NCBI GenBank assembly: GCA_004348925.1
Contig: RCMX01000006.1
Span: 23,339-87,338, forward strand
DNA length: 64,000 nt
DNA from: Actinomycetota bacterium
GTDB taxonomy: Bacteria > Actinomycetota > Coriobacteriia > Anaerosomatales > Anaerosomataceae
Reading direction: 5' to 3'
In this document: one piece after another, positions 1 to 64,000 of the stretch
How the letters are laid out: each line of letters opens with the position of its first letter
Position numbering within the stretch: position 1 is the first letter of the stretch
The notes under the pieces: model-generated
Databases searched by the model: none
What the model saw: only the letters and a program-made list of their open reading frames with translations
What the model was told of the DNA's origin: nothing
Translations under genes and position numbers: made by a program

Positions 1-759
1 GCGCGGGAGCTGGCGACAGGTACAGCCACGTTCCACGACTTCCATTGGCCGTACCCAGACCTGACACCGCGTGAGCCGCGACCATGGGAGCAGCGCGCGC
101 TGCTGGCCATCGTCAGCGGCAACAAACGGGCCTTCGGGTGGCCTCGGCCTGCCTTCGACCTCGCGCACCCGAAGGTGTCCGCGGGACGCTGGTACCGCGC
201 TGCCCAGGCTCGCGCAGCGCAGCGCCAGCACCCCTGGATGCAGAGCGAACTCTACCTCGAGCGTCTTGCGGCGATTCGGCACTTCGGCGCGACTGAGGGC
301 TTCGACTTGTACGGCCGAGGCTGGGAGTCGCCCACCTCGGGCGCGGATGGCGTGACACAGGCGGCCATAAACCGCTCATACCGGGGCGAGATCCCTCCGC
401 ACGACAAGGTCGATGTGCTCGGCGGCTACCGATTCTCGTTGTGCTTCGAGAACACGGCGTTTCCCGGCTACATCACCGAGAAGATCTTCGACTGCCTGGC
501 CGCTGGCACCATTCCGGTGTACCTGGGAGCACCCGACATCGCGTCGTACATCCCCGAGGATGCGTACGTGGACTTCCGCCGCTTCGCCGACTACCCGGCG
601 CTCGAGGCGTATCTTCGCTCGATGACACCGGCTGAGGCTGAACTGAAGCTCCAGGCGGCTCGTTCGTTCCTCGCCTCGGAGCAGGCGCAGGCGTTCACAC
701 AGGCGCCGTACGTCGAGCTGCTCGCCAGGATCATGCTCGATGCACTCGAAGGACAGTGA
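1..759 (+). CDS. GT10-family (alpha-1,3-fucosyltransferase-like) glycosyltransferase, 3' part
   Basis: The frame is open from base 1, so the gene begins outside the window; 252 residues are visible. The C-terminal half has the nucleotide-sugar binding signature of GT10 fucosyltransferases: a CFENT segment, then GYITEKIFDCLAAGTIPVYL, then a GAP turn and a run of acidic and aromatic residues. The enzyme should transfer a sugar, typically fucose from GDP-fucose, to a surface glycan in the cytoplasm. The next gene begins one base after the TGA, so the two are co-transcribed. The family call is good; the donor sugar is inferred from the family and not shown by the sequence. Confidence 0.75.
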   Translation, partial: ARELATGTATFHDFHWPYPDLTPREPRPWEQRALLAIVSGNKRAFGWPRPAFDLAHPKVSAGRWYRAAQARAAQRQHPWMQSELYLERLAAIRHFGATEGFDLYGRGWESPTSGADGVTQAAINRSYRGEIPPHDKVDVLGGYRFSLCFENTAFPGYITEKIFDCLAAGTIPVYLGAPDIASYIPEDAYVDFRRFADYPALEAYLRSMTPAEAELKLQAARSFLASEQAQAFTQAPYVELLARIMLDALEGQ

Positions 760-760
760 C

Positions 761-1741
761 ATGGCACGATTGACGGTCGTCATACCCACATTCAATCGAC
801 CGGGGTATCTTGCCGAGTGCCTGCAGAGCGTCGCCGAGCAGACATTTCGCGACTTCGATCTTGTCGTTCTCGACAACGCCAGCACCGAGGAGTACGGGCC
901 AGTGCTGGATCGCTTCAGCTCGCTGGCGCTCACGTACATCAAGAATCCGGAGAACATCGGGGCCGCTCGCAACATCGACAAGGCCCGCACGATCGGCGGA
1001 AGCAGCGAGTACCACATCGTCTTCCACGACGACGACCTCATGCATCCTCGTCTGCTCGAGTGGCAGATCCGCGTCCTCGACGCCCATCCCGAGGTCGCCT
1101 GGGTGGCCACGGAGTGCCGCCCGTTCGAGAGCGGCACGATTCCCACGTACGGCGCATGGCCCGACGTCGAGACTGAACTCGAGGTCTACGCCACACCCGA
1201 TGCGCTCGTTCGACGGCTCCTCGAGAACGTCTCGCTCAACTTCGGGTCGGTGATGTTCCGCTCGGAACGCAGTGGTGGGGTCCCCGTTCGTGCCGAGGAG
1301 TTCGAAATCGTCGCCGATCGGGTTCTGCTCTGCGACATCGCCAAGAACGCTCCCGTGGCCCTCATCCGTCGTCCGCTCGTCCACTACCGACACCACGCGG
1401 GACAAGACACCCACAACCCGATCTTCCGCGAGCGACACGCGCTCGATCTCATGACCTACTACGCAGCGCTCCTCCCAATACCGATAGACTCGCCGGACCG
1501 CACGCTGCTCACGCGGCACGCCACGAACTACCTGCTGCACGCTCGCGCGATGGTCGCTCCCGAGAACAGAACGCGCCTCTCAGACCTCACGCGAGACGCT
1601 CGCGCGAAGGGACTCTTCGCTTGGCCGGCGCTCGACGGGCAAGGTGTCGCGGCCCTCGCGCACGTGGGAGGCGTCGGCGGTGCCTTCGACGCGATCAGGC
1701 CGATTCTCGGCAAAGTCAAGCGCAGACTCTCCGGGGAGTAG
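761..1741 (+). CDS. GT2-family glycosyltransferase
   Basis: This 326-residue protein starts with the GT-A pattern TVVIPTFNRPGYL and has the nucleotide-binding segment VVLDNASTE and an acidic HDDDLMHP motif near residue 90 for metal and donor binding. The ATG at 761 is preferred over an upstream in-frame ATG at 740 because it places the conserved beta strand at residue 4 and has a GGAC ribosome site upstream. It probably adds one sugar to a surface polysaccharide together with the upstream GT10 gene. Its stop codon abuts the stop of the convergent SDR gene with no spacer. Donor and acceptor are unknown. Confidence 0.8.
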   Translation: MARLTVVIPTFNRPGYLAECLQSVAEQTFRDFDLVVLDNASTEEYGPVLDRFSSLALTYIKNPENIGAARNIDKARTIGGSSEYHIVFHDDDLMHPRLLEWQIRVLDAHPEVAWVATECRPFESGTIPTYGAWPDVETELEVYATPDALVRRLLENVSLNFGSVMFRSERSGGVPVRAEEFEIVADRVLLCDIAKNAPVALIRRPLVHYRHHAGQDTHNPIFRERHALDLMTYYAALLPIPIDSPDRTLLTRHATNYLLHARAMVAPENRTRLSDLTRDARAKGLFAWPALDGQGVAALAHVGGVGGAFDAIRPILGKVKRRLSGE

Positions 1742-2683
1742 CTACGACGCCCCGGGAACAAGCGCATCGGTGGCCCGGAAGAGCGCCTCGAGCGATGTCC
1801 ATCTGGGTTCGTAGCCGATAGTCGCGGCACCACGATCCGTGGAGTAGTACATCGGCTTGTCCCCGGTCGCCTCCGGCACGTCCGGGGCCTGCTCAACCGT
1901 GTAGCTGATGCCGTATCGCTCAGCGAATGCATCAAGAAGTGCGAACTTGCCCACGGGTGCCGCGCTGTACACATCGAACACCCCGTTGCACGGTGTCGCC
2001 CGCATGACGCATCGGAGCAGCTCCGCCAGGTCATCGGGGTCAACGTAGTCACGAATGACATCATCGGCAGTGACGGTCACGACGTCACGACGACTGACCG
2101 CCCGCACTATGTCGCCCATGAGTGAACGCGCCTGTACATCGGCGTACCTCGAGAAGAAGCCGAAGAGACGAAGATCGACGATGTGCTGGTCGGATGCCTC
2201 GCGATGCCTCAATTCCGAGGCCAGCTTCGCCTGTCCGTAGTACTCGCGAGGTGTCAGGGATGCCCGATCGGCCAGCCCGGGTGTCGTGCCGTCCCCCGGA
2301 GCCGAGAACTCCCCGTAGATCGCGCCGCTCGAAATCGACACACACATGCTCTCCGGGTGCCGGCCAAGATACTCCATCACCATGCGATCGAACCGCTCGG
2401 TGAGATCGAACACCTCCGCGCCGAGCGCGATGATCGATTCGGGGTTCCCGACGCCAACGCAATTCAGGACAACGTCGAATTCGCATCCGGGAAACTCCTC
2501 AAACGAGCTCCGTCTGGCGGCAGCACCGCCTGGCACCGCCGCAAGGAACCGCGCCAGCGCGACAGAGTCGCGCGCGACCGTAGTCACATCGTGCGTGCCG
2601 TCCCCGAGCAGCGCCGCGCTCAGGCACTTACCGACATGCCCCGTTGCGCCGAGCACTGCCACCCGGCTGCCGACCACGCTCAC
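1742..2683 (-). CDS. NAD(P)-dependent epimerase/reductase, possibly the side-chain ketoreductase of a branched dideoxysugar
   Basis: The protein has 313 residues. The N terminus carries a Rossmann dinucleotide motif (VLGATGHVG) and the middle a YGQAK catalytic Tyr-x3-Lys, with a serine pair (SISSG) upstream, as in extended SDR sugar reductases. It starts with GTG at 2683, overlapping the stop of the preceding ThDP gene by four bases (GTGA), so the two are translationally coupled. In the known yersiniose A pathway a SDR (YerF) reduces the acetyl group installed by a ThDP enzyme (YerE). The same order here makes that role plausible, but it is inferred from context. Confidence 0.75.
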   Translation of the reverse strand: MSVVGSRVAVLGATGHVGKCLSAALLGDGTHDVTTVARDSVALARFLAAVPGGAAARRSSFEEFPGCEFDVVLNCVGVGNPESIIALGAEVFDLTERFDRMVMEYLGRHPESMCVSISSGAIYGEFSAPGDGTTPGLADRASLTPREYYGQAKLASELRHREASDQHIVDLRLFGFFSRYADVQARSLMGDIVRAVSRRDVVTVTADDVIRDYVDPDDLAELLRCVMRATPCNGVFDVYSAAPVGKFALLDAFAERYGISYTVEQAPDVPEATGDKPMYYSTDRGAATIGYEPRWTSLEALFRATDALVPGAS

Positions 2684-4383
2684 GAGCCATCCTTGTCAGG
2701 CGGTGGGTCCATCACGTAGACGGGATTCCCGAAGGTGACTTTCGGCCGAACGCACGTCGTCGAATCGATCATCACTTCCAGAAGTGAAGGACTTGAGGGA
2801 TCGGACGCAAGCCAGGCCGAGCCCTCGGCACATTCGTCCGGCATGGTGATGCGCCGGGCCTCCATGCCGTATGCTTCGGCGACAGCAACGAAGTCCGGGG
2901 CGCCATACCCCCACACCGTTGAGTGGTACCTCGAATCGAAGAGCTCGTCCTGCAGTTGTCGCACCATGCCCAGGCACGCGTTGTTCAACACAACGATCTT
3001 GAGCGGAAGCCTGAGACGCACCACGGTCTCAAGCTCCTGGATGTTCAGCTGCATGCCGCCATCGCCAGTTATGGCGAGAACCGATCGGCCCGGCGCCGCA
3101 TGTGCGACACCGATAGCGGCCGGCAACGCGAACCCCATGGCACCCATACCGCCCGATGTGATGAAGCGCTGACCCGGTGCCAGTCTCACCGACTGTGCGG
3201 CCCACATCTGATTCTGCCCCACGTCCGCGACCACCGCCGAGGCACCCGACATCGTCGCAGAGACCGCATGCATGAATCTGGCAGGGTCGATTCCTACCGG
3301 TACGCTAGACTCTGCGGTGTCCGGCCATTCGCGCTGATAGGAATCGATCACCGCGAGCCACGCTTCGCGCCCGGGCCACGTCCCATCGGCCACCAATTCT
3401 GTCGCGACGTCTAGGAACGAGCCGACGTCTCCGGCGATACCGATGTCCGGCGGCAGGCGCCACGCCATCTGGCGCTCGTCGACATCCACCCTGATGATGG
3501 TCTTGCCTGCCCGGAACGCCACCACGTCAGCTCCCGTTTGCCGTACGTCAAAGCGGGCGCCGAGTGCGAGGATGCAGTCAGCGTCGCGAAGAGCGAGGTT
3601 CGCCCGTCGGTTGCCGTACGTGCCGATCATGCCCACGCGGAGCGGATGCCCGAACGGCAGCACATCGAGGCCCATTAGCGTGCTCACAACGGGAATGCCG
3701 ACGCATTCGGCAAACCGGACGAACGAGCGGCCGGCTCCTGCAGCACGAACACCGCCACCCGCGAGGATCAGCGGTCTCTCGGCGTCACGGAGCGCATCCA
3801 TCGCCCGCCCGACGCCTGCAGGCACCTCCGGCGGTGCGACCGACACGCGCGCGGGGAGCTCGGCCATGTCCTGGCGCTGAACGTCCATGGGAATATCGAG
3901 CAAAACCGGACCTGGACGACCGGACAACGCCTCGACGAACGCGCTCTGAAGCGCCGACGGAAGCTCGCTCGCGGCCCGCACGCTGCGCGCGAGTTTCGTG
4001 ATTGGGGTCGCGAGCGCAACGATGTCGGTCTCCTGGAATCCAGCCTGGCGCACGCCCGAGTCTCCGCGCTGTTCGAAGGTGTTGACCTGGCCGGTGATGA
4101 ACACCGCAGGCACCGAGTCGTAGTAGCAGCTGGCGATGCCCGTCAGCAGATTCGTCGCACCGGGCCCGCTCGTGGCCAGAGCGACACCGGGCACGCCAGA
4201 CATGCGCGCCGTGGCCTCTGCACCGAAAGCCGCAGCCTGCTCGTGGTGCATGCTGATAATCGAGATGTCCTCCCGGGCGCCGATGGAGTCCAGCAGGAAC
4301 GTGATCATCCCGCCGGTCATCTCGTACACCACGGTCACGCCGTTCTCGGCGAGGAACGAGGCGATGTACTCTGCCGCCTTCAC
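2680..4383 (-). CDS. ThDP-dependent acetolactate synthase-like enzyme, YerE-type candidate
   Basis: This 567-residue protein has the three-domain layout of acetohydroxyacid synthase large subunits: an N-terminal PYR domain with catalytic glutamate in HHEQAAAFGAEA, a central domain, and a C-terminal PP domain with GDGGMQLNIQELET ending in LNN for ThDP-Mg binding. No regulatory small subunit lies nearby. It sits between rfbH and an SDR in a CDP-sugar operon, the place taken by YerE, which adds a two-carbon unit from pyruvate to C4 of CDP-3,6-dideoxy-4-ketoglucose. It starts at GTG 4383, two bases after the rfbH stop. It could be an ordinary acetolactate synthase, but the neighbourhood argues otherwise. 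Confidence 0.8.
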   Translation of the reverse strand: MKAAEYIASFLAENGVTVVYEMTGGMITFLLDSIGAREDISIISMHHEQAAAFGAEATARMSGVPGVALATSGPGATNLLTGIASCYYDSVPAVFITGQVNTFEQRGDSGVRQAGFQETDIVALATPITKLARSVRAASELPSALQSAFVEALSGRPGPVLLDIPMDVQRQDMAELPARVSVAPPEVPAGVGRAMDALRDAERPLILAGGGVRAAGAGRSFVRFAECVGIPVVSTLMGLDVLPFGHPLRVGMIGTYGNRRANLALRDADCILALGARFDVRQTGADVVAFRAGKTIIRVDVDERQMAWRLPPDIGIAGDVGSFLDVATELVADGTWPGREAWLAVIDSYQREWPDTAESSVPVGIDPARFMHAVSATMSGASAVVADVGQNQMWAAQSVRLAPGQRFITSGGMGAMGFALPAAIGVAHAAPGRSVLAITGDGGMQLNIQELETVVRLRLPLKIVVLNNACLGMVRQLQDELFDSRYHSTVWGYGAPDFVAVAEAYGMEARRITMPDECAEGSAWLASDPSSPSLLEVMIDSTTCVRPKVTFGNPVYVMDPPPDKDGS

Positions 4384-4384
4384 G

Positions 4385-5722
4385 CTATCGTCCGAACGCG
4401 TGCATCAGCACGTCTGCCATATGCGCCAGCATCTCCTCGGTCATCCCGGGGTAGACGCCGACCCAGAACGCATCCTTCATGATCCGGTCGGTGTTCGCCA
4501 GCTCGTCTGCCACCCGGTACCCCTCACCGCGCTCGCGCATGCCGTCGAACGCGGGCTGCCTCGTCATGTTGCCGGCGAACAGCATCCGCGTCTGAACCCC
4601 CGCGGTCTCAAGCGCTCGCACGAGCACGTCGCGGGTGACGGGCGAGCCCTCACGCACCGTCATGAGGAACCCGAACCATGACGGATCTGCGCCATCGGTG
4701 GGCTCGGGCATGATGAGCACGTCCTCGAGCGGACGAAGGGCCTGACGCAGGTATCCGAAGTTCGCGCGCCGACGGGCGGTGAAATCGGGCAGCTTCTCCA
4801 GTTGTGCCACTCCGATCGCAGCCTGCATCTCGGTAGCTTTGAGGTTGAAGCCGAACTCCGAGTACACGTACTTGTGGTCGTAGCCCGCAGGCAACGTCCC
4901 GAACTGCCGGGAGAACCGCTCGCCGCACACGTTGTCGCGCCCTGACGGGCACACGCAGTCCCGACCCCAGTCGCGCATCGAAAGCATGATCGCGGCAAGC
5001 TCGGCGTTGTCGGTGTAGACGGCGCCACCCTCGCCCATCGTCATGTGGTGTGGCGGATAGAAGCTTGAGGTGCCGATATCGCCGAACGTCCCTGTCATGC
5101 GGCCGCGGTACTCGCTGCCGAGCGCGTCGCAGTTGTCCTCGACGAGCCACAGGTCGTGCTTGCGGCAAAATGCACGAACGGCGTCGACATCGAACGGGTT
5201 GCCGAGCGTGTGCGCCAGCATCACCGCTTTGGTGCGCGGCGACAGCGCCGCCTCAAGCAGCGTCGTATCGATGTTGTACGTGCCAAGCAGCACATCCACG
5301 AACACGGGGACCGCCCGGTACTGCACGATCGGGGTGATCGTCGTCGGGAAGCCGGCGGCTACTGTTATGACCTCGTCGCCGGGAACGATTCGGCGCTCGC
5401 CGAGCCGCTCGCTCGTGAGCGCGGCGAATGCAAGCAAGTTCGCGCTGGAGCCGGAGTTCACGAGCATCGCATTTCCGGTGCCGAGATACTCGGCAAAGCC
5501 ACGCTCGAACTCCCGCGAATAGCGACCGTGCGTGAGCCAAAAATCGAGCGAGGCGTCCACAAGATTCACCATCTCGCGCTCGTCGAAGACCCGACCGGCA
5601 TACGCCACTCGCGAGACCCCTGGTTCGAACCCGGCACCTTCGGCGGATTGCACCGCGTGAAGATCACGAGTGAGCGCAAGTATCTGCCGTCTGATTCCCT
5701 CGGCCCGGTCCGCGTTCGTCAC
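4385..5722 (-). CDS. rfbH: CDP-4-keto-6-deoxyglucose 3-dehydrase (RfbH/E1)
   Basis: DegT/DnrJ/EryC1-fold enzyme of 445 residues that removes the C3 hydroxyl of CDP-4-keto-6-deoxyglucose using PMP and an electron from an iron-sulfur cluster. The usual PLP lysine is replaced by histidine in YPPHHMTMGEGG (residues 223-233), as in RfbH/E1. Cysteines 198, 256, 258 and 266 give the spacing C-x57-C-x-C-x7-C known for the E1 cluster ligands. The GTG at 5722 is chosen because it overlaps the rfbG stop as GTGA and gives the family length; an upstream ATG at 5764 would run well into rfbG. A reductase partner (E3-like) is not present here. Confidence 0.92.
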   Translation of the reverse strand: MTNADRAEGIRRQILALTRDLHAVQSAEGAGFEPGVSRVAYAGRVFDEREMVNLVDASLDFWLTHGRYSREFERGFAEYLGTGNAMLVNSGSSANLLAFAALTSERLGERRIVPGDEVITVAAGFPTTITPIVQYRAVPVFVDVLLGTYNIDTTLLEAALSPRTKAVMLAHTLGNPFDVDAVRAFCRKHDLWLVEDNCDALGSEYRGRMTGTFGDIGTSSFYPPHHMTMGEGGAVYTDNAELAAIMLSMRDWGRDCVCPSGRDNVCGERFSRQFGTLPAGYDHKYVYSEFGFNLKATEMQAAIGVAQLEKLPDFTARRRANFGYLRQALRPLEDVLIMPEPTDGADPSWFGFLMTVREGSPVTRDVLVRALETAGVQTRMLFAGNMTRQPAFDGMRERGEGYRVADELANTDRIMKDAFWVGVYPGMTEEMLAHMADVLMHAFGR

Positions 5723-6825
5723 GTTGCGATCTCCCGTCCTGCCCACGCAGCACCGCCTGCGCATGCCGCGGACTCATACGCGCTGATGTCTGAGCGCACA
5801 AGCGCCTCGGCAGACTCGCCGCTCGCGTACGCACGGTACCAGCATGCTGTTCGCGCCACTGTCTCGTCAAAACTCCACAGGGGACGCCACGCGAGCTGTC
5901 GCTCTGCCTTGCCGATATCCAATCTGAGCTGCGCGGCTTCGTGCGGTTGACGCGTCTCGTCCGAAACACTCCATGACCCCTCACCCCACGCAGAAACAAA
6001 CGCCTCCACGAGCTCGCTCACCGTCCGTGAGGAAGCGGTATCGGGACCGAAGTTGAAGGGTCCCGCGAGCGAGCTGTCGGCGAGCAGAAGCGCCGCTAGC
6101 CGCAAGTATCCCGAGAGCGGCTCCAGAACATGCTGCCATGGGCGAACAGAGGCCGGATTCCTGACGACGACGGACTCGTGCGCGGCGAGTGCCCTAGCGC
6201 AGTCCGGCACGATACGGTCGGTAGCCCAATCGCCACCGCCGATCACGTTCCCTGCTCGTGCCGTCGCGATTGCCGCCGATCCCTCGGCCGAGAAGAAGGC
6301 GTCCCGGTACGACGCCGTCACAATCTCAGAAGCCGCCTTGCTCGCACTGTACGGGTCGAAGCCACCAAGGGGGCTCTTCTCGGCAAACGGTTCGCCGGTC
6401 TCAGGATTCGCATAGACCTTGTCGGTCGTCACGTTCACGACGACCCGGCACTCCCCTTGCGCGCGCACCGCTTCGAGAAGATTGACCGTGCCGAGGACGT
6501 TCGTCTCGAACGTGTATCGCGGCTCCGCGTAGCTGCGGCGCACTAGCGGCTGCGCTGCCAGGTGCAGCACCACTTCCGGCCGCACCTCGGCAACAAGCGC
6601 GGCAAGACGCTCGGCATCACGAACATCACCGATTCGGCTGTCGACGTCAGCACCAAGACGCAGGTCCGAGAAGAGCGACGGTGTCGTGTCCGGCTCGAGC
6701 GCGTAACCGGTCACCTCGGCGCCGAGATCGAGCAGCCAGCGGGTGAGCCACGAGCCCTTGAATCCGGTGTGTCCCGTCACCAGCACCCGCGTGCCAGTGA
6801 ACGCTCCGCCGAACGGCGCCTGCAC
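5719..6825 (-). CDS. rfbG: CDP-glucose 4,6-dehydratase
   Basis: Extended SDR of 368 residues acting in the cytoplasm on CDP-glucose from RfbF to give CDP-4-keto-6-deoxyglucose, the substrate of RfbH next door. It shows the NAD motif VLVTGHTGFKGSWL near residue 15, the segment LHLAAQPLVRRSYAEP typical of this subfamily, the Thr-Asp-Lys pair VTTDKVY, and the catalytic Tyr-x3-Lys in DPYSASKAASE. Translation starts at GTG 6825, two bases downstream of the rfbF stop. The run galU, rfbF, rfbG, rfbH reads in pathway order. Confidence 0.93.
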   Translation of the reverse strand: MQAPFGGAFTGTRVLVTGHTGFKGSWLTRWLLDLGAEVTGYALEPDTTPSLFSDLRLGADVDSRIGDVRDAERLAALVAEVRPEVVLHLAAQPLVRRSYAEPRYTFETNVLGTVNLLEAVRAQGECRVVVNVTTDKVYANPETGEPFAEKSPLGGFDPYSASKAASEIVTASYRDAFFSAEGSAAIATARAGNVIGGGDWATDRIVPDCARALAAHESVVVRNPASVRPWQHVLEPLSGYLRLAALLLADSSLAGPFNFGPDTASSRTVSELVEAFVSAWGEGSWSVSDETRQPHEAAQLRLDIGKAERQLAWRPLWSFDETVARTACWYRAYASGESAEALVRSDISAYESAACAGGAAWAGREIAT

Positions 6826-6827
6826 GA

Positions 6828-7598
6828 CTACCAGACCTTCCAGGGCGCGGCGTCAGCGTGCCAGAGCCTCTCCAGGTAGTTCTTGTCGCGCAGCGTGTCC
6901 ATCGGCTGCCAGAACCCGCGGTGCTTGAACGCGCCGAGCTGCCCGTCAGCAGCGAGCGACTCGAGCGGCTCGCGCTCAAGCACGGTCTCGTCACCCGCGA
7001 TCCGCTCGAACACCGAGGGCTCCATCACGAAGAAGCCGCCGTTGATCCAGTCACCATCGCCGAGCGGCTTCTCCCGGAAGCAGTCCACCCGATCGCCCGC
7101 ACCAAGCTCGAGCGCACCGAATCGTCCAGTCGGCTGCACGGCGGTAAGCGTCGCTGCCCTGCCCGATTCGCGGTGCACCGACAGCAGTGCCGGGATGTCG
7201 ACATCGGCAACGCCGTCACCGTACGTAAGCATGAACGTCTCGCCCTCGACGTACGGCGCAATCCGCTTCACTCGGCCACCGGTCATCGTCTCGGCCCCGG
7301 TGTCTACGACCGTCACGCGCCAGGGCTCATTCGTGTCCTCATGCACCTCGCACTCGTGAGAGCGCATGTCGAACGTCACGTCTGCGTTGTGCAGCCAGTA
7401 GTTGTGGAAGTACTCCTTGATCTGGTAGCCCTTGTAACCGGCGCAGATCACGAATTCATTGAAGCCGAAGTGGCTGTACATCTTCATGATGTGCCAGAGA
7501 ATCGGCTTGTCGCCGATCTCGGCCATGGGCTTGGGCCTCGTCACAGACTCCTCGGCAATGCGTGTACCCAGCCCGCCTGCAAGGATGACGACCTTCAT
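6828..7598 (-). CDS. rfbF: Glucose-1-phosphate cytidylyltransferase
   Basis: Nucleotidyltransferase of 256 residues making CDP-glucose from CTP and glucose-1-phosphate. It opens with VVILAGGLGTRIAEES, the signature nucleotide-binding loop, then KPMAEIGDKPILWHIMK. The segment ICAGYKGYQIKEYF and an acidic YGDGVADVD metal site are characteristic of RfbF rather than RfbA or GalU. The ATG at 7598 follows a GGGAGGC ribosome site and lets the conserved motif start at residue 2; the longer reading from 7733 would add 45 residues of no family resemblance and overlap galU. It supplies the CDP-sugar branch. Confidence 0.94.
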   Translation of the reverse strand: MKVVILAGGLGTRIAEESVTRPKPMAEIGDKPILWHIMKMYSHFGFNEFVICAGYKGYQIKEYFHNYWLHNADVTFDMRSHECEVHEDTNEPWRVTVVDTGAETMTGGRVKRIAPYVEGETFMLTYGDGVADVDIPALLSVHRESGRAATLTAVQPTGRFGALELGAGDRVDCFREKPLGDGDWINGGFFVMEPSVFERIAGDETVLEREPLESLAADGQLGAFKHRGFWQPMDTLRDKNYLERLWHADAAPWKVW

Positions 7599-7650
7599 GA
7601 GGCCTCCCACTTCATCGTCGGCGCACCGCAGAAGCTGCGCGTGGCTGGCT

Positions 7651-8502
7651 CTACCCCAACAGCTTCTTGAGACTCTCCCGCAGCGCGGGCCCGTACTCCT
7701 CGGTCTCAAGCGCGAGCGACACGTTCGCCTCAAGCCACGACAGCACGTTGCCGGTGTCGTAGCCGCTGCAGTCCATCGTGAGCGCGTAGACCTCTTCTTG
7801 CTTGAGCAACTCGCGAAGCGCGTCGGTGAGCTGGATCTCGTCGCCGCGACCGGGTTCGATCGTCGGGAGGATCTTCATGATCGCCGGCGTGAGCAGGTAC
7901 CGGCCGAAGATGGCCAGATTGCTCGGCGCATCGTTCACCGGCGGCTTCTCGACCAGGTCCGTCAGCTTCCACACGCCCGGCTCGACCTCATGGCCTGCGA
8001 TGACGCCGTAGCGGCTCACGAGATGCTGCTCCACGGGAGTCACGGCCACGACCGACGCGCCGTACTTGTCGTGAACCTCCTTGAGGCGGTTCAGGCATGA
8101 GTTGTCGGGCACGATCACATCGCCGAGCAGCACGAAGAAGGGTTCGTTCGCCGTGTGGGCGGCGCCGCACAGAACTGCGTGCCCGAGGCCGCGCGGACGC
8201 TTCTGACGCACGTAGAACACCTCGGCCAGATCGGTGATGGCGCGCACCTGGCGCAGCTTGTCGATGGCGCCCGAACGCTCGAGCAGATCCTCAAGCTCGA
8301 GTGACCGGTCGAAGTGATCCTCGATGGCGCGCTTGCCTCGGCCGGTGATGAGCAGGACGTCATCCACTCCCGCGGCCACTGCCTCCTCGACCACATACTG
8401 GATGACGGGCTTACCGACGACCGGCAGCATCTCCTTGGGCTGAGCCTTCGTTGCAGGCAGGAACCGCGTGCCAAGACCCGCGGCCGGGATGATTGCTTTC
8501 AT
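7651..8502 (-). CDS. galU: UTP-glucose-1-phosphate uridylyltransferase
   Basis: This 283-residue protein makes UDP-glucose from UTP and glucose-1-phosphate. It shows the GalU signature AIIPAAGLGTRFLPATKAQP at the N terminus, PKEMLPVVGKPVIQYVVEEA, and LLGDVIV for metal binding. It is of normal family length. It is the first gene of the minus-strand sugar operon and lies 52 bases upstream of rfbF. Gene order suggests a shared transcript with the CDP-sugar genes, although GalU also serves general envelope polymer synthesis. Confidence 0.95.
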   Translation of the reverse strand: MKAIIPAAGLGTRFLPATKAQPKEMLPVVGKPVIQYVVEEAVAAGVDDVLLITGRGKRAIEDHFDRSLELEDLLERSGAIDKLRQVRAITDLAEVFYVRQKRPRGLGHAVLCGAAHTANEPFFVLLGDVIVPDNSCLNRLKEVHDKYGASVVAVTPVEQHLVSRYGVIAGHEVEPGVWKLTDLVEKPPVNDAPSNLAIFGRYLLTPAIMKILPTIEPGRGDEIQLTDALRELLKQEEVYALTMDCSGYDTGNVLSWLEANVSLALETEEYGPALRESLKKLLG

Positions 8503-8594
8503 GCTCTCGTGTCCTCGCCTTCCGCGCGAATCACTGCGCGACGATTCCGGACGAACAATCTACTAGGTTACCACCACAGAGCGCTCGACGCGGA

Positions 8595-9878
8595 CTACAG
8601 GACCGCGAGCACCTCGGCGGCGGCATCGGTCATCGCGGTGATGTCGTCGTCGCTGTGCGCGAGTCCAACGAACGTGGCCTCGAACTGGCTCGGCGCGAGC
8701 GTGATGCCACGATCGAGCATGCCCTTGAAGTAGCGGGCGTAGCGCTCGGTATCGCAAGTGGAAGCGGTCTTCCAGTCGCGGACCGTCTCGGCGGTGAAGA
8801 ACATGCACGCCATAGAGCCCACACGGGTGAGGAACGCGTCGATGCCAGCGGCTTCCGCGGCCGAGCGAAGCCCGGACTCAAGCAGCGCGCCCTTCCGCTC
8901 GAGCTCGGCGTACACGCCGGGCTGGCTGAGCGCCTCAACGAGCGCGAGGCCCGCGACCATCGCGATCGGGTTTCCGGAGAGCGTTCCGGCCTGGTAGACG
9001 GGGCCGACGGGCGCCAGGTACTCCATGATCTCGCGCTTGCCGCCGAATGCCCCCACGGGGAATCCTCCGCCGATAATCTTGCCGAGGGTGGTGAGGTCGG
9101 GTGTCACACCGTAGAGCTCCTGCGCGCCGCCGAGCGCCACGCGGAAGCCCGAGATGACTTCGTCGAAGATGAGGACGACGCCGTACTCGTCGCACAGCGC
9201 GCGCAGCCCGGCGAGGTACCCATCGGCGGGCGGGACGACGCCCATATTGCCGGCGATCGGCTCCAGGATGATGGCCGCGACCTGCTCGCCCACCTCGGCA
9301 AGCGCCGCCGAGACGGCCTCGAGGTCGTTGTACGGCAGCACGATGGTGTCGGCGGTCGCACCGGCGGTGACGCCGGGCGTGCCGGGGATGCCGAGCGTCA
9401 CGAGTCCGCTACCGGCCGCGCACAGCAGCGCGTCGGAGTGACCGTGGTAGTTGCCGTCGAACTTGATGAACTTCTCCCGGCCGGTGTAGCCGCGAGCGAG
9501 CCTGATGGCGCTCATCGTCGCTTCGGTGCCCGAGGAGACCATGCGCACCATCTCCACCGAGGGAACCGCGTTCACGACTGCCTCGGCCATGCGGACCTCA
9601 ACCTCGCTCGGGGCGCCGTAGCTCGTGCCGCGCTCGAGCTGCTCGCGAACGGCGGCAAGGACGTCCTCGGGCGCATGCCCGAGGATCATCGGCCCCCAGG
9701 AGCCCACGAAATCGATGTACTCGTTGCCATCCACATCCCACACGCGGGAGCCCTTCGCGCGATCGTAGAAGATCGGGTCGAGCCCCACGCTCTTGAAGGC
9801 GCGGACGGGAGAGTTCACGCCGCCGGGAATGAGACGTCCCGCCTCGGCGAACAGTCGTGACGAGTTGGTGTGCTGCAT
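8595..9878 (-). CDS. hemL: Glutamate-1-semialdehyde 2,1-aminomutase
   Basis: PLP enzyme of 427 residues converting glutamate-1-semialdehyde to 5-aminolevulinate, the second step of the C5 heme route begun by HemA. The N terminus [20 protein letters not shown] is typical, [10 protein letters not shown] carries the PLP-contacting aspartate, and the Schiff-base lysine is in [18 protein letters not shown]. The ATG at 9878 follows an AAAGGAG site; a reading from 9998 would add 40 residues without similarity. A good extended -10 promoter lies 53 bases upstream. The next gene downstream is galU, from which it is functionally distinct. Confidence 0.96.
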
Positions 9879-9930
9879 GAGGAAGAGACTCCTTTCGGGC
9901 GCGCTGCGCCACCGTGGAATGCACTCGGAG

Positions 9931-9939
9931 AGTATACCA
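9931..9939 (-). promoter_or_regulatory. Extended -10 promoter element upstream of hemL
   Basis: The minus strand reads TGGTATACT, a TGn extended -10 with a 5/6 TATAAT match, 53 bases before the hemL ATG. No good -35 is seen at 17 bases. The bases just after it, TCCGAGTG, also follow the -10 of the ccm promoter. Confidence 0.5.
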
Positions 9940-9942
9940 GGG

Positions 9943-11511
9943 CTAGTTGGCCACGAAATCGCGAACGACCTTGGCATCGTAGAGACGCAGGAAGGCATCG
10001 CCCGGATTGAGCTGCCGGGTCTCGCTCACATACCCGAAGTACGGAGCCCCGACCCAACGTACGCGCCACACTCCATTGCCGAAGAAGTGCCGGTTGTTTG
10101 GAACCTGGGTGAATTCAAGACCGAAGAAGAAGGCACTGGTCTGCTCCTCGGTGTATGCAGCGATGTATTCTGGCGTGTCACCGTCTTGTGAACGCGGTTC
10201 GAACGAGGTGATCAAGTACGTCTCTCCCGTTTTTGCTAGCGGCATATCGCGCTCGAGATCGAAACCGTCAGGCAGTTCGATCACCTTCGCGGGCGCAAGC
10301 GCATATTCGATGGCTGGCTGATACGAACCGGCCAGCTCGAACGTGTCGTACACCGTGGCCTGGGAAGGCGGGACCGGCAAGGTGGCGAGCACCTGCGACG
10401 GAGACCACAGACCGTACTTCTGACCGGCGAACATCACCATCGTCGCCACAAGCAGGTACGGCAGCACCACCGTCACCGCCCACACTGCCACGGGCACCCG
10501 ACGCGCAAGCGCGAAGGCGGCACGCGCTACCGCCAGTGCCGCGAACGGCGCAAGCGGTATCAGGTAGTACGAATGGAAGTTGTACACCAGGTAGAAGCCG
10601 ACATATGCGCCGACCGAGAGCAGCACAAGGCGATCCCCCGCGCTTCGCTTCCGGATCAGGTAGATGAGCGCTGCGACCGCAAGCGCCGCCAGCACCGGTG
10701 AGAGCATCCACAGAAGCTCGTTGAGCACCTTGTACCGGAAGGTAAGCCAGCTGTCGACGCTCGCCGCGTTGCCCGAGAGGGCAGCCTGCCCCGTAAGGTA
10801 CGCCGAACCATCGATCACAAGCCGCGTGACATACCATGGCAGGCCGAGCGCGAACATGCCGCCGACGAACGGCACGACGCGCCTGGCTTTGACCCACTTC
10901 ACGCCGTGGGTGCGCCAGGTCTCCCAGAGCGCAAGGACGATCGGAGCGACGACCGCGGGCAGCTTGGTAGCGAGCGCCAGCCCCATCAAAGCTCCGCCGA
11001 GCAGCGCTTCTCGGCGATCGTCGCCTGGAATCGCATGGATGTAGTGGTACGTGCCAGCAACGATGAAGAACACCATGAGCGAGTCGACCTGGATATTGTG
11101 GTTCACCAGCGCGAACCCCGGCGTGACCGCCAGGATGGCGGCCGCGAGCAATCCGATGCGCTTGGTGTAGAGCGTCCGCCCGAGCAGGAACGTGTAGTAC
11201 ACGGTCGCAACGCCCGCCGCGACCGAGACGAGACGCGCAAGAGCCACGCTCGGCCCGAAGACGAGGAAGAGCCCCGTGACGATGAGCGAGTAGAGCGGCG
11301 GGTTGTTGCGATCGGCGGGTGCAAGCAGCCAATCGAACGCGCCCCGGTGCATATCGGCCGCAGCGATTTTCGTGTAGAAGCCCTCGTTGAACGCATGGAA
11401 GCCGCCGATAGGATCCGCCACCCGGTGCGCCCTGAGCGCGAACGCGATCAGCAGCACGCCGACCAGCGCAAGCGGGATGAGCAGCTTGCGCTGGCTCTCT
11501 GTCAGCTTCAT
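9943..11511 (-). CDS. Polytopic membrane glycosyltransferase, GT39/PMT-like (ArnT-type)
   Basis: Integral membrane protein of 522 residues with an N-terminal transmembrane helix ([18 protein letters not shown]), a long first extracytoplasmic loop containing [11 protein letters not shown] and [12 protein letters not shown], and about ten further hydrophobic segments, followed by a soluble C-terminal domain. The acidic loop plus NPPLY is the pattern of dolichyl/polyprenyl-phosphate-sugar transferases such as PMT and ArnT, which move a lipid-linked sugar to an acceptor outside the membrane. The ATG at 11511 has a GAGGAG site. The acceptor (protein or glycan) cannot be deduced. It lies between hemL and ahbA-ahbB, apart from its apparent partners near 15-18.6 kb. 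Confidence 0.75.
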
Positions 11512-11634
11512 CGCATGAACTCCTCGATAGACGCGACGACCCTCGTGACGGTTTGCCCCTCTACCGACGTCGATGAATCGAATCATACAGGACGAAGTGA
11601 CGCCTACACTCCGTCTCAACAAGCCGAGGGAACC

Positions 11635-12654
11635 CTAGCTGTCGCCTTCGGCGAAGTACTTCATCGATGTCTTCTTGAACTCCCTCACGGAGTAGAGCAG
11701 CCGCGGCGCCTCAAGACCGGTGGCTTCCTTGATCCGACCGGCAACACCCTCGACATCTTCGCGGCTGCGGCCGTGGATCATGGTGTAGAGATTGGCCGGC
11801 CACGTGGGCGCGCTGGGACGCTGGTAGACGTGGCTCGCCTCGGGGAACGACGCCATGATGCGGCCAACCTCCTCGACGCGCTCCTCGGAGGCGTGCCATA
11901 CGCCCATAGCGTTCGCCGAGAACCCGGTGCGATGGTGGCGGATCGCCGCCCCGAAGCGACGGATGACGCGGGCCTCGACCCACTCGCGCGTGCGCTCGAG
12001 CACCCACGCTTCGTCGACGTCGTAGCCGCACTCGGTGAGCGTGTTCGCGAGCTCCAGGAACGGCCGCTCGATCACGTGCAGGTCGGCCTGCAGCAACCGG
12101 GCGAGTGCCTTCTCCTCGCGGGAAAGCTCCACCGCCTCGGTTTCGGCGGGCTTCGTAGTAGGCGGCGCCTCCGTGCGCTCGCCGCGTTCGCCGGTGAAGT
12201 CGAAGTCGACTTTGATCTTGAAGAGGCGAATCGCTGGCAGGTCGAGAATGTCGTCGATGCCGGTCCGCTCGGCGATCTCGTCGAGTATCGCCTGCACGCG
12301 CGCTGGCGAGTGCGCGATGAGCGTGAACCAGACGTTGTAGCGGTCCTCGCGCTCGTAGTTGTGTGTGACGTTCGGGTACTCCGAGATGAGTGCCGCGACT
12401 TCCTCGATGCGCTCCTCGGGCACGGCGATCGCGCAGAGAGTGCTCTTGTAGCCGAGGCGATGCGAGTCGAATATCGCGCCGATACGGCGGATGACGCCTG
12501 ATGACTTCAGGCCGCGGACGCTGGCAAGCACATCGGCTTCGGTGACGTCGAAATCCTTCGCGAGCGCCGCAAACGGCCGGGACGTGACGGGAAACGACGC
12601 CTGAATGCGGTCGAGCACGAGGCGATCGAGATCGGTTAGTTCGGCGAGGGTCAC
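11635..12654 (-). CDS. ahbAB: Siroheme decarboxylase, fused AhbA-AhbB
   Basis: One 339-residue chain contains two Lrp/AsnC-fold siroheme decarboxylase domains. Residues 1-152 resemble AhbA (PVTSRPF, RRIGAIFDSHRLGY, VTHNYEREDRYNVWFTL) and residues 178-335 resemble AhbB (VIERPFLELA, IRRFGAAIRHH, SVREFKKTSMKYF). They are joined by a Pro/Thr/Glu-rich linker. In most characterised organisms these are separate subunits that convert siroheme to 12,18-didecarboxysiroheme. The start GTG at 12654 lies two bases after the ahbD stop, so the pair is coupled; earlier in-frame codons lie inside ahbD. It belongs to the alternative heme pathway whose other genes are in this window. Confidence 0.92.
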   Translation of the reverse strand: MTLAELTDLDRLVLDRIQASFPVTSRPFAALAKDFDVTEADVLASVRGLKSSGVIRRIGAIFDSHRLGYKSTLCAIAVPEERIEEVAALISEYPNVTHNYEREDRYNVWFTLIAHSPARVQAILDEIAERTGIDDILDLPAIRLFKIKVDFDFTGERGERTEAPPTTKPAETEAVELSREEKALARLLQADLHVIERPFLELANTLTECGYDVDEAWVLERTREWVEARVIRRFGAAIRHHRTGFSANAMGVWHASEERVEEVGRIMASFPEASHVYQRPSAPTWPANLYTMIHGRSREDVEGVAGRIKEATGLEAPRLLYSVREFKKTSMKYFAEGDS

Positions 12655-12656
12655 CG

Positions 12657-14060
12657 CTACTCCTCGCAATCGGGGCGCATCGAAGCCGGAACATACACGC
12701 AGTAGGGCTCCTCGGCCAGGTAGTCGCCGGTCACCGAAAGCGCGCGGGCGCGGCAGCCGCCACACACGGCCTTGTACTCGCAGGCGCCACACTTGCCCTT
12801 AAGGAGCGAGTAGTCGCGAAGCTCGTTGAAGACCTTGGACTCGGTCCAGATCCGGCTGAAGGGCTGCTCCTTCACGTTGCCGAGCTGCATGTCGAAGTAG
12901 CCGCACGGCTGGATATCTCCCACATGGCTGATGAAGCAGAAGGTGATGCCGCCGAGGCACCCGCGCGTCATCGCGTCGAGACCGTACTCCTCACGCGTGA
13001 CCTTCTTGCCCTCGGCCTTCGCCTTCTGGCGGATGATGCGGTAGTAGTGTGGCGCGTCGGTGGGTTTGAAGTGCAGCGGCGACGTCTTCTGGCGCTCGTA
13101 CGCCCACTCCAGCACGGCCTCGTACTCCTCTGGAGGAAGCTCCTTATCGAGCAGGTCCTCGCCTCGGCCGGTGGGCACCAGCATGAAGATATGGAAGGCA
13201 TCCACGCCGAGCGACTCGGCCAGGTCGTGGACCGCCTCGACCTTCTTGTAGTTGAGCGTGGTAACGGTCATGTTGATCTGCACACCCACGCCGTGACGCT
13301 TCGCGATCTTGATGCCCTCGATCGTGGAGTCGAAGCACCCCACCTGGCCGCGGAACGCGTCGTGCTCCTCGGCGGTCGGGAAGTCGACGGAGACCGAGAT
13401 GCGCGGGATCTTGTGCTCGGCCATCTTCGCTGCGATCTCATCGGTGATGAGGGTGGCGTTCGTGCCGATGACGGGCATCGCGCCCTTCTCGTGCGCGTAG
13501 TCGATGATCTCCCAGATATCGGGGCGCATGAGCGGCTCGCCACCGGTGAGGATGATGATCGGGTTCGTGATGGTCACGATGTCGTCGATGTTGCTCTTGA
13601 TCTGATCGAGCGACAGCTCGCCCTCGTACGCGCCGAACTCGGCCGCCGCGCGGCAGTGCGCACACGACAGGTTGCAGCTGCGGGTGATCTCCCAGGCGAT
13701 GATGCGCGGCGCCTTGATGCCCGTGCGCGCCTCGTAGGCCGCAGCAGCCTCGCCGCCGCCGGGACGGAAGCCCATCGACCGCGCGCCGCCGTGGCGCTGC
13801 GTGCCGCCCGGGTGACCGCCCGGATGGCTGGGCGGCATCGGGTGGGTGCCCGACGAAGCCTCCGCAGCCGCCGAAGGCGGCGATGACAGCGAGGAGGGCA
13901 TCCGCCCGATGCCGCCCATCGGCATGCCGATGGCGGTCTGCCCACACCCTTTCTCGGCGTCGGCCATCTCCTGCTCGTCTATCGTGGGGCGCTCGTCGCC
14001 GAACTCCTCTTCAAGATCTAGATCGGGACGTGCGTCGGCGTTGCCTACGTTGTCTGCCAT
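12657..14060 (-). CDS. ahbD: Heme b synthase, radical SAM protein AhbD
   Basis: This 467-residue enzyme performs the last step of the siroheme route, oxidative decarboxylation of Fe-coproporphyrin III propionates to heme b. The radical SAM cluster cysteines are C129, C133 and C136 in RSCNLSCAHC, with LTGGEPLMR following, and a C-terminal Cys-rich auxiliary cluster region (CGACEYKAVCGGCRAR). APRIIAWEITRSCN is typical of AhbD rather than AhbC. The first 115 residues are an unusual extension: acidic at first, then rich in Gly, Pro, Met and His with four histidines between 73 and 90. The ATG at 14060 has GGAA upstream; starts farther upstream lack a ribosome site. Confidence 0.9.
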   Translation of the reverse strand: MADNVGNADARPDLDLEEEFGDERPTIDEQEMADAEKGCGQTAIGMPMGGIGRMPSSLSSPPSAAAEASSGTHPMPPSHPGGHPGGTQRHGGARSMGFRPGGGEAAAAYEARTGIKAPRIIAWEITRSCNLSCAHCRAAAEFGAYEGELSLDQIKSNIDDIVTITNPIIILTGGEPLMRPDIWEIIDYAHEKGAMPVIGTNATLITDEIAAKMAEHKIPRISVSVDFPTAEEHDAFRGQVGCFDSTIEGIKIAKRHGVGVQINMTVTTLNYKKVEAVHDLAESLGVDAFHIFMLVPTGRGEDLLDKELPPEEYEAVLEWAYERQKTSPLHFKPTDAPHYYRIIRQKAKAEGKKVTREEYGLDAMTRGCLGGITFCFISHVGDIQPCGYFDMQLGNVKEQPFSRIWTESKVFNELRDYSLLKGKCGACEYKAVCGGCRARALSVTGDYLAEEPYCVYVPASMRPDCEE

Positions 14061-14154
14061 ACGGTTCCTTTGCCTTTCCTGAACGGGCGCGAGATCGTCC
14101 TGCGCATCGCCACAAGCGAGCGCCGTACCGACATCCGCTCCCGCTACACCAGAT

Positions 14155-15279
14155 TCATCCCAGACGTTCCTCAAGCACGGCCACGATCCGCTCTGCCGCA
14201 TGCCCGTCGCCGAACGGATTCGCCGCTTCGGCCATACGCCGGTAGAGCGCTGGATCGCCGAGAACCTCGAGTGCACCTCGAGTGATACCCTCGCGCGTAG
14301 TTCCCACGAGCCGAATCGCCCCGGTTTCGAGCGCCTCGGGGCGCTCTGTCGTCTCACGAAGCACAAGGACGGGCACGTCGAGCGAGGGCGCCTCTTCCTG
14401 GACCCCGCCGGAATCCGACATGATCAGCGTCGCACTCCTCATCATACCGAGGAAGGTAAGGTAGTCGAGCGGCTCGGTGAGAAGGACGCGCTCGTTGGCG
14501 CCAAGGACGCGGTTGACGACATCTCGCACCACCGGATTGCGGTGCACGGGGAACACAACCACCAGGTCATCGAATGCCGCAAGCACATCGAGCACGGCCG
14601 AGCAGATCGCCTCCATCGGGACACCCCAATTCTCCCGGCGGTGCGCTGTGACGAGAACAAAACGGCCCTTGCCGCCCGCAAGGGATGCCAGGCGCTCGTC
14701 GGCAGGCGTGTTGGGGATTCCTGCCGCGGCGAGCAGCGCGTCGACCGCCGTGTTGCCCGTCACGTAGACGTCAGCTGCCGGGACGCCCTCGGCAAGGAGT
14801 CGGTCCCGGGCATGCGCGGTGGGTGCGAAATGCATATCGGCGACCTGCGTCGTCAGGCGACGATTCACTTCTTCGGGAAACGGCGCGTGCTTGTCGTCCG
14901 AGCGAAGTCCAGCCTCGATGTGTCCGATAGGCACGTGCTCGTAGAAACTCGCGAGCGCACCGGCGAGCGTGGTGGTGGTATCACCCTGGACGAGGACGGC
15001 ATCGGGTTTGAGATCTCGAATCGCAGCACCGATGCCGGTGACCGCCTGCGCAAGGACCTCTTCCGGTCGCTGACCATGACGCATCAAGTCAAGATCAAGG
15101 TCAGGCGCGAGGCCATAGAGCGAGAGCACCTGATCCAGCATTTCGCGATGCTGGCCGGTGACGGCCACGATCGCCTCGAAGCGGCTGGCCGATCGCTGAA
15201 GCTGCTGGATTACGGGCGCCATCTTGATCGCCTCGGGTCTCGTGCCGAACACCAGTAGAACCCGTCGAAGGGGTGTCAT
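14155..15279 (-). CDS. wecB: UDP-N-acetylglucosamine 2-epimerase, non-hydrolysing
   Basis: GT-B-fold epimerase of 374 residues converting UDP-GlcNAc to UDP-ManNAc for wall or surface glycan synthesis. The start RRVLLVFGTRPEAIKMAPVI, the histidine-rich VTGQHREM, VQGDTTT, HIEAGLRS, and the distal SDSGGVQEEAPSL are all diagnostic. Family length is normal. It starts 21 bases after the stop of the small SMR-like gene and ends 94 bases before ahbD, so it closes the lipid-linked sugar module. Confidence 0.95.
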   Translation of the reverse strand: MTPLRRVLLVFGTRPEAIKMAPVIQQLQRSASRFEAIVAVTGQHREMLDQVLSLYGLAPDLDLDLMRHGQRPEEVLAQAVTGIGAAIRDLKPDAVLVQGDTTTTLAGALASFYEHVPIGHIEAGLRSDDKHAPFPEEVNRRLTTQVADMHFAPTAHARDRLLAEGVPAADVYVTGNTAVDALLAAAGIPNTPADERLASLAGGKGRFVLVTAHRRENWGVPMEAICSAVLDVLAAFDDLVVVFPVHRNPVVRDVVNRVLGANERVLLTEPLDYLTFLGMMRSATLIMSDSGGVQEEAPSLDVPVLVLRETTERPEALETGAIRLVGTTREGITRGALEVLGDPALYRRMAEAANPFGDGHAAERIVAVLEERLG

Positions 15280-15300
15280 CTCAACTTCACTCCGCTCTGC

Positions 15301-15681
15301 TCACGCCGCGCTGATGGTAACGACCAGGACACCCGCAACGACCAGGCCGATTCCAAGCCATTGCGCCGGCGTGAGCCACTCACGAAGCTTGAGAACCGCG
15401 ATCGTAGCCACGCCTACATACGTCAGTCCCAGGAAGGGGTACGCAACGGAGAGCGGCACGAGCGAGAGGGCGATGATCCACATCGCAGCCGAGATGGCGT
15501 ACAAAGTCAGCCCCACCCACACCTGCCAGTGACCAAGCACGGTGCGAATCAGCGCCACGGGACGGCCGATCTCGCTCTTCCCGATGGGACCCACCCGCAG
15601 CATGCCCAACTTGAGCAGCGTCTGTCCTGTCACAACGAACACGACCGACGTCACGACATATGCGAACCCAACCCCGCTCAT
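15301..15681 (-). CDS. SMR/EamA-like small membrane protein, probable half of a lipid-linked sugar flippase
   Basis: Protein of 126 residues with four hydrophobic segments, of the size and pattern of small multidrug resistance-like EamA halves such as ArnE and ArnF (for example AYVVTSVVFVVTGQTLLKLG and SLVPLSVAYPFLGLTYVGVA). The ATG at 15681 overlaps the stop of the upstream GT2 fusion gene as ATGA. The fused membrane half of that neighbour has the same fold, so the two could form a heterodimer moving an undecaprenyl-phosphate sugar across the membrane. The function is inferred from the arn-type gene order. Confidence 0.7.
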   Translation of the reverse strand: MSGVGFAYVVTSVVFVVTGQTLLKLGMLRVGPIGKSEIGRPVALIRTVLGHWQVWVGLTLYAISAAMWIIALSLVPLSVAYPFLGLTYVGVATIAVLKLREWLTPAQWLGIGLVVAGVLVVTISAA

Positions 15682-16886
15682 GCTCGCCTCGGTTCTACGG
15701 TAGGTGCGGCTCCAAGCCAGCCGACGAGCAGCACTCCGAGCACGATGAGTGCCACGCCGGCCCAACGCAACAGCGGCACGGATTCACCCGAGAGTGCCGC
15801 GAGTACAACGACGAGCACATAGCCGCTGGCACCGAGCGGGTATGCAACCGAGAGCTCCAGGCGCGAGAGCACACCAAGCCATAGAACTGACGACATGGCA
15901 TACAGTCCGAGGCCCACCAGAATCTCCGGGCGTTGGATGGCGTCGAGGAGCAGCTGACGAGCCTGCATGCCACCCAGATCCTGTGCGCCCATGCGCAGGA
16001 ACACCTGGCCGAAGGCGCCCAGGAACACCGATGTGAACGCAAACGCCAGGGGTGCCAGCGGCACCCTCTTCCTCCCGCTCCCCGCAACCTTCGCGATGAC
16101 GCGGAAGTATGCGCCGATGGTCGGAACGATCTTGATCGCGGACTCCTTGCGCTTCGCATCATAGCGGAGAACGAAGGGGACCTCTGTGAATGCGGCGACG
16201 TCCCGCAGGCGCTGGGCGATCTCTAGCATGCACGCGAACCCTCGCTCGCTAATGAAGTCGTCTCCGAACTCCTGGAAGCCTCGCCGGACCGCTGCAACAC
16301 GGTAGGCTCGGAATCCGCATGAGTAGTCGCGGAGACCGCGGATCGGCCGCACCAGGGCGATGAGTGCGCTCGCTCCATACGACAGCAACGTACGCAGCCC
16401 CGAGAGTCCCTCGACCCCTGAACCCCGTCGATAACGCGAGGCGACTACCACGTCGTAGCCATCATCGATCTTCGCCAGCATCGACGGGACGTAGATCGGA
16501 TCCTGGGTGAGGTCGGCGTCCATGGTAATGATGATGTCATCCGGTCCGGCAGTCTCCGAAGACTCCCGGAGCCCTCTGCGTATCGTGAATCCAAGACCCC
16601 GGTTGGGTTCGTTCCGGACCACCCGCACCGGAACGCCCGAGTCGGCTTTCCGACTCGCGATCTCACCGGTGTCGTCAGCACTCCCGTCATCCACGACAAG
16701 GATGTCGTAGACCAGTCCGTGCTGGTTGGAAACCTCTGCGATGCGGTCCAACAGATCCGCTATGGATGCGGACTCATTGTATGCGGGCAAGACCCAGTGG
16801 ATCACCCGATCCATCGGCTTCGTCGTCCCATGCCTCGCGTGTGCCTGGGCTGCTGAATCGCGCACTATGTCCCCCCTGCCGTTCAT
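15678..16886 (-). CDS. Fusion of a polyprenyl-phosphate sugar transferase (GT2, ArnC/DPM-like) with an SMR-like membrane half
   Basis: Protein of 402 residues. Residues 27-240 form a GT2 catalytic domain of the dolichol-phosphate mannose synthase/ArnC type (VLPAYNESASI, VVDDGSADDT, ITMDADLTQDP, SCGFRAYR). Residues 265-400 form four transmembrane helices with the SMR/EamA pattern LSVAYPLGASGYV, matching the downstream 126-residue protein. The transferase would load a sugar on undecaprenyl phosphate and the membrane half would take part in flipping it. The ATG at 16886 overlaps the upstream stop as ATGA. This GT-plus-flippase fusion is not the classical arrangement. Confidence 0.8.
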   Translation of the reverse strand: MNGRGDIVRDSAAQAHARHGTTKPMDRVIHWVLPAYNESASIADLLDRIAEVSNQHGLVYDILVVDDGSADDTGEIASRKADSGVPVRVVRNEPNRGLGFTIRRGLRESSETAGPDDIIITMDADLTQDPIYVPSMLAKIDDGYDVVVASRYRRGSGVEGLSGLRTLLSYGASALIALVRPIRGLRDYSCGFRAYRVAAVRRGFQEFGDDFISERGFACMLEIAQRLRDVAAFTEVPFVLRYDAKRKESAIKIVPTIGAYFRVIAKVAGSGRKRVPLAPLAFAFTSVFLGAFGQVFLRMGAQDLGGMQARQLLLDAIQRPEILVGLGLYAMSSVLWLGVLSRLELSVAYPLGASGYVLVVVLAALSGESVPLLRWAGVALIVLGVLLVGWLGAAPTVEPRRA

Positions 16887-18580
16887 GACTCTTCAACTGC
16901 TTCTCTGACACGGAACACCGAGCCGCGCAGACCGCGTAGCGTCACCTTTTCGAGCACCCACCGCTGTTCCACAAGTCCGAGCACCTCATCCTCGGTCGTT
17001 GATGATGGCTGGTAGATTCCCGCGAGAACGACGAGGTCGCCCGGCTGCAGTCGATCCAGCCATGGAGCGGGATGCGCCAACAGGTCATCACGCCACGCAG
17101 CGTAGAACTCGGTGTCGGCGGACGCCGCATCGGCATACGGCAGCAGCACTCCGCGCGCCGGGTTGTCGAGCACCACATGAGAAGCAGCTCGCAAGACGGC
17201 AGGGTCGAAGCGCGGAATGATGGTGTTTGCCGTGAACGCGGCGAAGACGAACCATGCAGCGGCGAGCGAGACCGGCAACCACCGCCCCCTGCAAAGCGCA
17301 GACCCGAGCACCCCGATGCACAGCCCGACGAACGGCCAGGTCATCGCCAGATAGCGGGCACCGAGCGCCGGACTCAGGCTCGGTATGGACACATACATCG
17401 CCCCCACAGCCAGCGTGAGCCACCCGAGCATGAACAGCGCCGCTCCCCCGCGTGTGATGGACTGCCGGAGCCGGCCGAACGACGGCCTGGTGAGGTAGAC
17501 CGCCACGGCCGCTGCAACCCCACCGAGGATAGCAGTCGCCACACGGACCGCCTCCGCCCGCACCCCGATGCTCGCCCAGGCACTGAAAATGCCCTTGAGA
17601 CTCGTTCGTGTGATGCCGGTCCCACTCAAGAGCGTCAAGAAGAACGCCTTCGCGCGCAGGAGCATGCCATGCACCGTTCTGTCCCACCCGCTTCGGCCGG
17701 TCCTGCCGAAGATAGTGAAGGAATCGACGTTCAACGCGACCGCGAGGGCGAAACCGAGCACCATCGACCCAAGCACGAGGCCCACCCGTCGACGGTCGTG
17801 TGCGAAGGACTTGATAGCGATCCACACGAAGGCACCGCTCATCGGCAGCACGAAGTAGATGTGGGACATCAGCCCAAGCGTACACACGAGGCCGAGCGCC
17901 ACGTACTCTTTGACACGGGGAGGCTCCTCGGACTCCGCGATCACGACCGCTCGCCAGGCTATCAGCGCGGTGAACAGAGCGAGCATGTCATATTGCCGGA
18001 TCGTCAGCGAGGTCTCAACGGCACCCGGAAGGACGGCCCAGGCCGCTGCCGAGACCGCCGCGGTGATCGGGCTATCCGTGAGCCTGAGTCCAAGCATGTA
18101 GATGACGAGAGCGGTGCCGATCGAGAACACGATGTTGAGGTGCCAGCCCGCGTTTCTGGAGGTGCCGAACAGCGACTGCCACGCATCCACAAGCATGAAA
18201 TACAGCGGCGGGTGCAGATCGCTCTTCGTCGTGCTCGTGATCACGGCGGAGAGGTCGAGTCCGTCGGGTATCAGATAGGCGTTCCACACCTGCGCGGAGG
18301 TCCACGTCCCGATCGGAGGCGCCTCCACGTGGACCATCTCGTCATACACAACGCTCTTGCCCGCTGCATGCATCATGCTGATGCCCTCGTCATGCTGGAG
18401 CGGCTCGTGAGCCGGCGCCAGAGCGAGTCGAACGCCGATCGTGAGCAACACCAGGACGAGCATCAGCATCACGCCGGGCCATCCGCCGAGTCTCGCTATC
18501 CCGGGACCCACAGGTGTGCCCTGTGTCTCTGGACAGTCGCGCGCGCCTGAAACTTGCGCCGACAACGGCATTGTCTCCAA
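16883..18580 (-). CDS. Polytopic membrane glycosyltransferase, GT39/PMT_2-like
   Basis: This 565-residue membrane protein has a first helix at about residues 33-52, an acidic extracytoplasmic loop (QHDEGISM), and the conserved SDLHPPLYFMLV segment near residue 122 typical of PMT_2/ArnT-like transferases using polyprenyl-phosphate sugars. Some ten further helices and a soluble C-terminal domain follow. It is first in a four-gene coupled operon with the GT2-SMR fusion, the SMR half and wecB, which supports a lipid-linked sugar pathway. The ATG at 18580 follows GGAGACA. The acceptor is unknown. Confidence 0.78.
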   Translation of the reverse strand: METMPLSAQVSGARDCPETQGTPVGPGIARLGGWPGVMLMLVLVLLTIGVRLALAPAHEPLQHDEGISMMHAAGKSVVYDEMVHVEAPPIGTWTSAQVWNAYLIPDGLDLSAVITSTTKSDLHPPLYFMLVDAWQSLFGTSRNAGWHLNIVFSIGTALVIYMLGLRLTDSPITAAVSAAAWAVLPGAVETSLTIRQYDMLALFTALIAWRAVVIAESEEPPRVKEYVALGLVCTLGLMSHIYFVLPMSGAFVWIAIKSFAHDRRRVGLVLGSMVLGFALAVALNVDSFTIFGRTGRSGWDRTVHGMLLRAKAFFLTLLSGTGITRTSLKGIFSAWASIGVRAEAVRVATAILGGVAAAVAVYLTRPSFGRLRQSITRGGAALFMLGWLTLAVGAMYVSIPSLSPALGARYLAMTWPFVGLCIGVLGSALCRGRWLPVSLAAAWFVFAAFTANTIIPRFDPAVLRAASHVVLDNPARGVLLPYADAASADTEFYAAWRDDLLAHPAPWLDRLQPGDLVVLAGIYQPSSTTEDEVLGLVEQRWVLEKVTLRGLRGSVFRVREAVEES

Positions 18581-18698
18581 TCGGGATGGGCAGATGGCAC
18601 ACGAATCCTAACCGAACGCCTCTACGCGAAGCAACACGGCCAGGTGAAACGCACGAGTGCGTCGGCACCCTGACCGCGTGGCTGCTCTCGCGCGCTGA

Positions 18699-19679
18699 CT
18701 ACCCTTCCTTCAGCCAGCGTGCGGCGTCCTTCGCGTGATACGTGATGATGAGGTCCGCGCCCGCTCGCTTGAAACCCAGCAGCGTCTCGAGCACCACGCG
18801 GCGCTCGTCGACCCAGCCGTTGGCGGCTGCCGCCTTCACGAGCGCATACTCGCCGCTCACGTTGTAGGCGCATGTCGGGTAGCCGAACTCGTCTTTGACG
18901 CGGCGGATGATGTCCATGTACGCGAGCGCCGGCTTCACCATGACGATGTCGGCACCCTCCTCGATATCGAGGGCAGTCTCGCGGAGCGCTTCCTCGCCAT
19001 TGGCGGGGTCCATCTGGTAGCCCTTGCGATCGCCGAAGGTCGGCGCGCTGTTGGCGGCATCTCGGAACGGCCCGTAGTACGCGCTCGCATACTTCGCTGA
19101 GTACGCCATAATCGGGACCTCGGTGAAGCCCTCGGCGTCGAGCGCGGCGCGGATCGCGGCTACGCGTCCGTCCATCATGTCGCTCGGTGCGACCATGTCG
19201 GCGCCCGCCTCAGCATGGCTCACGGCGGTCTGCGCGAGCATCTCGAGCGTGACGTCGTTCATCACGCAGCCGTTGTCGTCGAGCGCACCGCAGTGGCCGT
19301 GCGAGGTGTACTCACACATGCACACGTCGGTGATCACGTAGAACTCAGGGTCATACGCCTTGATGGCCTGGATAGCTTGCTGGATGATGCCGTCCTCGGC
19401 GTACGCCCCGCTGCCGGCTTCGTCCTTGGAGTCCGGATTGCCGAACAGGATCACAGCCGGGATGCCGAGGGCCTTGAGTTCGTCGATCTCGGTCGGCAAC
19501 TGGTCGAGCGAGATGTTGAACACGCCCGGCATCGAGGAGACCTCGCGACGCACGCCAACGCCGAACTCCACGAAGAGCGGGTAGATGAAGTCGTTCGCAT
19601 CGAGCGACGTCTCGCGCACCATGGCGCGCAGCGACTCGGTCCGCCGCAGACGGCGCGGCCGGTACGTTGGGAACTGCAT
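18699..19679 (-). CDS. hemB: Delta-aminolevulinic acid dehydratase (porphobilinogen synthase)
   Basis: Cytosolic enzyme of 326 residues joining two 5-aminolevulinates to porphobilinogen. Zinc-binding cysteines are in [14 protein letters not shown], and both active-site lysines are visible, in [16 protein letters not shown] and [10 protein letters not shown]. The cysteine triad marks it as the zinc-dependent type. The ATG at 19679 follows GGAGGT at good spacing. The gene lies between a small membrane protein gene and the surface sugar operon. Confidence 0.97.
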
Positions 19680-19725
19680 GGGAACCTCCAGCTGGATCGG
19701 GTGCGGGCGTGTCCCGTTGGTGCTG

Positions 19726-19938
19726 CTACTCGACGAATTCGTCGATCTTGACGGTCATCGGCGCCTCAGGCGACGCGGCCCGTGCGCGGGTCTTGTGGTC
19801 CACCAAGCGCTTGTAGGCCAGCGCGCCGTACACGGCAGCAAAGCCGACGGCCGCCCAGAACAGGATCTGGGCCACAACGAAGACCACGTTGCCCCAGGTC
19901 TGGAACCACGTCAGGATCTCACCACTGGTACCCGTCAT
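19726..19938 (-). CDS. Small single-pass membrane protein, unknown function
   Basis: A 70-residue protein with one strong hydrophobic helix at about residues 17-42 ([20 protein letters not shown]) followed by a basic patch and an acidic tail. The ATG at 19938 follows a GAGGGGAG ribosome site, which favours it over a longer reading beginning at 20049. It lies 46 bases upstream of hemB and may be co-transcribed with it. No family is recognised. A role at the membrane linked to heme is only suggested by position. Confidence 0.6.
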
Positions 19939-20058
19939 CGAACGGCTCCCCTCAGTCCATGCGACACCATGTCGCGACTCCTGTATGACGCTGCGGCCTG
20001 CGGCCGGTGAAGCAGCCGAGGCGACCTGCATCGCAGGCCGCCTCGACATCGTATCCGT

Positions 20059-20134
20059 TGGTGGAGATGAGCGGGCTCGAACCGCCGACCTCTGCGTTGC
20101 GAACGCAGCGCTCTCCCAGCTGAGCTACATCCCC
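20059..20134 (-). tRNA. tRNA-Ala(CGC)
   Basis: Reading the minus strand, the acceptor stem GGGGATG pairs with CATCTCC and contains the G3-U70 pair that defines alanine tRNAs. The D arm is GCTC-loop-GAGC, the anticodon stem CTGCG/CGCAG encloses TTCGCAA with anticodon CGC, and the T arm holds TTCGAGC. CCA is encoded. It sits between ahbC and the 70-residue protein gene. Confidence 0.97.
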
Positions 20135-20166
20135 TTGTGCACGACCACCGAGGCGGTCAGCGCAAG

Positions 20167-20200
20167 TGTATACAATGCCGAGCGAATCGCTCTTTGTCAA
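20167..20200 (-). promoter_or_regulatory. Possible tRNA promoter with palindromic spacer
   Basis: The minus strand has a perfect -35 (TTGACA, 20195-20200) and a TATACA at 20167-20172, but the 22-base spacing is long; a 17-base spacing would give the poor hexamer CATTGT. The spacer contains the palindrome GAGCG-ATT-CGCTC, which may be an operator. Confidence 0.35.
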
Positions 20201-20235
20201 CGCTTCCGACCGCCGTTCGCGGTCGCATCCCGGTG

Positions 20236-21510
20236 CTAGTCGACCTCGCAGCCAATGGGTGCATCGCCCACGAGCACATCGGCTTCTGCGCGGTCCGCGA
20301 GGTCCGCGATATCGCCCAGGCCGATCTCCTCATCGGTGAGGTAGCACGCCGGATCCGGGGCCCACAGATCGCCCGTGGCGGCCTCGGCACGCACGCGGAA
20401 GTTGCCGCCGCAGATCTGCAGCCACTTGCACTCGGCGCAACGGCCCTTCACGTATGGTTTCTTGTCCTTCAGGCGCTTCATCATCTCGGACTGCTCGGTG
20501 TCGCCCGAGACATCCGTCCAGATCTCCGAGAACGGACGCTCGCGCACGTTGCCGAGCGAGAAGTGACGCCAGAACTGGTCGGCGTAGACCTCGCCGTTCC
20601 AGCTCACGCAGCCGATACCGTTGCCGGTCGAATTGCCCTGGTTCCACTGCAGCAGCTGGAGGACATCCTCGGCACGCTCCGGATCCTCTTTCAGCATCTC
20701 CATGTAAAGGAAGGGGCCGTCGGCGTGGTTGTCCACGGTAAGGACCTCGGGCTCGAGGCCGTCGGCGAACATGGCCTTCGTCTCGTCCATGATGAGACGG
20801 ACAGCCTTGCGCGTCTCCTCGTGGTCGAGGTCTTCCTTCATGAGCTCGGAACCGCGGCCCGTGTAGACGAGGTGGTAGAAGCACGCACGCGGGATGCCCT
20901 CTTCGCGCATGACCTTGAAGATCTCGGGGATGTCCTGCCAGTTGCGCTTGTTGATGGTCATGCGCAGACCGACCTTGATGCCGGCGGCCATCGAATTGCG
21001 GATGCCAGCGATCGCCTTATCGAAGCTGCCCGGGATGCCGCGGAAGCTGTCGTGGGTCTCTCGGCCACCGTCGAGCGAGACGCCCACGTAGCTGAGGCCG
21101 ACCTCGGCGAACTGCTTCGCCTTCTCCTCGGTGATGAGCGTGCCGTTGGTGGAGATGACCACGCGCATGCCCTTGGACTTGGCGTAGTGCATGAGCTCGA
21201 GCAGGTCCTTGCGGATGGTGGGCTCGCCGCCCGAGAAGAGCAGCACCGGCGCGCCGTACGCGGCCAGGTCGTCGATCATAGCCTTGCCCTCTTCGGTGCT
21301 CATCTCGCCGGGATAGTTGCGATCCTCGGACTGCGCGTAGCAGTGCACGCACTTGAGGTTGCAGCGTTGGGTACAGTTCCACACGACGACGGGCTTCTTG
21401 TCGCGCGAGAATTGCAGCAGCTCGCTCGGCAGCTTGCCCGAGTCACGGTCGTAGCGCAGGACGTCGCCGGGTTCGACGGCTCCGCAGTACAGCTTTGAGA
21501 TACCGATCAT
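20236..21510 (-). CDS. ahbC: 12,18-didecarboxysiroheme deacetylase, radical SAM protein AhbC
   Basis: This 424-residue protein removes the acetate side chains of didecarboxysiroheme to give Fe-coproporphyrin III. It starts MIGISKLYCGAVEPGD, a typical AhbC opening. Cysteines 50, 54 and 57 in RCNLKCVHC bind the radical SAM cluster, followed by LFSGGEPTIRKD. A C-terminal Cys-rich segment (CAECKWLQICGGN) should hold an auxiliary cluster. An AAAGGA site precedes the ATG at 21510. It follows cobA-hemD and, with ahbA-ahbB and ahbD elsewhere in the window, completes the siroheme-dependent route. Confidence 0.94.
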   Translation of the reverse strand: MIGISKLYCGAVEPGDVLRYDRDSGKLPSELLQFSRDKKPVVVWNCTQRCNLKCVHCYAQSEDRNYPGEMSTEEGKAMIDDLAAYGAPVLLFSGGEPTIRKDLLELMHYAKSKGMRVVISTNGTLITEEKAKQFAEVGLSYVGVSLDGGRETHDSFRGIPGSFDKAIAGIRNSMAAGIKVGLRMTINKRNWQDIPEIFKVMREEGIPRACFYHLVYTGRGSELMKEDLDHEETRKAVRLIMDETKAMFADGLEPEVLTVDNHADGPFLYMEMLKEDPERAEDVLQLLQWNQGNSTGNGIGCVSWNGEVYADQFWRHFSLGNVRERPFSEIWTDVSGDTEQSEMMKRLKDKKPYVKGRCAECKWLQICGGNFRVRAEAATGDLWAPDPACYLTDEEIGLGDIADLADRAEADVLVGDAPIGCEVD

Positions 21511-21546
21511 GGTTGTGCGGTCCTTTCACTCTCGCCGAATCCGGCG

Positions 21547-23091
21547 CTATTCGTCCTCGTCCACGTCGACCCCGAAGTGCTTCGCGGCGGCTGCCACGAG
21601 TCCCGGGATCGTGTACTCCTCGGCCTCGACGCCGACCGACAGACCGGCTTCGCGAGCCGTATCCGAGGTGATCGGGCCGATGGACGCCACGAGCGCGCCC
21701 TTCAGTGCATCAGCAAGGTCGATGCCTTCGGTGAGCGTGATGAAGTTCGTCACCGTCGATGATGACGTGAATGTCACCGCATCGACGTCGCCATCGCGCA
21801 GTCGATCCAGCACGCCCGGCTCGCCTTCGCCCACGACCGTGCGGTACACCGGAACCACGTCCACGCGCGCACCGCGCTCGCGGAGCTTCTCGGGCAGCAG
21901 TTCGCGGGCCTCAAGGGCACGGGCAAGGAGCACGTTCGTGCCGGCACCCACTCCACGTTCGCAGAGCCCCTCCAGCACGCCCTCGGCGCGATACTCGTCC
22001 GGCACGTAGTCGGGACGCACGCCACGAGCGATGCACGCCGCCGCGGTTGCCGGGCCGATAGCAGCCACGCGCAGACCAGCAAGCGCGCGGGCGTCCTTGT
22101 CGGCGTACTCGAGGCGATCGAAGAAGCGCTCCACGCCGTTAACCGACGTAAGCACAAGCCACGAGTAGAGGTCGAGGTTGCGAATCGCGTCATCGACGGG
22201 CTCGAAGCTCTCCGGGTCGACGACTTTGATCGCCGGGAACTCGAGGACCTCGGCGCCGAGGTCTTCGAGCGCGTCGGTGAGCGCCGAAGCCTGCGCGCGC
22301 GAGCGCGTGACGACGACCGTCTTGCCGAACAGCGGGCGGGTGTCGAACCACGCGAGCTTCTCGCGCAGGTTGACGACCTCGCCGACGACGGTGATAGCCG
22401 GTGCCTTGAATGCGACGGCAGCGGCCTTCGCGGCGATGTCGCCGAGCGTACCGACGAGGACTTCCTGCTTCGCGGTGGTGCCCCAGCGAACGAGCGCGAC
22501 CGGCGTGGTGACCGGGCGACCGAACTTGGTGAGGTTCTCAACGATGTTCGGGAGGTTCTTGATGCCCATGAAGAAGCAGACGGTGCCCACGCCCTTGGCG
22601 AGATGCTCCCAGTCGATGTCGCTCTCGGCCTTCGTGGGATCCTCGTGACCGGTGACGAACGCCATTTCGGTCGTGATGCCGCGATGCGTCACGGGGATGC
22701 CCGCGTACGCCGGTGCGGCGTAGCCGGAGCTGATACCCGGCACGACCTCGAAGCGGATACCCGCATCGACGAGCGCGAGCGCCTCTTCGCCGCCGCGGCC
22801 GAAGATGAACGGGTCGCCGCCCTTTAGACGTGCAACCGTCTTGCCACCCTCTTCAAGCGCCTTCTGCACGATGACGGCGTTGATCTCTTCCTGCGTCACG
22901 TGCTGGGTGAAGCCCTTCTTGCCCACATAGATGACCTCGGCATCCTCGCGGGCGTGCGCGAGGAACCGCGAGTTCGCAAGATAGTCGTACACGATGACAT
23001 CGGCCTCTTCGATGCACTTGAGGCCCTTGACGGTGATGAGCCCGGGATCACCCGGACCGGCACCGATGAGATACACAAGCGGACGTCCCAT
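21547..23091 (-). CDS. cobA-hemD: Bifunctional uroporphyrinogen-III C-methyltransferase / uroporphyrinogen-III synthase
   Basis: Fusion of 514 residues. Residues 1-245 are the SUMT domain (YLIGAGPGDPGLITVKG, VVPGISSGYAAPAYAGIPVTHRG, VCFFMG), which makes precorrin-2. Residues 255-510 are the HemD domain, which cyclises hydroxymethylbilane to uroporphyrinogen III (VVVTRSRAQASALTDALE, LVLTSVNGVERFF, AIGPATAAA, FTSSSTVTNF). Such fusions are common in Gram-positive bacteria. The ATG at 23091 is preceded by GGAGGA at ideal spacing; an upstream in-frame start at 23112 would place that site inside the gene. It lies 48 bases after hemC. Confidence 0.95.
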   Translation of the reverse strand: MGRPLVYLIGAGPGDPGLITVKGLKCIEEADVIVYDYLANSRFLAHAREDAEVIYVGKKGFTQHVTQEEINAVIVQKALEEGGKTVARLKGGDPFIFGRGGEEALALVDAGIRFEVVPGISSGYAAPAYAGIPVTHRGITTEMAFVTGHEDPTKAESDIDWEHLAKGVGTVCFFMGIKNLPNIVENLTKFGRPVTTPVALVRWGTTAKQEVLVGTLGDIAAKAAAVAFKAPAITVVGEVVNLREKLAWFDTRPLFGKTVVVTRSRAQASALTDALEDLGAEVLEFPAIKVVDPESFEPVDDAIRNLDLYSWLVLTSVNGVERFFDRLEYADKDARALAGLRVAAIGPATAAACIARGVRPDYVPDEYRAEGVLEGLCERGVGAGTNVLLARALEARELLPEKLRERGARVDVVPVYRTVVGEGEPGVLDRLRDGDVDAVTFTSSSTVTNFITLTEGIDLADALKGALVASIGPITSDTAREAGLSVGVEAEEYTIPGLVAAAAKHFGVDVDEDE

Positions 23092-23139
23092 CCGTCCTCC
23101 TTCTTCCTTCAATCGAGCGGCGCGTTCGGCCGCGGGTCT

Positions 23140-24108
23140 TCAGGTCTGGATGAGCGCGCTCACGCCGTCGTCTCCGGCAGCGCGGATCTCGGCGAGTATC
23201 TCCGAGGCGCCCATGTCGAGCATGCGATCGACCATCGCCGCGCCAAGCTGCTCCGGCTCGGCCATCGTGCCGGTGAGCGTGTGGCGCAATAGCGTCACAC
23301 CGTCGAGCGAGCCCACGAACGCGTCCATCGTGAGGCCACCGTCGCCCGCTGGCGTTGCGTACGCGCCGATCGGCACCTGGCAGCCGCCCTCGAGCGAGCG
23401 CATGACGACCCGCTCGGCACTCACGCAGGTGAAGGTGACAGCGTCGTTGATGGCGGCGCACACCTCCTGCATGAACGCGTCATCCTCACGGATCTCGATA
23501 CCGATGGCGCCCTGCCCTACCGCCGGCGTCATCTGCACGGGATCGATGTAGTGCGTGATGCGATCCGCCCAGCCCATACGGGTGATACCCGCGCTGGCAA
23601 GGATGACCGCGTCGACCTCGCCGTTCTCGGCCTTGCGCATGCGCGTGTCCAGGTTGCCGCGCACGTCCACGATCTCGAGGTCGGGCCGGAGCGCCATCAC
23701 CTGCGAGCGACGGCGCAGCGACGACGTGCCAAGACGCGCACCATGCGGGAGCGTATCGAGGTCGTAGCCGGCGCCCGAGACGATCGCGTCACGCGGGTCG
23801 ACCCGCGGCGGCATCGCCGCGATCACGAGGCCCTCGGGCAACTCCGTGGGAACGTCCTTCATCGAGTGGACACAGAGGTCCACCGTGCCGGCCATGAGCT
23901 CGACTTCAAGCTCCTTGGTGAACAGGCCCTTGCCACCGACTTTCGCCAGCGGCACGTCAAGGATCTTGTCACCGGTGGTCTTGATGATGGTGAGACATAC
24001 CGGGAGACCGGTGATCTCCTCGACCTTCGCCTTGATGTATTCCGACTGCCAGAGCGCGAGCTTGCTGCCCCGCGTTCCTATCGTCAGTCCTGTGCGCTCA
24101 GCACCCAA
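23140..24108 (-). CDS. hemC: Porphobilinogen deaminase (hydroxymethylbilane synthase)
   Basis: Enzyme of 322 residues polymerising four porphobilinogens. It has GTRGSKLALWQSEYIKAKVE at the N terminus, the active-site loop GTSSLRRRSQVMALRPDLEI, and the cysteine that carries the dipyrromethane cofactor in LEGGCQVPIGAYA. The start is a TTG at 24108 lying inside the last codons of hemA (11-base overlap), with GGGAG seven bases upstream; no ATG or GTG fits better before the conserved GTRGS. Translation should be coupled to hemA. Confidence 0.95.
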   Translation of the reverse strand: MGAERTGLTIGTRGSKLALWQSEYIKAKVEEITGLPVCLTIIKTTGDKILDVPLAKVGGKGLFTKELEVELMAGTVDLCVHSMKDVPTELPEGLVIAAMPPRVDPRDAIVSGAGYDLDTLPHGARLGTSSLRRRSQVMALRPDLEIVDVRGNLDTRMRKAENGEVDAVILASAGITRMGWADRITHYIDPVQMTPAVGQGAIGIEIREDDAFMQEVCAAINDAVTFTCVSAERVVMRSLEGGCQVPIGAYATPAGDGGLTMDAFVGSLDGVTLLRHTLTGTMAEPEQLGAAMVDRMLDMGASEILAEIRAAGDDGVSALIQT

Positions 24109-25465
24109 GCGAATCTCCCATCTCGTTCCCCGCGGTCTCAGCGACGTCCTTCGCGCGACGATTCAGCAGGTCACGCAACCTCCCGTGCCCGCGTCCCTCG
24201 CTGTCGTCCAGCCCGTACAGATGCCGGGCCGTCTCGATGTACTCGTAGCCGTCCTTGGCCTCGGCGGCCTGCTTGAGCCGCTGCGTGGGGCCATGCAGCA
24301 TCTTGTTCACGATCGCGCAGGTCAGCGCGTCGATCGTCTCAAGATCCTTCTCCGAGAGGTTCCCGAGCCGCTTGCACGCCTTCTCAAGCTCCGCCTGGCG
24401 GATCACGTCCGCGCGTGCTCGGATGGCGGCGACCGTCGGCTGCACTTCGAGCGACTCGCGCCACCGGGCGAACGAGGCGAACTCCTCCTCGATGATGACT
24501 TCTGCCCGCCGAGCTTCGCGCATGCGCTCTTCAAGGTTCGACTCCACAACACCGGAGAGGTCATCGATGTCGTAGAGGAAGACGTTGCTCAGGTCGTTCA
24601 CTGCCGGCTCGATGTCACGGGGGACCGCGATATCGATGAGGAAGAGTGGCCGTCCACCGCGACCGCGCATCGACTTTGCGACGTGCTCCTTGGTGATCAC
24701 GTAGTGCGTGGCTGCAGTGGAAGAGATGACGATATCGGCGTCGTGCATCCGCTCGTACAGGTCGTCGTAGCGAATCGCTTCACCGTTGAATCGCTCGGCA
24801 AGCTCCTGCGCCCGCTCGAACGTCCGGTTCGCGACGAGCACGCTCTTCACGCCCTGGCTCACGAGATGCTTCGCCGTGAGTTCGCTCATCTTGCCCGCGC
24901 CAAGCACCAGGATCGTGCGACCGGCGAGCGTGTCGAAGACCTTCTTGGCGAGCTCGATGGCGGCGTAGCTGATCGATACGGCGTTCTCGCCGATCTCGGT
25001 CTCGGTGCGAACGCGCTTGCCGACCTCGAAGCTCTGTCGGAAGAGCTTGTTGAAGACCTTGCCCGTCGCGTCGTTGTTGAGCGCGTAGTCGTAGGCCTCT
25101 TTCACCTGGCCGAGGATCTGCGCCTCGCCGATCACCATCGAGTCGAGCGAAGCCACGACCCGGAACAGGTGCCGCACCACGCTCTCGCCGTGGTTGAGAT
25201 AGAGCGAGCGCACCAGCTCATGGCGGTCGAGCGAATGATACCCGGCCATGAAGTCGATGACGGCGTCCACGCCCTCGTCCGCGCCCGATGCGACCGCGTA
25301 GATCTCGGTGCGGTTGCAGGTGGAGACGATCACGGCCTCGGCGATCGCATCGCCCGAGGTCAGAAGCGTCAGCGCCTCCGCCTGCTTGTGCGCAGGGAAG
25401 GTCAGTCGCTCCCGGATCTCGATGGGCGCGGTCTTGTGGCTCAGACCGACGAGGATCAAATGCAT
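24098..25465 (-). CDS. hemA: Glutamyl-tRNA reductase
   Basis: Enzyme of 455 residues reducing glutamyl-tRNA to glutamate-1-semialdehyde with NADPH, the committed step of the C5 pathway. It shows VGLSHKTAPIEIRERL, the catalytic cysteine in VSTCNRTEIYA, and the NADP fold VLGAGKMSELTAKHLV. It heads the hemA, hemC, cobA-hemD, ahbC operon. Upstream are a likely extended -10 promoter and a leader with three interlocked inverted repeats, so the operon's entry step may be controlled there. The ribosome site before the ATG is weak, which also fits control of translation. Confidence 0.97.
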   Translation of the reverse strand: MHLILVGLSHKTAPIEIRERLTFPAHKQAEALTLLTSGDAIAEAVIVSTCNRTEIYAVASGADEGVDAVIDFMAGYHSLDRHELVRSLYLNHGESVVRHLFRVVASLDSMVIGEAQILGQVKEAYDYALNNDATGKVFNKLFRQSFEVGKRVRTETEIGENAVSISYAAIELAKKVFDTLAGRTILVLGAGKMSELTAKHLVSQGVKSVLVANRTFERAQELAERFNGEAIRYDDLYERMHDADIVISSTAATHYVITKEHVAKSMRGRGGRPLFLIDIAVPRDIEPAVNDLSNVFLYDIDDLSGVVESNLEERMREARRAEVIIEEEFASFARWRESLEVQPTVAAIRARADVIRQAELEKACKRLGNLSEKDLETIDALTCAIVNKMLHGPTQRLKQAAEAKDGYEYIETARHLYGLDDSEGRGHGRLRDLLNRRAKDVAETAGNEMGDSLGC

Positions 25466-25515
25466 GAGTCTCGCTTCACTGCTTCACGACCGGTCGTCGT
25501 GTGTCGGGGCATGGG

Positions 25516-25612
25516 TCGCCCCCGCCGGTGCGGTGCGTTGTTGTTCAGGCAAGCAGGCCCGGCGGGGGCGATGTAACGCGCTATTGAACGCACCATGTGC
25601 GCTTGCCTGAAC
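25516..25612 (-). promoter_or_regulatory. hemA leader with three interlocked perfect inverted repeats
   Basis: Three perfect inverted repeats lie in 97 bases: 25516-25528 with 25559-25571 (13 bp), 25532-25539 with 25587-25594 (8 bp), and 25543-25554 with 25601-25612 (12 bp). The arms run A, B, C, A', B', C', so every pair interlocks with the others rather than nesting. In the hemA transcript this means mutually exclusive hairpins or a compound pseudoknot. The leader ends about 50 bases before the hemA ATG. No known riboswitch class is recognised. Confidence 0.7.
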
Positions 25613-25648
25613 GAATGCATCGTAGCATCTGGGTGGGGTCGCGAACAA
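25601..25648 (-). promoter_or_regulatory. hemA promoter with start-proximal GTTCAGGCAAGC motif
   Basis: Minus strand: TTGTTC (25643-25648), 18 bases, then TGC-TACGAT (extended -10, 25619-25627), six bases, then GTTCAGGCAAGC (25601-25612). The ccm promoter has the same 12-mer at the same six-base distance from its -10. The motif would lie at or just after the transcription start. Confidence 0.5.
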
Positions 25649-25663
25649 CGCGAGCGAGCCATT

Positions 25664-26503
25664 TCACGACTCATCGGCGACCCCCTTTCTCAGTTGCCTT
25701 ACCGAGGCGATATCGCGGTCGAAGACGGCGAAGAACAGCTCCGGGCAGATTCCCTTGAGACGGTACAGCAAGGCGTTCGCCAAACCGGGGACTACCAGGA
25801 AGGCGCGCCTCTCGACCGCGGAGACCAGCAGTGCGGCCATCGCCGCGGGCGACGCCGTCTTCGCGCCGCCGTTGATCTTCGCGGTCTCGGCCGGCTCCAT
25901 GCTCACTTCGCGCGCATAGCCAGGCGTGTCCACGTTGGGCGGGCAGAGCACCGTGACGCCGATACCGTGCGGCTTGAGCTCGGCACGGAGCACCTCGGCC
26001 AGGCCCATCACGCCGAACTTGGCGGGGCTGTACGCCGAGTACCCGTACACGCCGATGAAGCCGCCCATCGACGACACCATCGCGATGTGACCCCGGCCAC
26101 GCGCCATCATCCCGGGAGCGACCGCTCTTGCAGGGTATGTCACGCCGAGGAGGTTGGTATCGATATGCGCCTGGAACTCCTCGACTGGCAGTTCCGTGAA
26201 CCGCATCGGCGTGCAGAAGCCCGCGCACGCCATCAGCAGGTCGACCGGACCCAGCTCGGACTCCACGCGGCGCACCATATCGGTCACCGCGTCGTAGTCG
26301 GAGACATCACAGGAGACCGCAAGCACCTTCCGGGAGCCGTCGCGCCGTGCCGCACGGACCGCCTCGGCCGCGATCTCAAGCCGCTCGGGATCGCGGGCGA
26401 CGATCGCGACGTTCGCGCCACGTGCGGCAAGAAGCTCGGCAGTCGACAGGCCGATGCCGCTCGAGCCGCCGGTGACGATCGCGGTAGCGCCATCGATCCT
26501 CAT
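25664..26503 (-). CDS. Short-chain dehydrogenase/reductase, unknown substrate
   Basis: Classical SDR of 279 residues with a TGGSSGIGLS cofactor loop near residue 12, NAG-equivalent ACAG, catalytic serine in VSSMGG and Tyr-x3-Lys in YSAYSPAKFG. After the fold there is a C-terminal hydrophobic and amphipathic stretch (about residues 235-279). The ATG at 26503 overlaps the stop of the upstream precorrin-2 dehydrogenase gene as ATGA. Position between two heme-pathway genes is suggestive, but no porphyrin function can be read from the sequence; a lipid or sugar substrate is equally possible. Confidence 0.85.
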   Translation of the reverse strand: MRIDGATAIVTGGSSGIGLSTAELLAARGANVAIVARDPERLEIAAEAVRAARRDGSRKVLAVSCDVSDYDAVTDMVRRVESELGPVDLLMACAGFCTPMRFTELPVEEFQAHIDTNLLGVTYPARAVAPGMMARGRGHIAMVSSMGGFIGVYGYSAYSPAKFGVMGLAEVLRAELKPHGIGVTVLCPPNVDTPGYAREVSMEPAETAKINGGAKTASPAAMAALLVSAVERRAFLVVPGLANALLYRLKGICPELFFAVFDRDIASVRQLRKGVADES

Positions 26504-27153
26504 TCGCGGCCACCCACGAACTCGTCGTAGACCTCGTCGGCCGTCGGGCGCGCGCCCGAGCGTATGCGATCGAGCAGATCCGAGTCGGCAATCGTCTCGA
26601 AGATCGGCTTGCGGACGGCCTCGCCACCGGGCACGCGCTCCATCACGAGCGTGCGAACCTCGCCGAGAAGCGTCACGTACGTGTCCCATTCGGGGCCGAG
26701 ATGCTCCTGGACGTGCTTGCGCAGACGTTTCGCGACCGTTGGCGCGGCACCGCCGGTCGAGATCGCGACCGAGAGCGTCCCCCGGCGAACGATGGAGGGC
26801 ACGATGAACGAACACAGCTCGGGCACATCGACCACGTTCACGATGCAGCCCCGCTCCTCGGCCTCGGCATGGACCGCACGATTCACTTCCTCGGAAGAGG
26901 TCGCGCTGATCACGATGAAGGCACCCGCAAGATCGCCGCGTACGTAGCCGCGACGTTCGAGCTCGATCGCGCCGGACGCGGCCAGCTCCTCGATCGCGGG
27001 CGTGACCTCCGGCGAGACGACGCGGAGACGGGGACCGTACTCCAACAGCGTCGTCACCTTGCGCTCGGCCACAACGCCGCCCCCGACGATCACGGCGAGC
27101 CGCCCGGTGAGGTCGAGGTAGACGGGGTAGTACGGCTTGGAGTAGTCAGGCAC
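26500..27153 (-). CDS. Precorrin-2 dehydrogenase / sirohydrochlorin ferrochelatase-like (CysG N-domain, Met8/SirC family)
   Basis: Protein of 217 residues with a Rossmann start (YLDLTGRLAVIVGGGVVAERKV), ISATSSEEVNRAV, NVVDVPELCSFIVPSIVRRG and VAISTGGAAPTVAKRLR, the pattern of the CysG/SirC dehydrogenase that oxidises precorrin-2 to sirohydrochlorin with NAD. It supplies the siroheme branch used by AhbA-AhbB. Whether it also inserts iron, as Met8p does, cannot be told. It starts with GTG at 27153, nine bases after the CcsA/HemX-like gene, and overlaps the next gene by four bases. Confidence 0.9.
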   Translation of the reverse strand: MPDYSKPYYPVYLDLTGRLAVIVGGGVVAERKVTTLLEYGPRLRVVSPEVTPAIEELAASGAIELERRGYVRGDLAGAFIVISATSSEEVNRAVHAEAEERGCIVNVVDVPELCSFIVPSIVRRGTLSVAISTGGAAPTVAKRLRKHVQEHLGPEWDTYVTLLGEVRTLVMERVPGGEAVRKPIFETIADSDLLDRIRSGARPTADEVYDEFVGGRE

Positions 27154-27162
27154 TCAGAATCC

Positions 27163-27987
27163 CTAGAGTCCGAAGACATGGAAGCCGGCAGGCACGGTGC
27201 GCGCGATGACCGCAAGCACGGATACCACCAACACGCCGGCAAGCGCGAGCCACGCCGTCGTTCGTGCCGAGGCACGCTGTGTGTAGTGCAACACGAGGTA
27301 CGTGGCGAAGATGCCCCATACCAGCCCCGCGAGCATGACGCGCGGGTCGGCCCACCAGCCCGGCGGGTCGGTCTCGATGGCCCGGAACACGCCCAGCAAC
27401 AGCCCGGCCGAGTACGCGGGGTAGGCGAACGCGATCGCCCGCCGCACGAGCAGGTCGATATTCGCGAGCGACGGAAGTCGCTTGAAGAGCACGCTCGTGC
27501 GATGCCGTTTGAGCTGGGATTCCTGCGTCAGGTATGCCAAAGCCCCCACGCCTGCGATGAAGAAGCCTGCGTTGGCGAAGACGATGAGCGCGACGTGGAT
27601 GCCGATCTTCCAGTTCTCCACCAGCGGTGAGGCGGCGCCGACCCGAACGCTGATGAGCTGCGAGATGACCATGAGCACAAGCCCCACAGGGACCAGCAGG
27701 GTGCCGTACACCTTCATCCGGATGAGATGCTCAACCACGAAGTACGCGAACACTAGCGCCCACGCCGAGAGGATGAGTGTGTTCGGACCGTTCAGGCTCG
27801 TGCCGTGCTCGGCAGACGACCGCAGACCGATCGACGCGGTGTGGCACAGAAAACCCGCGCCGGTGAAGAACGTCGCATACCAGGAATATGAGGCGCGCTT
27901 GCTCAGGAAGAAGTACGCGTACAGCACCGTGGCCGCCACGTACGCGACGGTCGCGAACCAGAACAGTATGACGGCGCTCTGTGCCAA
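27163..27987 (-). CDS. CcsA/HemX-family membrane protein (cytochrome c assembly domain)
   Basis: Integral membrane protein of 274 residues with about eight helices, of the CcmC/CcsA/HemX superfamily. It ends GWWADPRVMLAGLVWGIFAT, a degenerate form of the heme-handling WWD region, and has conserved histidines in GFLCHTASIG and KIGIHVALI. In Bacillus the homologue HemX lies next to hemA and affects HemA level; the neighbours here are also heme genes. The start is TTG at 27987, supported by GAGGAGG eight bases upstream. It may either assist heme c assembly or act like HemX. Confidence 0.75.
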   Translation of the reverse strand: MAQSAVILFWFATVAYVAATVLYAYFFLSKRASYSWYATFFTGAGFLCHTASIGLRSSAEHGTSLNGPNTLILSAWALVFAYFVVEHLIRMKVYGTLLVPVGLVLMVISQLISVRVGAASPLVENWKIGIHVALIVFANAGFFIAGVGALAYLTQESQLKRHRTSVLFKRLPSLANIDLLVRRAIAFAYPAYSAGLLLGVFRAIETDPPGWWADPRVMLAGLVWGIFATYLVLHYTQRASARTTAWLALAGVLVVSVLAVIARTVPAGFHVFGL

Positions 27988-28011
27988 CGCGGTGCCTCCT
28001 CGGCGGTCGGA

Positions 28012-28185
28012 CTATGACTTAGTGCGGCGCTCCACGGACTCCTCAAGCACGCGCAGCTCCTTCTCAAGCCGGCCGATGCGGCCGAACACCATGTACACGA
28101 AGCCGAGCAGGCCGATCCAGATGAGGCCGTACGCTCCGATGATGTACGGAGCCTGCGGGATGACAGCGGCGTAAAGATCCATCAT
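28012..28185 (-). CDS. ccmD: CcmD-like small heme exporter subunit
   Basis: This 57-residue reading frame lies between ccmC and the CcsA-like gene. It begins MMDLYAAVIPQAPY, has one transmembrane helix at about residues 14-34 (IIGAYGLIWIGLLGFVYMVF) and then a charged coiled tail (GRIGRLEKELRVLEES). CcmD proteins are equally small, single-pass, follow ccmC, and help release holo-CcmE from CcmABC. The start lies two bases after the ccmC stop. Sequence similarity in this family is low, so topology and position carry the assignment. Confidence 0.75.
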   Translation of the reverse strand: MMDLYAAVIPQAPYIIGAYGLIWIGLLGFVYMVFGRIGRLEKELRVLEESVERRTKS

Positions 28186-28187
28186 GG

Positions 28188-28880
28188 CTAATCTCCGATC
28201 TCGATCTTGAGCGCCTCGAGGCGCTCTCTGAGCTCTTCTTCACGCAGACGAAGCTGGTAGAACGCGTAGCCGAGCATGAGCATTCCGACCTGCGCGACGA
28301 TGAAGGTGATGAGCATGCTCGTCTCAAGTCCCGAGCTCTCTCCACCACCGAACACGATCGGATGGATGGAGTTCAGCCACCGTGTGATGAAGAACGATAT
28401 CGGCGCATCGACGAAGGCCAAGATGCCGAACGCCGAGGCATAGACGGCGCGCTTCTCTTCATCTTCCACCGAATTGCGTAGCACGAAGTACGCGATGACG
28501 AGCAGCGTCAGGATGAAGTACGTGGTGAGCCTCGGCTCCCACTGCCACCAGACACCCCACTCGACGCGCGTCCACAGGATTCCGGTCGCCATCGTGAGCA
28601 GCACGAAGAAGAGGGTCACCTCCGTGGCGATGCGCGCCTTGGTGTCGTAGATGCGCTCCCGGGTCATAAGGAACCGGATGCCGTAGTACGCCGTGAAGAT
28701 GAAGACGAGGAACGACGCCTCCGCAACCGGCACGTGGAAGTAGAAGATCTTCTGGGCGAAGTCCACACGACCGTCAGGATACGACGTTCCGGGCGCCCAG
28801 AAGAACGCCATGAAGAACGCGGCCGTGGTCAATACACCACCCAGTCCGAGCATGATCTCGGCAAGCGGGTTTCGCTTCAC
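28188..28880 (-). CDS. ccmC: Heme exporter/handling protein CcmC
   Basis: Membrane protein of 230 residues with six helices that presents heme to CcmE. The signature tryptophan-rich loop is WGVWWQWEPRLTT; most family members have Asp where this has Glu. Flanking histidines lie in IFYFHVPVAE and SIHPIVFGG. The GTG at 28880 is preferred because AAGGAG lies six bases upstream; the reading from 28925 would overlap ccmB by 23 bases. It is followed immediately by a ccmD-like gene. Confidence 0.92.
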   Translation of the reverse strand: MKRNPLAEIMLGLGGVLTTAAFFMAFFWAPGTSYPDGRVDFAQKIFYFHVPVAEASFLVFIFTAYYGIRFLMTRERIYDTKARIATEVTLFFVLLTMATGILWTRVEWGVWWQWEPRLTTYFILTLLVIAYFVLRNSVEDEEKRAVYASAFGILAFVDAPISFFITRWLNSIHPIVFGGGESSGLETSMLITFIVAQVGMLMLGYAFYQLRLREEELRERLEALKIEIGD

Positions 28881-28902
28881 CGTCTGCTCCTTCCTTGCTG
28901 CG

Positions 28903-29610
28903 TCAGACACCGATAACGAACTCATAGAGCGCGTATGCGATGGCCACCATTATGACATCGAATCCTGCAACCCAGGCCATGTACAACCAGAACGCCTGGA
29001 CGGTGCCAGGCCCGCCGATGACTGCAGCGAATGTCGCACCGACAGCCGCACGAAGCAGCGGATACATGATCGGCACGAAAAGTACCGCAAGCATCACGTC
29101 CTTGCCCTTGGTGTTCACCGTCATGGTCGCGAGCAGCGTGCCAACGCCCGAGATGCCGATCGAAGCACCCAGCAACACGACACCGACGAGCCATACCGGA
29201 TTTCCGAAGCCCTCGCGCCCCTGCAGGAACAGGAAAGAGAAGACCGGCAGCGACAGGAGTTCGACCACCATCAAGAACAACAGATTGCCAGCGAACTTCG
29301 CGAAGAAGATAACCGGACGATCCACAGGAGAGAGCAGAAGCGCGTCGATGCACCCCTGATCCTTCTCGTGCACGAAAGAGCGATTGAGCCCGAGCATCGA
29401 CATGAAGATGAACGCGACCCAGATGAGTCCCGGCATAACGAGCCGGACATCGAAACTGTCGCCCGCCTCGGCGAGTGCGATCTGGTAGACGACCATCGTG
29501 AGCAGCGCGTACAGGCCCATCGAGGTGATCATCTCTTTGGTGCGCAGCTCCATGACAAGGTCTTTGCGGAGAATGGCCTTGAACTGGCGCCAGCTGTTCG
29601 ACTTCGCCAT
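28903..29610 (-). CDS. ccmB: Heme exporter membrane subunit CcmB
   Basis: Protein of 235 residues with six transmembrane helices, the permease partner of CcmA. It shows the family segments KAILRKDLVMELRTKEMI, GLNRSFVHEKDQGCIDALLL and SPVDRPVIFFAKF. With CcmA, CcmC and CcmD it forms the complex that releases heme-loaded CcmE. Its ATG at 29610 follows directly on the ccmA stop (TAG-ATG). Confidence 0.93.
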   Translation of the reverse strand: MAKSNSWRQFKAILRKDLVMELRTKEMITSMGLYALLTMVVYQIALAEAGDSFDVRLVMPGLIWVAFIFMSMLGLNRSFVHEKDQGCIDALLLSPVDRPVIFFAKFAGNLLFLMVVELLSLPVFSFLFLQGREGFGNPVWLVGVVLLGASIGISGVGTLLATMTVNTKGKDVMLAVLFVPIMYPLLRAAVGATFAAVIGGPGTVQAFWLYMAWVAGFDVIMVAIAYALYEFVIGV

Positions 29611-30342
29611 CTACGCCACCCCCGTGCCCACGGTGGCGCGATACGTCTTGCGGAACTGCTCGACATCGATATCGTCGCGATTCTCGAACAGCACGACCTT
29701 GCCGTTGGCCAGGATGAGGGCGTGCGAGCAGAGCTCCAGACCCTTGTCGAGGTCGTGGCTGATCATGACGAACGTGTGATCGCCGCGAATCTGCGCGATG
29801 AGTCCGTCGAGGATGTCGACCGCATGCGGATCCAGACCCGAGTAGGGCTCATCCAGGAAGAGCACGTCCGGCTTGTGGAGCAGGGCTCGCGCAATCGACA
29901 GCCGCTGGAGCATGCCGCGCGAGAACGTGCTCACGACATCCAGCCGACGATGGTCGAGTTCGACATCACCCAGGAGTTCGCGCACGCGAGTCTTCGGGTC
30001 GTCGAGTCCGTACATCTCGGCGAAGAAGAGCAGGTTCTCCTCGGCGGTCAGATCGGGGTAGAGCAGCGGGTTGTGGCTGATGAGGCCGATGCGATGCCGC
30101 AGCTCCACCGCTTCGCTCACCACATCGCACCCGAGCACGCTCGCCGAGCCTTTGCTCGGGTTGAGCAGCGTCGTCAGCACCTTGACCAGCGTCGTTTTGC
30201 CGGCTCCGTTCGGGCCGAAGATGCTGAGGAATGCACCCGTTGGCAGCTCAAAGCTCACATCGTTCAGGGCTTTGCGCACGCCGAAGGCCCGGGTGAGTCC
30301 CCGGACCTGAACGGCGAGATCATTCCTCGGAGTCTCCTCCAT
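29611..30342 (-). CDS. ccmA: Cytochrome c biogenesis ABC transporter ATPase CcmA
   Basis: ABC ATPase of 243 residues with Walker A GPNGAGKTTLVK (about 43-54), the signature region FSRGMLQRLSIARALL in place of a canonical LSGGQ, Walker B VLFLDEPYSGLDP and switch histidine VMISHD. The variant signature is usual for CcmA-like ATPases. It drives release of holo-CcmE from CcmC. It starts six bases after the ccmF stop. Confidence 0.92.
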   Translation of the reverse strand: MEETPRNDLAVQVRGLTRAFGVRKALNDVSFELPTGAFLSIFGPNGAGKTTLVKVLTTLLNPSKGSASVLGCDVVSEAVELRHRIGLISHNPLLYPDLTAEENLLFFAEMYGLDDPKTRVRELLGDVELDHRRLDVVSTFSRGMLQRLSIARALLHKPDVLFLDEPYSGLDPHAVDILDGLIAQIRGDHTFVMISHDLDKGLELCSHALILANGKVVLFENRDDIDVEQFRKTYRATVGTGVA

Positions 30343-30348
30343 CGGCGT

Positions 30349-32406
30349 CTACGCAGCCTGTAGCGTGCGCTTCGGCCACATGGCCAGACCGCTCCCGAGA
30401 ATGGTGACGATGAAGCCCGCCCACACCCACCACTGCATCGGGAAGAACTTGATCGTGATGACCGCATTGCCGGCCTGATCGGTGCCATTGAACGAGATGA
30501 AGATGTCCTTGAGCGGCTGCTGGATGAGGGCGACCTTCATCGTCGCCGTACCCTCTTGCTGGGTCTGGATGGGATACACGAGCCGCGGCTTCACGGTCCC
30601 GGCAGGCTTGCCGTCCCTCAGCACGTTGAGCGTTGCGGTCACGACGTCGTCGCCGTTCTCGGCAGTCACTTCCTTGATGCTCTCGAACGTGAAGGTGTAC
30701 GTGCCGGTGGCGATCGGTGCGCCGACGGTCTGCGGAACCGCGGTCTCGTATGACTTGACGTACATCGTCGAACCGATCAGACCCACCAGGATGATGCCCA
30801 TCCCAAGGTGCGTGAGGTACCCGCCGGACTGCGTGCGCGCCTTGGTGAGGATGCGCCACAGTGCCGTGCCGAAGCCCTCACCCTTGGCGGCTGCTCGCTT
30901 GCGCGCGCCATCGATGAACAGGTAGATCGGCAGCGCGATGGCGAGCGACGCCGTGAGCAGGCCGATAAGCGCCGTGGCGTGGTGGAACGCCGGGATGCCG
31001 CGCTCGTAGGTGTAGTACGGCATCATGGCGAACGCCCAGATCGCGATGAGTCCCGCACCAACCACGGAGGCCCCGGCCAGCGGCCACTTGGCCTTCTGCC
31101 AGAACGCGTTCCAGCCGGCGCCGCCCCACGAGAGGATCGGGCACACTGACATCACAAGGATGTAGAAGATGCCAAGCGGCCGGGCCAGGGCGTTGAACGT
31201 GTCGGGTCCGAAGGTCATCCCGCCACCCGGCATCCATGAGGGGAATGCCTGCGCCATCGTGAGGTACGCCACCATGATGGCCGCGATGAGCATGATCACA
31301 TTGTTGAAGTAGTACGAGCCCTCTTTGGAGAAGATGCGCTCGAAGGAGTCGTTGCCCTTGAGCTTCTCCCAACGAAGAGCGACGCCGATGCCGGCCACGA
31401 CGAGCGTGCCGACCATCATCGCGAGGAACAGCCAGAACGACAGCATGTCTTCCTGGAACGTATGGACGGAGCTGACGACACCCGAGCGGGTGATGAACGT
31501 GCCAAGCAGCACGAACACGAAGGTGAACGCCGCCATCAGAATGGTCCACGCGCGGAAGCCGCCGCGTTTGCGATACACCGTCATCGAGTGCAACAGGCCG
31601 ACGCCCGTGAGCCACGGCAGGATCGACGCGTTCTCCACCGGATCCCAAGCCCAGTAGCCGCCGAAGGCCAGTTCGATGTACGCCCACACCGCGCCGAGAC
31701 CGATACCGACGCCGAGCATCAGCCATGAGAAGACGGTGATGCGGTCGGAGATCTCGACCCAGCGCTTCGACGTATCGCCGGTAAGAAGAGCGGCCATCGC
31801 GAACGCGAACGGAACCGTGAGGCCGGCGTAGCCGATGAAGAGCGTTGGCGGATGTGCGACCATCGCCCACGTCTGCAGCAGCGGACTCATCGCCGCTTCG
31901 ATCAGCAGCTTGCCATTGGCATCAAGGTACTGCGGAGGCAAGAGGCCGAACGGGTTGTTGAGCGGGATGAACAGCGCAGAGAGGAAGAACATCTGCACGA
32001 AGTTCAGGATCCCCAGTGCCGCGGTCGCGACGCGCTCGCCCTGCTTCAGGAAGCGAATGGCGACCCATCCCGCAAACCCGGCCAGCAACCATTCCCAGAA
32101 CAGGAGCGATCCTTCGCGTCCGGCCCACACACCGCTGAGGCGGTAGAGCCACGCCCACGGGCCGACGGTCGTCGGGTGGTTATAGGCGACGTACTGCAGG
32201 CTGAAATTCTCGCCGAGGAAGGCCGAGGCGATCAGAAGCACCGCAAGGGACGTGAATGCGAAGGTACCGAGCGCAAGGTAGTGCCCCGCCTTGCGGGCGC
32301 CCTCGCTGCCGTTCGGCAACGCGGCGAACGCCAACGCGCCGATCGATGCGATTGCCGAGAGGCTCGCCATAACCAGGAGACTGTTGCCAAGAACCTGCAG
32401 ATCCAT
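30349..32406 (-). CDS. ccmF: Cytochrome c heme lyase subunit CcmF
   Basis: Membrane protein of 685 residues, near normal CcmF length, with about 15 helices. The heme-handling WWD-type loop is GGYWAWDPVENASILPWL, followed by LLHSMTVYRKRGGFRAWTI and GTFITRSGVVSSVHTF. It attaches heme from CcmE to CxxCH motifs of apocytochromes on the outer side of the membrane. The ATG at 32406 gives the usual N terminus; an in-frame start ten codons upstream is possible. In classical systems it works with CcmH, which is not seen here. Confidence 0.95.
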   Translation of the reverse strand: MDLQVLGNSLLVMASLSAIASIGALAFAALPNGSEGARKAGHYLALGTFAFTSLAVLLIASAFLGENFSLQYVAYNHPTTVGPWAWLYRLSGVWAGREGSLLFWEWLLAGFAGWVAIRFLKQGERVATAALGILNFVQMFFLSALFIPLNNPFGLLPPQYLDANGKLLIEAAMSPLLQTWAMVAHPPTLFIGYAGLTVPFAFAMAALLTGDTSKRWVEISDRITVFSWLMLGVGIGLGAVWAYIELAFGGYWAWDPVENASILPWLTGVGLLHSMTVYRKRGGFRAWTILMAAFTFVFVLLGTFITRSGVVSSVHTFQEDMLSFWLFLAMMVGTLVVAGIGVALRWEKLKGNDSFERIFSKEGSYYFNNVIMLIAAIMVAYLTMAQAFPSWMPGGGMTFGPDTFNALARPLGIFYILVMSVCPILSWGGAGWNAFWQKAKWPLAGASVVGAGLIAIWAFAMMPYYTYERGIPAFHHATALIGLLTASLAIALPIYLFIDGARKRAAAKGEGFGTALWRILTKARTQSGGYLTHLGMGIILVGLIGSTMYVKSYETAVPQTVGAPIATGTYTFTFESIKEVTAENGDDVVTATLNVLRDGKPAGTVKPRLVYPIQTQQEGTATMKVALIQQPLKDIFISFNGTDQAGNAVITIKFFPMQWWVWAGFIVTILGSGLAMWPKRTLQAA

Positions 32407-32459
32407 ACTGGCTCCGTTCGCTGCGTGCGGCGCCATGCCGCACCGTTGTCAGAGGATTG

Positions 32460-33140
32460 CTACTTCTGCGCCTCGTCGAGGGCAACATCGGTGGCGTTGA
32501 ACACGCCGTTGTCCTCAAGCGAGCCGGTGATAACTACCTTTGCGCCGTCCGTGACTCCCTGCGGCAACGCACCGTCGAACGCGACCGGGACGCTCTCACC
32601 ACCCGTGGCGAGCGTGCCCACAGCGAACCGCTCGGCGGAACCTGTGGGCTTGACCGTCCCGTTCACGATGTAGCCGGTGATCTTCACCGTCGCCGTACCG
32701 AGGGTGCTCTTCAGCAGCGCGTCCACGCTCAACGCATCGGTCGCCGAGGCGTACTTCGACGGGCACTGGGTGATGAGCGTCTTCGCGGTCACGGAACCAT
32801 CAGCGTTGACGATGCCTGTCACGATCGCGGTCGTACCGTCTCCGAACGCGCTCGGAACCGGACGATCCCACACGATCTTCAGACCCTCGGCATTCGGGTC
32901 GTCCTTCTCGCCGATGGAGAACACGAACGGCGTTGCGCCGGGCGTCCAGGAGCCCTTGACGACCGGGCCTTCTACCTGGACTTGCTTCCCGACGAGCGAC
33001 GCGTCCGAGCGAATCTCGGCGATGCTCTTCTTGTATGCGCCGCCGAGCCCGGTCACGGTGGTCCCGAAGACCAATGCGCCGACGACGATGAGAACGATCA
33101 CGGTGACACCGATGAGACGTTGCCTTGCGCGCTTGTTCAC
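32460..33140 (-). CDS. ccmE: Cys-type CcmE heme chaperone with a second OB-like domain
   Basis: Protein of 226 residues. A transmembrane anchor spans residues 9-31. A first OB domain (about 50-130) ends at TQCPSKY, giving C126-x3-Y130 where classical CcmE has His in HxxxY; this is the Cys-type CcmE known from sulfate reducers and archaea. Residues 150-222 repeat the OB pattern (VKITGYIVNG, VPVAFDGALPQGV, VVITGSLEDNGVFNATDV) but end without any heme-binding residue. Normal CcmE has one such domain. The start GTG 33140 has GAGGGAG upstream. First gene of the ccm operon. Confidence 0.9.
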   Translation of the reverse strand: MNKRARQRLIGVTVIVLIVVGALVFGTTVTGLGGAYKKSIAEIRSDASLVGKQVQVEGPVVKGSWTPGATPFVFSIGEKDDPNAEGLKIVWDRPVPSAFGDGTTAIVTGIVNADGSVTAKTLITQCPSKYASATDALSVDALLKSTLGTATVKITGYIVNGTVKPTGSAERFAVGTLATGGESVPVAFDGALPQGVTDGAKVVITGSLEDNGVFNATDVALDEAQK

Positions 33141-33248
33141 GTTTTCACTCCCTCGCGCGCATGAGCGCGCAGAAACCCGGCATCATTTCTTCGCGAGTGA
33201 GCGCCCGCGAGCCATCACGGCCCGGGCGGAGATGCACCGCCTGCGTCA

Positions 33249-33278
33249 CCTGCTTGCCTGAACACTCGGATAGTACCA
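33249..33278 (-). promoter_or_regulatory. ccm operon promoter with start-proximal GTTCAGGCAAGC motif
   Basis: Minus strand: TGG-TACTAT (extended -10, 33270-33278), six bases, then GTTCAGGCAAGC (33252-33263), extended to a 16-base match with 25542-25557 in the hemA region. It lies about 110 bases before the ccmE start. Between them are hairpins GGCGG/CCGCC and GCGCGC-TCAT-GCGCGC, the latter just before the ribosome site. Confidence 0.5.
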
Positions 33279-33353
33279 CGCATGGACGCGCCGAGGTACC
33301 TCGAAAGTCCATCGAAAACATGAGCAAACCCTATGCCGAACACTCTGAGGCGC

Positions 33354-34118
33354 TCAGGCGTTCCGACCGTAGATGATCATCAGCCCACGAAGCGTGAGGT
33401 CAGGCTCAACGTGTTGTATCGTCTCGCACAGCGGAGCCATCCGCTCGGCCAGCCCACCGGTTGCGACCACCGTGCACTCGCCCCCGAGTTCGGACCAGGC
33501 CCGGCGCGTGAGCCCGTCGACCATCGCCGCTTCACCCAGCATGAGGCCGGCCTGCACCGACTCCCGGGTGTTGGTGCCGATGACCTTCATCGGCGGTTCG
33601 AGGTCCACTTTCGCAAGCCGAGCAGCCCGCGAGAAGAGCGCCTCGGCACTGGTCTCGACGCCTGGCGCTATGGCGCCGCCGAGATACGCCCCGGTCGCAT
33701 CGATGACGTCGAGCGTGGTCGCTGTCCCGAAGTCCACCACGATGACCGGGCCACCGTACGCATCGAACGCTGCGACGCCGTTGACGATGCGATCGGCCCC
33801 GACCTCGTGCGGATTGTCGTAGCGAATCGGCATGCCGGTCTTGAGCCCGGGGCCGACCACCATCGGCGATGCTCCCGTAGCGCGCAACGCCATCTCCTCG
33901 TAGTGACCCGTGAGCGTAGGCACCACCGAGGAGAGCACGAGACGCTCGATGTCGCCCCAGCCGAGGCCGTCGAGCGCGAGCAGACCGCCGATCTTGACCC
34001 GGAGTTCATCGGCGGTGAGCGTTGCGTCGGTGGCGACGCGCCAGTGGCCGTCCAGCTGCTCGCCCTCGAACAGGCCGAGAACTGTCTGCGTGTTACCCAC
34101 ATCCACGGCGAGGATCAT
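33354..34118 (-). CDS. coaX: Type III pantothenate kinase
   Basis: ASKHA-fold kinase of 254 residues phosphorylating pantothenate in coenzyme A synthesis. It has the phosphate-1 motif ILAVDVGNTQTVLG, GADRIVNGVAAFDAYG, the VVDFGTATTLDVID motif and GGAIAPGVETSAEALF. The ATG at 34118 follows GAAGGGAG. It is divergent from the response regulator gene, with 154 bases between them holding both promoters. It is unrelated to the heme genes beside it. Confidence 0.95.
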   Translation of the reverse strand: MILAVDVGNTQTVLGLFEGEQLDGHWRVATDATLTADELRVKIGGLLALDGLGWGDIERLVLSSVVPTLTGHYEEMALRATGASPMVVGPGLKTGMPIRYDNPHEVGADRIVNGVAAFDAYGGPVIVVDFGTATTLDVIDATGAYLGGAIAPGVETSAEALFSRAARLAKVDLEPPMKVIGTNTRESVQAGLMLGEAAMVDGLTRRAWSELGGECTVVATGGLAERMAPLCETIQHVEPDLTLRGLMIIYGRNA

Positions 34119-34272
34119 CGCCGGCTCCCTTCGTCGGTCCCGCGTGACGCCGGGACGCTCGTATCAGGCACGCATCGTGGTGCTGACAGCTCGTCAACAC
34201 CGGCGAACACCAGGTAACGCGGTGTTATCATCGCATCGTCCCAAGAATACCCTCTGGCACTGGAGGCGACCG

Positions 34273-34971
34273 ATGACCGCTGCGCGTATTCTCGTCGTAG
34301 ATGACGAAGACTCAATCCTGCAGTTCGTATCGTACAACCTTCGCAAAGAAGGGTACGAGGTCACCTGCGCGAAAGACGGCGACGAGGCCCTCGCTTACGC
34401 CGCGGCCGACAGGTTCGACCTGGTCATCCTGGACATCATGCTGCCCGGCGCCGACGGCTACGAGGTGTGTCGCAAGCTCAGGGCGATCGGCGATGTGCCG
34501 GTGCTCTTCCTCTCAGCTCGGGATACGGAGCTCGACAAGGTCGTAGGTCTCGAGCTTGGCGGCGACGATTACCTTTCCAAGCCGTTCGGGATTCGCGAGC
34601 TGCAGGCACGCGTGAAGGCACTGCTGAGGCGCTCGGCGGGCAAAGGCACGGGCGTCGGCACCGTCGAAGGCACGCCGATCGACGCCGCGGGAATCCATCT
34701 CGACGAGGCCGCACATGAGGCTACCTACGACGGGACGCTCATCGACCTCACGCCGCGCGAATTCGAGCTGCTCGCCTGCCTCATCCGTCACGCCGGCAAA
34801 GTGCTGTCTCGCGAACAGCTGCTGCGCGAGGCCTGGGGCTGGCAGTACCTCGTCGAGACGAAGACGGTCGACACCCATGTGAAGCGTCTGCGCGACAAGC
34901 TCACGCAGGCAGGCGCGGACCCGGCGATCGTCGAGACCGTTCGCGGGTACGGCTACCGCATCTCGGCATAG
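34273..34971 (+). CDS. OmpR/PhoB-family response regulator
   Basis: Regulator of 232 residues. The receiver domain (1-120) has acidic D10 and D11, phospho-acceptor D54 in LVILDIMLP and K103 in DYLSKPFG. The C-terminal winged helix (about 135-230) has the OmpR pattern LTPREFELLACLIRHAGKVL, VDTHVKRLRDKL and VRGYGYR. The ATG at 34273 follows TGGAGG. It is co-transcribed with the kinase nine bases downstream and resembles PhoB/CreB-type regulators. Targets are unknown; CreD-like downstream suggests an envelope-stress role. Confidence 0.93.
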   Translation: MTAARILVVDDEDSILQFVSYNLRKEGYEVTCAKDGDEALAYAAADRFDLVILDIMLPGADGYEVCRKLRAIGDVPVLFLSARDTELDKVVGLELGGDDYLSKPFGIRELQARVKALLRRSAGKGTGVGTVEGTPIDAAGIHLDEAAHEATYDGTLIDLTPREFELLACLIRHAGKVLSREQLLREAWGWQYLVETKTVDTHVKRLRDKLTQAGADPAIVETVRGYGYRISA

Positions 34972-34980
34972 CGCGGAGCG

Positions 34981-36420
34981 ATGCGCGCCACCTCGATACG
35001 CACACGTCTGCTCGCAGCGTTCCTGATCGTCGCGATCGTCGCGGCGGCCGGTCTCTCCTTCTACTTCCTCAAGGAGTTGGAGGGCTTCGCGCTGCGCAAG
35101 CTGGAAGAGCGGCTGCACACGCAGGCGCGACTACTCGCTGCAGTGGCATCCACGACGTACCTGGATGAGACCGGGCGATTCTCGGCCACCGACACACGGC
35201 AGATCCAGGCGGCGCTCGACGAGGCCACGCCGCACGCGGCATCTCGGATGCGGGTCCTCGACATCGACGGCCTGGCGATCGCCGACACCACGCCCGGAGA
35301 CGTCGGAGACCCGTACGGCGATCGCATCGAGGTGAAGCGAGCGCTTGCCGGCGAGTACGGTGCGGCCACGCGCATCACGGAGCTCGGGCGCGTGGCGCTG
35401 TACGTAGCGGTGCCGATAGAGCATGACGGGCAGGTGCGTGGTGCGGTATACGCGTCTTCGACCACGTTCTCGATCGTCACCCTGCTGGCGACGTATCGCA
35501 CGCGATTGATCATCGTGATAGCGCTCTTCATCGTGGTCACGCTCGTCCTCACCGAGCTGCTATCGCGCTGGCTGTCGCGGCCGTTGCAGAGCCTGTCGGC
35601 GACCGCGACGGCATTCGCGGGCGGTGACCACGCGGTTCGTGCCACGCCGAGCGGGTCGCGCGAGACACGCATGCTTGCCTCGGCATTCAATGCGATGGGC
35701 GAGGAAGTCGACAACGTCGTGACCGAGCTCAAGCAGGAGGAGCGCCGCAAGAGCCGCTTCGTCTCCGACGTCAGCCACGAGCTGCGCACGCCGCTCACAG
35801 CGATCCGGGGCACTGCCGAGACGCTGCTTGAAGGCGACGTGCCCGAGCAAGACGAACGACGGTTCCTCGAGACGATCATCCGTGAGGCGGACCGCCTGAC
35901 GCGCCTCGCTAACGACTTGCTCACGCTGCAGCGGATCGAGGGTGCCACCGGCGAGCTGCCGCTGCGTCGAATCAGGCTCCGCGAGACCGTCGAGCAGGCG
36001 GTTGCAGCACTCGCGGCGCTGACCGATGCTCGCGGCGTCGAAGTGTCGATCGTCGGCGAGGCTCCGACGGTTCTCGGGGACGTGGATCGCCTGCAGCAGG
36101 TCATCGCGAATCTCGTCGACAATGCCTCCCGCATGACCGGCGCAGGCGGACGGGTCACGATAGCGCTCGGCCGGGATGAGGAGTCCGCGGTCCTGAGCGT
36201 GCTCGACGAGGGGCCGGGAATTCCCGAGGATGCGCTCCCCCACCTCTTCGAGCGCTTCTACCGGGCCCAGGCCAGCCGCGACCGCTCGACCGGTGGCGCC
36301 GGCCTCGGACTTGCCATCGTGAGCGCTATTGTGCGAGCGCATGCGGGAACGATAACGGCGTCGAATCGTCCCGAGGGTGGCAGCGCCTTCACGATGAAGC
36401 TGCCGATCATCGCCGACTGA
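34981..36420 (+). CDS. PhoR-like sensor histidine kinase
   Basis: Protein of 479 residues with two transmembrane helices (about 9-30 and 173-194) around an extracytoplasmic sensor domain of some 140 residues, a HAMP linker (197-250), a HisKA domain with phospho-acceptor H266 in VSDVSHELRTPLTAI, and a C-terminal ATPase domain with N box VIANLVDNASR, DEGPGIPEDALPHLFERFYR and GGAGLGLAIVSAI. Partner of the upstream regulator. The sensor domain resembles extracellular PAS-like modules, but its ligand cannot be read. Confidence 0.93.
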   Translation: MRATSIRTRLLAAFLIVAIVAAAGLSFYFLKELEGFALRKLEERLHTQARLLAAVASTTYLDETGRFSATDTRQIQAALDEATPHAASRMRVLDIDGLAIADTTPGDVGDPYGDRIEVKRALAGEYGAATRITELGRVALYVAVPIEHDGQVRGAVYASSTTFSIVTLLATYRTRLIIVIALFIVVTLVLTELLSRWLSRPLQSLSATATAFAGGDHAVRATPSGSRETRMLASAFNAMGEEVDNVVTELKQEERRKSRFVSDVSHELRTPLTAIRGTAETLLEGDVPEQDERRFLETIIREADRLTRLANDLLTLQRIEGATGELPLRRIRLRETVEQAVAALAALTDARGVEVSIVGEAPTVLGDVDRLQQVIANLVDNASRMTGAGGRVTIALGRDEESAVLSVLDEGPGIPEDALPHLFERFYRAQASRDRSTGGAGLGLAIVSAIVRAHAGTITASNRPEGGSAFTMKLPIIAD

Positions 36421-36537
36421 CGCCGGCGCCCCGACACGACACCGCTTCGGTCTCCCGCCGTCACCATTCCTCCACCGTGCTGTGAACTCCGCCACGCACA
36501 CTAGGTAGGACAGCATCGACCAGTGGAGGGGAACGCC

Positions 36538-37752
36538 ATGACCGTTCTGCGTCTTGTCGCCATCGCACTCATCTTCGTCCTCGCGGCGGGTGCATGGTTC
36601 GTGCTCGCCGGGACCGTCGACTACCGCACCAACAACTCGGATGAGGCGCTCGGTATGCAGGTCGAAGGATTGTGGGGCGGCCCGCAGACGCAGCTTGCCC
36701 CGACGTTCGTTGCCGAAGCTGGCGGCAAGCGCGGCGAGCTCGACGTCCTCGGGAGCGACATCAAGGGCGACTTCAAACTCGATCAACGGCGCAAGGGATT
36801 GCTGTGGTACGCGACCTACACGGTCGACTTCAACGGCGTCTACCGTGTCAAGAACACCGCAAGCACGCCCGCGACCGCGACGTTCGCGCTTGAGTTCCCG
36901 TCACCGGACGGACAGTACGACGGCTTCATGGTGAGTGTGGACGGCAAGCAGATCCCGGTCTCGTACGGCAGCGGATCGGCATCCGCGACCTTCAGACTGC
37001 CTGCCGGTGCCACAGCGGCGATAGCGACCGGCTATCACACGCAGGGGCTCGACACCTGGAGCTACGTCCCGGTTCGCGACGGCGTGGGCGTGGTCAAGGA
37101 CTTCACGCTCACCATGAACACCGACTTCACGAAGGTCGACTTCCCCGACAGCGCCGTCTCCCCCACGAATCCCATCATCGAGGAGGCCGGTCACAAGTCG
37201 CTGACGTGGCACTACGAGAATCTTGTGAGCGGTCGACCGATCACGCTCACGATGCCCAAACCCATGAACCCGGGGCCGCTCGCCACGCGCATCTCGATGT
37301 TCGCACCCGTATCGCTGCTCTTCTTCTTCGCGGGCCTCGTCCTGCTTACCGCGACGCAAGGCATTCGACTCCACCCGATCAACTACGCGTTCCTGGCGGC
37401 GGGGTTCTTCGCATTCCACCTGCTCTTCGCGTACCTGGTCGATCGCGTGAACATCAACGTGTCGTTCCTGATCGCCTCGGCCGCTTCGGTGGCGCTGTGT
37501 GTGGGGTACCTGTGGATGGTTCCGGGGACCGGCAAGGCGCTCCTGGAGATCGCCCTGAGCCAGTTCGTCTTCCTGGTGCTCTTCAGCTACAGCTTCTTCT
37601 TCGAAGGACTCACAGGGCTCGCGGTCACGATCGGCTCGGTCATCACGCTCGGCTACTTCATGGCGAAGACGGCGCGGGTGGACTGGGAGACCGTCTTCGG
37701 CAAGCCGAAGGGCGTGCCGATCGCCGGGCCGTTCAGCAGCGGTCCAGCGTGA
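36538..37752 (+). CDS. CreD-like inner membrane protein
   Basis: Protein of 404 residues with an N-terminal transmembrane helix, a beta-rich extracytoplasmic region (about 30-240), and four to five C-terminal helices. The block from HPINYAFLAAGFFAFHLLFA to VLFSYSFFFEGLTGLAVTIG matches the conserved membrane core of CreD, which in enterobacteria is controlled by the CreBC two-component system. The ATG at 36538 follows GTGGAGGGG. Location after a two-component pair fits CreBCD, but the gene has its own 117-base upstream region. Its 3' end overlaps the convergent YhaN-like gene by 20 bases. Confidence 0.75.
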   Translation: MTVLRLVAIALIFVLAAGAWFVLAGTVDYRTNNSDEALGMQVEGLWGGPQTQLAPTFVAEAGGKRGELDVLGSDIKGDFKLDQRRKGLLWYATYTVDFNGVYRVKNTASTPATATFALEFPSPDGQYDGFMVSVDGKQIPVSYGSGSASATFRLPAGATAAIATGYHTQGLDTWSYVPVRDGVGVVKDFTLTMNTDFTKVDFPDSAVSPTNPIIEEAGHKSLTWHYENLVSGRPITLTMPKPMNPGPLATRISMFAPVSLLFFFAGLVLLTATQGIRLHPINYAFLAAGFFAFHLLFAYLVDRVNINVSFLIASAASVALCVGYLWMVPGTGKALLEIALSQFVFLVLFSYSFFFEGLTGLAVTIGSVITLGYFMAKTARVDWETVFGKPKGVPIAGPFSSGPA

Positions 37753-40402
37753 TCTCGGTGCGGTCGGGCGCGATCTGACCGAAGAGCTCCGCGGTGTCGG
37801 GGTGGCAGGTGAACAGCACGACCTGGCGCTCACGCGCAAGGTCGGCGACCGCCACCGCGGCGCCGCGGCGGCGTTCCGGGTCGAGGTTGACGAGCACGTC
37901 GTCCATCAACAACGGCAGCCCCGGCCCCACGTCCTCAAGCTGTGACACAAGGCCCAGTCGAAGTGCCAGGTAGAGCGCCTCGGCGGTCCCCCGCGAGAGC
38001 TCGGTGCTCGTCTTGGCCGCCGAGCGCTCGTCGAAGACCTCCAGCCGGTTGCTGCCGAGCGGCACGCTCAGCCCGACATACCGATCCCCCGTGAGCGTGC
38101 GGAAGATCTCCTCGGCGCGTTTGACGACCTCGGGCTGGCGTTCACGCTCATACCGCTCCTGGGCCTTGCCGACCAGGCGTGCCGCAGTCGCGGTCACCAG
38201 GTAGCGATCGACCGCATCGGCCAGACGCTCTCGCGCAGACGACTCGCTCAGGCGCAGCTGCGCGCCACGGTCCTCAGCTCCAAGCGTGTCGAGCGTCCCC
38301 TGGAGTCGCGAGCGCTCCGCTGCGACCTCGTCGTAGATCGCATCCGCGTCGCGGGACTCGGCCTCGGCGAGGGCGAGATGCTCGCGCAACACGCCAAGCG
38401 ACCCGCCTTCTTCGAGGCCACGCTCGAGGAGGATCGCGCGCGCCTCATCGTTGCTGCGCGCGTGGCGTTCCTCGGCGGCTTTGATGCGCGTCGCGAGGTC
38501 GCGTACGGCATCGTCGTGCTGGGTGTGGCGGATGCCCGTGTCTCGCGCGTCGGCAAGCGCGTCCCTCAGGCGACCGACGAGGCCGGACACCGCATCGGGT
38601 TCGACCGCCGCTGACACGCCGAGGACGCTCTCGGCGACCGCTCCGACGCGGGCCGAGAAAGCATCGACGCGTGCCTGCAGCGCCGCAAGCGCTTCCCGCT
38701 TCGCCTGGACGTCGCCGGATGCCCGGCGAGCATCGCGCGCACGCGAAATCATCTGTGCTGCCGCTGCCGGTGTGGTGCCCGCCGGGAATCCCGTCTCGGC
38801 CATGCGCTTCGCGAAGAGCGCTTGCCGTGTCGTGTAGGTGTCGGTCGCCAGGGCGGCATCCGACGACGCGGCATCGGCGGCGCTGCGGGCGTCCGCGGCG
38901 ACCCGCCATGCCGAGCGTGCCGCATCGAGCGCGCGGCGAACCCTGAAGGTATCCGCCCCGACGGGCACGGGAACGATCGTCTGGCGACGACTCATGAACA
39001 ACGCACGGGCCACGAAGAACGCGCCGGCGATCACGCTGATGGCGCCGATGACCGCTGCCACCGTCTCGCCAAGGATGAGCCCCGCCACAAGCGACGCGAT
39101 TCCCGCGATCAGGATGAAGATCGCGGGAACGTCGACGCGACTCCGTGCGCCGCCCGACTCGGCCGACTCGACGGCATCGAGCTCTGAAGCGATCGCATCG
39201 AGCGCCCGGTCCGCATCCGGACCGGGAGCGATCCCGAGCGATTCGAACGCGGCGGGAAGCGCCGCCTCGGCTTTGGCCGCGATCGCCGAGAGGCGCTCGG
39301 CTTCGCGGGCACGTGCGTCCCGATCGGCCTCGAGACGCCGGAGGTCATCCCGCGCCTCCTCCACCGCGACGAGCAGCTCGGGACCGGCATCGAGCGCCAG
39401 CACGTGCTCCCGGGACAGCCCGGTCTCGGCAAGCGCGGTGTCGAGCGCGCGCTCGGCGGCGGCGACCTCGGAGGCGGCTTCGCGAAGCGCCGCAAGGTTC
39501 TGGTTGAACGCGGACGCGTCGCCGACGAGCGCGTCGATCTCGGGGGCCGACGCAAGCAGTCGCGCATCGGGCACGTCGCGCTCGAGCGCATCCTCGGCGG
39601 ACTTGAGCTGACGGCGAAGCTCCGTGAGCTCGCGCTCGCGCTCCTCGAGCTGCGCGATGCGCTCTTCGTAGCTCGAGACGGCGCTCGCGAGCACCGCATG
39701 CGCGGCACGTTTCGCGGCGCGCATCTCCTGGGCCGCGGACAGTCGTTCGTCAAGCGCCGAGAGACGCTCACGGTCCTCCGAGAAGGCGGCACCCTCGTCG
39801 CGGACCGTGCGGATCTCGGCCCGGATGTCCCGAAGTTCGGCCAGGAGCTCGTTCACGCGCTTGGAGCGACCGCGCGGCGCGAAGAACTCCTCGGCCTCCT
39901 TCTCCAGCCGCGCGCGCACGTCCTGCGGGCTTGTGCGAAGGCCGACGCTCGCGGCGTACAGCTTCGCGATGATGTCATCGCCCGAACCGCGTTGCGCCTC
40001 GATCGCCGACATCTCGTCGAGACCGAAGCCGAAGACGATCTTGTAAGCAAGCGCGCTTACTCCGGCCGTGATCTCGCCGAGAAGGCCGGGCCGCGTAGCG
40101 CCGGCCACCGTACGGACCGTCACGGACCCGCCGTGTGGACCTTCGGTACGCTCGATGACCCAACGCCCGTCGCCCTCTTCGAAGAGCAGCCGACCTGCGC
40201 GGCGGCCGGCCGCGGGCGTGTACTGCGGCTCCTTCTCGCGGGCCGTGGGAAAGCCGTAGAGCACGTAGCGTGTGAGCGCCGTGAACGAGCTCTTGCCGGC
40301 CTCATTGGGGCCGAGAACGACGGTGAGGCCGTCACCGAGATCGCCGAGCGTGCGCGCCGACAGTGCGCCGAACGCCTCCGCTTCGATTCTCCGAAGCCTC
40401 AT
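37733..40402 (-). CDS. SMC/Rad50-like AAA ATPase (YhaN/SbcC type)
   Basis: Protein of 889 residues. Walker A GPNEAGKSS is at 31-39; the C-terminal lobe has the signature LSRGTAEALYLALRLGL and Walker B LPLLMDDVLVNLDPER. The middle is mostly Ala/Arg/Glu-rich coiled coil. Two hydrophobic helices near residues 425-468 (PAIFILIAGIASLVAGLIL) interrupt the coil, as in the YhaN subgroup, and may tether it to the membrane. It overlaps the nuclease gene by four bases (ATGA). The pair should process DNA ends, like SbcCD. Confidence 0.88.
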   Translation of the reverse strand: MRLRRIEAEAFGALSARTLGDLGDGLTVVLGPNEAGKSSFTALTRYVLYGFPTAREKEPQYTPAAGRRAGRLLFEEGDGRWVIERTEGPHGGSVTVRTVAGATRPGLLGEITAGVSALAYKIVFGFGLDEMSAIEAQRGSGDDIIAKLYAASVGLRTSPQDVRARLEKEAEEFFAPRGRSKRVNELLAELRDIRAEIRTVRDEGAAFSEDRERLSALDERLSAAQEMRAAKRAAHAVLASAVSSYEERIAQLEERERELTELRRQLKSAEDALERDVPDARLLASAPEIDALVGDASAFNQNLAALREAASEVAAAERALDTALAETGLSREHVLALDAGPELLVAVEEARDDLRRLEADRDARAREAERLSAIAAKAEAALPAAFESLGIAPGPDADRALDAIASELDAVESAESGGARSRVDVPAIFILIAGIASLVAGLILGETVAAVIGAISVIAGAFFVARALFMSRRQTIVPVPVGADTFRVRRALDAARSAWRVAADARSAADAASSDAALATDTYTTRQALFAKRMAETGFPAGTTPAAAAQMISRARDARRASGDVQAKREALAALQARVDAFSARVGAVAESVLGVSAAVEPDAVSGLVGRLRDALADARDTGIRHTQHDDAVRDLATRIKAAEERHARSNDEARAILLERGLEEGGSLGVLREHLALAEAESRDADAIYDEVAAERSRLQGTLDTLGAEDRGAQLRLSESSARERLADAVDRYLVTATAARLVGKAQERYERERQPEVVKRAEEIFRTLTGDRYVGLSVPLGSNRLEVFDERSAAKTSTELSRGTAEALYLALRLGLVSQLEDVGPGLPLLMDDVLVNLDPERRRGAAVAVADLARERQVVLFTCHPDTAELFGQIAPDRTEITLDRC

Positions 40403-41649
40403 CGGGTATCACCATCCAGCAAGCGGTCCAGCGCGAGATCGCGGGCTCGTGCGAGGATGTCGGGCGCGTCTGGCACCAGGCCGGGGTCGCCGACGCGGTC
40501 GAGCAACGTTGCCGCGACTTCGTCGACGAAGGCGTGACCCTGCGCCGAATCCTCGAGCAGGTCATCCGCCAGCCGAATAACATCACCCGTGAAGTCCTCG
40601 GCCGATCGCAGCGCCTCGAGGTCGATGGAGGGCCTGGTGCGGTCGCGCACCCGGTCGATCCACGCCCACCGCTCGAGGCCGAGAGCCTCATCTCGCGCGT
40701 CATCCACGATCGCGGCCAACGCGCCTGCGGTCTGCAGCGGCGTATGCACGTCACAGCGGCCGGTGAGGTCGAGCCTCACGATGACCGGCGTCGTGGCGTC
40801 TGCAAGCGCGGCGTCGACGGATTCTGCGATGGCATCGCGAACATCATCAAGACGCGATGCCCGGGACAGATCGACCTCGGCGTACCGCCATTCGATGGCG
40901 GCAAGCGGAAGGAACGTTGTCTCGACGGTGCCGTCGTCGATGACGACCTCGTAGCAGCCGCGCGGTCCGGATTGGGTGGGATCGAGTCCCTGCGGGCAGC
41001 CGGAGTACACCGCGTAGGGCGACTGCGAGAGCACCTCAGGCTTGTGGATGTGGCCGAGCGCCCAGTAGTCCATCCCTGCGGCGCGCAGATCATCGAGCGT
41101 GCAGGGAGCGTAGTCGTCATAACCCGGGCGGCCGCCCACATTCGTGTGGAGCACGCCGATGGCGACCACGTCACCGATCTCACGCTTGAAACCGCTGGCC
41201 AGGTTCGCCGTCTCGGCGGCGCGCCGGTAGCTGCGGCCGTAGAGGGCGCAGACAGCCTCGCCGTCGCGCTCGTAGGCCACCCGCTCAACGCGATCGTCAG
41301 CGAAGACATGCACGTTGTGAGGCATCGCGATTCCCGCCGACCAGCCCGATGCCGGGTCGTGATTGCCGTGCACGACGAAGACCGGGATCCCCGCATGCTC
41401 AAGCGTCGCTGCAGCCTTCGCGAACGCTAGCTGAGAGCGAACGCGTCGCTCGGCCTGGTTGTACACGTCGCCGGAGATCACGAGGAAGTCCGCGCCACGC
41501 TCGATGCACGCGGCAGCGAGTGCGTCGAGCGCGCGGTACGTGGAGGCGGCGAGCGCATCGCGAACGCGGGAGTCCTGCGCATCGATACCGCCGAACGGCG
41601 CATCGAGATGCAGGTCGGCCGCGTGTATGAAGCGAACGGGTCTGCCCAT
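40399..41649 (-). CDS. Metallophosphoesterase DNA exonuclease (YhaO/SbcD-like)
   Basis: Protein of 416 residues with the calcineurin-like metal motifs in order: FIHAADLHLDAP, ISGDVYNQ, VVHGNHDP, GVLHTNVGG and LGHIHKPE. This is the Mre11/SbcD nuclease core, followed by a C-terminal capping and ATPase-binding region. It is coupled to the downstream YhaN-like ATPase gene by an ATGA overlap. The ATG at 41649 follows GGAGGG. The complex probably trims DNA ends or hairpins. Confidence 0.92.
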   Translation of the reverse strand: MGRPVRFIHAADLHLDAPFGGIDAQDSRVRDALAASTYRALDALAAACIERGADFLVISGDVYNQAERRVRSQLAFAKAAATLEHAGIPVFVVHGNHDPASGWSAGIAMPHNVHVFADDRVERVAYERDGEAVCALYGRSYRRAAETANLASGFKREIGDVVAIGVLHTNVGGRPGYDDYAPCTLDDLRAAGMDYWALGHIHKPEVLSQSPYAVYSGCPQGLDPTQSGPRGCYEVVIDDGTVETTFLPLAAIEWRYAEVDLSRASRLDDVRDAIAESVDAALADATTPVIVRLDLTGRCDVHTPLQTAGALAAIVDDARDEALGLERWAWIDRVRDRTRPSIDLEALRSAEDFTGDVIRLADDLLEDSAQGHAFVDEVAATLLDRVGDPGLVPDAPDILARARDLALDRLLDGDTR

Positions 41650-41681
41650 CTGCCCTCCGTGAGTCCCGGTTCCCCGGCACC

Positions 41682-41696
41682 CCCTATCCTATAGGG
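41682..41696. terminator. Short hairpin downstream of bioY
   Basis: CCCTAT, loop CCT, ATAGGG. It sits between the bioY stop and the nuclease gene start. No T-run follows on either strand, so an intrinsic terminator is uncertain. Confidence 0.3.
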
Positions 41697-41717
41697 AGGG
41701 TCTGACACAAGGAAGGC

Positions 41718-42263
41718 TCAGAGCGAAGGCAGGCCGCCGGTCTTGCGAATCGACGCGGCGAAACCGATAGCTGCTGCTGCCTTGAGCACGTCCCAGACCA
41801 GGAACGGGGCCACGCCAACCGCGGCGGCTTCAACGATGCCCATGCCGGTGACGACGGTGAGCTGCAGCCAACCAAACACGTACACCACGACGATGACCGT
41901 CGCTGCGCCGGCGATGTCTGCGACGAGCGCGCTGAACGACGCGGTCAGGATGCGCCGAACCCAGGCACCGAGGGTGGCGCCGACCACGAATCCGATTAGG
42001 AAGCCACCCGTAGGGCCCAGGAGTACCGCGAGTCCCGCTCTGCCGCCCGCAAACACCGGAAGCCCGATGGCGCCGAGCAACAGATACACCGAAGTGGCCG
42101 CGAACGCGCCGGAAGGCGACAGCACGAGCGCGGCGAGCACGACCGCCATGACCTGCATGGTGACCGGTACGACGCCGACAGGAACGCTCACGAACGCCGT
42201 TACGGCGATAAGCGCCGCCACGAGCGATCCCACGACCATGCTCCGGGTCCGGCTCCTCGCCAC
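41718..42263 (-). CDS. bioY: Biotin transporter substrate-binding subunit BioY
   Basis: S component of 181 residues with six transmembrane helices. It shows the family motifs VPVGVVPVTMQVMAVVLAAL, LLLGAIGLPVFAGGRAGL and GPTGGFLIGFVVGA. It binds biotin in the membrane and works alone or with a shared energy-coupling module; no EcfAT genes are in the window. It starts at GTG 42263 with GGAGGA upstream. A BirA-type operator lies 17 bases before the start, so expression should fall when biotin is plentiful. Confidence 0.93.
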   Translation of the reverse strand: MARSRTRSMVVGSLVAALIAVTAFVSVPVGVVPVTMQVMAVVLAALVLSPSGAFAATSVYLLLGAIGLPVFAGGRAGLAVLLGPTGGFLIGFVVGATLGAWVRRILTASFSALVADIAGAATVIVVVYVFGWLQLTVVTGMGIVEAAAVGVAPFLVWDVLKAAAAIGFAASIRKTGGLPSL

Positions 42264-42279
42264 CTGTGTCCTCCGGTCT

Positions 42280-42307
42280 GTAAACCCTGCACCTTAGATT
42301 GGTTTAC
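42280..42307 (-). promoter_or_regulatory. BirA-like biotin operator
   Basis: GTAAACC (42280-42286), 14 bases, GGTTTAC (42301-42307): a perfect 7-bp inverted repeat like the halves of the enterobacterial bio operator (TTGTAAACC...GGTTTACAA). It lies directly upstream of bioY. The regulator gene birA is not in the window. Confidence 0.7.
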
Positions 42308-42350
42308 TCTAACCGCGCGCACCACGCAGGTCAACGAAATGGGAGATCGC

Positions 42351-45300
42351 CTACCGCGTGTACGCGTGCTTCGCGCCACCGGTGTGGCACACGTTCGTAC
42401 AGCTTCCGTCGTCAGGTGCGTCGGGCAGGACGAATCCAACGTCGTCCCTGATGAGCCGCGCCTCGGTCGGCGAGCCGTGGCTCACATGGCACGACGCACA
42501 CCCGAACCCGTGCACGCGCACGTGCAGGCCGTGAAGCTCCGGCACGGCGCCCGCGGAGTTGTAGAAGTAGCTGCCCGTGGTGCTCGTGTCGTCCACGCTG
42601 GTGTAGTACACCGAGTACTTGTGGCACGAATAGCAGAGCATGCCGCTGTCCGAGGGGCTCACGCCAAGATACGGCTTGAGCAGGATCGGTGCCTGCGCCG
42701 AGGAGTGCGTACCGACCGGGGCGGCCGCGTCGGCGGTGCCGTGGCAATCCTTGCAGAAGAGCGTGCTCGTGTTCGTCCAGCCGCCCGTGAACGACCCGTT
42801 CTGGGCGACCGCGGAACCGGCCTGCTCGACAGCGTGGACCGACGCGTTCAGCGGGTTCACCTCGGCGGCGATATCGCGACCACCTTCGAGGTCGGTGTAC
42901 GCCGAGTGGCACTTGAGGCAGACCTCGTACTCGTTGGTCACGGGCTGAGCATCGCCGTAGGTGATCGACGTTCCGCTGCCCGTGTTGGTGATCGTCGAGC
43001 CGAAGACGCCCTTGAGCCTGCCGTAGACGAGCGGTGCGACGGAGACGGTCGAGGTCGCCTCATGCACCTCGTGACAGTCCACGCACTCGACGTGTCGGCG
43101 AGCGTACGGGGGCGTCTCGGTGGAGTCGTGCGCGGCGGGAACCGCGCTCACGGGGTGCCGGGAGTACCCGACCATGCCGAGGTCTGCGATCGCGACCGCC
43201 GGCGGCATGCCCGCGCGCTCGACGCCGCCACCCGGGAAGAACGCGCCCGTGAGCGTCGTACCGGCAACGTCGTTGTAGACGTGCACGCCGGGTCCGTGCG
43301 CCTTCGTTTCGTCGCGGTCCCACCACCCACCATCACCCGCGACGAGCTCGATGTGACCGTCGCCATCGAGGTCGCCGGCCGCAAGCGATCCGGTGCCGAA
43401 GCCGGTGCCGGTGTCGTAGCGCTGCGGGACGTCGAGTCCGGTCGCCGTCTGCTCGAAGACGTTCACGCTGGAGAGTCCGTCGGCGCCGTAGATGGCGACG
43501 GCAAGCTCATCGGACGCGATCGGGCTGTCCCACAGCACGTCGGCCACGAGCGTGTCCCATGCCCGCGCACCCACCGCAGCATCCACGCTCACATCGCCGA
43601 GCAGGGTACCGTCGGCCGCGAACACCGAGACGCTGTCGACCGGATCGCCGCTGTTCGCGATGACGATCTCCGTGCCGGCGTCCGGCCAGACATCGCCGAT
43701 GCTCGGCCCACGCGGTCCCGTCTTCGTAGCGGCGGTGTCCACGATCGTGAGGGTATCGGCAGCTGTCTCCGTGAGAAGGTTGTACTCGGGCACCGACGCG
43801 TCGGTGATGACGACGTCGGCGAACGCAGCGGTTCCGGTAAGCGCACCGGTCGCTATGCCGGTCGGGGTAGCGCCGACTGCGATCGGGCCGTCGACCGGCG
43901 CGAGCGAGCCGAAGCCGTCCCAGCGGTAGACGTAGAGGTTGCCCGCATCCGCGTCAAGCGCGAGCAGCTCGGGGAGATTGCTGGGGTCGTCGAAGATGTC
44001 GGCGACGGCCACGAACTCGGCAGTCGCTGCGATCGCTTGCACGCCAGGCCCGAAGTTCGAGGTGATCCCCTTGAGGTCGTCCTGGATCAGCACCGTCACG
44101 CGAGCGAGAGCCGGGTCGGCGACGATGACGTCGACCGTGCCGTCGCCGTCGATATCGCCGGTCGCCATCGCGCCCACACCGGCCGCCGCGCGATACTCGC
44201 GCGGGCCACGCACGGTGCGCGGCACCGTCGATGTCGCCTCGGTGCCGTAGAGCGCGATGCGCCCGAAGGCGGCGGTCGCCGCATCAGGGGAGACCGCGAC
44301 GACAAGCTCGGGGTCGGCTGCTGCGCTCGCCGGATAGCCGAGCGACTTGATGTCGGTGGCAGCAGGGCCGTCAACATCGTGGCACCGATCGCAGAGCTCG
44401 CGACCGGATGCGTCGGCCAGTTTCGGGATCGCGTTGCCGGTGCCGTCATCGCGACCCATGGACGCGTGGCAGCTCTGGCACTCGCCGACGAGCCGCGTGG
44501 CGTTCGTCGCCGGCCACTCCCCCGCAATCGTGCTCACTGCCGAGGAGACACCGTGGCCGGAGACCGCGTACGTCGCCGGGCCTGCGTACGTGCCGAGCGA
44601 GGTCGGGTGGCACCCGAAGCAGAGGCGCCGGTCGTTCGCGGGGACCGTGAATGTCGCGGTGAGCGCCGGCGAGGTGATCTCGCTTACGATGAGCGGCGCG
44701 ATCGTCGAGCCATGCGCCACGTGGCAGATCGAGCAGCGGACCTTCGTCCCGTTCGCCGGATCCGGAAGCTGCTTGTAGTGGCCGGTCTGTCGGTACACCG
44801 CAAGCCCGTCGAAGGTGTCGGCCGGACGGTCCTGGTGACAGGTGGCGCAGTACTCCTCGGCCTGGAAGACCGGGGAGCCGGAGGATGTCCGCGAGCGGAG
44901 AAGCCTCGGGAACGGCGTGTCGGTGGTCACCTTGTCGGCGCCGTGCGCGTCATGGCAGCTGCTGCACTGCTTGACCGACGGCCCGTACGGGGAGGCGACG
45001 GGCGCGAGGGTGTGTGCCGATGTCGCGTTGAACGAGGACTGCACGTCGGTGCCCGAGCCGAGCGCCTCGAAGCCGTGGCAGACGTAGCAGAGCTGCGTGT
45101 CGCCCGTGTCCGAGGGCACCGCGACTGCGAGCGCGCTTGAGGTCATCTCCCAGCTGTCAGGCGTGACCCGCCCAAAGGAACCCGGTGCCGTGTGAGCGCG
45201 GTGGCACATCGCGCAGGTGTCGGTCGTGGGTGAGGTCGCGACGTGAGGAGCAGTGGCTGCGAGAGCTGCCGGGGAAGCAAAGAAGACGCACGCGAACGCG

Positions 45301-45353
45301 AGCGCCACTGCCGCCAGAACGATGCGGCGACGATACCCCGGACCCCAGTCCAT
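42351..45353 (-). CDS. Secreted multiheme c-type cytochrome with an inserted FG-GAP/VCBS propeller
   Basis: Protein of 1000 residues with a signal peptide (basic start, hydrophobic core ending ALAAT). Eight CxxCH motifs lie in the first third (e.g. CAMCH, CYVCH, CDRCH), five more in the last quarter (CVDCH to CASCH), and a final CTNVCH is a CX3CH site, giving 14 potential hemes. Between them is a heme-free region with FG-GAP/VCBS repeats, seen as GDIDGDGTVD and GDLDGDGHIE calcium loops. The ATG at 45353 is preferred to an upstream start because it leads straight into the signal peptide. A role in electron transfer at the cell surface is inferred. Confidence 0.88.
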   Translation of the reverse strand: MDWGPGYRRRIVLAAVALAFACVFFASPAALAATAPHVATSPTTDTCAMCHRAHTAPGSFGRVTPDSWEMTSSALAVAVPSDTGDTQLCYVCHGFEALGSGTDVQSSFNATSAHTLAPVASPYGPSVKQCSSCHDAHGADKVTTDTPFPRLLRSRTSSGSPVFQAEEYCATCHQDRPADTFDGLAVYRQTGHYKQLPDPANGTKVRCSICHVAHGSTIAPLIVSEITSPALTATFTVPANDRRLCFGCHPTSLGTYAGPATYAVSGHGVSSAVSTIAGEWPATNATRLVGECQSCHASMGRDDGTGNAIPKLADASGRELCDRCHDVDGPAATDIKSLGYPASAAADPELVVAVSPDAATAAFGRIALYGTEATSTVPRTVRGPREYRAAAGVGAMATGDIDGDGTVDVIVADPALARVTVLIQDDLKGITSNFGPGVQAIAATAEFVAVADIFDDPSNLPELLALDADAGNLYVYRWDGFGSLAPVDGPIAVGATPTGIATGALTGTAAFADVVITDASVPEYNLLTETAADTLTIVDTAATKTGPRGPSIGDVWPDAGTEIVIANSGDPVDSVSVFAADGTLLGDVSVDAAVGARAWDTLVADVLWDSPIASDELAVAIYGADGLSSVNVFEQTATGLDVPQRYDTGTGFGTGSLAAGDLDGDGHIELVAGDGGWWDRDETKAHGPGVHVYNDVAGTTLTGAFFPGGGVERAGMPPAVAIADLGMVGYSRHPVSAVPAAHDSTETPPYARRHVECVDCHEVHEATSTVSVAPLVYGRLKGVFGSTITNTGSGTSITYGDAQPVTNEYEVCLKCHSAYTDLEGGRDIAAEVNPLNASVHAVEQAGSAVAQNGSFTGGWTNTSTLFCKDCHGTADAAAPVGTHSSAQAPILLKPYLGVSPSDSGMLCYSCHKYSVYYTSVDDTSTTGSYFYNSAGAVPELHGLHVRVHGFGCASCHVSHGSPTEARLIRDDVGFVLPDAPDDGSCTNVCHTGGAKHAYTR

Positions 45354-45371
45354 TACACCATCCCGGATAGT

Positions 45372-45413
45372 CGTGTGCGACGACGCGAATCTGCCGGAAA
45401 CGCGTCGCACAAC
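45372..45413 (-). promoter_or_regulatory. Leader hairpin and -10 upstream of the 14-heme cytochrome
   Basis: CGACGCG (45381-45387) pairs with CGCGTCG (45401-45407) and, across a three-base bulge, TGTG with CACA, forming a stable hairpin in the leader. A TATACT -10 lies just upstream at 45424-45429 on the minus strand. The -35 is weak. Confidence 0.4.
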
Positions 45414-45494
45414 CCCTCGCCAGAGTATACGACGAAGCCGCGACGTTCCGCACCCTCTAGCTGCGGATTTCTCCAGCCGGGCGTCGGTTCCTGC

Positions 45495-48400
45495 CTACTT
45501 GACGAGACTCTCGACCGCTGTCCGCACCGCCGTCGAGACCGCCGACACGCTACCCAGGTAGCGGACTTCTCGGATATCGGCCCTGTGGGCGCGAAGGACA
45601 CCGCCCACCGACGGCGTCAGAACGGCGCCGTTCGTCAGCAGCAGGACCGAGCCATCGAGGCCCTGCAGCACGCCGCCCGCAAGCGCATCCGGGAAGTTCG
45701 TGCCGGTCGCCAACGCAGGCGTACGCCACGTCAGCCCCGCGTCCGAGACGCCGTAGTCGGCGATTGCGATGCCGGTGCCGTAGCGATCGCTGCCCTGGAG
45801 TCGGCTGACGGCGCCGGGAAACGCCGCTCTGAGCTGGTCTTCGACGACTCTCGGCACCGCCGATTCGCTGCCGAGGATGATGACCTTCGATCCTCGCGCC
45901 TTCATCGTGGCGAGCGTGGCGTCCGAGATACCGGTCGGTGCCGTCAGGTAGAGCGGCCAGCCGTTCGCCGCCGAGAGCGGCGATGCCGCGAGCGCGTCGG
46001 GGAAGTTGAGTCCGGTCGCCACGAACATGGTGCCGTCGTAGGCGCCGCTCAACAGATCGGTCGTCCTCACGGCGATCGCATTCGCGGTCGCATAGCGATT
46101 CGGCCCCTGCACCCGCTCCGCCCTCACGCCCGGAATGGCAGCGACCGCATCGAAGACGTTCCTCGAGACAGCCGACTCGCTGCCGAGCACATACGCCTTG
46201 GTAGCACCGAGCCGCACGATCTCGTCCCGTACCGTCGCGGGAAGCGTCTTGGGGTCGGTCAGCAGGATCGGGCCGCCGACGGCGCCCGCGAGAGCCGCGC
46301 CGCCAAGCGCATCCGGCCAGTTCGCGCCGGTCGCGATGACCACCGCGGGCGCACCAGCCGGGAATGCCAGCTGTGACGCGGCGGCGGCCGTCGCGTAGCG
46401 GTTGGAACCCTCCACCGGCACGTACTGCGTGTCGGGGCGCACGATAGTGACGTCCACGGTCTTGGTCGCCTCTCGGTTACCGGCGCCATCTGTGGCCGAG
46501 TAGGTGACCGTGTAGGTCGCCACGCCGCTCAGGGGCACGGCCACGGGCTGCGTGCTGCCGGAACCGGCCGGCGTACCGTTGATCGCCCACTCGATGCGCG
46601 CGACGCCGGAAAGCGCGTCGGTCGCCGAGATGGTGACCGTCGCATCCTCGCCCACCTGTGGAGAGACACTCGCCGTCGACACCGGTTTGGTGCTGTCGAT
46701 CCGGATGGCAAGCGTCTGCTCGGCGGACCAGTTGCCGACCGTGTCGACGGCACGGATCCGGAAGGTGTGGACGCCGTCGGTGAGCGAACTCAGCGACGTG
46801 CTGGTGGCCGTTACCGGTGATGCGGTGGAAAGCGCCGAGTCAAGCGCGAATGCGTAGCCAGCCACGCCGCTCGGGTCGCTCGCGCTCCAGGAGACCGTGG
46901 AGCCGGTGTCCTTGTACCACATCATAGGGTTGACCTGCGGCGATGCGCCCAGTGCCGAGAAGACCGGCGGGTCGACATCGACCGGCGGCGAGGTGATCGT
47001 GAACGTCGCGGTCTGCGTGGCCTCCTTGTTGCCGGCGCTGTCGGTCGACGCATACCGCAGGGTGTGCGCACCGTCGCCCACGATGACGACGTGCGTTCCG
47101 GTCTGAACGGCGCCGTCGTTATCGGTCCACTCGGTCTTCGCCACGCCCGAGAGCGCGTCTGTCGGCGTGAGCGTTACGTCGGCGGTGCCGGTCTCGTAGA
47201 GCGAGACGTGCGAGTCGGTCGTGGACGGCGGCGTGAGGTCCACGCGCACCGTGCGGTGCAGTGGCGTGGCGCTCCAGTTGCCGAGCGAATCGAGCGCGAT
47301 CACGTGGAAGTAGCTCACGCCTTCGGGCACGGTCACGCTGGTGGTGGTCGCGGAGCCGAGGCTGCTCGACGCGGGACGCGTGGTGGGCGACGTGTCGCGG
47401 ACGTAGGAGTACCCGGAGACGCCCGCCGTATCGGTGGCGCTCCACGAGAACGTCGCCGAAGCGCTCTTGTACCAGCTCGCCTCGTCCGGATGCGTTGCCG
47501 AGGTAAGCGACGTCATCGTCGGGCCGGTCGTGTCCGGTATCGGCATGCGCCAGGTGGTGCCATCGGTCGTGACCACGATGGTCCCGAACTTGCCCACGGC
47601 GATGCCCCGTGTGCCGGAGAGCGCTATCGCGGCGAGGTCCTGGCTTGTGGGACTCGTGCCGAGCGACCACGAGGAGCCTCCGTCGGTAGTGCGCAGTAGT
47701 CTGCCGGTAGCGCCAGCGGCCCAACCGGCGGTGCTGCTGGTCATGTCGACACCGTTGATGGAGGAGGAGACCGGCGAGGTGCCCTCAGACCAGGCGGTGC
47801 CGCCGTTCGTAGTGCGGAAGACGCGGCCGACGGAGCTGACGATCACGCCGTTCGTGGTGCTCCCGAACGCAACGCCGGTGAGGCGGAGCGCGACCGGAAA
47901 GGCCTGACGACTCCAGCTGGTGCCGCCGTTGGCAGTCGCGTAGACCGTGGAGGTATCCTCGTTGGGGTACATGTCGTCCCCGACAACCCAGCCCCTGGTG
48001 GAATCGAAGAAGTCCATGCCGAGGAATTCGCCGTCGCCGACAGGGTACGTGTTGCCAAGACCGTCATCGAAGATGTGCAACTCGGGGGCGAGCACCGGTG
48101 AGCCGCCCCAGAAGACGGCGTTGAAGAACTCTGTGCGCCACACCTGCTCGGATATCTGGAGGCCGTCATTCGGCTTCGTGCCACCGTACAAGAGCGCCCC
48201 ATCAGCCGAACCCGGCAGAACCTCGACTCCGCTCAGGCCGATTGGATCCGCCGGATTCTTGTCCTGAGTGATATCCCCGTTCTTCAACGCCCACGTGGCG
48301 CCGCCGTCGCTCGTCCCGACGACCTTGCGGTTGTACGTCACCGCCACGCCGTTGTTCGCGTCCCAGAACGCGATGCCGCGGAAGTCATCCGTCACCGCGA

Positions 48401-48662
48401 GGTCCGCGTCGACGAGCTTGACCCAGTTGTCGCCGCCGTCGGTGGTCTTGATGATCGTGCCGCTGGCACCGGCGGCGTACGCAACCGTGTCGCTCACCAT
48501 CGTCACGCACTTGAGGTCCGCGGTCGTGACCGCAGCGGGGGTGAGCGCCGTAGGCGCGATCGTCGGTGCAGGCTCGGGAGCCGCCACGACAGGCAGCGGC
48601 ATCGCGAAGGCGAGTGCCACCACAAGCATCGCCGCGATGCGGCGTCTCATCATCTTCATCAC
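45495..48662 (-). CDS. Cell-wall-anchored protein: Ycf48/BNR propeller, Ig-like repeats and three CWB2 repeats
   Basis: Secreted protein of 1055 residues. A signal peptide (about 1-28) is followed by a photosynthesis-stability-factor/BNR-like propeller (about 45-380; repeated TTDGGDNW, TSDGGATW, TANGGTSW), three Ig-like OmpL47-type repeats (about 390-725) and three C-terminal cell-wall-binding type 2 repeats (about 740-1055; EGSNRYATA, GPNRYATAN, GSDRYGTG). CWB2 modules bind wall glycopolymers in Gram-positive bacteria, so the propeller is displayed outside the wall. It lies between cytochrome and NHL genes. Ligand unknown. Confidence 0.88.
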   Translation of the reverse strand: MMKMMRRRIAAMLVVALAFAMPLPVVAAPEPAPTIAPTALTPAAVTTADLKCVTMVSDTVAYAAGASGTIIKTTDGGDNWVKLVDADLAVTDDFRGIAFWDANNGVAVTYNRKVVGTSDGGATWALKNGDITQDKNPADPIGLSGVEVLPGSADGALLYGGTKPNDGLQISEQVWRTEFFNAVFWGGSPVLAPELHIFDDGLGNTYPVGDGEFLGMDFFDSTRGWVVGDDMYPNEDTSTVYATANGGTSWSRQAFPVALRLTGVAFGSTTNGVIVSSVGRVFRTTNGGTAWSEGTSPVSSSINGVDMTSSTAGWAAGATGRLLRTTDGGSSWSLGTSPTSQDLAAIALSGTRGIAVGKFGTIVVTTDGTTWRMPIPDTTGPTMTSLTSATHPDEASWYKSASATFSWSATDTAGVSGYSYVRDTSPTTRPASSSLGSATTTSVTVPEGVSYFHVIALDSLGNWSATPLHRTVRVDLTPPSTTDSHVSLYETGTADVTLTPTDALSGVAKTEWTDNDGAVQTGTHVVIVGDGAHTLRYASTDSAGNKEATQTATFTITSPPVDVDPPVFSALGASPQVNPMMWYKDTGSTVSWSASDPSGVAGYAFALDSALSTASPVTATSTSLSSLTDGVHTFRIRAVDTVGNWSAEQTLAIRIDSTKPVSTASVSPQVGEDATVTISATDALSGVARIEWAINGTPAGSGSTQPVAVPLSGVATYTVTYSATDGAGNREATKTVDVTIVRPDTQYVPVEGSNRYATAAAASQLAFPAGAPAVVIATGANWPDALGGAALAGAVGGPILLTDPKTLPATVRDEIVRLGATKAYVLGSESAVSRNVFDAVAAIPGVRAERVQGPNRYATANAIAVRTTDLLSGAYDGTMFVATGLNFPDALAASPLSAANGWPLYLTAPTGISDATLATMKARGSKVIILGSESAVPRVVEDQLRAAFPGAVSRLQGSDRYGTGIAIADYGVSDAGLTWRTPALATGTNFPDALAGGVLQGLDGSVLLLTNGAVLTPSVGGVLRAHRADIREVRYLGSVSAVSTAVRTAVESLVK

Positions 48663-48754
48663 ACCACGTCCTCAAGGCGTTGCCGGTCGCCACACGGGCA
48701 GGCGGGTGTTGCTTGTAACAGTCGTCACAGTCTAGCAGGAGCCATGCCAGGGCG

Positions 48755-49954
48755 TTAGGACGGCACCTGTGCCCGGGGACGCCACAATGCCGCCCCGATG
48801 AGCCCGACGCCGAGCAGCCCAAGCAGCATGGCAGCGATCACGTACGGCACCCGACCGCTCGCATCGCTCTCGCCTGCAACGCCGCCGAAGACGCCCTTCT
48901 CGGCATCTACCCACGTCCAGACCTGGATGCGCCGATTCCCGGTGTCGGCGACGTAGAGACGCTCGCCATCTGCCGACGCCGCGATGTCGTTCGGGAACGA
49001 GAGCTGCCCCGCGGCCACGCCCGGGCCCCCGAACCTGCCGAGCACACCACCCGACAAATCCCAGACAGCGATGTCTTGCGCGAGCGCGTCCGCCACCACG
49101 ACGAAGCTGCTTGTCTCGGCCGAGGCGGGCAGGAACGCCATGCCGCGGGCGAGGGCATCCACATCGAGCACGCGCCGGAACCCGCCGTCGCGCCCGAAGA
49201 CGACAATGCGGCGGTTGTTGCTGTCCGAGACCCAGACTTCCTCGGCGCTGAGCGCGACGCCGTTGGGATAGTCGAGCACGACGGCGACGCCGGTGGCTTC
49301 CTCGGCAGCACGCGCCCCGCCGAGCTCGCGGAGGATCGTGCCGTCGGGGGCGAGTTCGAGCACACGGTGCCGCGCGAGCACGTCGGATACCCACAGCGCG
49401 CCATCCTCGGCCACGTCGATGCCGAGCGGCGCCCAGGCGGTCGCCTCGGCGCTCTGCGATTCCTCGGACGACGGTGTCGGCGTGATTGTGCCGATGAGTG
49501 AGCCGTCGGTGTCGTCGAACGCGAATACCGTGCGCTTCTCGCGGTCGGTCACATAGAGCACCCCGCGCTTGTCGTCGCGGGCCGCGTACACGGGAACGCC
49601 AAGCGTGCCACTGCCGATAACCGAGCGCTCGCCGCCGCGATCATCGAAGACACGCACGGCTTTCGCCTGAGAATCCACGACGTACACCCGGCCCGGAGCG
49701 GCGATGACGCTCACCGGCCGTTCGAGCGGCGTGGCTCCCTCGGCGGGGAACGCGAAGGAGTACTGCGGCCGTTTGCCGAGCGCCGCGCCGATGTCACCGA
49801 CGGAGGGCACGGGCGTGGTCGGCGCGGGCATGAGGGCAAGCGTCACGCCCGCAGCGACAAGAAGCGCGATGCCGCCACCAAGCAGCCAGCGCATGCGTCG
49901 CTCGGCAGCCGAAAGGCCGCGAGGGCGCCGTCTGCTCGCCGAAGCGCGATCCAC
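48755..49954 (-). CDS. Membrane-anchored NHL-repeat propeller protein
   Basis: Protein of 399 residues with an N-terminal transmembrane helix (WLLGGGIALLVAAGVTLALM), a six-bladed NHL-type propeller (repeats such as YPNGVALSAEEVWVSDSNNR and SFPNDIAASADGERLYVADT), and a C-terminal helix (VIAAMLLGLLGVGLIGAALW). The layout and the SDSNNRRI-VFG blades match the NHL protein at 58453-59967. The start is uncertain: GTG 49954 avoids overlap with the upstream gene, while TTG 49972 would overlap it by 11 bases. The propeller probably binds protein outside the membrane. Confidence 0.75.
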   Translation of the reverse strand: MDRASASRRRPRGLSAAERRMRWLLGGGIALLVAAGVTLALMPAPTTPVPSVGDIGAALGKRPQYSFAFPAEGATPLERPVSVIAAPGRVYVVDSQAKAVRVFDDRGGERSVIGSGTLGVPVYAARDDKRGVLYVTDREKRTVFAFDDTDGSLIGTITPTPSSEESQSAEATAWAPLGIDVAEDGALWVSDVLARHRVLELAPDGTILRELGGARAAEEATGVAVVLDYPNGVALSAEEVWVSDSNNRRIVVFGRDGGFRRVLDVDALARGMAFLPASAETSSFVVVADALAQDIAVWDLSGGVLGRFGGPGVAAGQLSFPNDIAASADGERLYVADTGNRRIQVWTWVDAEKGVFGGVAGESDASGRVPYVIAAMLLGLLGVGLIGAALWRPRAQVPS

Positions 49955-49961
49955 CGCTCGC

Positions 49962-50786
49962 CTATCCGGCAAGCGCGGCAGCGACCTTCATGGCCGCGTC
50001 CTTAAGGTCCGCAGCTTTACCGGTCTTGGCGTGCAGCTCCACCGAGACCACGACCGGACCGTCGATGAAGATCACGACCGCGAATGAGTCGCGAATGCCG
50101 AAGTAGCCGGACTTCGTGCCGACCTTGACCGCGGCGCCAGACGTGGGATACGACTGCTTGAGCGTGTCGAGCGTCGCCTGCGCGCCCTTGGCATCCACGG
50201 TCTGCTCGGCGAAGATCACGAGCTGATCGGCGTTGCCGGATGTGGGGATGTAGTTGCGCGTGATCGACGCGGGATCCGCGATGATCCCCTGCGCCGAGTA
50301 ACCGGCGATCGTGTCGGGCACGTACTTCACCAGGTTCGAGACTGCGTCGGTCGGCTCATCGGGCGTGGGCGTGGTGGTGCTGCCGGTGCTTCCGCCGGTG
50401 GTATCCGGTGTGGGCTTCTTGCCGCCGTTGATCTCGTTGAGCTGCGACGAAGCGTTCTTGTAGCCCGGATTGAGCGCGAGCACCGCCTTGAGCTTGTCGG
50501 CCGCGGTCTTGAGATCGCCTGCCGCGAGGGCCTTCTGCGCCTCATCGTAGAGGCTGCCGACGTTCTGGTGATCGGGGCACGTGATGATGCGGGTCGTCAC
50601 CGAGTACTTGGCGACGTCCTTCTCGGGCACCTTCATGTCGGTCGTCTTGTCCTCGACGACCTCCCCGGCGGTGCAAAGCACGATCTCGCCGGTCTTCACG
50701 GTGACGGTGCGCTGCTTGCAGCCGGCGGTGCCCAGCAGGGATGTGACAAGGATGACGGCGAGGAACGCCGATGCGAGTCGCTTCAC
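49962..50786 (-). CDS. Secreted or lipoprotein-like protein of unknown function
   Basis: Protein of 274 residues with a signal sequence ending SLLGTAGCKQ. The cysteine could be lipidated, although Thr at -3 is a weak lipobox. After a short domain holding two further cysteines comes a TPR-like helical pair (YDEAQKALAAGDLKTAADKL, near 85-120), a Thr/Pro linker (about 128-145), and a C-terminal domain of about 120 residues with no recognised family. GTG 50786 is the start. It abuts the NHL gene, suggesting a joint role. Confidence 0.65.
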   Translation of the reverse strand: MKRLASAFLAVILVTSLLGTAGCKQRTVTVKTGEIVLCTAGEVVEDKTTDMKVPEKDVAKYSVTTRIITCPDHQNVGSLYDEAQKALAAGDLKTAADKLKAVLALNPGYKNASSQLNEINGGKKPTPDTTGGSTGSTTTPTPDEPTDAVSNLVKYVPDTIAGYSAQGIIADPASITRNYIPTSGNADQLVIFAEQTVDAKGAQATLDTLKQSYPTSGAAVKVGTKSGYFGIRDSFAVVIFIDGPVVVSVELHAKTGKAADLKDAAMKVAAALAG

Positions 50787-50792
50787 GGACGA

Positions 50793-52265
50793 TCACCTCT
50801 CGATGTGGGACGTGGTGCCGTTTCCCGGCGCCGAACGACATACCAACAGTAACGCGAGCGCGACGACGACGCCACCGAGCGCCACAAGCGTGACGGGGAT
50901 CGGGAGCGGTCGGAACGCGATCGCGGCGAATTCGCTGCCAAAGTCGACCTGCACCTCCGAGGGGATGAAGGTCGTGAACGTACGAAGCGGCGTGTTCCAC
51001 ACGAACGGCCATGCGAACGCGGCCGCGAGAAGCGCCAGGATGTGCGTCAGCCTCAGCTGGCGCGACAACGCGATTCCGAGCACCGCTACCGCGAGAGCAA
51101 GGACCGCCCACGGGCCGACGACTTCGACGCCGCGAAGGACGAACGACGCTTCAAACGCGGCTCCGCTGGTGCGCAGCCCCTTCGCGGTGCCTTCAAGCGC
51201 AGGAAACGCGAGCCCTGCAGCCGCGACGACCGAAGCGAGCGCCCCGACGGCAAGCGCCGCGCGGCACCACCTGGACTGCGGTGATGTCTCCGGCGAGGGT
51301 TCTCTCGGCCAGATGAGCAGCGCGGCGGCAAGCGCGATGATCGCCCCCGCTGATGCAGGGCCGAGCAGGATCGGCTGCGGACCGAATGCACCCGTCGCCT
51401 GTTCGACGAGCGTGAGCGCGGTAAGCGCGACCGCCGGCAGCACCATCGCTGCGGCTACGGCGCGCGGACCGACCGAGCGTAGCGCGAGCAACGCGGCAGC
51501 GGTGGCAGCCGTGCACGCGACGGCATAGAGCCAGAACCCGCCGTGCTCGAGTGCAGCCGGGACGTCCGCGGTTCCCCATCGCGCGACGAGCGTCATCGCG
51601 GCCGCAAGCACACCGCCGACCGCAGCCGGAACCGCTGCAGCGTCAAGATCGCCTCTGTCGCGTGCCCGACCGAGATGCCACCACAGCACGGCCCATGCGA
51701 CGCCGGCCCCGAGCATCCAGAGTTCCTCGGGCACGAAGCGTACGAACGGCGAGAAGGAGCTTGGACGCTCCCAGTTGCCGACGACACCCACGATGCCGGC
51801 CAGACCGAGCAACGCGCCAGCAATCGGAACGACCTCCAATCGGCGCCGGCCGAGCGTGAAGAGCACGAGGATTGCGGCCCACGCGGCGGTCGTGAGGAAG
51901 AGGATCTCACTGCCCGCCGGTGCATCGGAGTAGCGGTGCACGAGGACTGCGTACGGCGCGCCGAAGAGTCCCAGCGCACCGAGAACGAGCGAGAAGAGCG
52001 GCTCTGAGGCGGCGCGAAGCCGAATGCGGCGGACGTCACCGCTCACGAGCAGGATGCCGATCGCTGAGGCGATGGCGGATGCCGAGGCGAGCGCCTCGGC
52101 AGAGAGCGTACGACGAGCTTCGATGCCGACCGCGAAGCCGCCTGCCGAGGCGAGCGCCAGGACGGCCGCGGCAATCGCCGCCGCCGTCCTGACCCGCCGC
52201 GAAGAGGAAGGGCCGGGGATGTCCCGACCCTTCCCTTCGCGTTTGACGTTGATCTTCGACGTCAT
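50793..52265 (-). CDS. Polytopic membrane protein, EamA/DMT-like, unknown function
   Basis: Protein of 490 residues with about 14 hydrophobic helices. The first half resembles drug/metabolite transporters (VLGALGLFGAPYAVLVHRY, FLTTAAWAAILVLFTLGRRR, GLAGIVGVV), and the second half is a further set of helices without clear family marks. It follows the hexaheme cytochrome gene by eight bases, so it probably belongs to the formate dehydrogenase operon. A transporter or a membrane quinone/cytochrome partner are both possible; there are no heme or quinone motifs to decide. The ATG at 52265 has a weak ribosome site. Confidence 0.6.
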   Translation of the reverse strand: MTSKINVKREGKGRDIPGPSSSRRVRTAAAIAAAVLALASAGGFAVGIEARRTLSAEALASASAIASAIGILLVSGDVRRIRLRAASEPLFSLVLGALGLFGAPYAVLVHRYSDAPAGSEILFLTTAAWAAILVLFTLGRRRLEVVPIAGALLGLAGIVGVVGNWERPSSFSPFVRFVPEELWMLGAGVAWAVLWWHLGRARDRGDLDAAAVPAAVGGVLAAAMTLVARWGTADVPAALEHGGFWLYAVACTAATAAALLALRSVGPRAVAAAMVLPAVALTALTLVEQATGAFGPQPILLGPASAGAIIALAAALLIWPREPSPETSPQSRWCRAALAVGALASVVAAAGLAFPALEGTAKGLRTSGAAFEASFVLRGVEVVGPWAVLALAVAVLGIALSRQLRLTHILALLAAAFAWPFVWNTPLRTFTTFIPSEVQVDFGSEFAAIAFRPLPIPVTLVALGGVVVALALLLVCRSAPGNGTTSHIER

Positions 52266-52273
52266 CGGCTCAC

Positions 52274-53425
52274 TTACTTGTTGTGGCACGCCTCGCACAC
52301 GCCGCGGTTGTTGGACCGAAGCAGTGCGTTGCCATCGTCCGGCGGAACGCTTCCGGTACCCGAATCGGGCAGCGGATCGGTCGAGTCGGCGACGTTGGCG
52401 TAGCCGGTCATGACCGCGGAGGAACCGTGGGCCACGTGGCACGTCAGGCAGTCGATCCAGTCGCTGGCGTCCTGCGTCGTAGCGTCCGCAGCCGAATGAG
52501 CAAGCGGCAGCACGTTGTCCGTCACGATCAGCGAACGGGCGCCCAGGTAGTTGCTGAGCGGAACGTTGACCGGGTGACGGTGACGGGTCACAAGGCCGAA
52601 GCCGTCGTTGGCGTCATACACGCTGAAGTTGCCAATGGCACCGGTGTTGTACTGCGTGTGGCAGGAAGCACACCAACCGCTGATACCCTTGGTGACATCG
52701 CCAGCAGGGGCCTTCGCGTACTTGGGATCGGTGTAGTCCGGCGAGTAGCCTGCAACCTGAAGGGCACCGGGCTCGTGAAGCAGCCAGCCGCTCGTCGGGT
52801 AGCCTGCCTCGGTCGAGATGACCCACGGAGTCGGGGTCGGATCGACCGGGTCGATCGTGCCGTCATAACCACCAACGGTCACGCCGTTCACAACGTCCTT
52901 GAGCAGGCGGTAGTTCGACGAACCGTGCACGTCGTGGCACACGGAGCAGCCGATCGTGACCTGCGTACCACCGGTGCTGATGATGCCATCGCGACCGGTG
53001 GCGCCGCCGCCGTAGGCGACCCAAGTGGTGTTGTTGGGATAGTGCTGCGTCGGGAACATCGCCGGGTCGAAGCCACCGCCGTTGAGCGGCTCGCCGAAGG
53101 CGTTGAGAGCGTTGCTGCCCTCGTAGACACCGTCGAACACGTTGGTGTCAGCGCCAAGCATCGCCGTGCCGTGGCACGTGTAGCAGAAGTCATCGATGCT
53201 CGTCGACGTGCCGAGCAGCAGGGCGCTGCCGGTCGTCAGGTCCGTCTTGGTCCACGTGATGCTGCTGGCTGCCGTGTGCGCGCGGTGACAACCGGCGCAG
53301 GCATCCGTGCTCATCGTGTAGCTGCCGTGAACGGAGTAGTTCGCGAATGCGACACCCGGGGTCAGTATGACCGCTGCGGCCACCGCGACCAGCGCGATGA
53401 GAAGAAGACGCTTCCTCACAGCCAT
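52274..53425 (-). CDS. Secreted hexaheme c-type cytochrome of the formate dehydrogenase operon
   Basis: Protein of 383 residues with a signal peptide (KRLLLIALVAVAAAVIL...VAFA) and six CxxCH motifs (CAGCH, CYTCH, CSVCH, CASCH, CLTCH, CEACH), spread widely as in doubled-CxxCH proteins. The first ends up close to the mature N terminus and the last is five residues from the C terminus. Its ATG overlaps the stop of the Fe-S subunit gene (TAATG). It takes the position of the cytochrome b subunit in FDH-N operons, so it is the likely electron acceptor. No membrane anchor is seen in the mature protein. Confidence 0.9.
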   Translation of the reverse strand: MAVRKRLLLIALVAVAAAVILTPGVAFANYSVHGSYTMSTDACAGCHRAHTAASSITWTKTDLTTGSALLLGTSTSIDDFCYTCHGTAMLGADTNVFDGVYEGSNALNAFGEPLNGGGFDPAMFPTQHYPNNTTWVAYGGGATGRDGIISTGGTQVTIGCSVCHDVHGSSNYRLLKDVVNGVTVGGYDGTIDPVDPTPTPWVISTEAGYPTSGWLLHEPGALQVAGYSPDYTDPKYAKAPAGDVTKGISGWCASCHTQYNTGAIGNFSVYDANDGFGLVTRHRHPVNVPLSNYLGARSLIVTDNVLPLAHSAADATTQDASDWIDCLTCHVAHGSSAVMTGYANVADSTDPLPDSGTGSVPPDDGNALLRSNNRGVCEACHNK

Positions 53426-54279
53426 TACACCTCCCCAACTTCATCGGCGATACGCTGACGACGTGCGATGACGGCTACAAGACCGCCTGCCAGCAGTGTA
53501 GGCACAAGCGCTGCCTTTGCGAAAGGTCCGGAGACCAGGCTCGACATGAGCGGAGACACGTGGTCTTCCACGAACGGGTCGGCCTTCGGAGCGATCAGCA
53601 GGAACTTGCGGCTTGCCCAGTACATCGAACCGTCACCCTGGGCCGAGATGAACCCGTTGGAGGCGGAGTTGATGTAGGCGAGGATGTTGGTCTTGGTATC
53701 CCAGTTCATCGCCTTCGCGGGGCAGGTGTACACGCATGAAGGCTGATGCGCCTTCTCGGGCACCGCGGTGACCTCAGCAGTCGTTGCCTTGGTCGGGAGC
53801 GGTGTGCCGTACGATGCGATGAGGCTTTCGCCGATACCGGCGCGACCGTAGCACAGCGTGCACTTCCAGGCCTTGGGCTCGTCGTCAGCATACAGATCGC
53901 TGCCGGCGCCGACCTTCGGATAGCCACCGCGACCGCAGTCGACCTGGCACTGATACGTGCAGACTACGCCGTTGGCGTTGGTGCCGCCGGGCGTGCACTT
54001 CGCAGGATCGATTGCGACTGCGCCGTTCGGCATCTTGTTGATGGCCGCAAACGGGCACCGCTTGGTGCACGGCGGGTTGGTGCAATGCCAGCAGGTGTAC
54101 CGCATGAACGGACCCATGTCGACACGCTTCTGGGACTTGATGATCACCCGCTGATCGGGAGCGGTCTTGTGGATACCCGGGTTCAGCGCCTTCATCTTCC
54201 ACGTACGCTTGCAGCTAACGACACAGCCGTTGCAGCGCATGCACTTATCGACGTCTTGAAGAATCGCCATAGTACTCAT
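53425..54279 (-). CDS. Formate dehydrogenase iron-sulfur subunit (FdnH/NrfC-like)
   Basis: Protein of 284 residues with four ferredoxin-type cluster regions: CMRCNGCVVSCKRTW near the N terminus, CWHCTNPPCTKRCP, a modified CTYQCQVDCGRGGYP, and CTLCYG with CVYTCP. A C-terminal hydrophobic helix (about 255-274) should anchor it, as in FdnH. It has no signal peptide, so it would be carried out with the Tat-exported catalytic subunit. The ATG at 54279 has GGGGG nine bases upstream; a GTG one codon earlier is possible. It lies between the catalytic subunit and the hexaheme cytochrome genes. Confidence 0.9.
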   Translation of the reverse strand: MSTMAILQDVDKCMRCNGCVVSCKRTWKMKALNPGIHKTAPDQRVIIKSQKRVDMGPFMRYTCWHCTNPPCTKRCPFAAINKMPNGAVAIDPAKCTPGGTNANGVVCTYQCQVDCGRGGYPKVGAGSDLYADDEPKAWKCTLCYGRAGIGESLIASYGTPLPTKATTAEVTAVPEKAHQPSCVYTCPAKAMNWDTKTNILAYINSASNGFISAQGDGSMYWASRKFLLIAPKADPFVEDHVSPLMSSLVSGPFAKAALVPTLLAGGLVAVIARRQRIADEVGEV

Positions 54280-54296
54280 CACTCACCACCCCCTTT

Positions 54297-57200
54297 CTAC
54301 GGTGTGACCTTGTCGATTTTGCACAGGCAGGCTTTGTACTCAGGAATCGTGGTGTTCGCATCCCAAGCATCGATGCACAGGTCGTTGGCGCGAGCGCCTA
54401 CGCCGAGACCACGATCGCCCCAGTGCCACGGGATCGCGACGGTACCGGGAGCGACACGCTGATTCGCGAGCGTTCCGACACCCACGCGAGCCTTGAAGCC
54501 CTTGTTCCATGCGCCGGCCGCGAGCGGCCCCGACATGATCGTGCGGTTGTTCTGATCCGTGATGCTGTCGCCACGGGCGGTCGTGATGTTGACGTAGTCG
54601 CCATCCTTGATGCCCTTCGCAAGCGCGTCGACCGAGTTGATCTCGACCCACGGCTCCGGCTCGAGCTCGACGTTCCACGGGTTGTTACGGGTGATCGGGC
54701 CACCCTGGAAGTGCTCGACGCAACGAATCGAGGTGAGCACCAGCGGGAAGTTGGCAGCCGTGCCTCTCGCACTATCGGCGAAGATGAGGCTGCCAGTAAC
54801 CCCGTTCTTGGTGTTGCGACCCCAGGTCGCCACGTAGTTGGGCTTGGTACCGGTACCGTCATACGGCGTCTCGTAGGGCTCTGTGAAGGCCGGGAAGCGC
54901 CCGGGGTGGACGTGGTTCCCGCCAACGCCGGTTCCGGCGTCAGGCATGTCGGAGAGCTGGTTGTACGTACGGTACAGCCACGACCAGTCGGCGAGCGTGT
55001 TGGCGCCAGCGATCGTCCACAGACGTGCAAGGTAGCCAGGAGCCACGAAGACGTCCGCGACATCGCCGGAAAGCTCGCCGTTGTTGTAGAAGATGCGGCG
55101 GTTGAGCAGCCATGCCCAGCCGTAGCGCGGGTACTGCAGGTGCGCACCAGAGTACTTAGCATCGCCCTTGCGGGACTTGGCCTTGTTGGCGATACCCCAC
55201 GTGATGGCCGTTGCCGTCAGCGCACCGCTTGCATCGCGCTCGACCGCCGGCGGCGTGTGATTCTGGATGTACTCGGGGTTGTACGCGCCACCCTGGTTGT
55301 TGTTGTTGCCGGTGGAGTAGATCCACATGGTGCCCTTGTGACCACCAACGAACCCAGCGGCCGCTGCGGGGAACTCCTGGCCTGCAACAGCAGATCCAGC
55401 GGTGCTGTAACCGGCGACCGGAGCACACATCTCCTTGAAGACCTGCTCGGCAACATACTCGCTGCCGACGAGGGTGTTGCCCTCGTAGTCGACGCCGGAG
55501 ACGGCCTCGAAGTCGCCCGTACCGTCCCAACCGTACTTGCCCCAGAGGACGTCGTACGCATCCAGGCCGGCAAGTGCGGTCCCAGCCCACTGAGCGGTGA
55601 TATGGCTGAATGCGCCGCCATCGTTCAGGGCCTTCGCGAAACGATGCAGCAATTCGAGGTCGGACTTGCTGTTGCCCTTGGGAGCACGTGCACGATCGCG
55701 CCACTGGATCCAGCGACCGGAGCTTGTGACCGAACCGGCTTCCTCCACGTGAGAGCATGCGGGGAGCAAGTAGGTCACGCCGTCGGCCTTGCGCTTGCAC
55801 TGTGCGGTCTCGTTGGCGAACATGTCCGTGCACACGAGCAGGTCGAGTGATTCGAGACCCGTGCGTACCGCGCTCTGGTTCGGCTCGGTGACCGCCGGGT
55901 TCTGACCCCAGACCACTGCGGCCCGGATGTTGGGAACCAAGTTGGCGGTCGCCCATGCCGGGTCCATACGACGGAACGACTCGATGTGCGGTACGCCGTT
56001 GCCCTTCGGCCAGCAGTCATACATCTTGTCGAACTCGGCTGACGTGGCAACGGTGCCGCCCAGTGCACGGCTACCGAACCATTCGCGCGTCATGTTGAAG
56101 AAGCCGCGCTGCTGCCAGGCGATGTCCGCCTCGTTGTATGCGCTCTTCGTCGTGGTGCCGAGAACGCGGTTGCCGAACAGCTTGTTGGAGTAGTCGGCAT
56201 ACGTCTGACCGACTGCAGGGTTGCCCGAATACGCAGGGATCAGATCGTACAGGGTGCCCATGTCCGTCGAACCCTGGACGTTATGGATACCACGGAGGGC
56301 GTTGATACCGCCGCCCGCACGACCCATATTGCCCATGAGGGTCTGGATGACAGCATACGACCGAACGTTCTGCGAACCGCTCGTGTACTGCGTGGCGCCC
56401 ATGGCGTACATGATGCACGTCGCACGGTAGCCAGGAGCGGTGAGCGCCTGCGTAGCTGCACCGAAGTCAGAGCTGGAGCACCGGCTGTTGGCGATGAACG
56501 CGTCACGCACCGCCGCGATATCGGCGACCGTGCATCCGCAGATCTCAGAGACCGTCGTAGCGTCGTACTTTGCCACGTGCGTCTTGAGCTTCTGGAAGAC
56601 GCAGTCCGGATCCTCTACGTCGGCCGCGAAGACCGGCATGTTGCTCCAACGATACGCCGTGGTGCCGGTGTTGCTCGTGGTCTTGAGCATGGCGCGCTGA
56701 TAGTCGCCCGTACCCGTATCGACCTTGATGCGAGAGTCGCAGTACTTCGGCCAGCCGGTGGTGATCGGCGCTGCCGACCAGGAAGTGCCACCATCGAACG
56801 AGTACATCGCGCCTGCGAGCTCGGTGCCGCTCAGGGTGATCTGCGTGCCAGCATCATCGATGAACGCGCGGCCGGTGGATGAAGAGTTCGCCGCAGTGCT
56901 GTTGTGCCACGCGAAGAAGTTGATCGACGCGGGCGCCGTCGGATTCGCGTACATCCACGTGATGATGGAGTTCAACACGCCGTTGATGAAGGCGATGTTG
57001 GTTCCGGGGCGGATGCGAACGTAGCGGTCGTGCTTGCGCATGTCGTTCACGTTCGTGGAGTCGTAGCCGCTGTTGATCATGCGGGCGGTACGCGTCTGCC
57101 GCGGGTCGACGACGACGAGCGTGGCATTCCTGCCGCGGCCATTGACGTCGAAACGAGCGGTGTTCACGTGCCCGATCGATGCGGGGTGGTTCTCAGCGGG

Positions 57201-57965
57201 GTTCGCTCCGCAGACGAAGAACATGGTGGAGTTGTCGAGATCCACCCAGTTGTTCGTCATGGCGCCTCGTCCAAATGTGCGGCCAAGACCGGCCACTGTG
57301 GACGAGTGTCATATACGAGCCTGGTGCTCGACCAGGCTGGTGCCGAACTCGGCGATGAGCTTGCGGTAGACGTAGTTCGGCTCGTTGTTCATGTGCGATG
57401 AGCCGAAGAACATGACCGTCTTGGCGTTCGAAGCTGCGGTGGAACCGGGAGTGACAGCGCCAAGCGAGTCGCGAATGGCCTTGAGGCCGGCATGCTTGTT
57501 CGTGGTAGCGGCGTCGCCCTGGACGATCTCGGTCAGAGCATCGTCAAGCGCAATCTCGGTCCACGCCTCGTTGCCAACGCGCTTCCATGCCGTGCCCGTG
57601 AAGTCGAATCCGTCGACGGCCGCGGTATGCTCCGGCACACCGAGACGGCGAACGTTCGTGACCAGCTGATACGAACCGGCACCCTTGGAGCACAGGCCGC
57701 CACGGCTGGTCGGGTTGTTCCAGTCACCATAGACGTCGAGAACGTTTCCGCTCGCGTCCACGTCGACCTTCTGGCCACACTGCGCTGAGCAGTACGGACA
57801 GGTGGTCGTATACGTTGCGGCGACGTCAGCAGCAACCGCGCGAGACGCGGTGAATACCATGTCGGCACCGGTAGCCCCGACAACGGCCGCTGCAGCGCCC
57901 GCCTTCAGGAAGTCTCGCCGTGAAAGCTCGAACTTCCCTTCTGTGTCCTTGTCTTGTATAGCCAT
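54297..57965 (-). CDS. fdnG: Formate dehydrogenase catalytic subunit, selenocysteine-containing (FdnG-like)
   Basis: Mo/W-bis-MGD enzyme of 1222 residues read through an in-frame TGA at 57309-57311 (residue 219). A Tat signal SRRDFLKAG (R16, R17) directs export. Cysteines 56, 59, 63 and 92 bind a [4Fe-4S] cluster. The TGA sits in HQARI-Sec-HSSTVAGL, followed by TFGRGAMTNNWVDL, matching Sec-His of FdnG; downstream are VVVDPRQTRTA and the C-terminal IPWHWGDRG...TIPEYKA block. A hairpin follows the TGA at SECIS distance. Without readthrough it would look like two genes. It is about 200 residues longer than E. coli FdnG. First gene of the operon. Confidence 0.93.
57279..57311 (-). promoter_or_regulatory. 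Bacterial SECIS-like element with UGA selenocysteine codon
   Basis: After the TGA, 12 bases lead to GTGGCC, loop GGTCTT, GGCCGC (57279-57296). The six-pair stem has one G-U. The loop contains GGUCU, and it starts 18 bases after the TGA, as recalled for the SelB-binding hairpin of E. coli fdhF. Confidence 0.8.
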
Positions 57966-58081
57966 ACCTTTCCCTCTCTGTTTCGTGAATCCTTGGTGAT
58001 CCACGATGGTCCGAAGAGACCTCCGGTCCAAACCGACCTGCCTAGCGACACCTCCTTCATGCTCAGGGCCGTCTCGGGGGG

Positions 58082-58131
58082 AAAAAGAAAAACCGGTCTA
58101 CCCACGCGTCAGAACTGCGTGTGTAACCGGT
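58082..58131 (-). terminator. Intrinsic terminator in the formate dehydrogenase leader
   Basis: On the minus strand ACCGGT ... CACGC, loop, GCGTG ... ACCGGT is followed by TTTTTCTTTTT. It ends about 117 bases before the fdnG start, so it can act as an attenuator or as the end of a separate small RNA. Confidence 0.75.
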
Positions 58132-58363
58132 CCTATCAGGCTCTCGCCTCCCTTACCCCAGAGATGACACGCCTCAGGCCCCTTTTGCCGGGGGACCCGT
58201 CGGCGTTGTCTCCTTTCCAAGGGGGGAGGCGTCACCGTTTCCAGTGGCACCCTATCGGCTCAAAGACCGTGGCGTACGGCCACGCTGTAGGTCGGAGAGC
58301 TCGGAGACTAACTGCCTATTCTGTTGCCCTGGGGAAATCTGCCGGGATTCCCGATTCCAGGGA
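58082..58363 (-). ncRNA. Structured leader RNA or small RNA upstream of fdnG, class unknown
   Basis: The 487-base gap 57966-58452 has no convincing gene. Between a palindrome at 58364-58381 and the terminator, the minus strand can fold into several helices: TGACGCCTC (58226-58234) with GAGGC-GT-GTCA (58165-58175), enclosing CCTT-GGA-AAGG and GGTCCCC/GGGGCC hairpins, plus GTGGC/GCCAC near 58270-58285. The sequence GAGCC(T)GATAGG occurs twice (near 58250 and 58135). Terminator plus folded upstream domain is the layout of a riboswitch. A molybdenum-cofactor sensor would suit the gene, but I cannot match it to a known class by eye. Confidence 0.5.
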
Positions 58364-58381
58364 TTGTAACTAGAGTTACAA
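58364..58381. promoter_or_regulatory. TTGTAACT-AG-AGTTACAA palindrome, possible Rex-like operator
   Basis: An 18-base palindrome with TTGT...ACAA ends and the same length as known Rex redox-repressor sites, although the inner bases differ. The minus strand reading contains TACAAT, a 5/6 match to -10, so a protein bound here could block the leader promoter. Confidence 0.45.
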
Positions 58382-58402
58382 ACACTCTCTATCAAGCGTA
58401 CC

Positions 58403-58447
58403 GACACCGTCGTCGGGTGTCAATCTACACATGCCCCATCGAGGGGC
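58403..58447 (-). terminator. Two hairpins after the NHL gene stop
   Basis: GCCCC-ATCGA-GGGGC (58433-58447) and GACACC-7-GGTGTC (58403-58421) lie directly downstream of the NHL gene. Neither is followed by a T-run, so termination may be weak or factor-dependent. Confidence 0.35.
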
Positions 58448-58452
58448 CGCAA

Positions 58453-59967
58453 TCACGCCGATCCGCCGCCGAATGTGTCGAGGAACGTCTTGCGGTCGAA
58501 CACCTCGACGCCCATGGCCCGCGCCGAGCGAGCGAGTCCCTCATCTTCAGTGGCGAGCCTACCCACGCGCTGTGACATCGTGAGCAGAATCGCCGAGGCC
58601 CGGTCGACGCCGCCCTTCTCGATGAGCTCCACGACATCGGACTCGGAGTGAGGCTCCGGCTTGAGCAGATCGCCCAGCGCCACGCCATCGAGCATGCGGC
58701 CCTCGTACTCCGAGAACCCTTCGGCAGGGACGACCCACTTGAAGCGCTTGTCGTTCATGAAGTCCATCTTCTCAGCAAGCGCCATGCCGTCGATGAAGTC
58801 GCTCGTCACGACGATCGAGCGCTTCCGGCGCAGGAACGGCAGGAGAAGCAACAGGAGCGGCGACAGGCAGATCGTCCACTGCATGGGCGTCTTGGGGAGC
58901 TCGGCCGATGGAAGAATGCCGACGGTCGGCCAGCCCCAGACCTGGACCTGATGGTTCTCCCGGTCCGACACGAAGATCCGGCCGCGCTTGTCGAGCGCGA
59001 CGTCACTCGGATACTGGAACTGCCCGAGGCCGACGCCGTTGCCACCGAAGCCCGTGATACGCTTCCCCTTGAGGTCGTAGATGTCGACCGTGTGAGCGAA
59101 CGCGTCCACCACATAGAGACGCTGCTGGTCATCGATGATCATGCCCCGAGGCGTTCCGGACGTGGGGATGAAGTACTTGTATTCGCCTTCGGGCGAGAAG
59201 ACCTGCACCCGGCGGTTGTTGCTGTCCGAGACGAACACGTCGCCATTCTTGGCGATGGCGATACCATTCGGGTAGTAGAAGCCGCCGGGCGACTCCTCCA
59301 TCCGCTTCGTCTGCACGGTCTTGCCCCACCGCAACAGCTCCGTTCCGTTCTGGTCGAACTTGAGGATGCGGTGCTCCTTGTTGATGCCGACGTCGGCCAC
59401 GTACACGTCACCCTCGGCATCGAAAGCGACCGCGATGGGCGCCCAATTCGCCGGGGCGTCGCCCTCGGGCTCGAACTTGCGCAGGAAGGTGCCGTTGCGA
59501 TCGAAGATGAAGATGCCACGGAGCATGCGGTCGGTGACCCAGACCTGGCCCTTGGCATCCACTGCAACGCGACCCGGCTGGGCGAGCGACGTCGCGTCAC
59601 CGCTGGCGATCGCGCCGAACGAGAAGTTGTACGAGCCGTCGACGTCGTAGCACCGAACCAGCTCGTTCTTGTTGTCGACGACGTATACGAGGTCGGAACG
59701 GGTGACCGCTACTCCGATCGGCTGCGTGAGCGCGTTGGGACCCTCGGGCCCGGCAATCGAGTACAGGTACTCCGGGGGCGTGATGGTCTCGCGGCCGCTG
59801 CCGATGAACGGGACGACGATCCTACCATTCTGCAGGTAGTTGAACGTCGACCACACAAGCAGGAGCAGCAAGAGGACAAGCAGCACGATCGCCACGATCT
59901 TCTTGATGCGCCCACGGCGCTCACGCTCGGCGAGGAAGTTCGAGAGTTTGCGGTTTGATTCGGTCAC
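58453..59967 (-). CDS. NHL-repeat membrane protein with a PIN-like C-terminal domain
   Basis: Protein of 504 residues: basic N terminus, transmembrane helix (IVAIVLLVLLLLLLVWSTF, about 24-42), NHL propeller (about 70-345; YYPNGIAIAKNGDVFVSDSN, YPSDVALDKRGRIFVSDREN), second helix (WTICLSPLLLLLLPFL, about 363-378), and a C-terminal domain of about 120 residues. That domain starts SIVVTSDFIDGMAL and ends RLATEDEGLARSARAMGVEV, the strand pattern of PIN-like folds. With two helices, the propeller would be outside and the PIN-like part inside. The start is GTG 59967. Paralogous to 48755-49954. Confidence 0.75.
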   Translation of the reverse strand: MTESNRKLSNFLAERERRGRIKKIVAIVLLVLLLLLLVWSTFNYLQNGRIVVPFIGSGRETITPPEYLYSIAGPEGPNALTQPIGVAVTRSDLVYVVDNKNELVRCYDVDGSYNFSFGAIASGDATSLAQPGRVAVDAKGQVWVTDRMLRGIFIFDRNGTFLRKFEPEGDAPANWAPIAVAFDAEGDVYVADVGINKEHRILKFDQNGTELLRWGKTVQTKRMEESPGGFYYPNGIAIAKNGDVFVSDSNNRRVQVFSPEGEYKYFIPTSGTPRGMIIDDQQRLYVVDAFAHTVDIYDLKGKRITGFGGNGVGLGQFQYPSDVALDKRGRIFVSDRENHQVQVWGWPTVGILPSAELPKTPMQWTICLSPLLLLLLPFLRRKRSIVVTSDFIDGMALAEKMDFMNDKRFKWVVPAEGFSEYEGRMLDGVALGDLLKPEPHSESDVVELIEKGGVDRASAILLTMSQRVGRLATEDEGLARSARAMGVEVFDRKTFLDTFGGGSA

Positions 59968-59998
59968 GCTTCACGCTCCGTGTTCATCGCGAAATCGG

Positions 59999-60997
59999 TT
60001 ACTTGCCGAGCCGCGCGAGCGCCTCGGTGGCTTCGGGGTCCTGCGGCACCAGCTGAAGCACTCGCTCGTAGGCTGCGACGGCCTCGTCCTTGGTGCCGAC
60101 ATCCTCCAGCAGCACGGCAACGAGCCGGGCAGCTTCCACGCTCGACGGATCGAGTGCGATCGCGATGCGAGCCTCGATGAGAGCGGCCTTCGCATCGGTC
60201 GTCTTCAGCGACTTCGCTTTGTCCAGGTACGGCTGCATCGGTCCGAACTTCTCAAGCTCCTTCATCGGCTCTGCGCGACCGGGCGCGTTGTCCGCCGAGC
60301 GCCTGAACAGCTCGGCAGCGCCAGCCCGGTCTCCGTCGGCCAGGAGCAGAAGTCCCATGTCGTAGTTCGCCTCGGCCATGGTGGGCACGAACGCGAGCGC
60401 GGTCTCGAGCTCTTTGCGCTGGTTCGCGCTGGAATCGAGCTCCCGATACGCGACAGAGAGCGCGTAGTGGGTGTCAGCATCGTCGCGCTTCATGCGAAGC
60501 GCCTCTTTGAGGTAGAGCACCGCGTCCTCGTACTCCTTGAGCGAGATGAGCGTCACCCCGCGGTAGTAGTAGGCTCGCTCGAGGCGCTGGTCCTGATTCG
60601 AGAACTGCGCGGACTTGAGGCTGTCTACAAGCCGCTGCCAGTACCCCTCGGCTGTGCGCCATTCCTCGCGCTTCATCGCGATGAGTCCGAGCCCCTCAAG
60701 CGCCGCAGCGTTGTCCTTCTCGATCTTGAGCGCGTTCTGGAACTGCTCGACCGAGTCATCAAGCCTGCCAGCCGAGGCGAGCGCCTGCGCCAGGAGCACG
60801 CGCGCGTTCGCGTCGCGCGGCGACTTCTTGACCTGCTCCACGAGCGTTTGGATGGCGCGTCCGGTCACGGAGTTCTGCTCGACGCTGCGCTGCGTCGACC
60901 AGACCGTGTAGCCGAGATAAACCAGCGCGACCACGACGAGCAGTCCGACTACCTTGACTGCGATGTCGAGCGCATGTGTGTTCAGGCGTAGCTTCAC
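59999..60997 (-). CDS. TPR-repeat membrane-anchored protein
   Basis: Protein of 332 residues with one N-terminal transmembrane helix ([22 protein letters not shown], about 11-32) followed by tandem tetratricopeptide repeats through to the C terminus (for example [40 protein letters not shown]). The GTG at 60997 is chosen because it lies after the upstream cytochrome stop with TGGAG before it; longer readings overlap that gene. Such proteins scaffold complexes; NrfG and CcmI use TPRs to bind apocytochromes, so a role in cytochrome assembly is possible here. Confidence 0.75.
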
Positions 60998-61022
60998 TCG
61001 GGCGTCACTCCATTTGTCCGGA

Positions 61023-62633
61023 TCAGAGATTGAGGTCTGTGTGACAGCGCCGGCAGAGTTCCGAACCCGGCCATGGCGCGATACGTTGGTTACGGATGTC
61101 GAGTGCACCGTGGCAATCGTAACAGCCACGCATATCGTGAGGGCCGGTCAGCGGGTTGTCGACCCGGACGCCGGTGGAGCCGAAGCCAATGTGGCAGTCA
61201 TCGCACACGTACGGCTTGTCCTTCTTGTACTGGGCCTTCGTCGCCACGTTGAAGTGGACAGCGTGCTCGGCCAGGCCTGCGACCTTGATCTTCGTGGGCT
61301 CGGCCGTCTTCATCTCGGGATGGCACTTCACACAGTTCGCTGCGATCAGCTCCGTTGAGCGCACTGACGCATGATGGCAGTCCTGGCACGCTTCTCGGTC
61401 CTTGTGGCACACCCTGCAGTCCGCACCCTGGAGCCCGCGTCCACGCTGCGCGTGGACTTCAAGCCAGTCGGTGGGGTGCGGCATCGTGGTCAGATGGCAC
61501 TGCTGGCACGACGGCGAGTCGTGGCAGATCGCGCAATCCCCTTTCTGGGCGAGATAGAGGCCGCCGTGCTCCGAGGCCCACTGCGGCTTCCGGTGATCAG
61601 CGGGAATGACCTTCAGTCCCGTCTTACCATCGGCAAGCTTCGTGCCACCGTTGTGGCACTTCACGCAAGACTTCGACTTATGGCACATGGCGCAGTAGGA
61701 AACGCCGATCTTGGCCTGATCCTTGTGATCGCCGCTCAGGAACTTCACGGTGTGCGTGGCGGGTTCTAGTTTGAAGCCCTTGGGGTGGCACGCCTCGCAC
61801 TTGTCAGTGGCCACCGCTCCGCTGCTTGCGTGCTGCAGACCATGGCAACGGTAGCAGGCCTGCATCGTGTTCTTATCCGTGCCAAGGGGCTGGTGGGCGA
61901 ACCGCGGGTGACACACGGTGCACTGATAGTCGCGCTTCAGGTGATCCTGATGGGCGAAGATGATGCGCCCCTGCTTGAAGCCGTCGACATCGGGATGGCA
62001 GAAGTTGCACTGTCCGATAGTCGTCGGGCTGTCAGGGTCGATGAGCTTCGGTGGCTCCTTGGCCTTGATCGGGATCGTGCGGAGATAGATCGTGGGCATC
62101 GCGCCGAGATCCGGTACTTCCTTCGCGTGACAGGTGTCGCAATCCTTCACCGAATCATGACAGAGCAGGCAGCCGTTCACGCCAAGCTGCCTGGCCTTGA
62201 CCGCGTGCGGCTTCGCCTTCCAATCCTTCACGTGTGTCACGGGGCGAAGCGTGAACGACTTCGGGTGACAGTCGGTGCACACGTTGCTGGCGATCTTTCC
62301 CGTGGGCCCGTGCTCGAGACCGTGGCAGGTGAAGCACGATGCCATCGTCGGCACGGCCGTCTTGCCGTTCTCGTGGGGGTTCACGAAATGGCACGCCGAG
62401 CAGTCAGTCGTGAGGTGAGCCGCGTGATTGAAGATGACCGAGGCGTTCCGGGACGCGCCGATGACCGGATGACACGGGGTGCAGTTCCGGGCAGCGACAG
62501 CGGCCGTCAGGTCGATGGGCGGTGAGTCGACGACGCTTCGCGCCTGGAGGGCCGGGACAGCAAGGAACGCGGCGGTCGATATCACGGCGACCGCCGCGAG
62601 CACTATGCCCCTTGCTGCGCGAGAACGTGCCAT
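61023..62633 (-). CDS. Secreted 20-heme c-type cytochrome
   Basis: Protein of 536 residues with a signal peptide or N-terminal anchor (GIVLAAVAVISTAAFLAVPAL) and 20 CxxCH motifs, about one per 26 residues, from CTPCH near residue 50 to CRRCH six residues from the end. Many non-axial histidines (NHAAH, HQDHL) could serve as distal ligands. The dense, wire-like heme content fits long-range electron transfer across the envelope. The ATG at 62633 lies four bases after the stop of the upstream 13-heme gene; a TTG at 62654 would overlap that gene. Repeats such as CYRCHGLQH and CFTCHGLEH suggest internal duplication. Confidence 0.92.
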   Translation of the reverse strand: MARSRAARGIVLAAVAVISTAAFLAVPALQARSVVDSPPIDLTAAVAARNCTPCHPVIGASRNASVIFNHAAHLTTDCSACHFVNPHENGKTAVPTMASCFTCHGLEHGPTGKIASNVCTDCHPKSFTLRPVTHVKDWKAKPHAVKARQLGVNGCLLCHDSVKDCDTCHAKEVPDLGAMPTIYLRTIPIKAKEPPKLIDPDSPTTIGQCNFCHPDVDGFKQGRIIFAHQDHLKRDYQCTVCHPRFAHQPLGTDKNTMQACYRCHGLQHASSGAVATDKCEACHPKGFKLEPATHTVKFLSGDHKDQAKIGVSYCAMCHKSKSCVKCHNGGTKLADGKTGLKVIPADHRKPQWASEHGGLYLAQKGDCAICHDSPSCQQCHLTTMPHPTDWLEVHAQRGRGLQGADCRVCHKDREACQDCHHASVRSTELIAANCVKCHPEMKTAEPTKIKVAGLAEHAVHFNVATKAQYKKDKPYVCDDCHIGFGSTGVRVDNPLTGPHDMRGCYDCHGALDIRNQRIAPWPGSELCRRCHTDLNL

Positions 62634-62637
62634 CAGG

Positions 62638-63897
62638 CTACGAACCGCCTCCAAAGATCGCGCCGATAAGCTTCAAGATCGGGTTCTTCTGGCGAACCTC
62701 TGTCTTCCCGTGGATCATGCCGGCCGCGCTCTTCGTGAAGTCTTCCGTCGCGGTGCCATGCTGGTCGTGACACGCGCCTGCGCCACAGGTGGCCGCAAGA
62801 TTCGCCGGGTTCACTGCGGACGCCTTGTCTGCTTTCGGCTGTATCGCGTGATAGTCGTGACACTGCCAACACGCCGGGGCGTCCTCGGCACCTGCCTTGT
62901 ACGGCGCGCCGTGATAGTAGTCGCCATAGTTGTCATAGTAGTCCTTGTGGCACTTGCCACACATCTCGTACGACGCCGCATGCACCGTCATGCTCGCTTC
63001 TTTGGTGTCGGTGAGCGGAATCGTATGGCCGCCGTGGCAGGAGCCGCAGGTCGCCGAGGCGAGATTGCCCTTCGCGATCTGCTCGGCATGAACTGACTTC
63101 TCGTACGCGGCCTTCGCCGAGTCATGGTCGTGGCAATCCGCGCAGGCCATGCCCGCGTTGATGCTCCAGACCTTCGTCTTGGGCGCGGGTGCCGTTGAGC
63201 CGTAGGTGAAGTCGACGTGGCACTGCACGCACGTGATGTCGCGATGAGCCGAAGTCTCGACTCCAAGCACCTGATACGACTTGATGACGCCGTTTGAGAG
63301 CTTCGTCAGGTTCGGGTTGCCATGACACGCCTGGCAGCCATTGCCCACGTTGTAGGCGAACGGCTCCTTCGGGACCCAGCTCACGCCTTCTTTGAGGTGG
63401 CAGGTATCGCAATCTTTGAGCGAGTGGCACATGGCACACTCGGTGTTCTGACTCGCGATCGACGGCGCCACGTGGGGCTTATTCTTCCAGTCGTCGACAT
63501 GCGACGCCGGACGCAGCTTGATCGGTCCTGCTTTGTGGCAGTCTACGCACACTGCCGTCGCCATGACGCCCTGCGACCCATGGTTGAGCCCGTGACAATT
63601 GAAGCACTGCTTCATCGGCACTCGCTTGATGAGCGCGCCGGGGCCGTGCGGTGATTCGGTGTGACAGGAACTGCATGCGGTGGTGATGTGCGCGCCATGG
63701 GTGAAGTTGATATTGAGGTTCTTCACCTGCGCGTAGTTCGCATGGCAGTACGTGCAGTTCTCTTTGTAGACTTCGCCGCCCAGCTGAATCGTGGTCACAG
63801 CCGATGAGGCTGCCGGCGCGATCGCGACGACGGCCAGCACGACCAGAATCAGCAGAGCTCGCGAGACATGCTTGCCGGAGCGTGCCTCTCTTCTCAC
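62638..63897 (-). CDS. Secreted multiheme c-type cytochrome, 12 CxxCH plus one CX4CH
   Basis: Protein of 419 residues with a signal peptide (LLILVVLAVVAIAPAASSAV), twelve CxxCH motifs (CTYCH to CWQCH) and a CGAGACH near residue 375, which is a CX4CH site. The N-terminal part (CFNCHGLNH, CVDCH, CDTCH) parallels the 20-heme protein encoded next, so the two are probably paralogous partners. The C terminus is basic and hydrophobic (ILKLIGAIFGG). GTG 63897 is the start, with AAGGGGA upstream. Part of the operon that continues beyond the window. Confidence 0.92.
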   Translation of the reverse strand: MRREARSGKHVSRALLILVVLAVVAIAPAASSAVTTIQLGGEVYKENCTYCHANYAQVKNLNINFTHGAHITTACSSCHTESPHGPGALIKRVPMKQCFNCHGLNHGSQGVMATAVCVDCHKAGPIKLRPASHVDDWKNKPHVAPSIASQNTECAMCHSLKDCDTCHLKEGVSWVPKEPFAYNVGNGCQACHGNPNLTKLSNGVIKSYQVLGVETSAHRDITCVQCHVDFTYGSTAPAPKTKVWSINAGMACADCHDHDSAKAAYEKSVHAEQIAKGNLASATCGSCHGGHTIPLTDTKEASMTVHAASYEMCGKCHKDYYDNYGDYYHGAPYKAGAEDAPACWQCHDYHAIQPKADKASAVNPANLAATCGAGACHDQHGTATEDFTKSAAGMIHGKTEVRQKNPILKLIGAIFGGGS

Positions 63898-63954
63898 CCT
63901 TGTGTCCCCTTACCTATTCGCCGTACACGCCCGACACAGGAAGCGATTCTCCGG

Positions 63955-64000
63955 CTACTTGCCGAAGATCTTGCCGATACCGTCGAAGATGCGAGTAAAG
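63955..64000 (-). CDS. C-terminal end of a further upstream gene
   Basis: Only 14 codons and a TAG are visible, reading FTRIFDGIGKIFGK. The ending resembles the ILKLIGAIFGG tail of the neighbouring 13-heme cytochrome, so another cytochrome of the same operon is likely. The call rests on this short match. Confidence 0.4.
   Translation of the reverse strand, partial: FTRIFDGIGKIFGK

Follow-up and report, generated by a model that had tools for sequence, protein, structure and literature searches.

The window, as we term the whole 64-kb stretch of DNA analyzed here, has the minus-strand gene order ccmA-like, ccmB, ccmC, ccsB-like, sirC, SDR, hemA, hemC, and cobA-hemD, with a structured element located between the SDR gene and hemA. 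The hemA gene (24098–25465, minus strand) encodes glutamyl-tRNA reductase (TIGR01035, 497.8 bits). A Moco (molybdenum/tungsten) RNA motif (RF01055, 67.8 bits) was also identified in the window, at 58194–58318 on the minus strand. Between the element and hemA is a small hairpin of variable sequence (25466–25511, ACGACCGGTCGT), which takes the form GTCCGC..GCGGAC elsewhere in family f1.

The element comprises three inverted repeats within 97 bases, recovered at exactly the positions given in the original prediction, each of them perfect and each crossing the other two: helix A (13 bp; A1, TCGCCCCCGCCGG, 25559–25571, and A2, CCGGCGGGGGCGA, 25516–25528), helix B (8 bp; B1, GGTGCGTT, 25587–25594, and B2, AACGCACC, 25532–25539), and helix C (12 bp; C1, GTTCAGGCAAGC, 25601–25612, and C2, GCTTGCCTGAAC, 25543–25554). 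Because hemA is on the minus strand, the sense order of the arms, all given here as read from that strand, is C1-B1-A1-C2-B2-A2, i.e., ABCABC. A1 and A2 are the 5′ and 3′ sides of a core hairpin, the loop region of which (GGCCTGCTTGCCTGAACAACAACGCACC and neighbors; 25532–25560, minus strand) is nearly invariant and contains both C2 and B2. Across the order, helix C has 8 bp (GUUCAGGC/GCCUGAAC) with a looser extension and helix B has 7 bp, with GTTCAGGC (25605–25612) as the conserved part of C1 and GGTGCGT as that of B1; the longer perfect arms of B and C are the version of the window’s genus. This is the only ABCABC triple in the window with arms of at least 8 bp (33 bp of arms in total), and 40 sequences of 64 kb simulated with a first-order Markov model yielded an average of 0.1 triples with a maximum of 27 bp, which upholds the earlier view that the arms are too long to be due to chance. 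The element is present as a single copy in the genome, based on BLAST and a covariance model.

Taken alone, the helices of the window have predicted energies of −20.8 (C), −11.9 (B), and −31.6 (A) kcal/mol. The strands between them (C1-B1, 6 nt; B2-A2, 3 nt; A1-C2, 4 nt) form a three-way junction, with the far ends joined by C2-B2 (3 nt) and B1-A1 (15 nt). Thus, helices A, B, and C are not obviously exclusive and could coexist, and they may form one compact fold rather than mutually exclusive states.

Distribution and predicted start of the transcript

Of the 69 genomes of the order Anaerosomatales (Coriobacteriia), 65 have the element according to a covariance model built on 57 distinct sequences (using helix A and sequence), and it is upstream of hemA in all 57 distinct leaders examined. 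There is one element per genome, except for G127, which has a weak second match on the opposite strand, overlapping the first. The four genomes without a covariance-model match are G040 (99% complete) and G025, G034, and G053 (65–82% complete). The original prediction would have been refuted by loss of the arms in close relatives; this did not come true, although the near-complete G040 lacks the element. The latter is a natural loss: hemA and a short leader with a promoter-like motif and GAGGCGAG are present (L070), and the element is gone. No matches were found in the viral contigs searched, and core-pattern matches in Roseivirga (L130) and Clostridia (L146) were taken as chance because they have no hairpin context.

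Upstream of C1 is a −35-like hexamer, TTGTTC (25643–25648, minus strand), with TTG at −36 to −34 from C1 being the commonest triplet among the 57 leaders. This is followed by an extended −10 motif, TGCTACGAT (25619–25627, minus strand), which matches TGnTAnnnT at −15/−16 in 48 of the 57. From the conserved promoter, transcription is predicted to begin at the initial G of C1 (25612, minus strand), 6 nt past the −10 motif and with a pyrimidine at −1 in 52/57 leaders. A simple sigma-70 scan did not report a promoter before C1, and the predicted promoter therefore rests on conservation. The original prediction would have been undermined by a transcription start downstream of 25516; the predicted promoter is upstream of the entire element.

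No match to the element was found in Rfam 15 at the gathering score, with permissive E-values giving sub-threshold matches only, and no hemA-leader RNA of this kind was found in the open literature searched. The earlier suggestion that the RNA may be new is consistent with these searches. The element is a genuine leader RNA that neither Rfam nor the open literature searched describes.

Comparative evidence for the three helices

When the structure of 29 pairs is placed on the sequences of the order, 93.4% of cells are paired, compared with 35–45% for slid versions. Within the order there are two-sided changes at some pairs of helices A and B and none in helix C. A phylum scan identified distant homologs in another class, in which helix C has two-sided changes: GUUUAGGC/GCCUAAAC (f46 and f96), GUUUAGAC/GUCUAAAC (f46), and GUCCAGGC/GCCUGGAC (f97). 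In these distant homologs helix B has been rewritten (AAGUUC/GAACUU; AGCGCAU/AUGCGCU), and the sequence of helix A is mostly different.

When two-sided changes were reconstructed by parsimony on a tree of the hemA proteins from 66 taxa, 46 were counted (A, 21; B, 22; C, 3); the B counts are inflated, as the B1 arms of the relatives were selected manually or for their best pairing. The mean was 1.70 two-sided events per true pair, compared with 0.084 for 702 mismatched column pairs. Three B pairs retain two-sided changes even in a plain MAFFT alignment of the order. In a partner-swap permutation of 13 elements, arms preferred their own partners for both helix B (p = 1.5e-4) and helix C (p = 5e-5), although the 13 elements are related and these values are not strict probabilities. 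Helix B is imperfect: 91.8% of its cells are paired, and a one-base bulge is required in several of the f46 versions. Based on these comparisons, the three mutually crossing helices each have their own support, allowing for the inflated counts in B. The original prediction proposed a structured hemA-leader RNA and covariation of each arm pair as its test; compensatory changes were found in every helix.

In the second class, the element precedes hemA or ccm (heme delivery) operons: it is before hemA in f87 and f97, and in f46 it is before a ccmC-ccmE-ccmF operon, with hemA ~7 kb downstream. A further gene context is mogA-ccsB-sirC-hemA. A compact C1-A1-C2-A2 version (helices C and A) with a T-run (T6) precedes a gene for an FtrD-like (PF10080) protein in G671 (L194, reverse strand, with GTTCAGGC ~1500 from the end). 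From the annotated neighbors, the shared theme of these contexts is heme supply and use.

Proposed mode of action and competing explanations

The comparative data show that the element is conserved, and they support all three helices, the position of the promoter, the association with hemA or ccm genes, and a U-tract after helix A in several relatives; we naturally infer that the element controls hemA. Helix A would be a GC-rich hairpin with a large, nearly invariant loop that displays C2 and B2, and the 5′ end of the transcript itself (C1 and B1) would pair with this loop to give the ABCABC knot. This pairing would decide whether the hairpin lets expression through, i.e., attenuation. In f87, f74, and f93 a T-run follows hairpin A, as in an intrinsic terminator (the T-runs were read from sequence, as a terminator scan that allows loops of up to 8 does not detect hairpins with loops this long). 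Helix A with its U-tract resembles an intrinsic terminator, and thus the 5′ end would pair with the loop of the terminator and the output would be termination. There is no U-tract after A2 in the window (GACCCAUGCCCC is found there) or after helix A in most Anaerosomatales; in Anaerosomatales that lack it the output would take another route, for instance by governing how accessible the hemA start is. Heme or an end product of tetrapyrrole synthesis is the probable signal. We lean toward the combined reading that the element, counted from the predicted start, makes up the initial ~97 nt of the hemA mRNA and serves as a cis-regulatory leader RNA of the heme/tetrapyrrole pathway in which pairing between the 5′ end and the loop decides expression. 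Several findings argue against it: most Anaerosomatales have no U-tract after helix A, helix C has no two-sided change within the order, helix B is imperfect and its counts are inflated, G040, which is near-complete, has hemA and no element, and the core loop is conserved without a C1 in cis in f20, f21, f74, and f93, such that its conservation does not derive solely from pairing with C1.

In f20 the loop without C1 is before hemA, and in f21 it follows ccmBC and a ccmD-like gene; thus, the loop must serve some role beyond pairing with C1 in cis. In the f20 hemA leaders (L236, L237, L239, and L240), the place of C1 and B1, immediately upstream of A1, is taken by a variable hairpin (GTCAT..GCAAAG/CTTTGC..ATGAC), which appears to covary. 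Among the f21 sequences (L233, L234, and L241), the stem sequence of G069 differs and the loop is conserved.

In f74 and f93 the two halves of the element appear to be at different sites. All seven hemA leaders begin with GTTCAGGC; each has a terminator-like hairpin, and none has a canonical C2. In four of the seven genomes, a promoter-like site and a terminator-like hairpin are also found separately beside moaC/mogA, with the C2-B2 loop intact and no C1 (L118, 1532–1632, minus strand; L128, 1933–2032, minus strand; L157, 4993–5099, plus strand; L121, 1057–1158, minus strand); mogA is on the opposite strand in G650. Also in L118, at 1446–1535, is a long palindrome with a sub-cut-off Rfam match to plant MIR405, which is probably a small inserted repeat. 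Pairing of the hemA 5′ end with the moaC-mogA hairpin in trans is predicted at −22 to −26.5 kcal/mol, compared with −10 to −16 kcal/mol in cis. This arrangement suggests, as a hypothesis, that the element was split by duplication and reciprocal loss and that the halves act in trans.

It is accordingly possible, and we hold it tentatively, that the core loop is mainly the target of a partner in trans (RNA or protein), with C1-B1 as a built-in competitor and the f74/f93 hemA leader and moaC-mogA hairpin as a trans pair; the retention of the loop in f20 and f21 is in keeping with this. However, pairing of the B part in trans was not partner-specific in the permutation, no hairpin partner was found in the three less complete f74/f93 genomes, and the f21 genomes have the loop yet no hemA match. 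The broader proposal is more speculative, and we regard it as unlikely in its full form: the ABCABC (pseudotrefoil) RNA would belong to a novel class that responds to heme or a tetrapyrrole and exists in both cis and trans forms, with duplication and reciprocal loss having divided it, in two families, into a hairpin RNA that acts in trans and the hemA leader that it targets.

For the Anaerosomatales, which have genomes without a U-tract, a translational switch is conceivable, and we are doubtful of it: C2 would pair either with C1 or with AGGCGAG/GAAGCGAG, where the ribosome would bind before hemA, freeing or hiding the hemA start. An SD-like motif, GAAGCGAG, precedes hemA (25470–25477, minus strand), and its GCGAG part, with which weak pairing of C2 is possible, is upstream of the hemA start in 31/57 leaders, compared with 4–6% of other gene starts; CUUGCCU of C2 is complementary to AGGCGAG. 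Nevertheless, this pairing spans just ~5 bp in the window’s family, about one-fifth of other genes match the median hemA in C2 pairing, and the G040 leader retains GAGGCGAGC despite the loss of C2. Two further candidates around A2 were rejected: an NTG start with an ORF overlapping the hemA start, as for a leader peptide, is found only in part of f1 and in one f12 genome, and A2 as the ribosome site for such a start is not general.

A role mainly in shielding the hemA mRNA from decay at its 5′ end, rather than in sensing, is improbable: the predicted transcript does begin inside helix C, but protection leaves unexplained both the near-invariant loop sequence and the terminator form in relatives, and the loop is also found at positions other than a 5′ end (f21). 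Very improbable is a T-box-like sensor of tRNA-Glu, the HemA substrate, with UGAA of C2 facing the anticodon; UGAA would be complementary to UUCA of the tRNA-Glu anticodon loop, but C2 changes to UAAA together with C1 in f46, and there is no T-box match in Rfam. A chance or DNA-level repeat (mobile element or protein sites) with no RNA role found no support in the data and is already refuted in practice by the covariation in all helices, the single copy, the fixed position after the promoter, and the absence from viral contigs.

Significance and relation to known systems

The hemA element is a candidate conserved RNA control point at the committed tetrapyrrole step in anaerobes, and one that is testable; some of these anaerobes carry multiheme cytochromes, presumed to be for iron reduction (PMC9686372). 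If the element senses heme or a porphyrin this would be notable, because no heme riboswitch was found in the open literature searched. The element’s apparent occurrence in both cis and trans could illustrate how a leader RNA evolves into one that acts in trans, or how the opposite change takes place.

Topologically, the ABCABC knot is uncommon, and in this case comparative support exists for each helix. ABCABC pseudoknots (“pseudotrefoil,” subclass 1C) account for 51 RNAs in RNA STRAND, compared with 1688 of the H-type (PMC3390330). The hemA element has the same arc order as subclass 1C, but is an mRNA leader that is conserved and linked to a single pathway, and all of its helices covary.

With the fluoride riboswitch type (a pseudoknot and terminator platform; PMC11077080), the hemA element shares a short 5′ leader in which an early segment pairs with the loop of a later hairpin and, in some relatives, an intrinsic terminator downstream. 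Unlike that type, the hemA element has three mutually crossing helices of 8, 7, and 12 bp and no Rfam match, and in some relatives the loop-bearing hairpin itself precedes the U-tract. The separate hairpin of f74 and f93, which presents the complement of the hemA 5′ end, is reminiscent of the trans-acting bacterial small RNAs that pair with mRNA 5′ ends; this putative RNA differs in being homologous to a cis element through apparent reciprocal loss. The Moco RNA motif is likewise the leader of a cofactor pathway, and in the same genome, whereas the hemA element is unrelated to it in both sequence and structure.

Follow-up and report, generated by a model that had tools for sequence, protein, structure and literature searches.

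Among bacterial selenoproteins the alpha subunit of formate dehydrogenase is the commonest, with 822 organisms (PMC5029168), and several described systems are close to the locus analysed here. The periplasmic Sec/W enzyme FdhAB of Desulfovibrio (PDB 1h0h, 6sdr), among the best solved relatives of our alpha subunit, has the same HQARI-Sec-HS site and an Fe-S beta subunit, and E. coli FdnGHI (PDB 1kqf) resembles our locus in its selenocysteine codon, the position of the hairpin, a Tat-type alpha subunit and a four-cluster beta subunit with a C-terminal transmembrane helix. The order Anaerosomatales also has FdnG-type paralogues (L082, L083, L086 and L098, and L084 and L085 with Cys) which belong to the same protein family and most of which have TGA; a Moco riboswitch lies near three of them. 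Two published members of the same order, Parvivirga hydrogeniphila (MCL4079376-90; PMC9686372) and EMTCatB1 (1c0408-0406; PMC7943316), carry formate dehydrogenase genes among multiheme cytochromes as well. Formate, together with Fe(III) or sulfur compounds, supports the growth of cultured Anaerosomatales, in which no quinones were detected, and the formate dehydrogenase MCL4079382-3, inside the multiheme cluster MCL4079376-90, was assigned to CO2 reduction for autotrophy (PMC9686372). On a working biocathode the top 10% of EMTCatB1 transcripts included those of a formate dehydrogenase (1c0408, 1c0407) and of 1c0406, the multiheme cytochrome next to it, and 1c0407 was higher in closed circuit (PMC7943316). 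Selenocysteine is mentioned in neither of these open-access papers on the relatives.

In this work we have analysed a stretch of 64,000 nucleotides (the window) from a genome of 2.25 Mb, rated 99% complete, whose named relatives are Coriobacteriia of the order Anaerosomatales (OPB41), mostly known from metagenomes (Table 1). Compared with Desulfovibrio FdhAB, the alpha subunit of the window has about 200 additional aa, including extra segments near 336-450 and 780-945, and is encoded in a cluster with a cytochrome b and with 6-, 12-, 20- and 6-heme cytochromes. Unlike E. coli FdnGHI, it has no gamma gene directly downstream and falls into a separate clade, and the PF01292 cytochrome b stands at the opposite, upstream extreme of the cluster, past the multiheme, TPR and NHL genes. 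The FdnG-type paralogues of the order are 37-40% identical to it, shorter (about 1050-1100 aa), members of another clade and in two cases now Cys proteins; a homologue search found none in the genome of the window. Our overall reading, in which we have high confidence, is that the locus would encode a selenocysteine-containing, Mo/W-pterin formate dehydrogenase that is made by SECIS-directed read-through, exported by the Tat system, connected to cytochromes as electron partners and transcribed in dependence on the molybdenum cofactor.

Table 1. Features of the formate dehydrogenase locus, in window coordinates
Feature	Position	Strand	Remarks
Lipoprotein, function not assigned	49962..50786	-	conserved in cluster
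Polytopic membrane protein, about 12-13 TM, no known family	50793..52442	-	conserved in cluster, no invariant His; true start probably near 52298
Hexaheme c-type cytochrome, signal peptide	52274..53425	-	6 CXXCH; cytochrome Pfam matches
Formate dehydrogenase beta subunit	53425..54282	-	16 Cys, enough for four [4Fe-4S]; TM helix at the C terminus
Formate dehydrogenase alpha subunit, 1222 aa with Sec219	54297..57965	-	Tat signal, one [4Fe-4S] motif, Mo/W-bisPGD domains
SECIS-type hairpin	57266..57306	-	8-bp lower stem, 6-bp upper stem, GGUCUU loop
In-frame TGA, selenocysteine codon (codon/residue 219)	57309..57311	-	aligned to Sec of solved formate dehydrogenases; TGA kept in all clade members sampled
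Terminator-like hairpin then U-run, candidate riboswitch expression platform	58082..58132	-	by folding; ends in TTTTTCTTTTT
Moco (molybdenum/tungsten cofactor) riboswitch aptamer RF01055	58194..58318	-	67.8 bits, gathering score 36
Membrane-bound NHL beta-propeller protein	58453..59967	-	NHL repeats E 1.5e-35; conserved
TPR protein, N-terminal TM helix	59999..61129	-	Pfam; conserved
20-heme c-type cytochrome	61023..62654	-	20 CXXCH; 20 motifs in relatives too
12-heme c-type cytochrome	62638..63897	-	12 CXXCH; cytochrome c3/c7 Pfam matches
6-heme cytochrome gene, 3' end	63955..64000	-	remainder beyond window (locus L105)

The interrupted alpha gene

The alpha gene starts on the minus strand with an ATG at 57965, preceded by GAGAGGGAAAGGT, and ends with a stop codon at 54297-54299; the sole break in its frame of 1222 codons is the TGA. 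Without read-through the gene appears as two ORFs of 240 aa (57309-58031) and 999 aa (54297-57296). An earlier note on this DNA, made from the letters alone, had described exactly this, two apparent genes in the same frame split solely by TGA, and had recognized a Sec-His site in the flanks of the codon, HQARI-U-HSSTVAGL. The alignment to solved formate dehydrogenases agrees with that assignment, since EHQARI-U-HSSTVAGL of the alpha subunit pairs with EHQARI-X-HSATVAAL and the TGA falls on their selenocysteine, so that UGA stands where homologues have either Sec (the solved enzymes) or Cys (L084 and L085). The note had also warned that standard annotation would lose the Tat signal and the cluster motif. 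This is indeed the case: the motifs SRRDFLK and CPYCSAQC both lie upstream of the TGA and a start at 57296 would drop them.

The alpha subunit matches the Pfam families TAT_signal (26.3 bits, cut-off 22.7), Molybdop_Fe4S4, Molybdopterin and Molydop_binding, and the Tat signal is conserved in homologues. It matches NCBIfam formate-DH-alph with E 5e-127, under the cut-off of that model, and its best solved relatives are the Desulfovibrio formate dehydrogenases and E. coli FdnG (PDB matches down to E 6e-88). The family named at the outset was thus the right one, with the refinement that the protein belongs to a clade separate from FdnG. Its score against the FdnG equivalog NCBIfam TIGR01553 is 425.2 bits, against a curated cut-off of 814.2, and in a maximum-likelihood tree the clade of the order (100/100) is distinct both from E. 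coli FdnG and from FdnG-type paralogues within the same order; judged by score and tree, therefore, the alpha subunit is not an FdnG orthologue. With weaker support (81/99), the clade of the window also takes in actinobacterial loci that lie outside the class (L088-L092, L095). Eight positions are invariant in 23 sequences, namely C10, C13, C17, C46, K48, C173 (the Sec), H174 and R512 when numbered from residue 47, and the protein thus combines the [4Fe-4S] motif and the Mo-bisPGD domains with the Sec-His pair, the Arg and the Lys of metal-dependent formate dehydrogenases. By homology with these enzymes, the conserved residues Sec219, His220, Arg558 and Lys94 would form the site for formate and CO2.

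Could a selenocysteine enzyme of this kind have a main substrate other than formate and, as a terminal oxidoreductase, act for example on Fe(III) or sulfur compounds? A multiheme cluster with a molybdopterin oxidoreductase has been tied to Fe(III) reduction (PMC9686372), the large part of the alpha subunit is only 28% identical to FdnG, and its score is under the cut-off of the formate dehydrogenase model. However, the best solved relatives are formate dehydrogenases, the Sec-His pair and the formate dehydrogenase Arg and Lys are invariant in the 23 sequences, and formate is a growth substrate of both members of the order in culture (PMC9686372); we regard another main substrate as improbable. 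At the level of sequence there is a strong case that the alpha subunit is a selenocysteine-containing, Tat-exported formate dehydrogenase.

We also noticed that a homologous domain of about 290 aa, for which we found no Pfam match, occurs at two different sites of the alpha subunit in different relatives: before the Sec loop in L056, L066 and L074, and after about residue 568 in L070.

The hairpin downstream of the TGA

The RNA that follows the TGA reads, from 57306 to 57266, CUCGUCCA ca GUGGCC GGUCUU GGCCGC acauu UGGACGAG, and the GGUC of its loop begins 18 nt downstream of the TGA. A hairpin with a GGUCU loop at this distance had been proposed in the earlier note, and folding, a recoding test and covariation all sustain it. 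When the region was recoded synonymously with local codon usage, 27 of 5000 sequences were as stable as the real hairpin and 2 of 5000 were as stable and also had a GGU apical loop; the hairpin is thus more than chance. Rfam SECIS_3 matches it with 32.8 bits (E 4e-6, below the gathering score). A SECIS-type hairpin with a GGU(C) apical loop does stand directly downstream of the UGA. An alignment of 15 sequences that share a register has 94.5% of its cells paired, and three pairs have changed on both sides (G-C to U-A, U-A to A-U and G-C to U-A). The covariation score is 0.173; shuffles gave 0.064, with none of 500 reaching 0.173, and slid controls gave no more than 0.042. The GGCCGC arm stands beside the loop in both large subgroups, yet it is shifted by one base, so that one subgroup encodes GR there and the other AA; in this comparison it is the RNA that is kept where the protein differs.

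The upper hairpin has a stability of -8 to -12.5 kcal/mol in the Sec loci of this phylum, and of -6.0 kcal/mol in E. coli fdnG. The Cys paralogues provide a natural control, in which the hairpin is weakened or lost. In L084 and L085, where the codon is TGC, GGUUU replaces GGUCU and the upper hairpin is weaker (-7.0 kcal/mol), whereas their Sec sister L086 has kept the GGUCU hairpin (-10.5 kcal/mol); in the more distant Cys proteins L087 and L097 the values are -5.3 and -2.3 kcal/mol. L084 and L085 are of the FdnG type and, with Cys for Sec and a degraded SECIS region, are nested beside this Sec sister. A scan of the genome with a home-made SECIS model gave no second convincing site; the next match (E 0.04) was gapped and 33 nt long, in a model which is specific for formate dehydrogenases, would miss the element of selD and has only rough E-values.

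Selenocysteine machinery and relatives

The genome was expected by the earlier note to have a selenocysteine system, and when we looked for selA, selB, selC and selD, all four were present. The scores are 612 bits for selA, 378 bits for selB and 372 bits for selD, and all three cluster with a tRNA-Sec (anticodon UCA) in about 11 kb of contig 6; selD itself has an in-frame TGA. The presence of in-frame TGA in two genes, the alpha gene and selD, is what a genome-wide code change, with UGA read as Trp, Gly or Cys, would also give. Yet TGA is the ordinary stop of 13 of the 30 genes in the window, and the genome has the complete machinery for Sec. We rejected the reassignment on this use of TGA as a stop, and give it practically no credence. 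Our reading that UGA is decoded as selenocysteine follows from four lines of evidence: the downstream RNA, the evolution of the hairpin, the control offered by the Cys paralogues, and the Sec machinery.

A TGA in one genome may always be a sequencing error, or a nonsense mutation in a decayed former Cys or Sec gene. Here, however, the TGA and the conserved downstream RNA recur in about 40 assemblies of the clade, and the frame is intact and conserved on either side of the codon; relatives with the same TGA refute this explanation, which we consider hardly credible. Some match to the alpha subunit was found in 52 of the 61 genomes searched. The loci of the same clade that were examined, about 40 if some duplicates between two collections are included, all have TGA and none has Cys, and the site is HQAR[IL]-UGA-HS in the order, with close variants outside it. 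selA was over its cut-off in 48 of the 61 genomes. In two genomes rated 96-98% complete, G013 and G017 (loci L081 and L080), we found the TGA gene and a TGA-containing selD and no selA, none following selD either; an assembly gap or a missing contig is a likely cause. Relatives known as metagenome-assembled genomes may carry binning errors, as in the 'Aeromicrobium' bin L068, which the tree placed among Coriobacteriia.

The surrounding cluster and its leader

The genes stand in a fixed order: cytochrome b (PF01292), 6-heme, 12-heme and 20-heme cytochromes, TPR protein, NHL protein, the Moco RNA, formate dehydrogenase alpha and beta, a second 6-heme cytochrome, the membrane protein and the lipoprotein. 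The four multiheme cytochromes have 44 CXXCH motifs in total (6+12+20+6). The cytochrome b gene lies outside the window (locus L105), upstream of the 6-heme gene at the window edge, and the upstream end of the cluster with this gene is present in the genome of the window and in all five of the other loci long enough to include it. A module without cytochrome b had first been suspected because there is no FdnI beside the beta gene and the 549-aa transmembrane protein lacks an invariant His; the PF01292 gene at the upstream end of these loci led us to reject it. The core of the cluster recurs outside the class, there with the hexaheme gene before the alpha gene, and this gene adjoins the formate dehydrogenase both inside and outside the class. 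For the hexaheme and 20-heme proteins no solved relative was found by sequence, a kinase match with E 0.0015 being taken as chance.

Several neighbouring features may be recorded here. The C-terminal part of the NHL protein, past its second transmembrane helix, looks PIN-like by eye. A surface protein of 1055 aa, in which cell-wall-binding (CWB2) and Ig domains are combined with a YCF48-like propeller, is encoded at 45495-48662, beside a 13-CXXCH FG-GAP multiheme protein at 42351-45410, and genes for haem synthesis (with a methylase-HemD fusion) and for cytochrome c maturation (CcmE/CcmF) lie at 20236-33140, near the multiheme cluster.

The Moco riboswitch RF01055, which scores over its gathering threshold upstream of a Mo/W gene, stands directly upstream of the alpha gene in the window, and it was also present in all 20 loci of the order that were scanned. 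Between the riboswitch and the alpha gene there is a long hairpin that looks like the terminator platform of such a switch. A consensus terminator scanner, limited to loops of 3-8, does not list it. Folding of 11 loci gave a hairpin ahead of a U-run in 9, with a different sequence in L051 and L056. In L066 we observed tandem Sec formate dehydrogenase genes (2904-7373 and 10056-12308), each with a Moco riboswitch of its own. The selenocysteine reading put forward in the earlier note stands, and the riboswitch and the cytochrome cluster add a setting that the note did not have.

The contig L054 of EMTCatB1 (1.84 Mb) has the same cluster in the same order, and a search of G006, a genome of 1.8 Mb in one contig with its locus at the same place, gave a single match; it is therefore very likely, from gene content and position, that 1c0408-0406 are the genes of the L054 cluster. 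MCL4079382-3 may be either the two halves of an alpha gene split at UGA or an alpha and a beta gene.

Possible role of the enzyme

How might such an enzyme work? SelB would bring Sec-tRNA(Sec) to UGA codon 219 by means of the hairpin directly downstream, and the ribosome would then read through. The motif and the likeness to FdnGH suggest that the Tat signal exports the folded alpha subunit together with the iron-sulfur beta subunit. The selenocysteine at the metal would take part in the conversion between formate and CO2 outside the membrane. From the gene order we infer an electron flow between the formate dehydrogenase and the cytochromes: electrons would leave by the Fe-S clusters of the beta subunit, reach the co-encoded cytochrome b and multiheme c cytochromes, and then cross the cell envelope to an acceptor outside; the opposite route would bring them from a donor to CO2. 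The chain of multiheme cytochromes probably passes electrons of the formate dehydrogenase out of, or into, the cell. The strong expression of 1c0408-0406 on the biocathode (PMC7943316) lends this some support from elsewhere. The Moco riboswitch and the terminator would make transcription of the formate dehydrogenase part depend on the supply of the cofactor.

It may be asked whether the enzyme is mainly a CO2 reductase that feeds a cytoplasmic reductive glycine pathway, as was assigned for the formate dehydrogenase of the order (PMC9686372). With the conserved Tat signal, however, the active site of the alpha subunit should face outside, and formate would then have to be imported for the reductive glycine pathway. 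The signal thus argues against CO2 reduction for autotrophy as the direct role of the enzyme, and we think that role unlikely. An exported formate dehydrogenase linked to cytochromes is the reading that we retain. Tentatively, we raise a wider possibility, that these enzymes form a distinct actinobacterial class of Sec formate dehydrogenases, in which electrons are exchanged across the envelope with a dedicated chain of cytochrome b and the 44 c-hemes, formate is turned into CO2 or back at the cell surface with minerals or electrodes as partners, and RNA gates the making of the enzyme twice, through the Moco riboswitch and through the SECIS element.

The read-through of UGA is in itself expected biology, one more member of the commonest family of bacterial selenoproteins. 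What is less usual, as far as these genomes reveal, is the fixed cluster with a Moco riboswitch and multiheme cytochromes across a little-known order. Ordinary gene calling removes the Tat signal and the cluster motif, and so it can hide the export of the formate enzyme of this subsurface order and its cluster with a long multiheme chain. This bears on the published view that the enzyme reduces CO2 for the reductive glycine pathway (PMC9686372), a pathway to which an exported enzyme would make no direct contribution, and on that of electron uptake at the biocathode, where such genes were among the most expressed (PMC7943316). We would also predict that such cultures need a supply of selenium besides molybdenum or tungsten.
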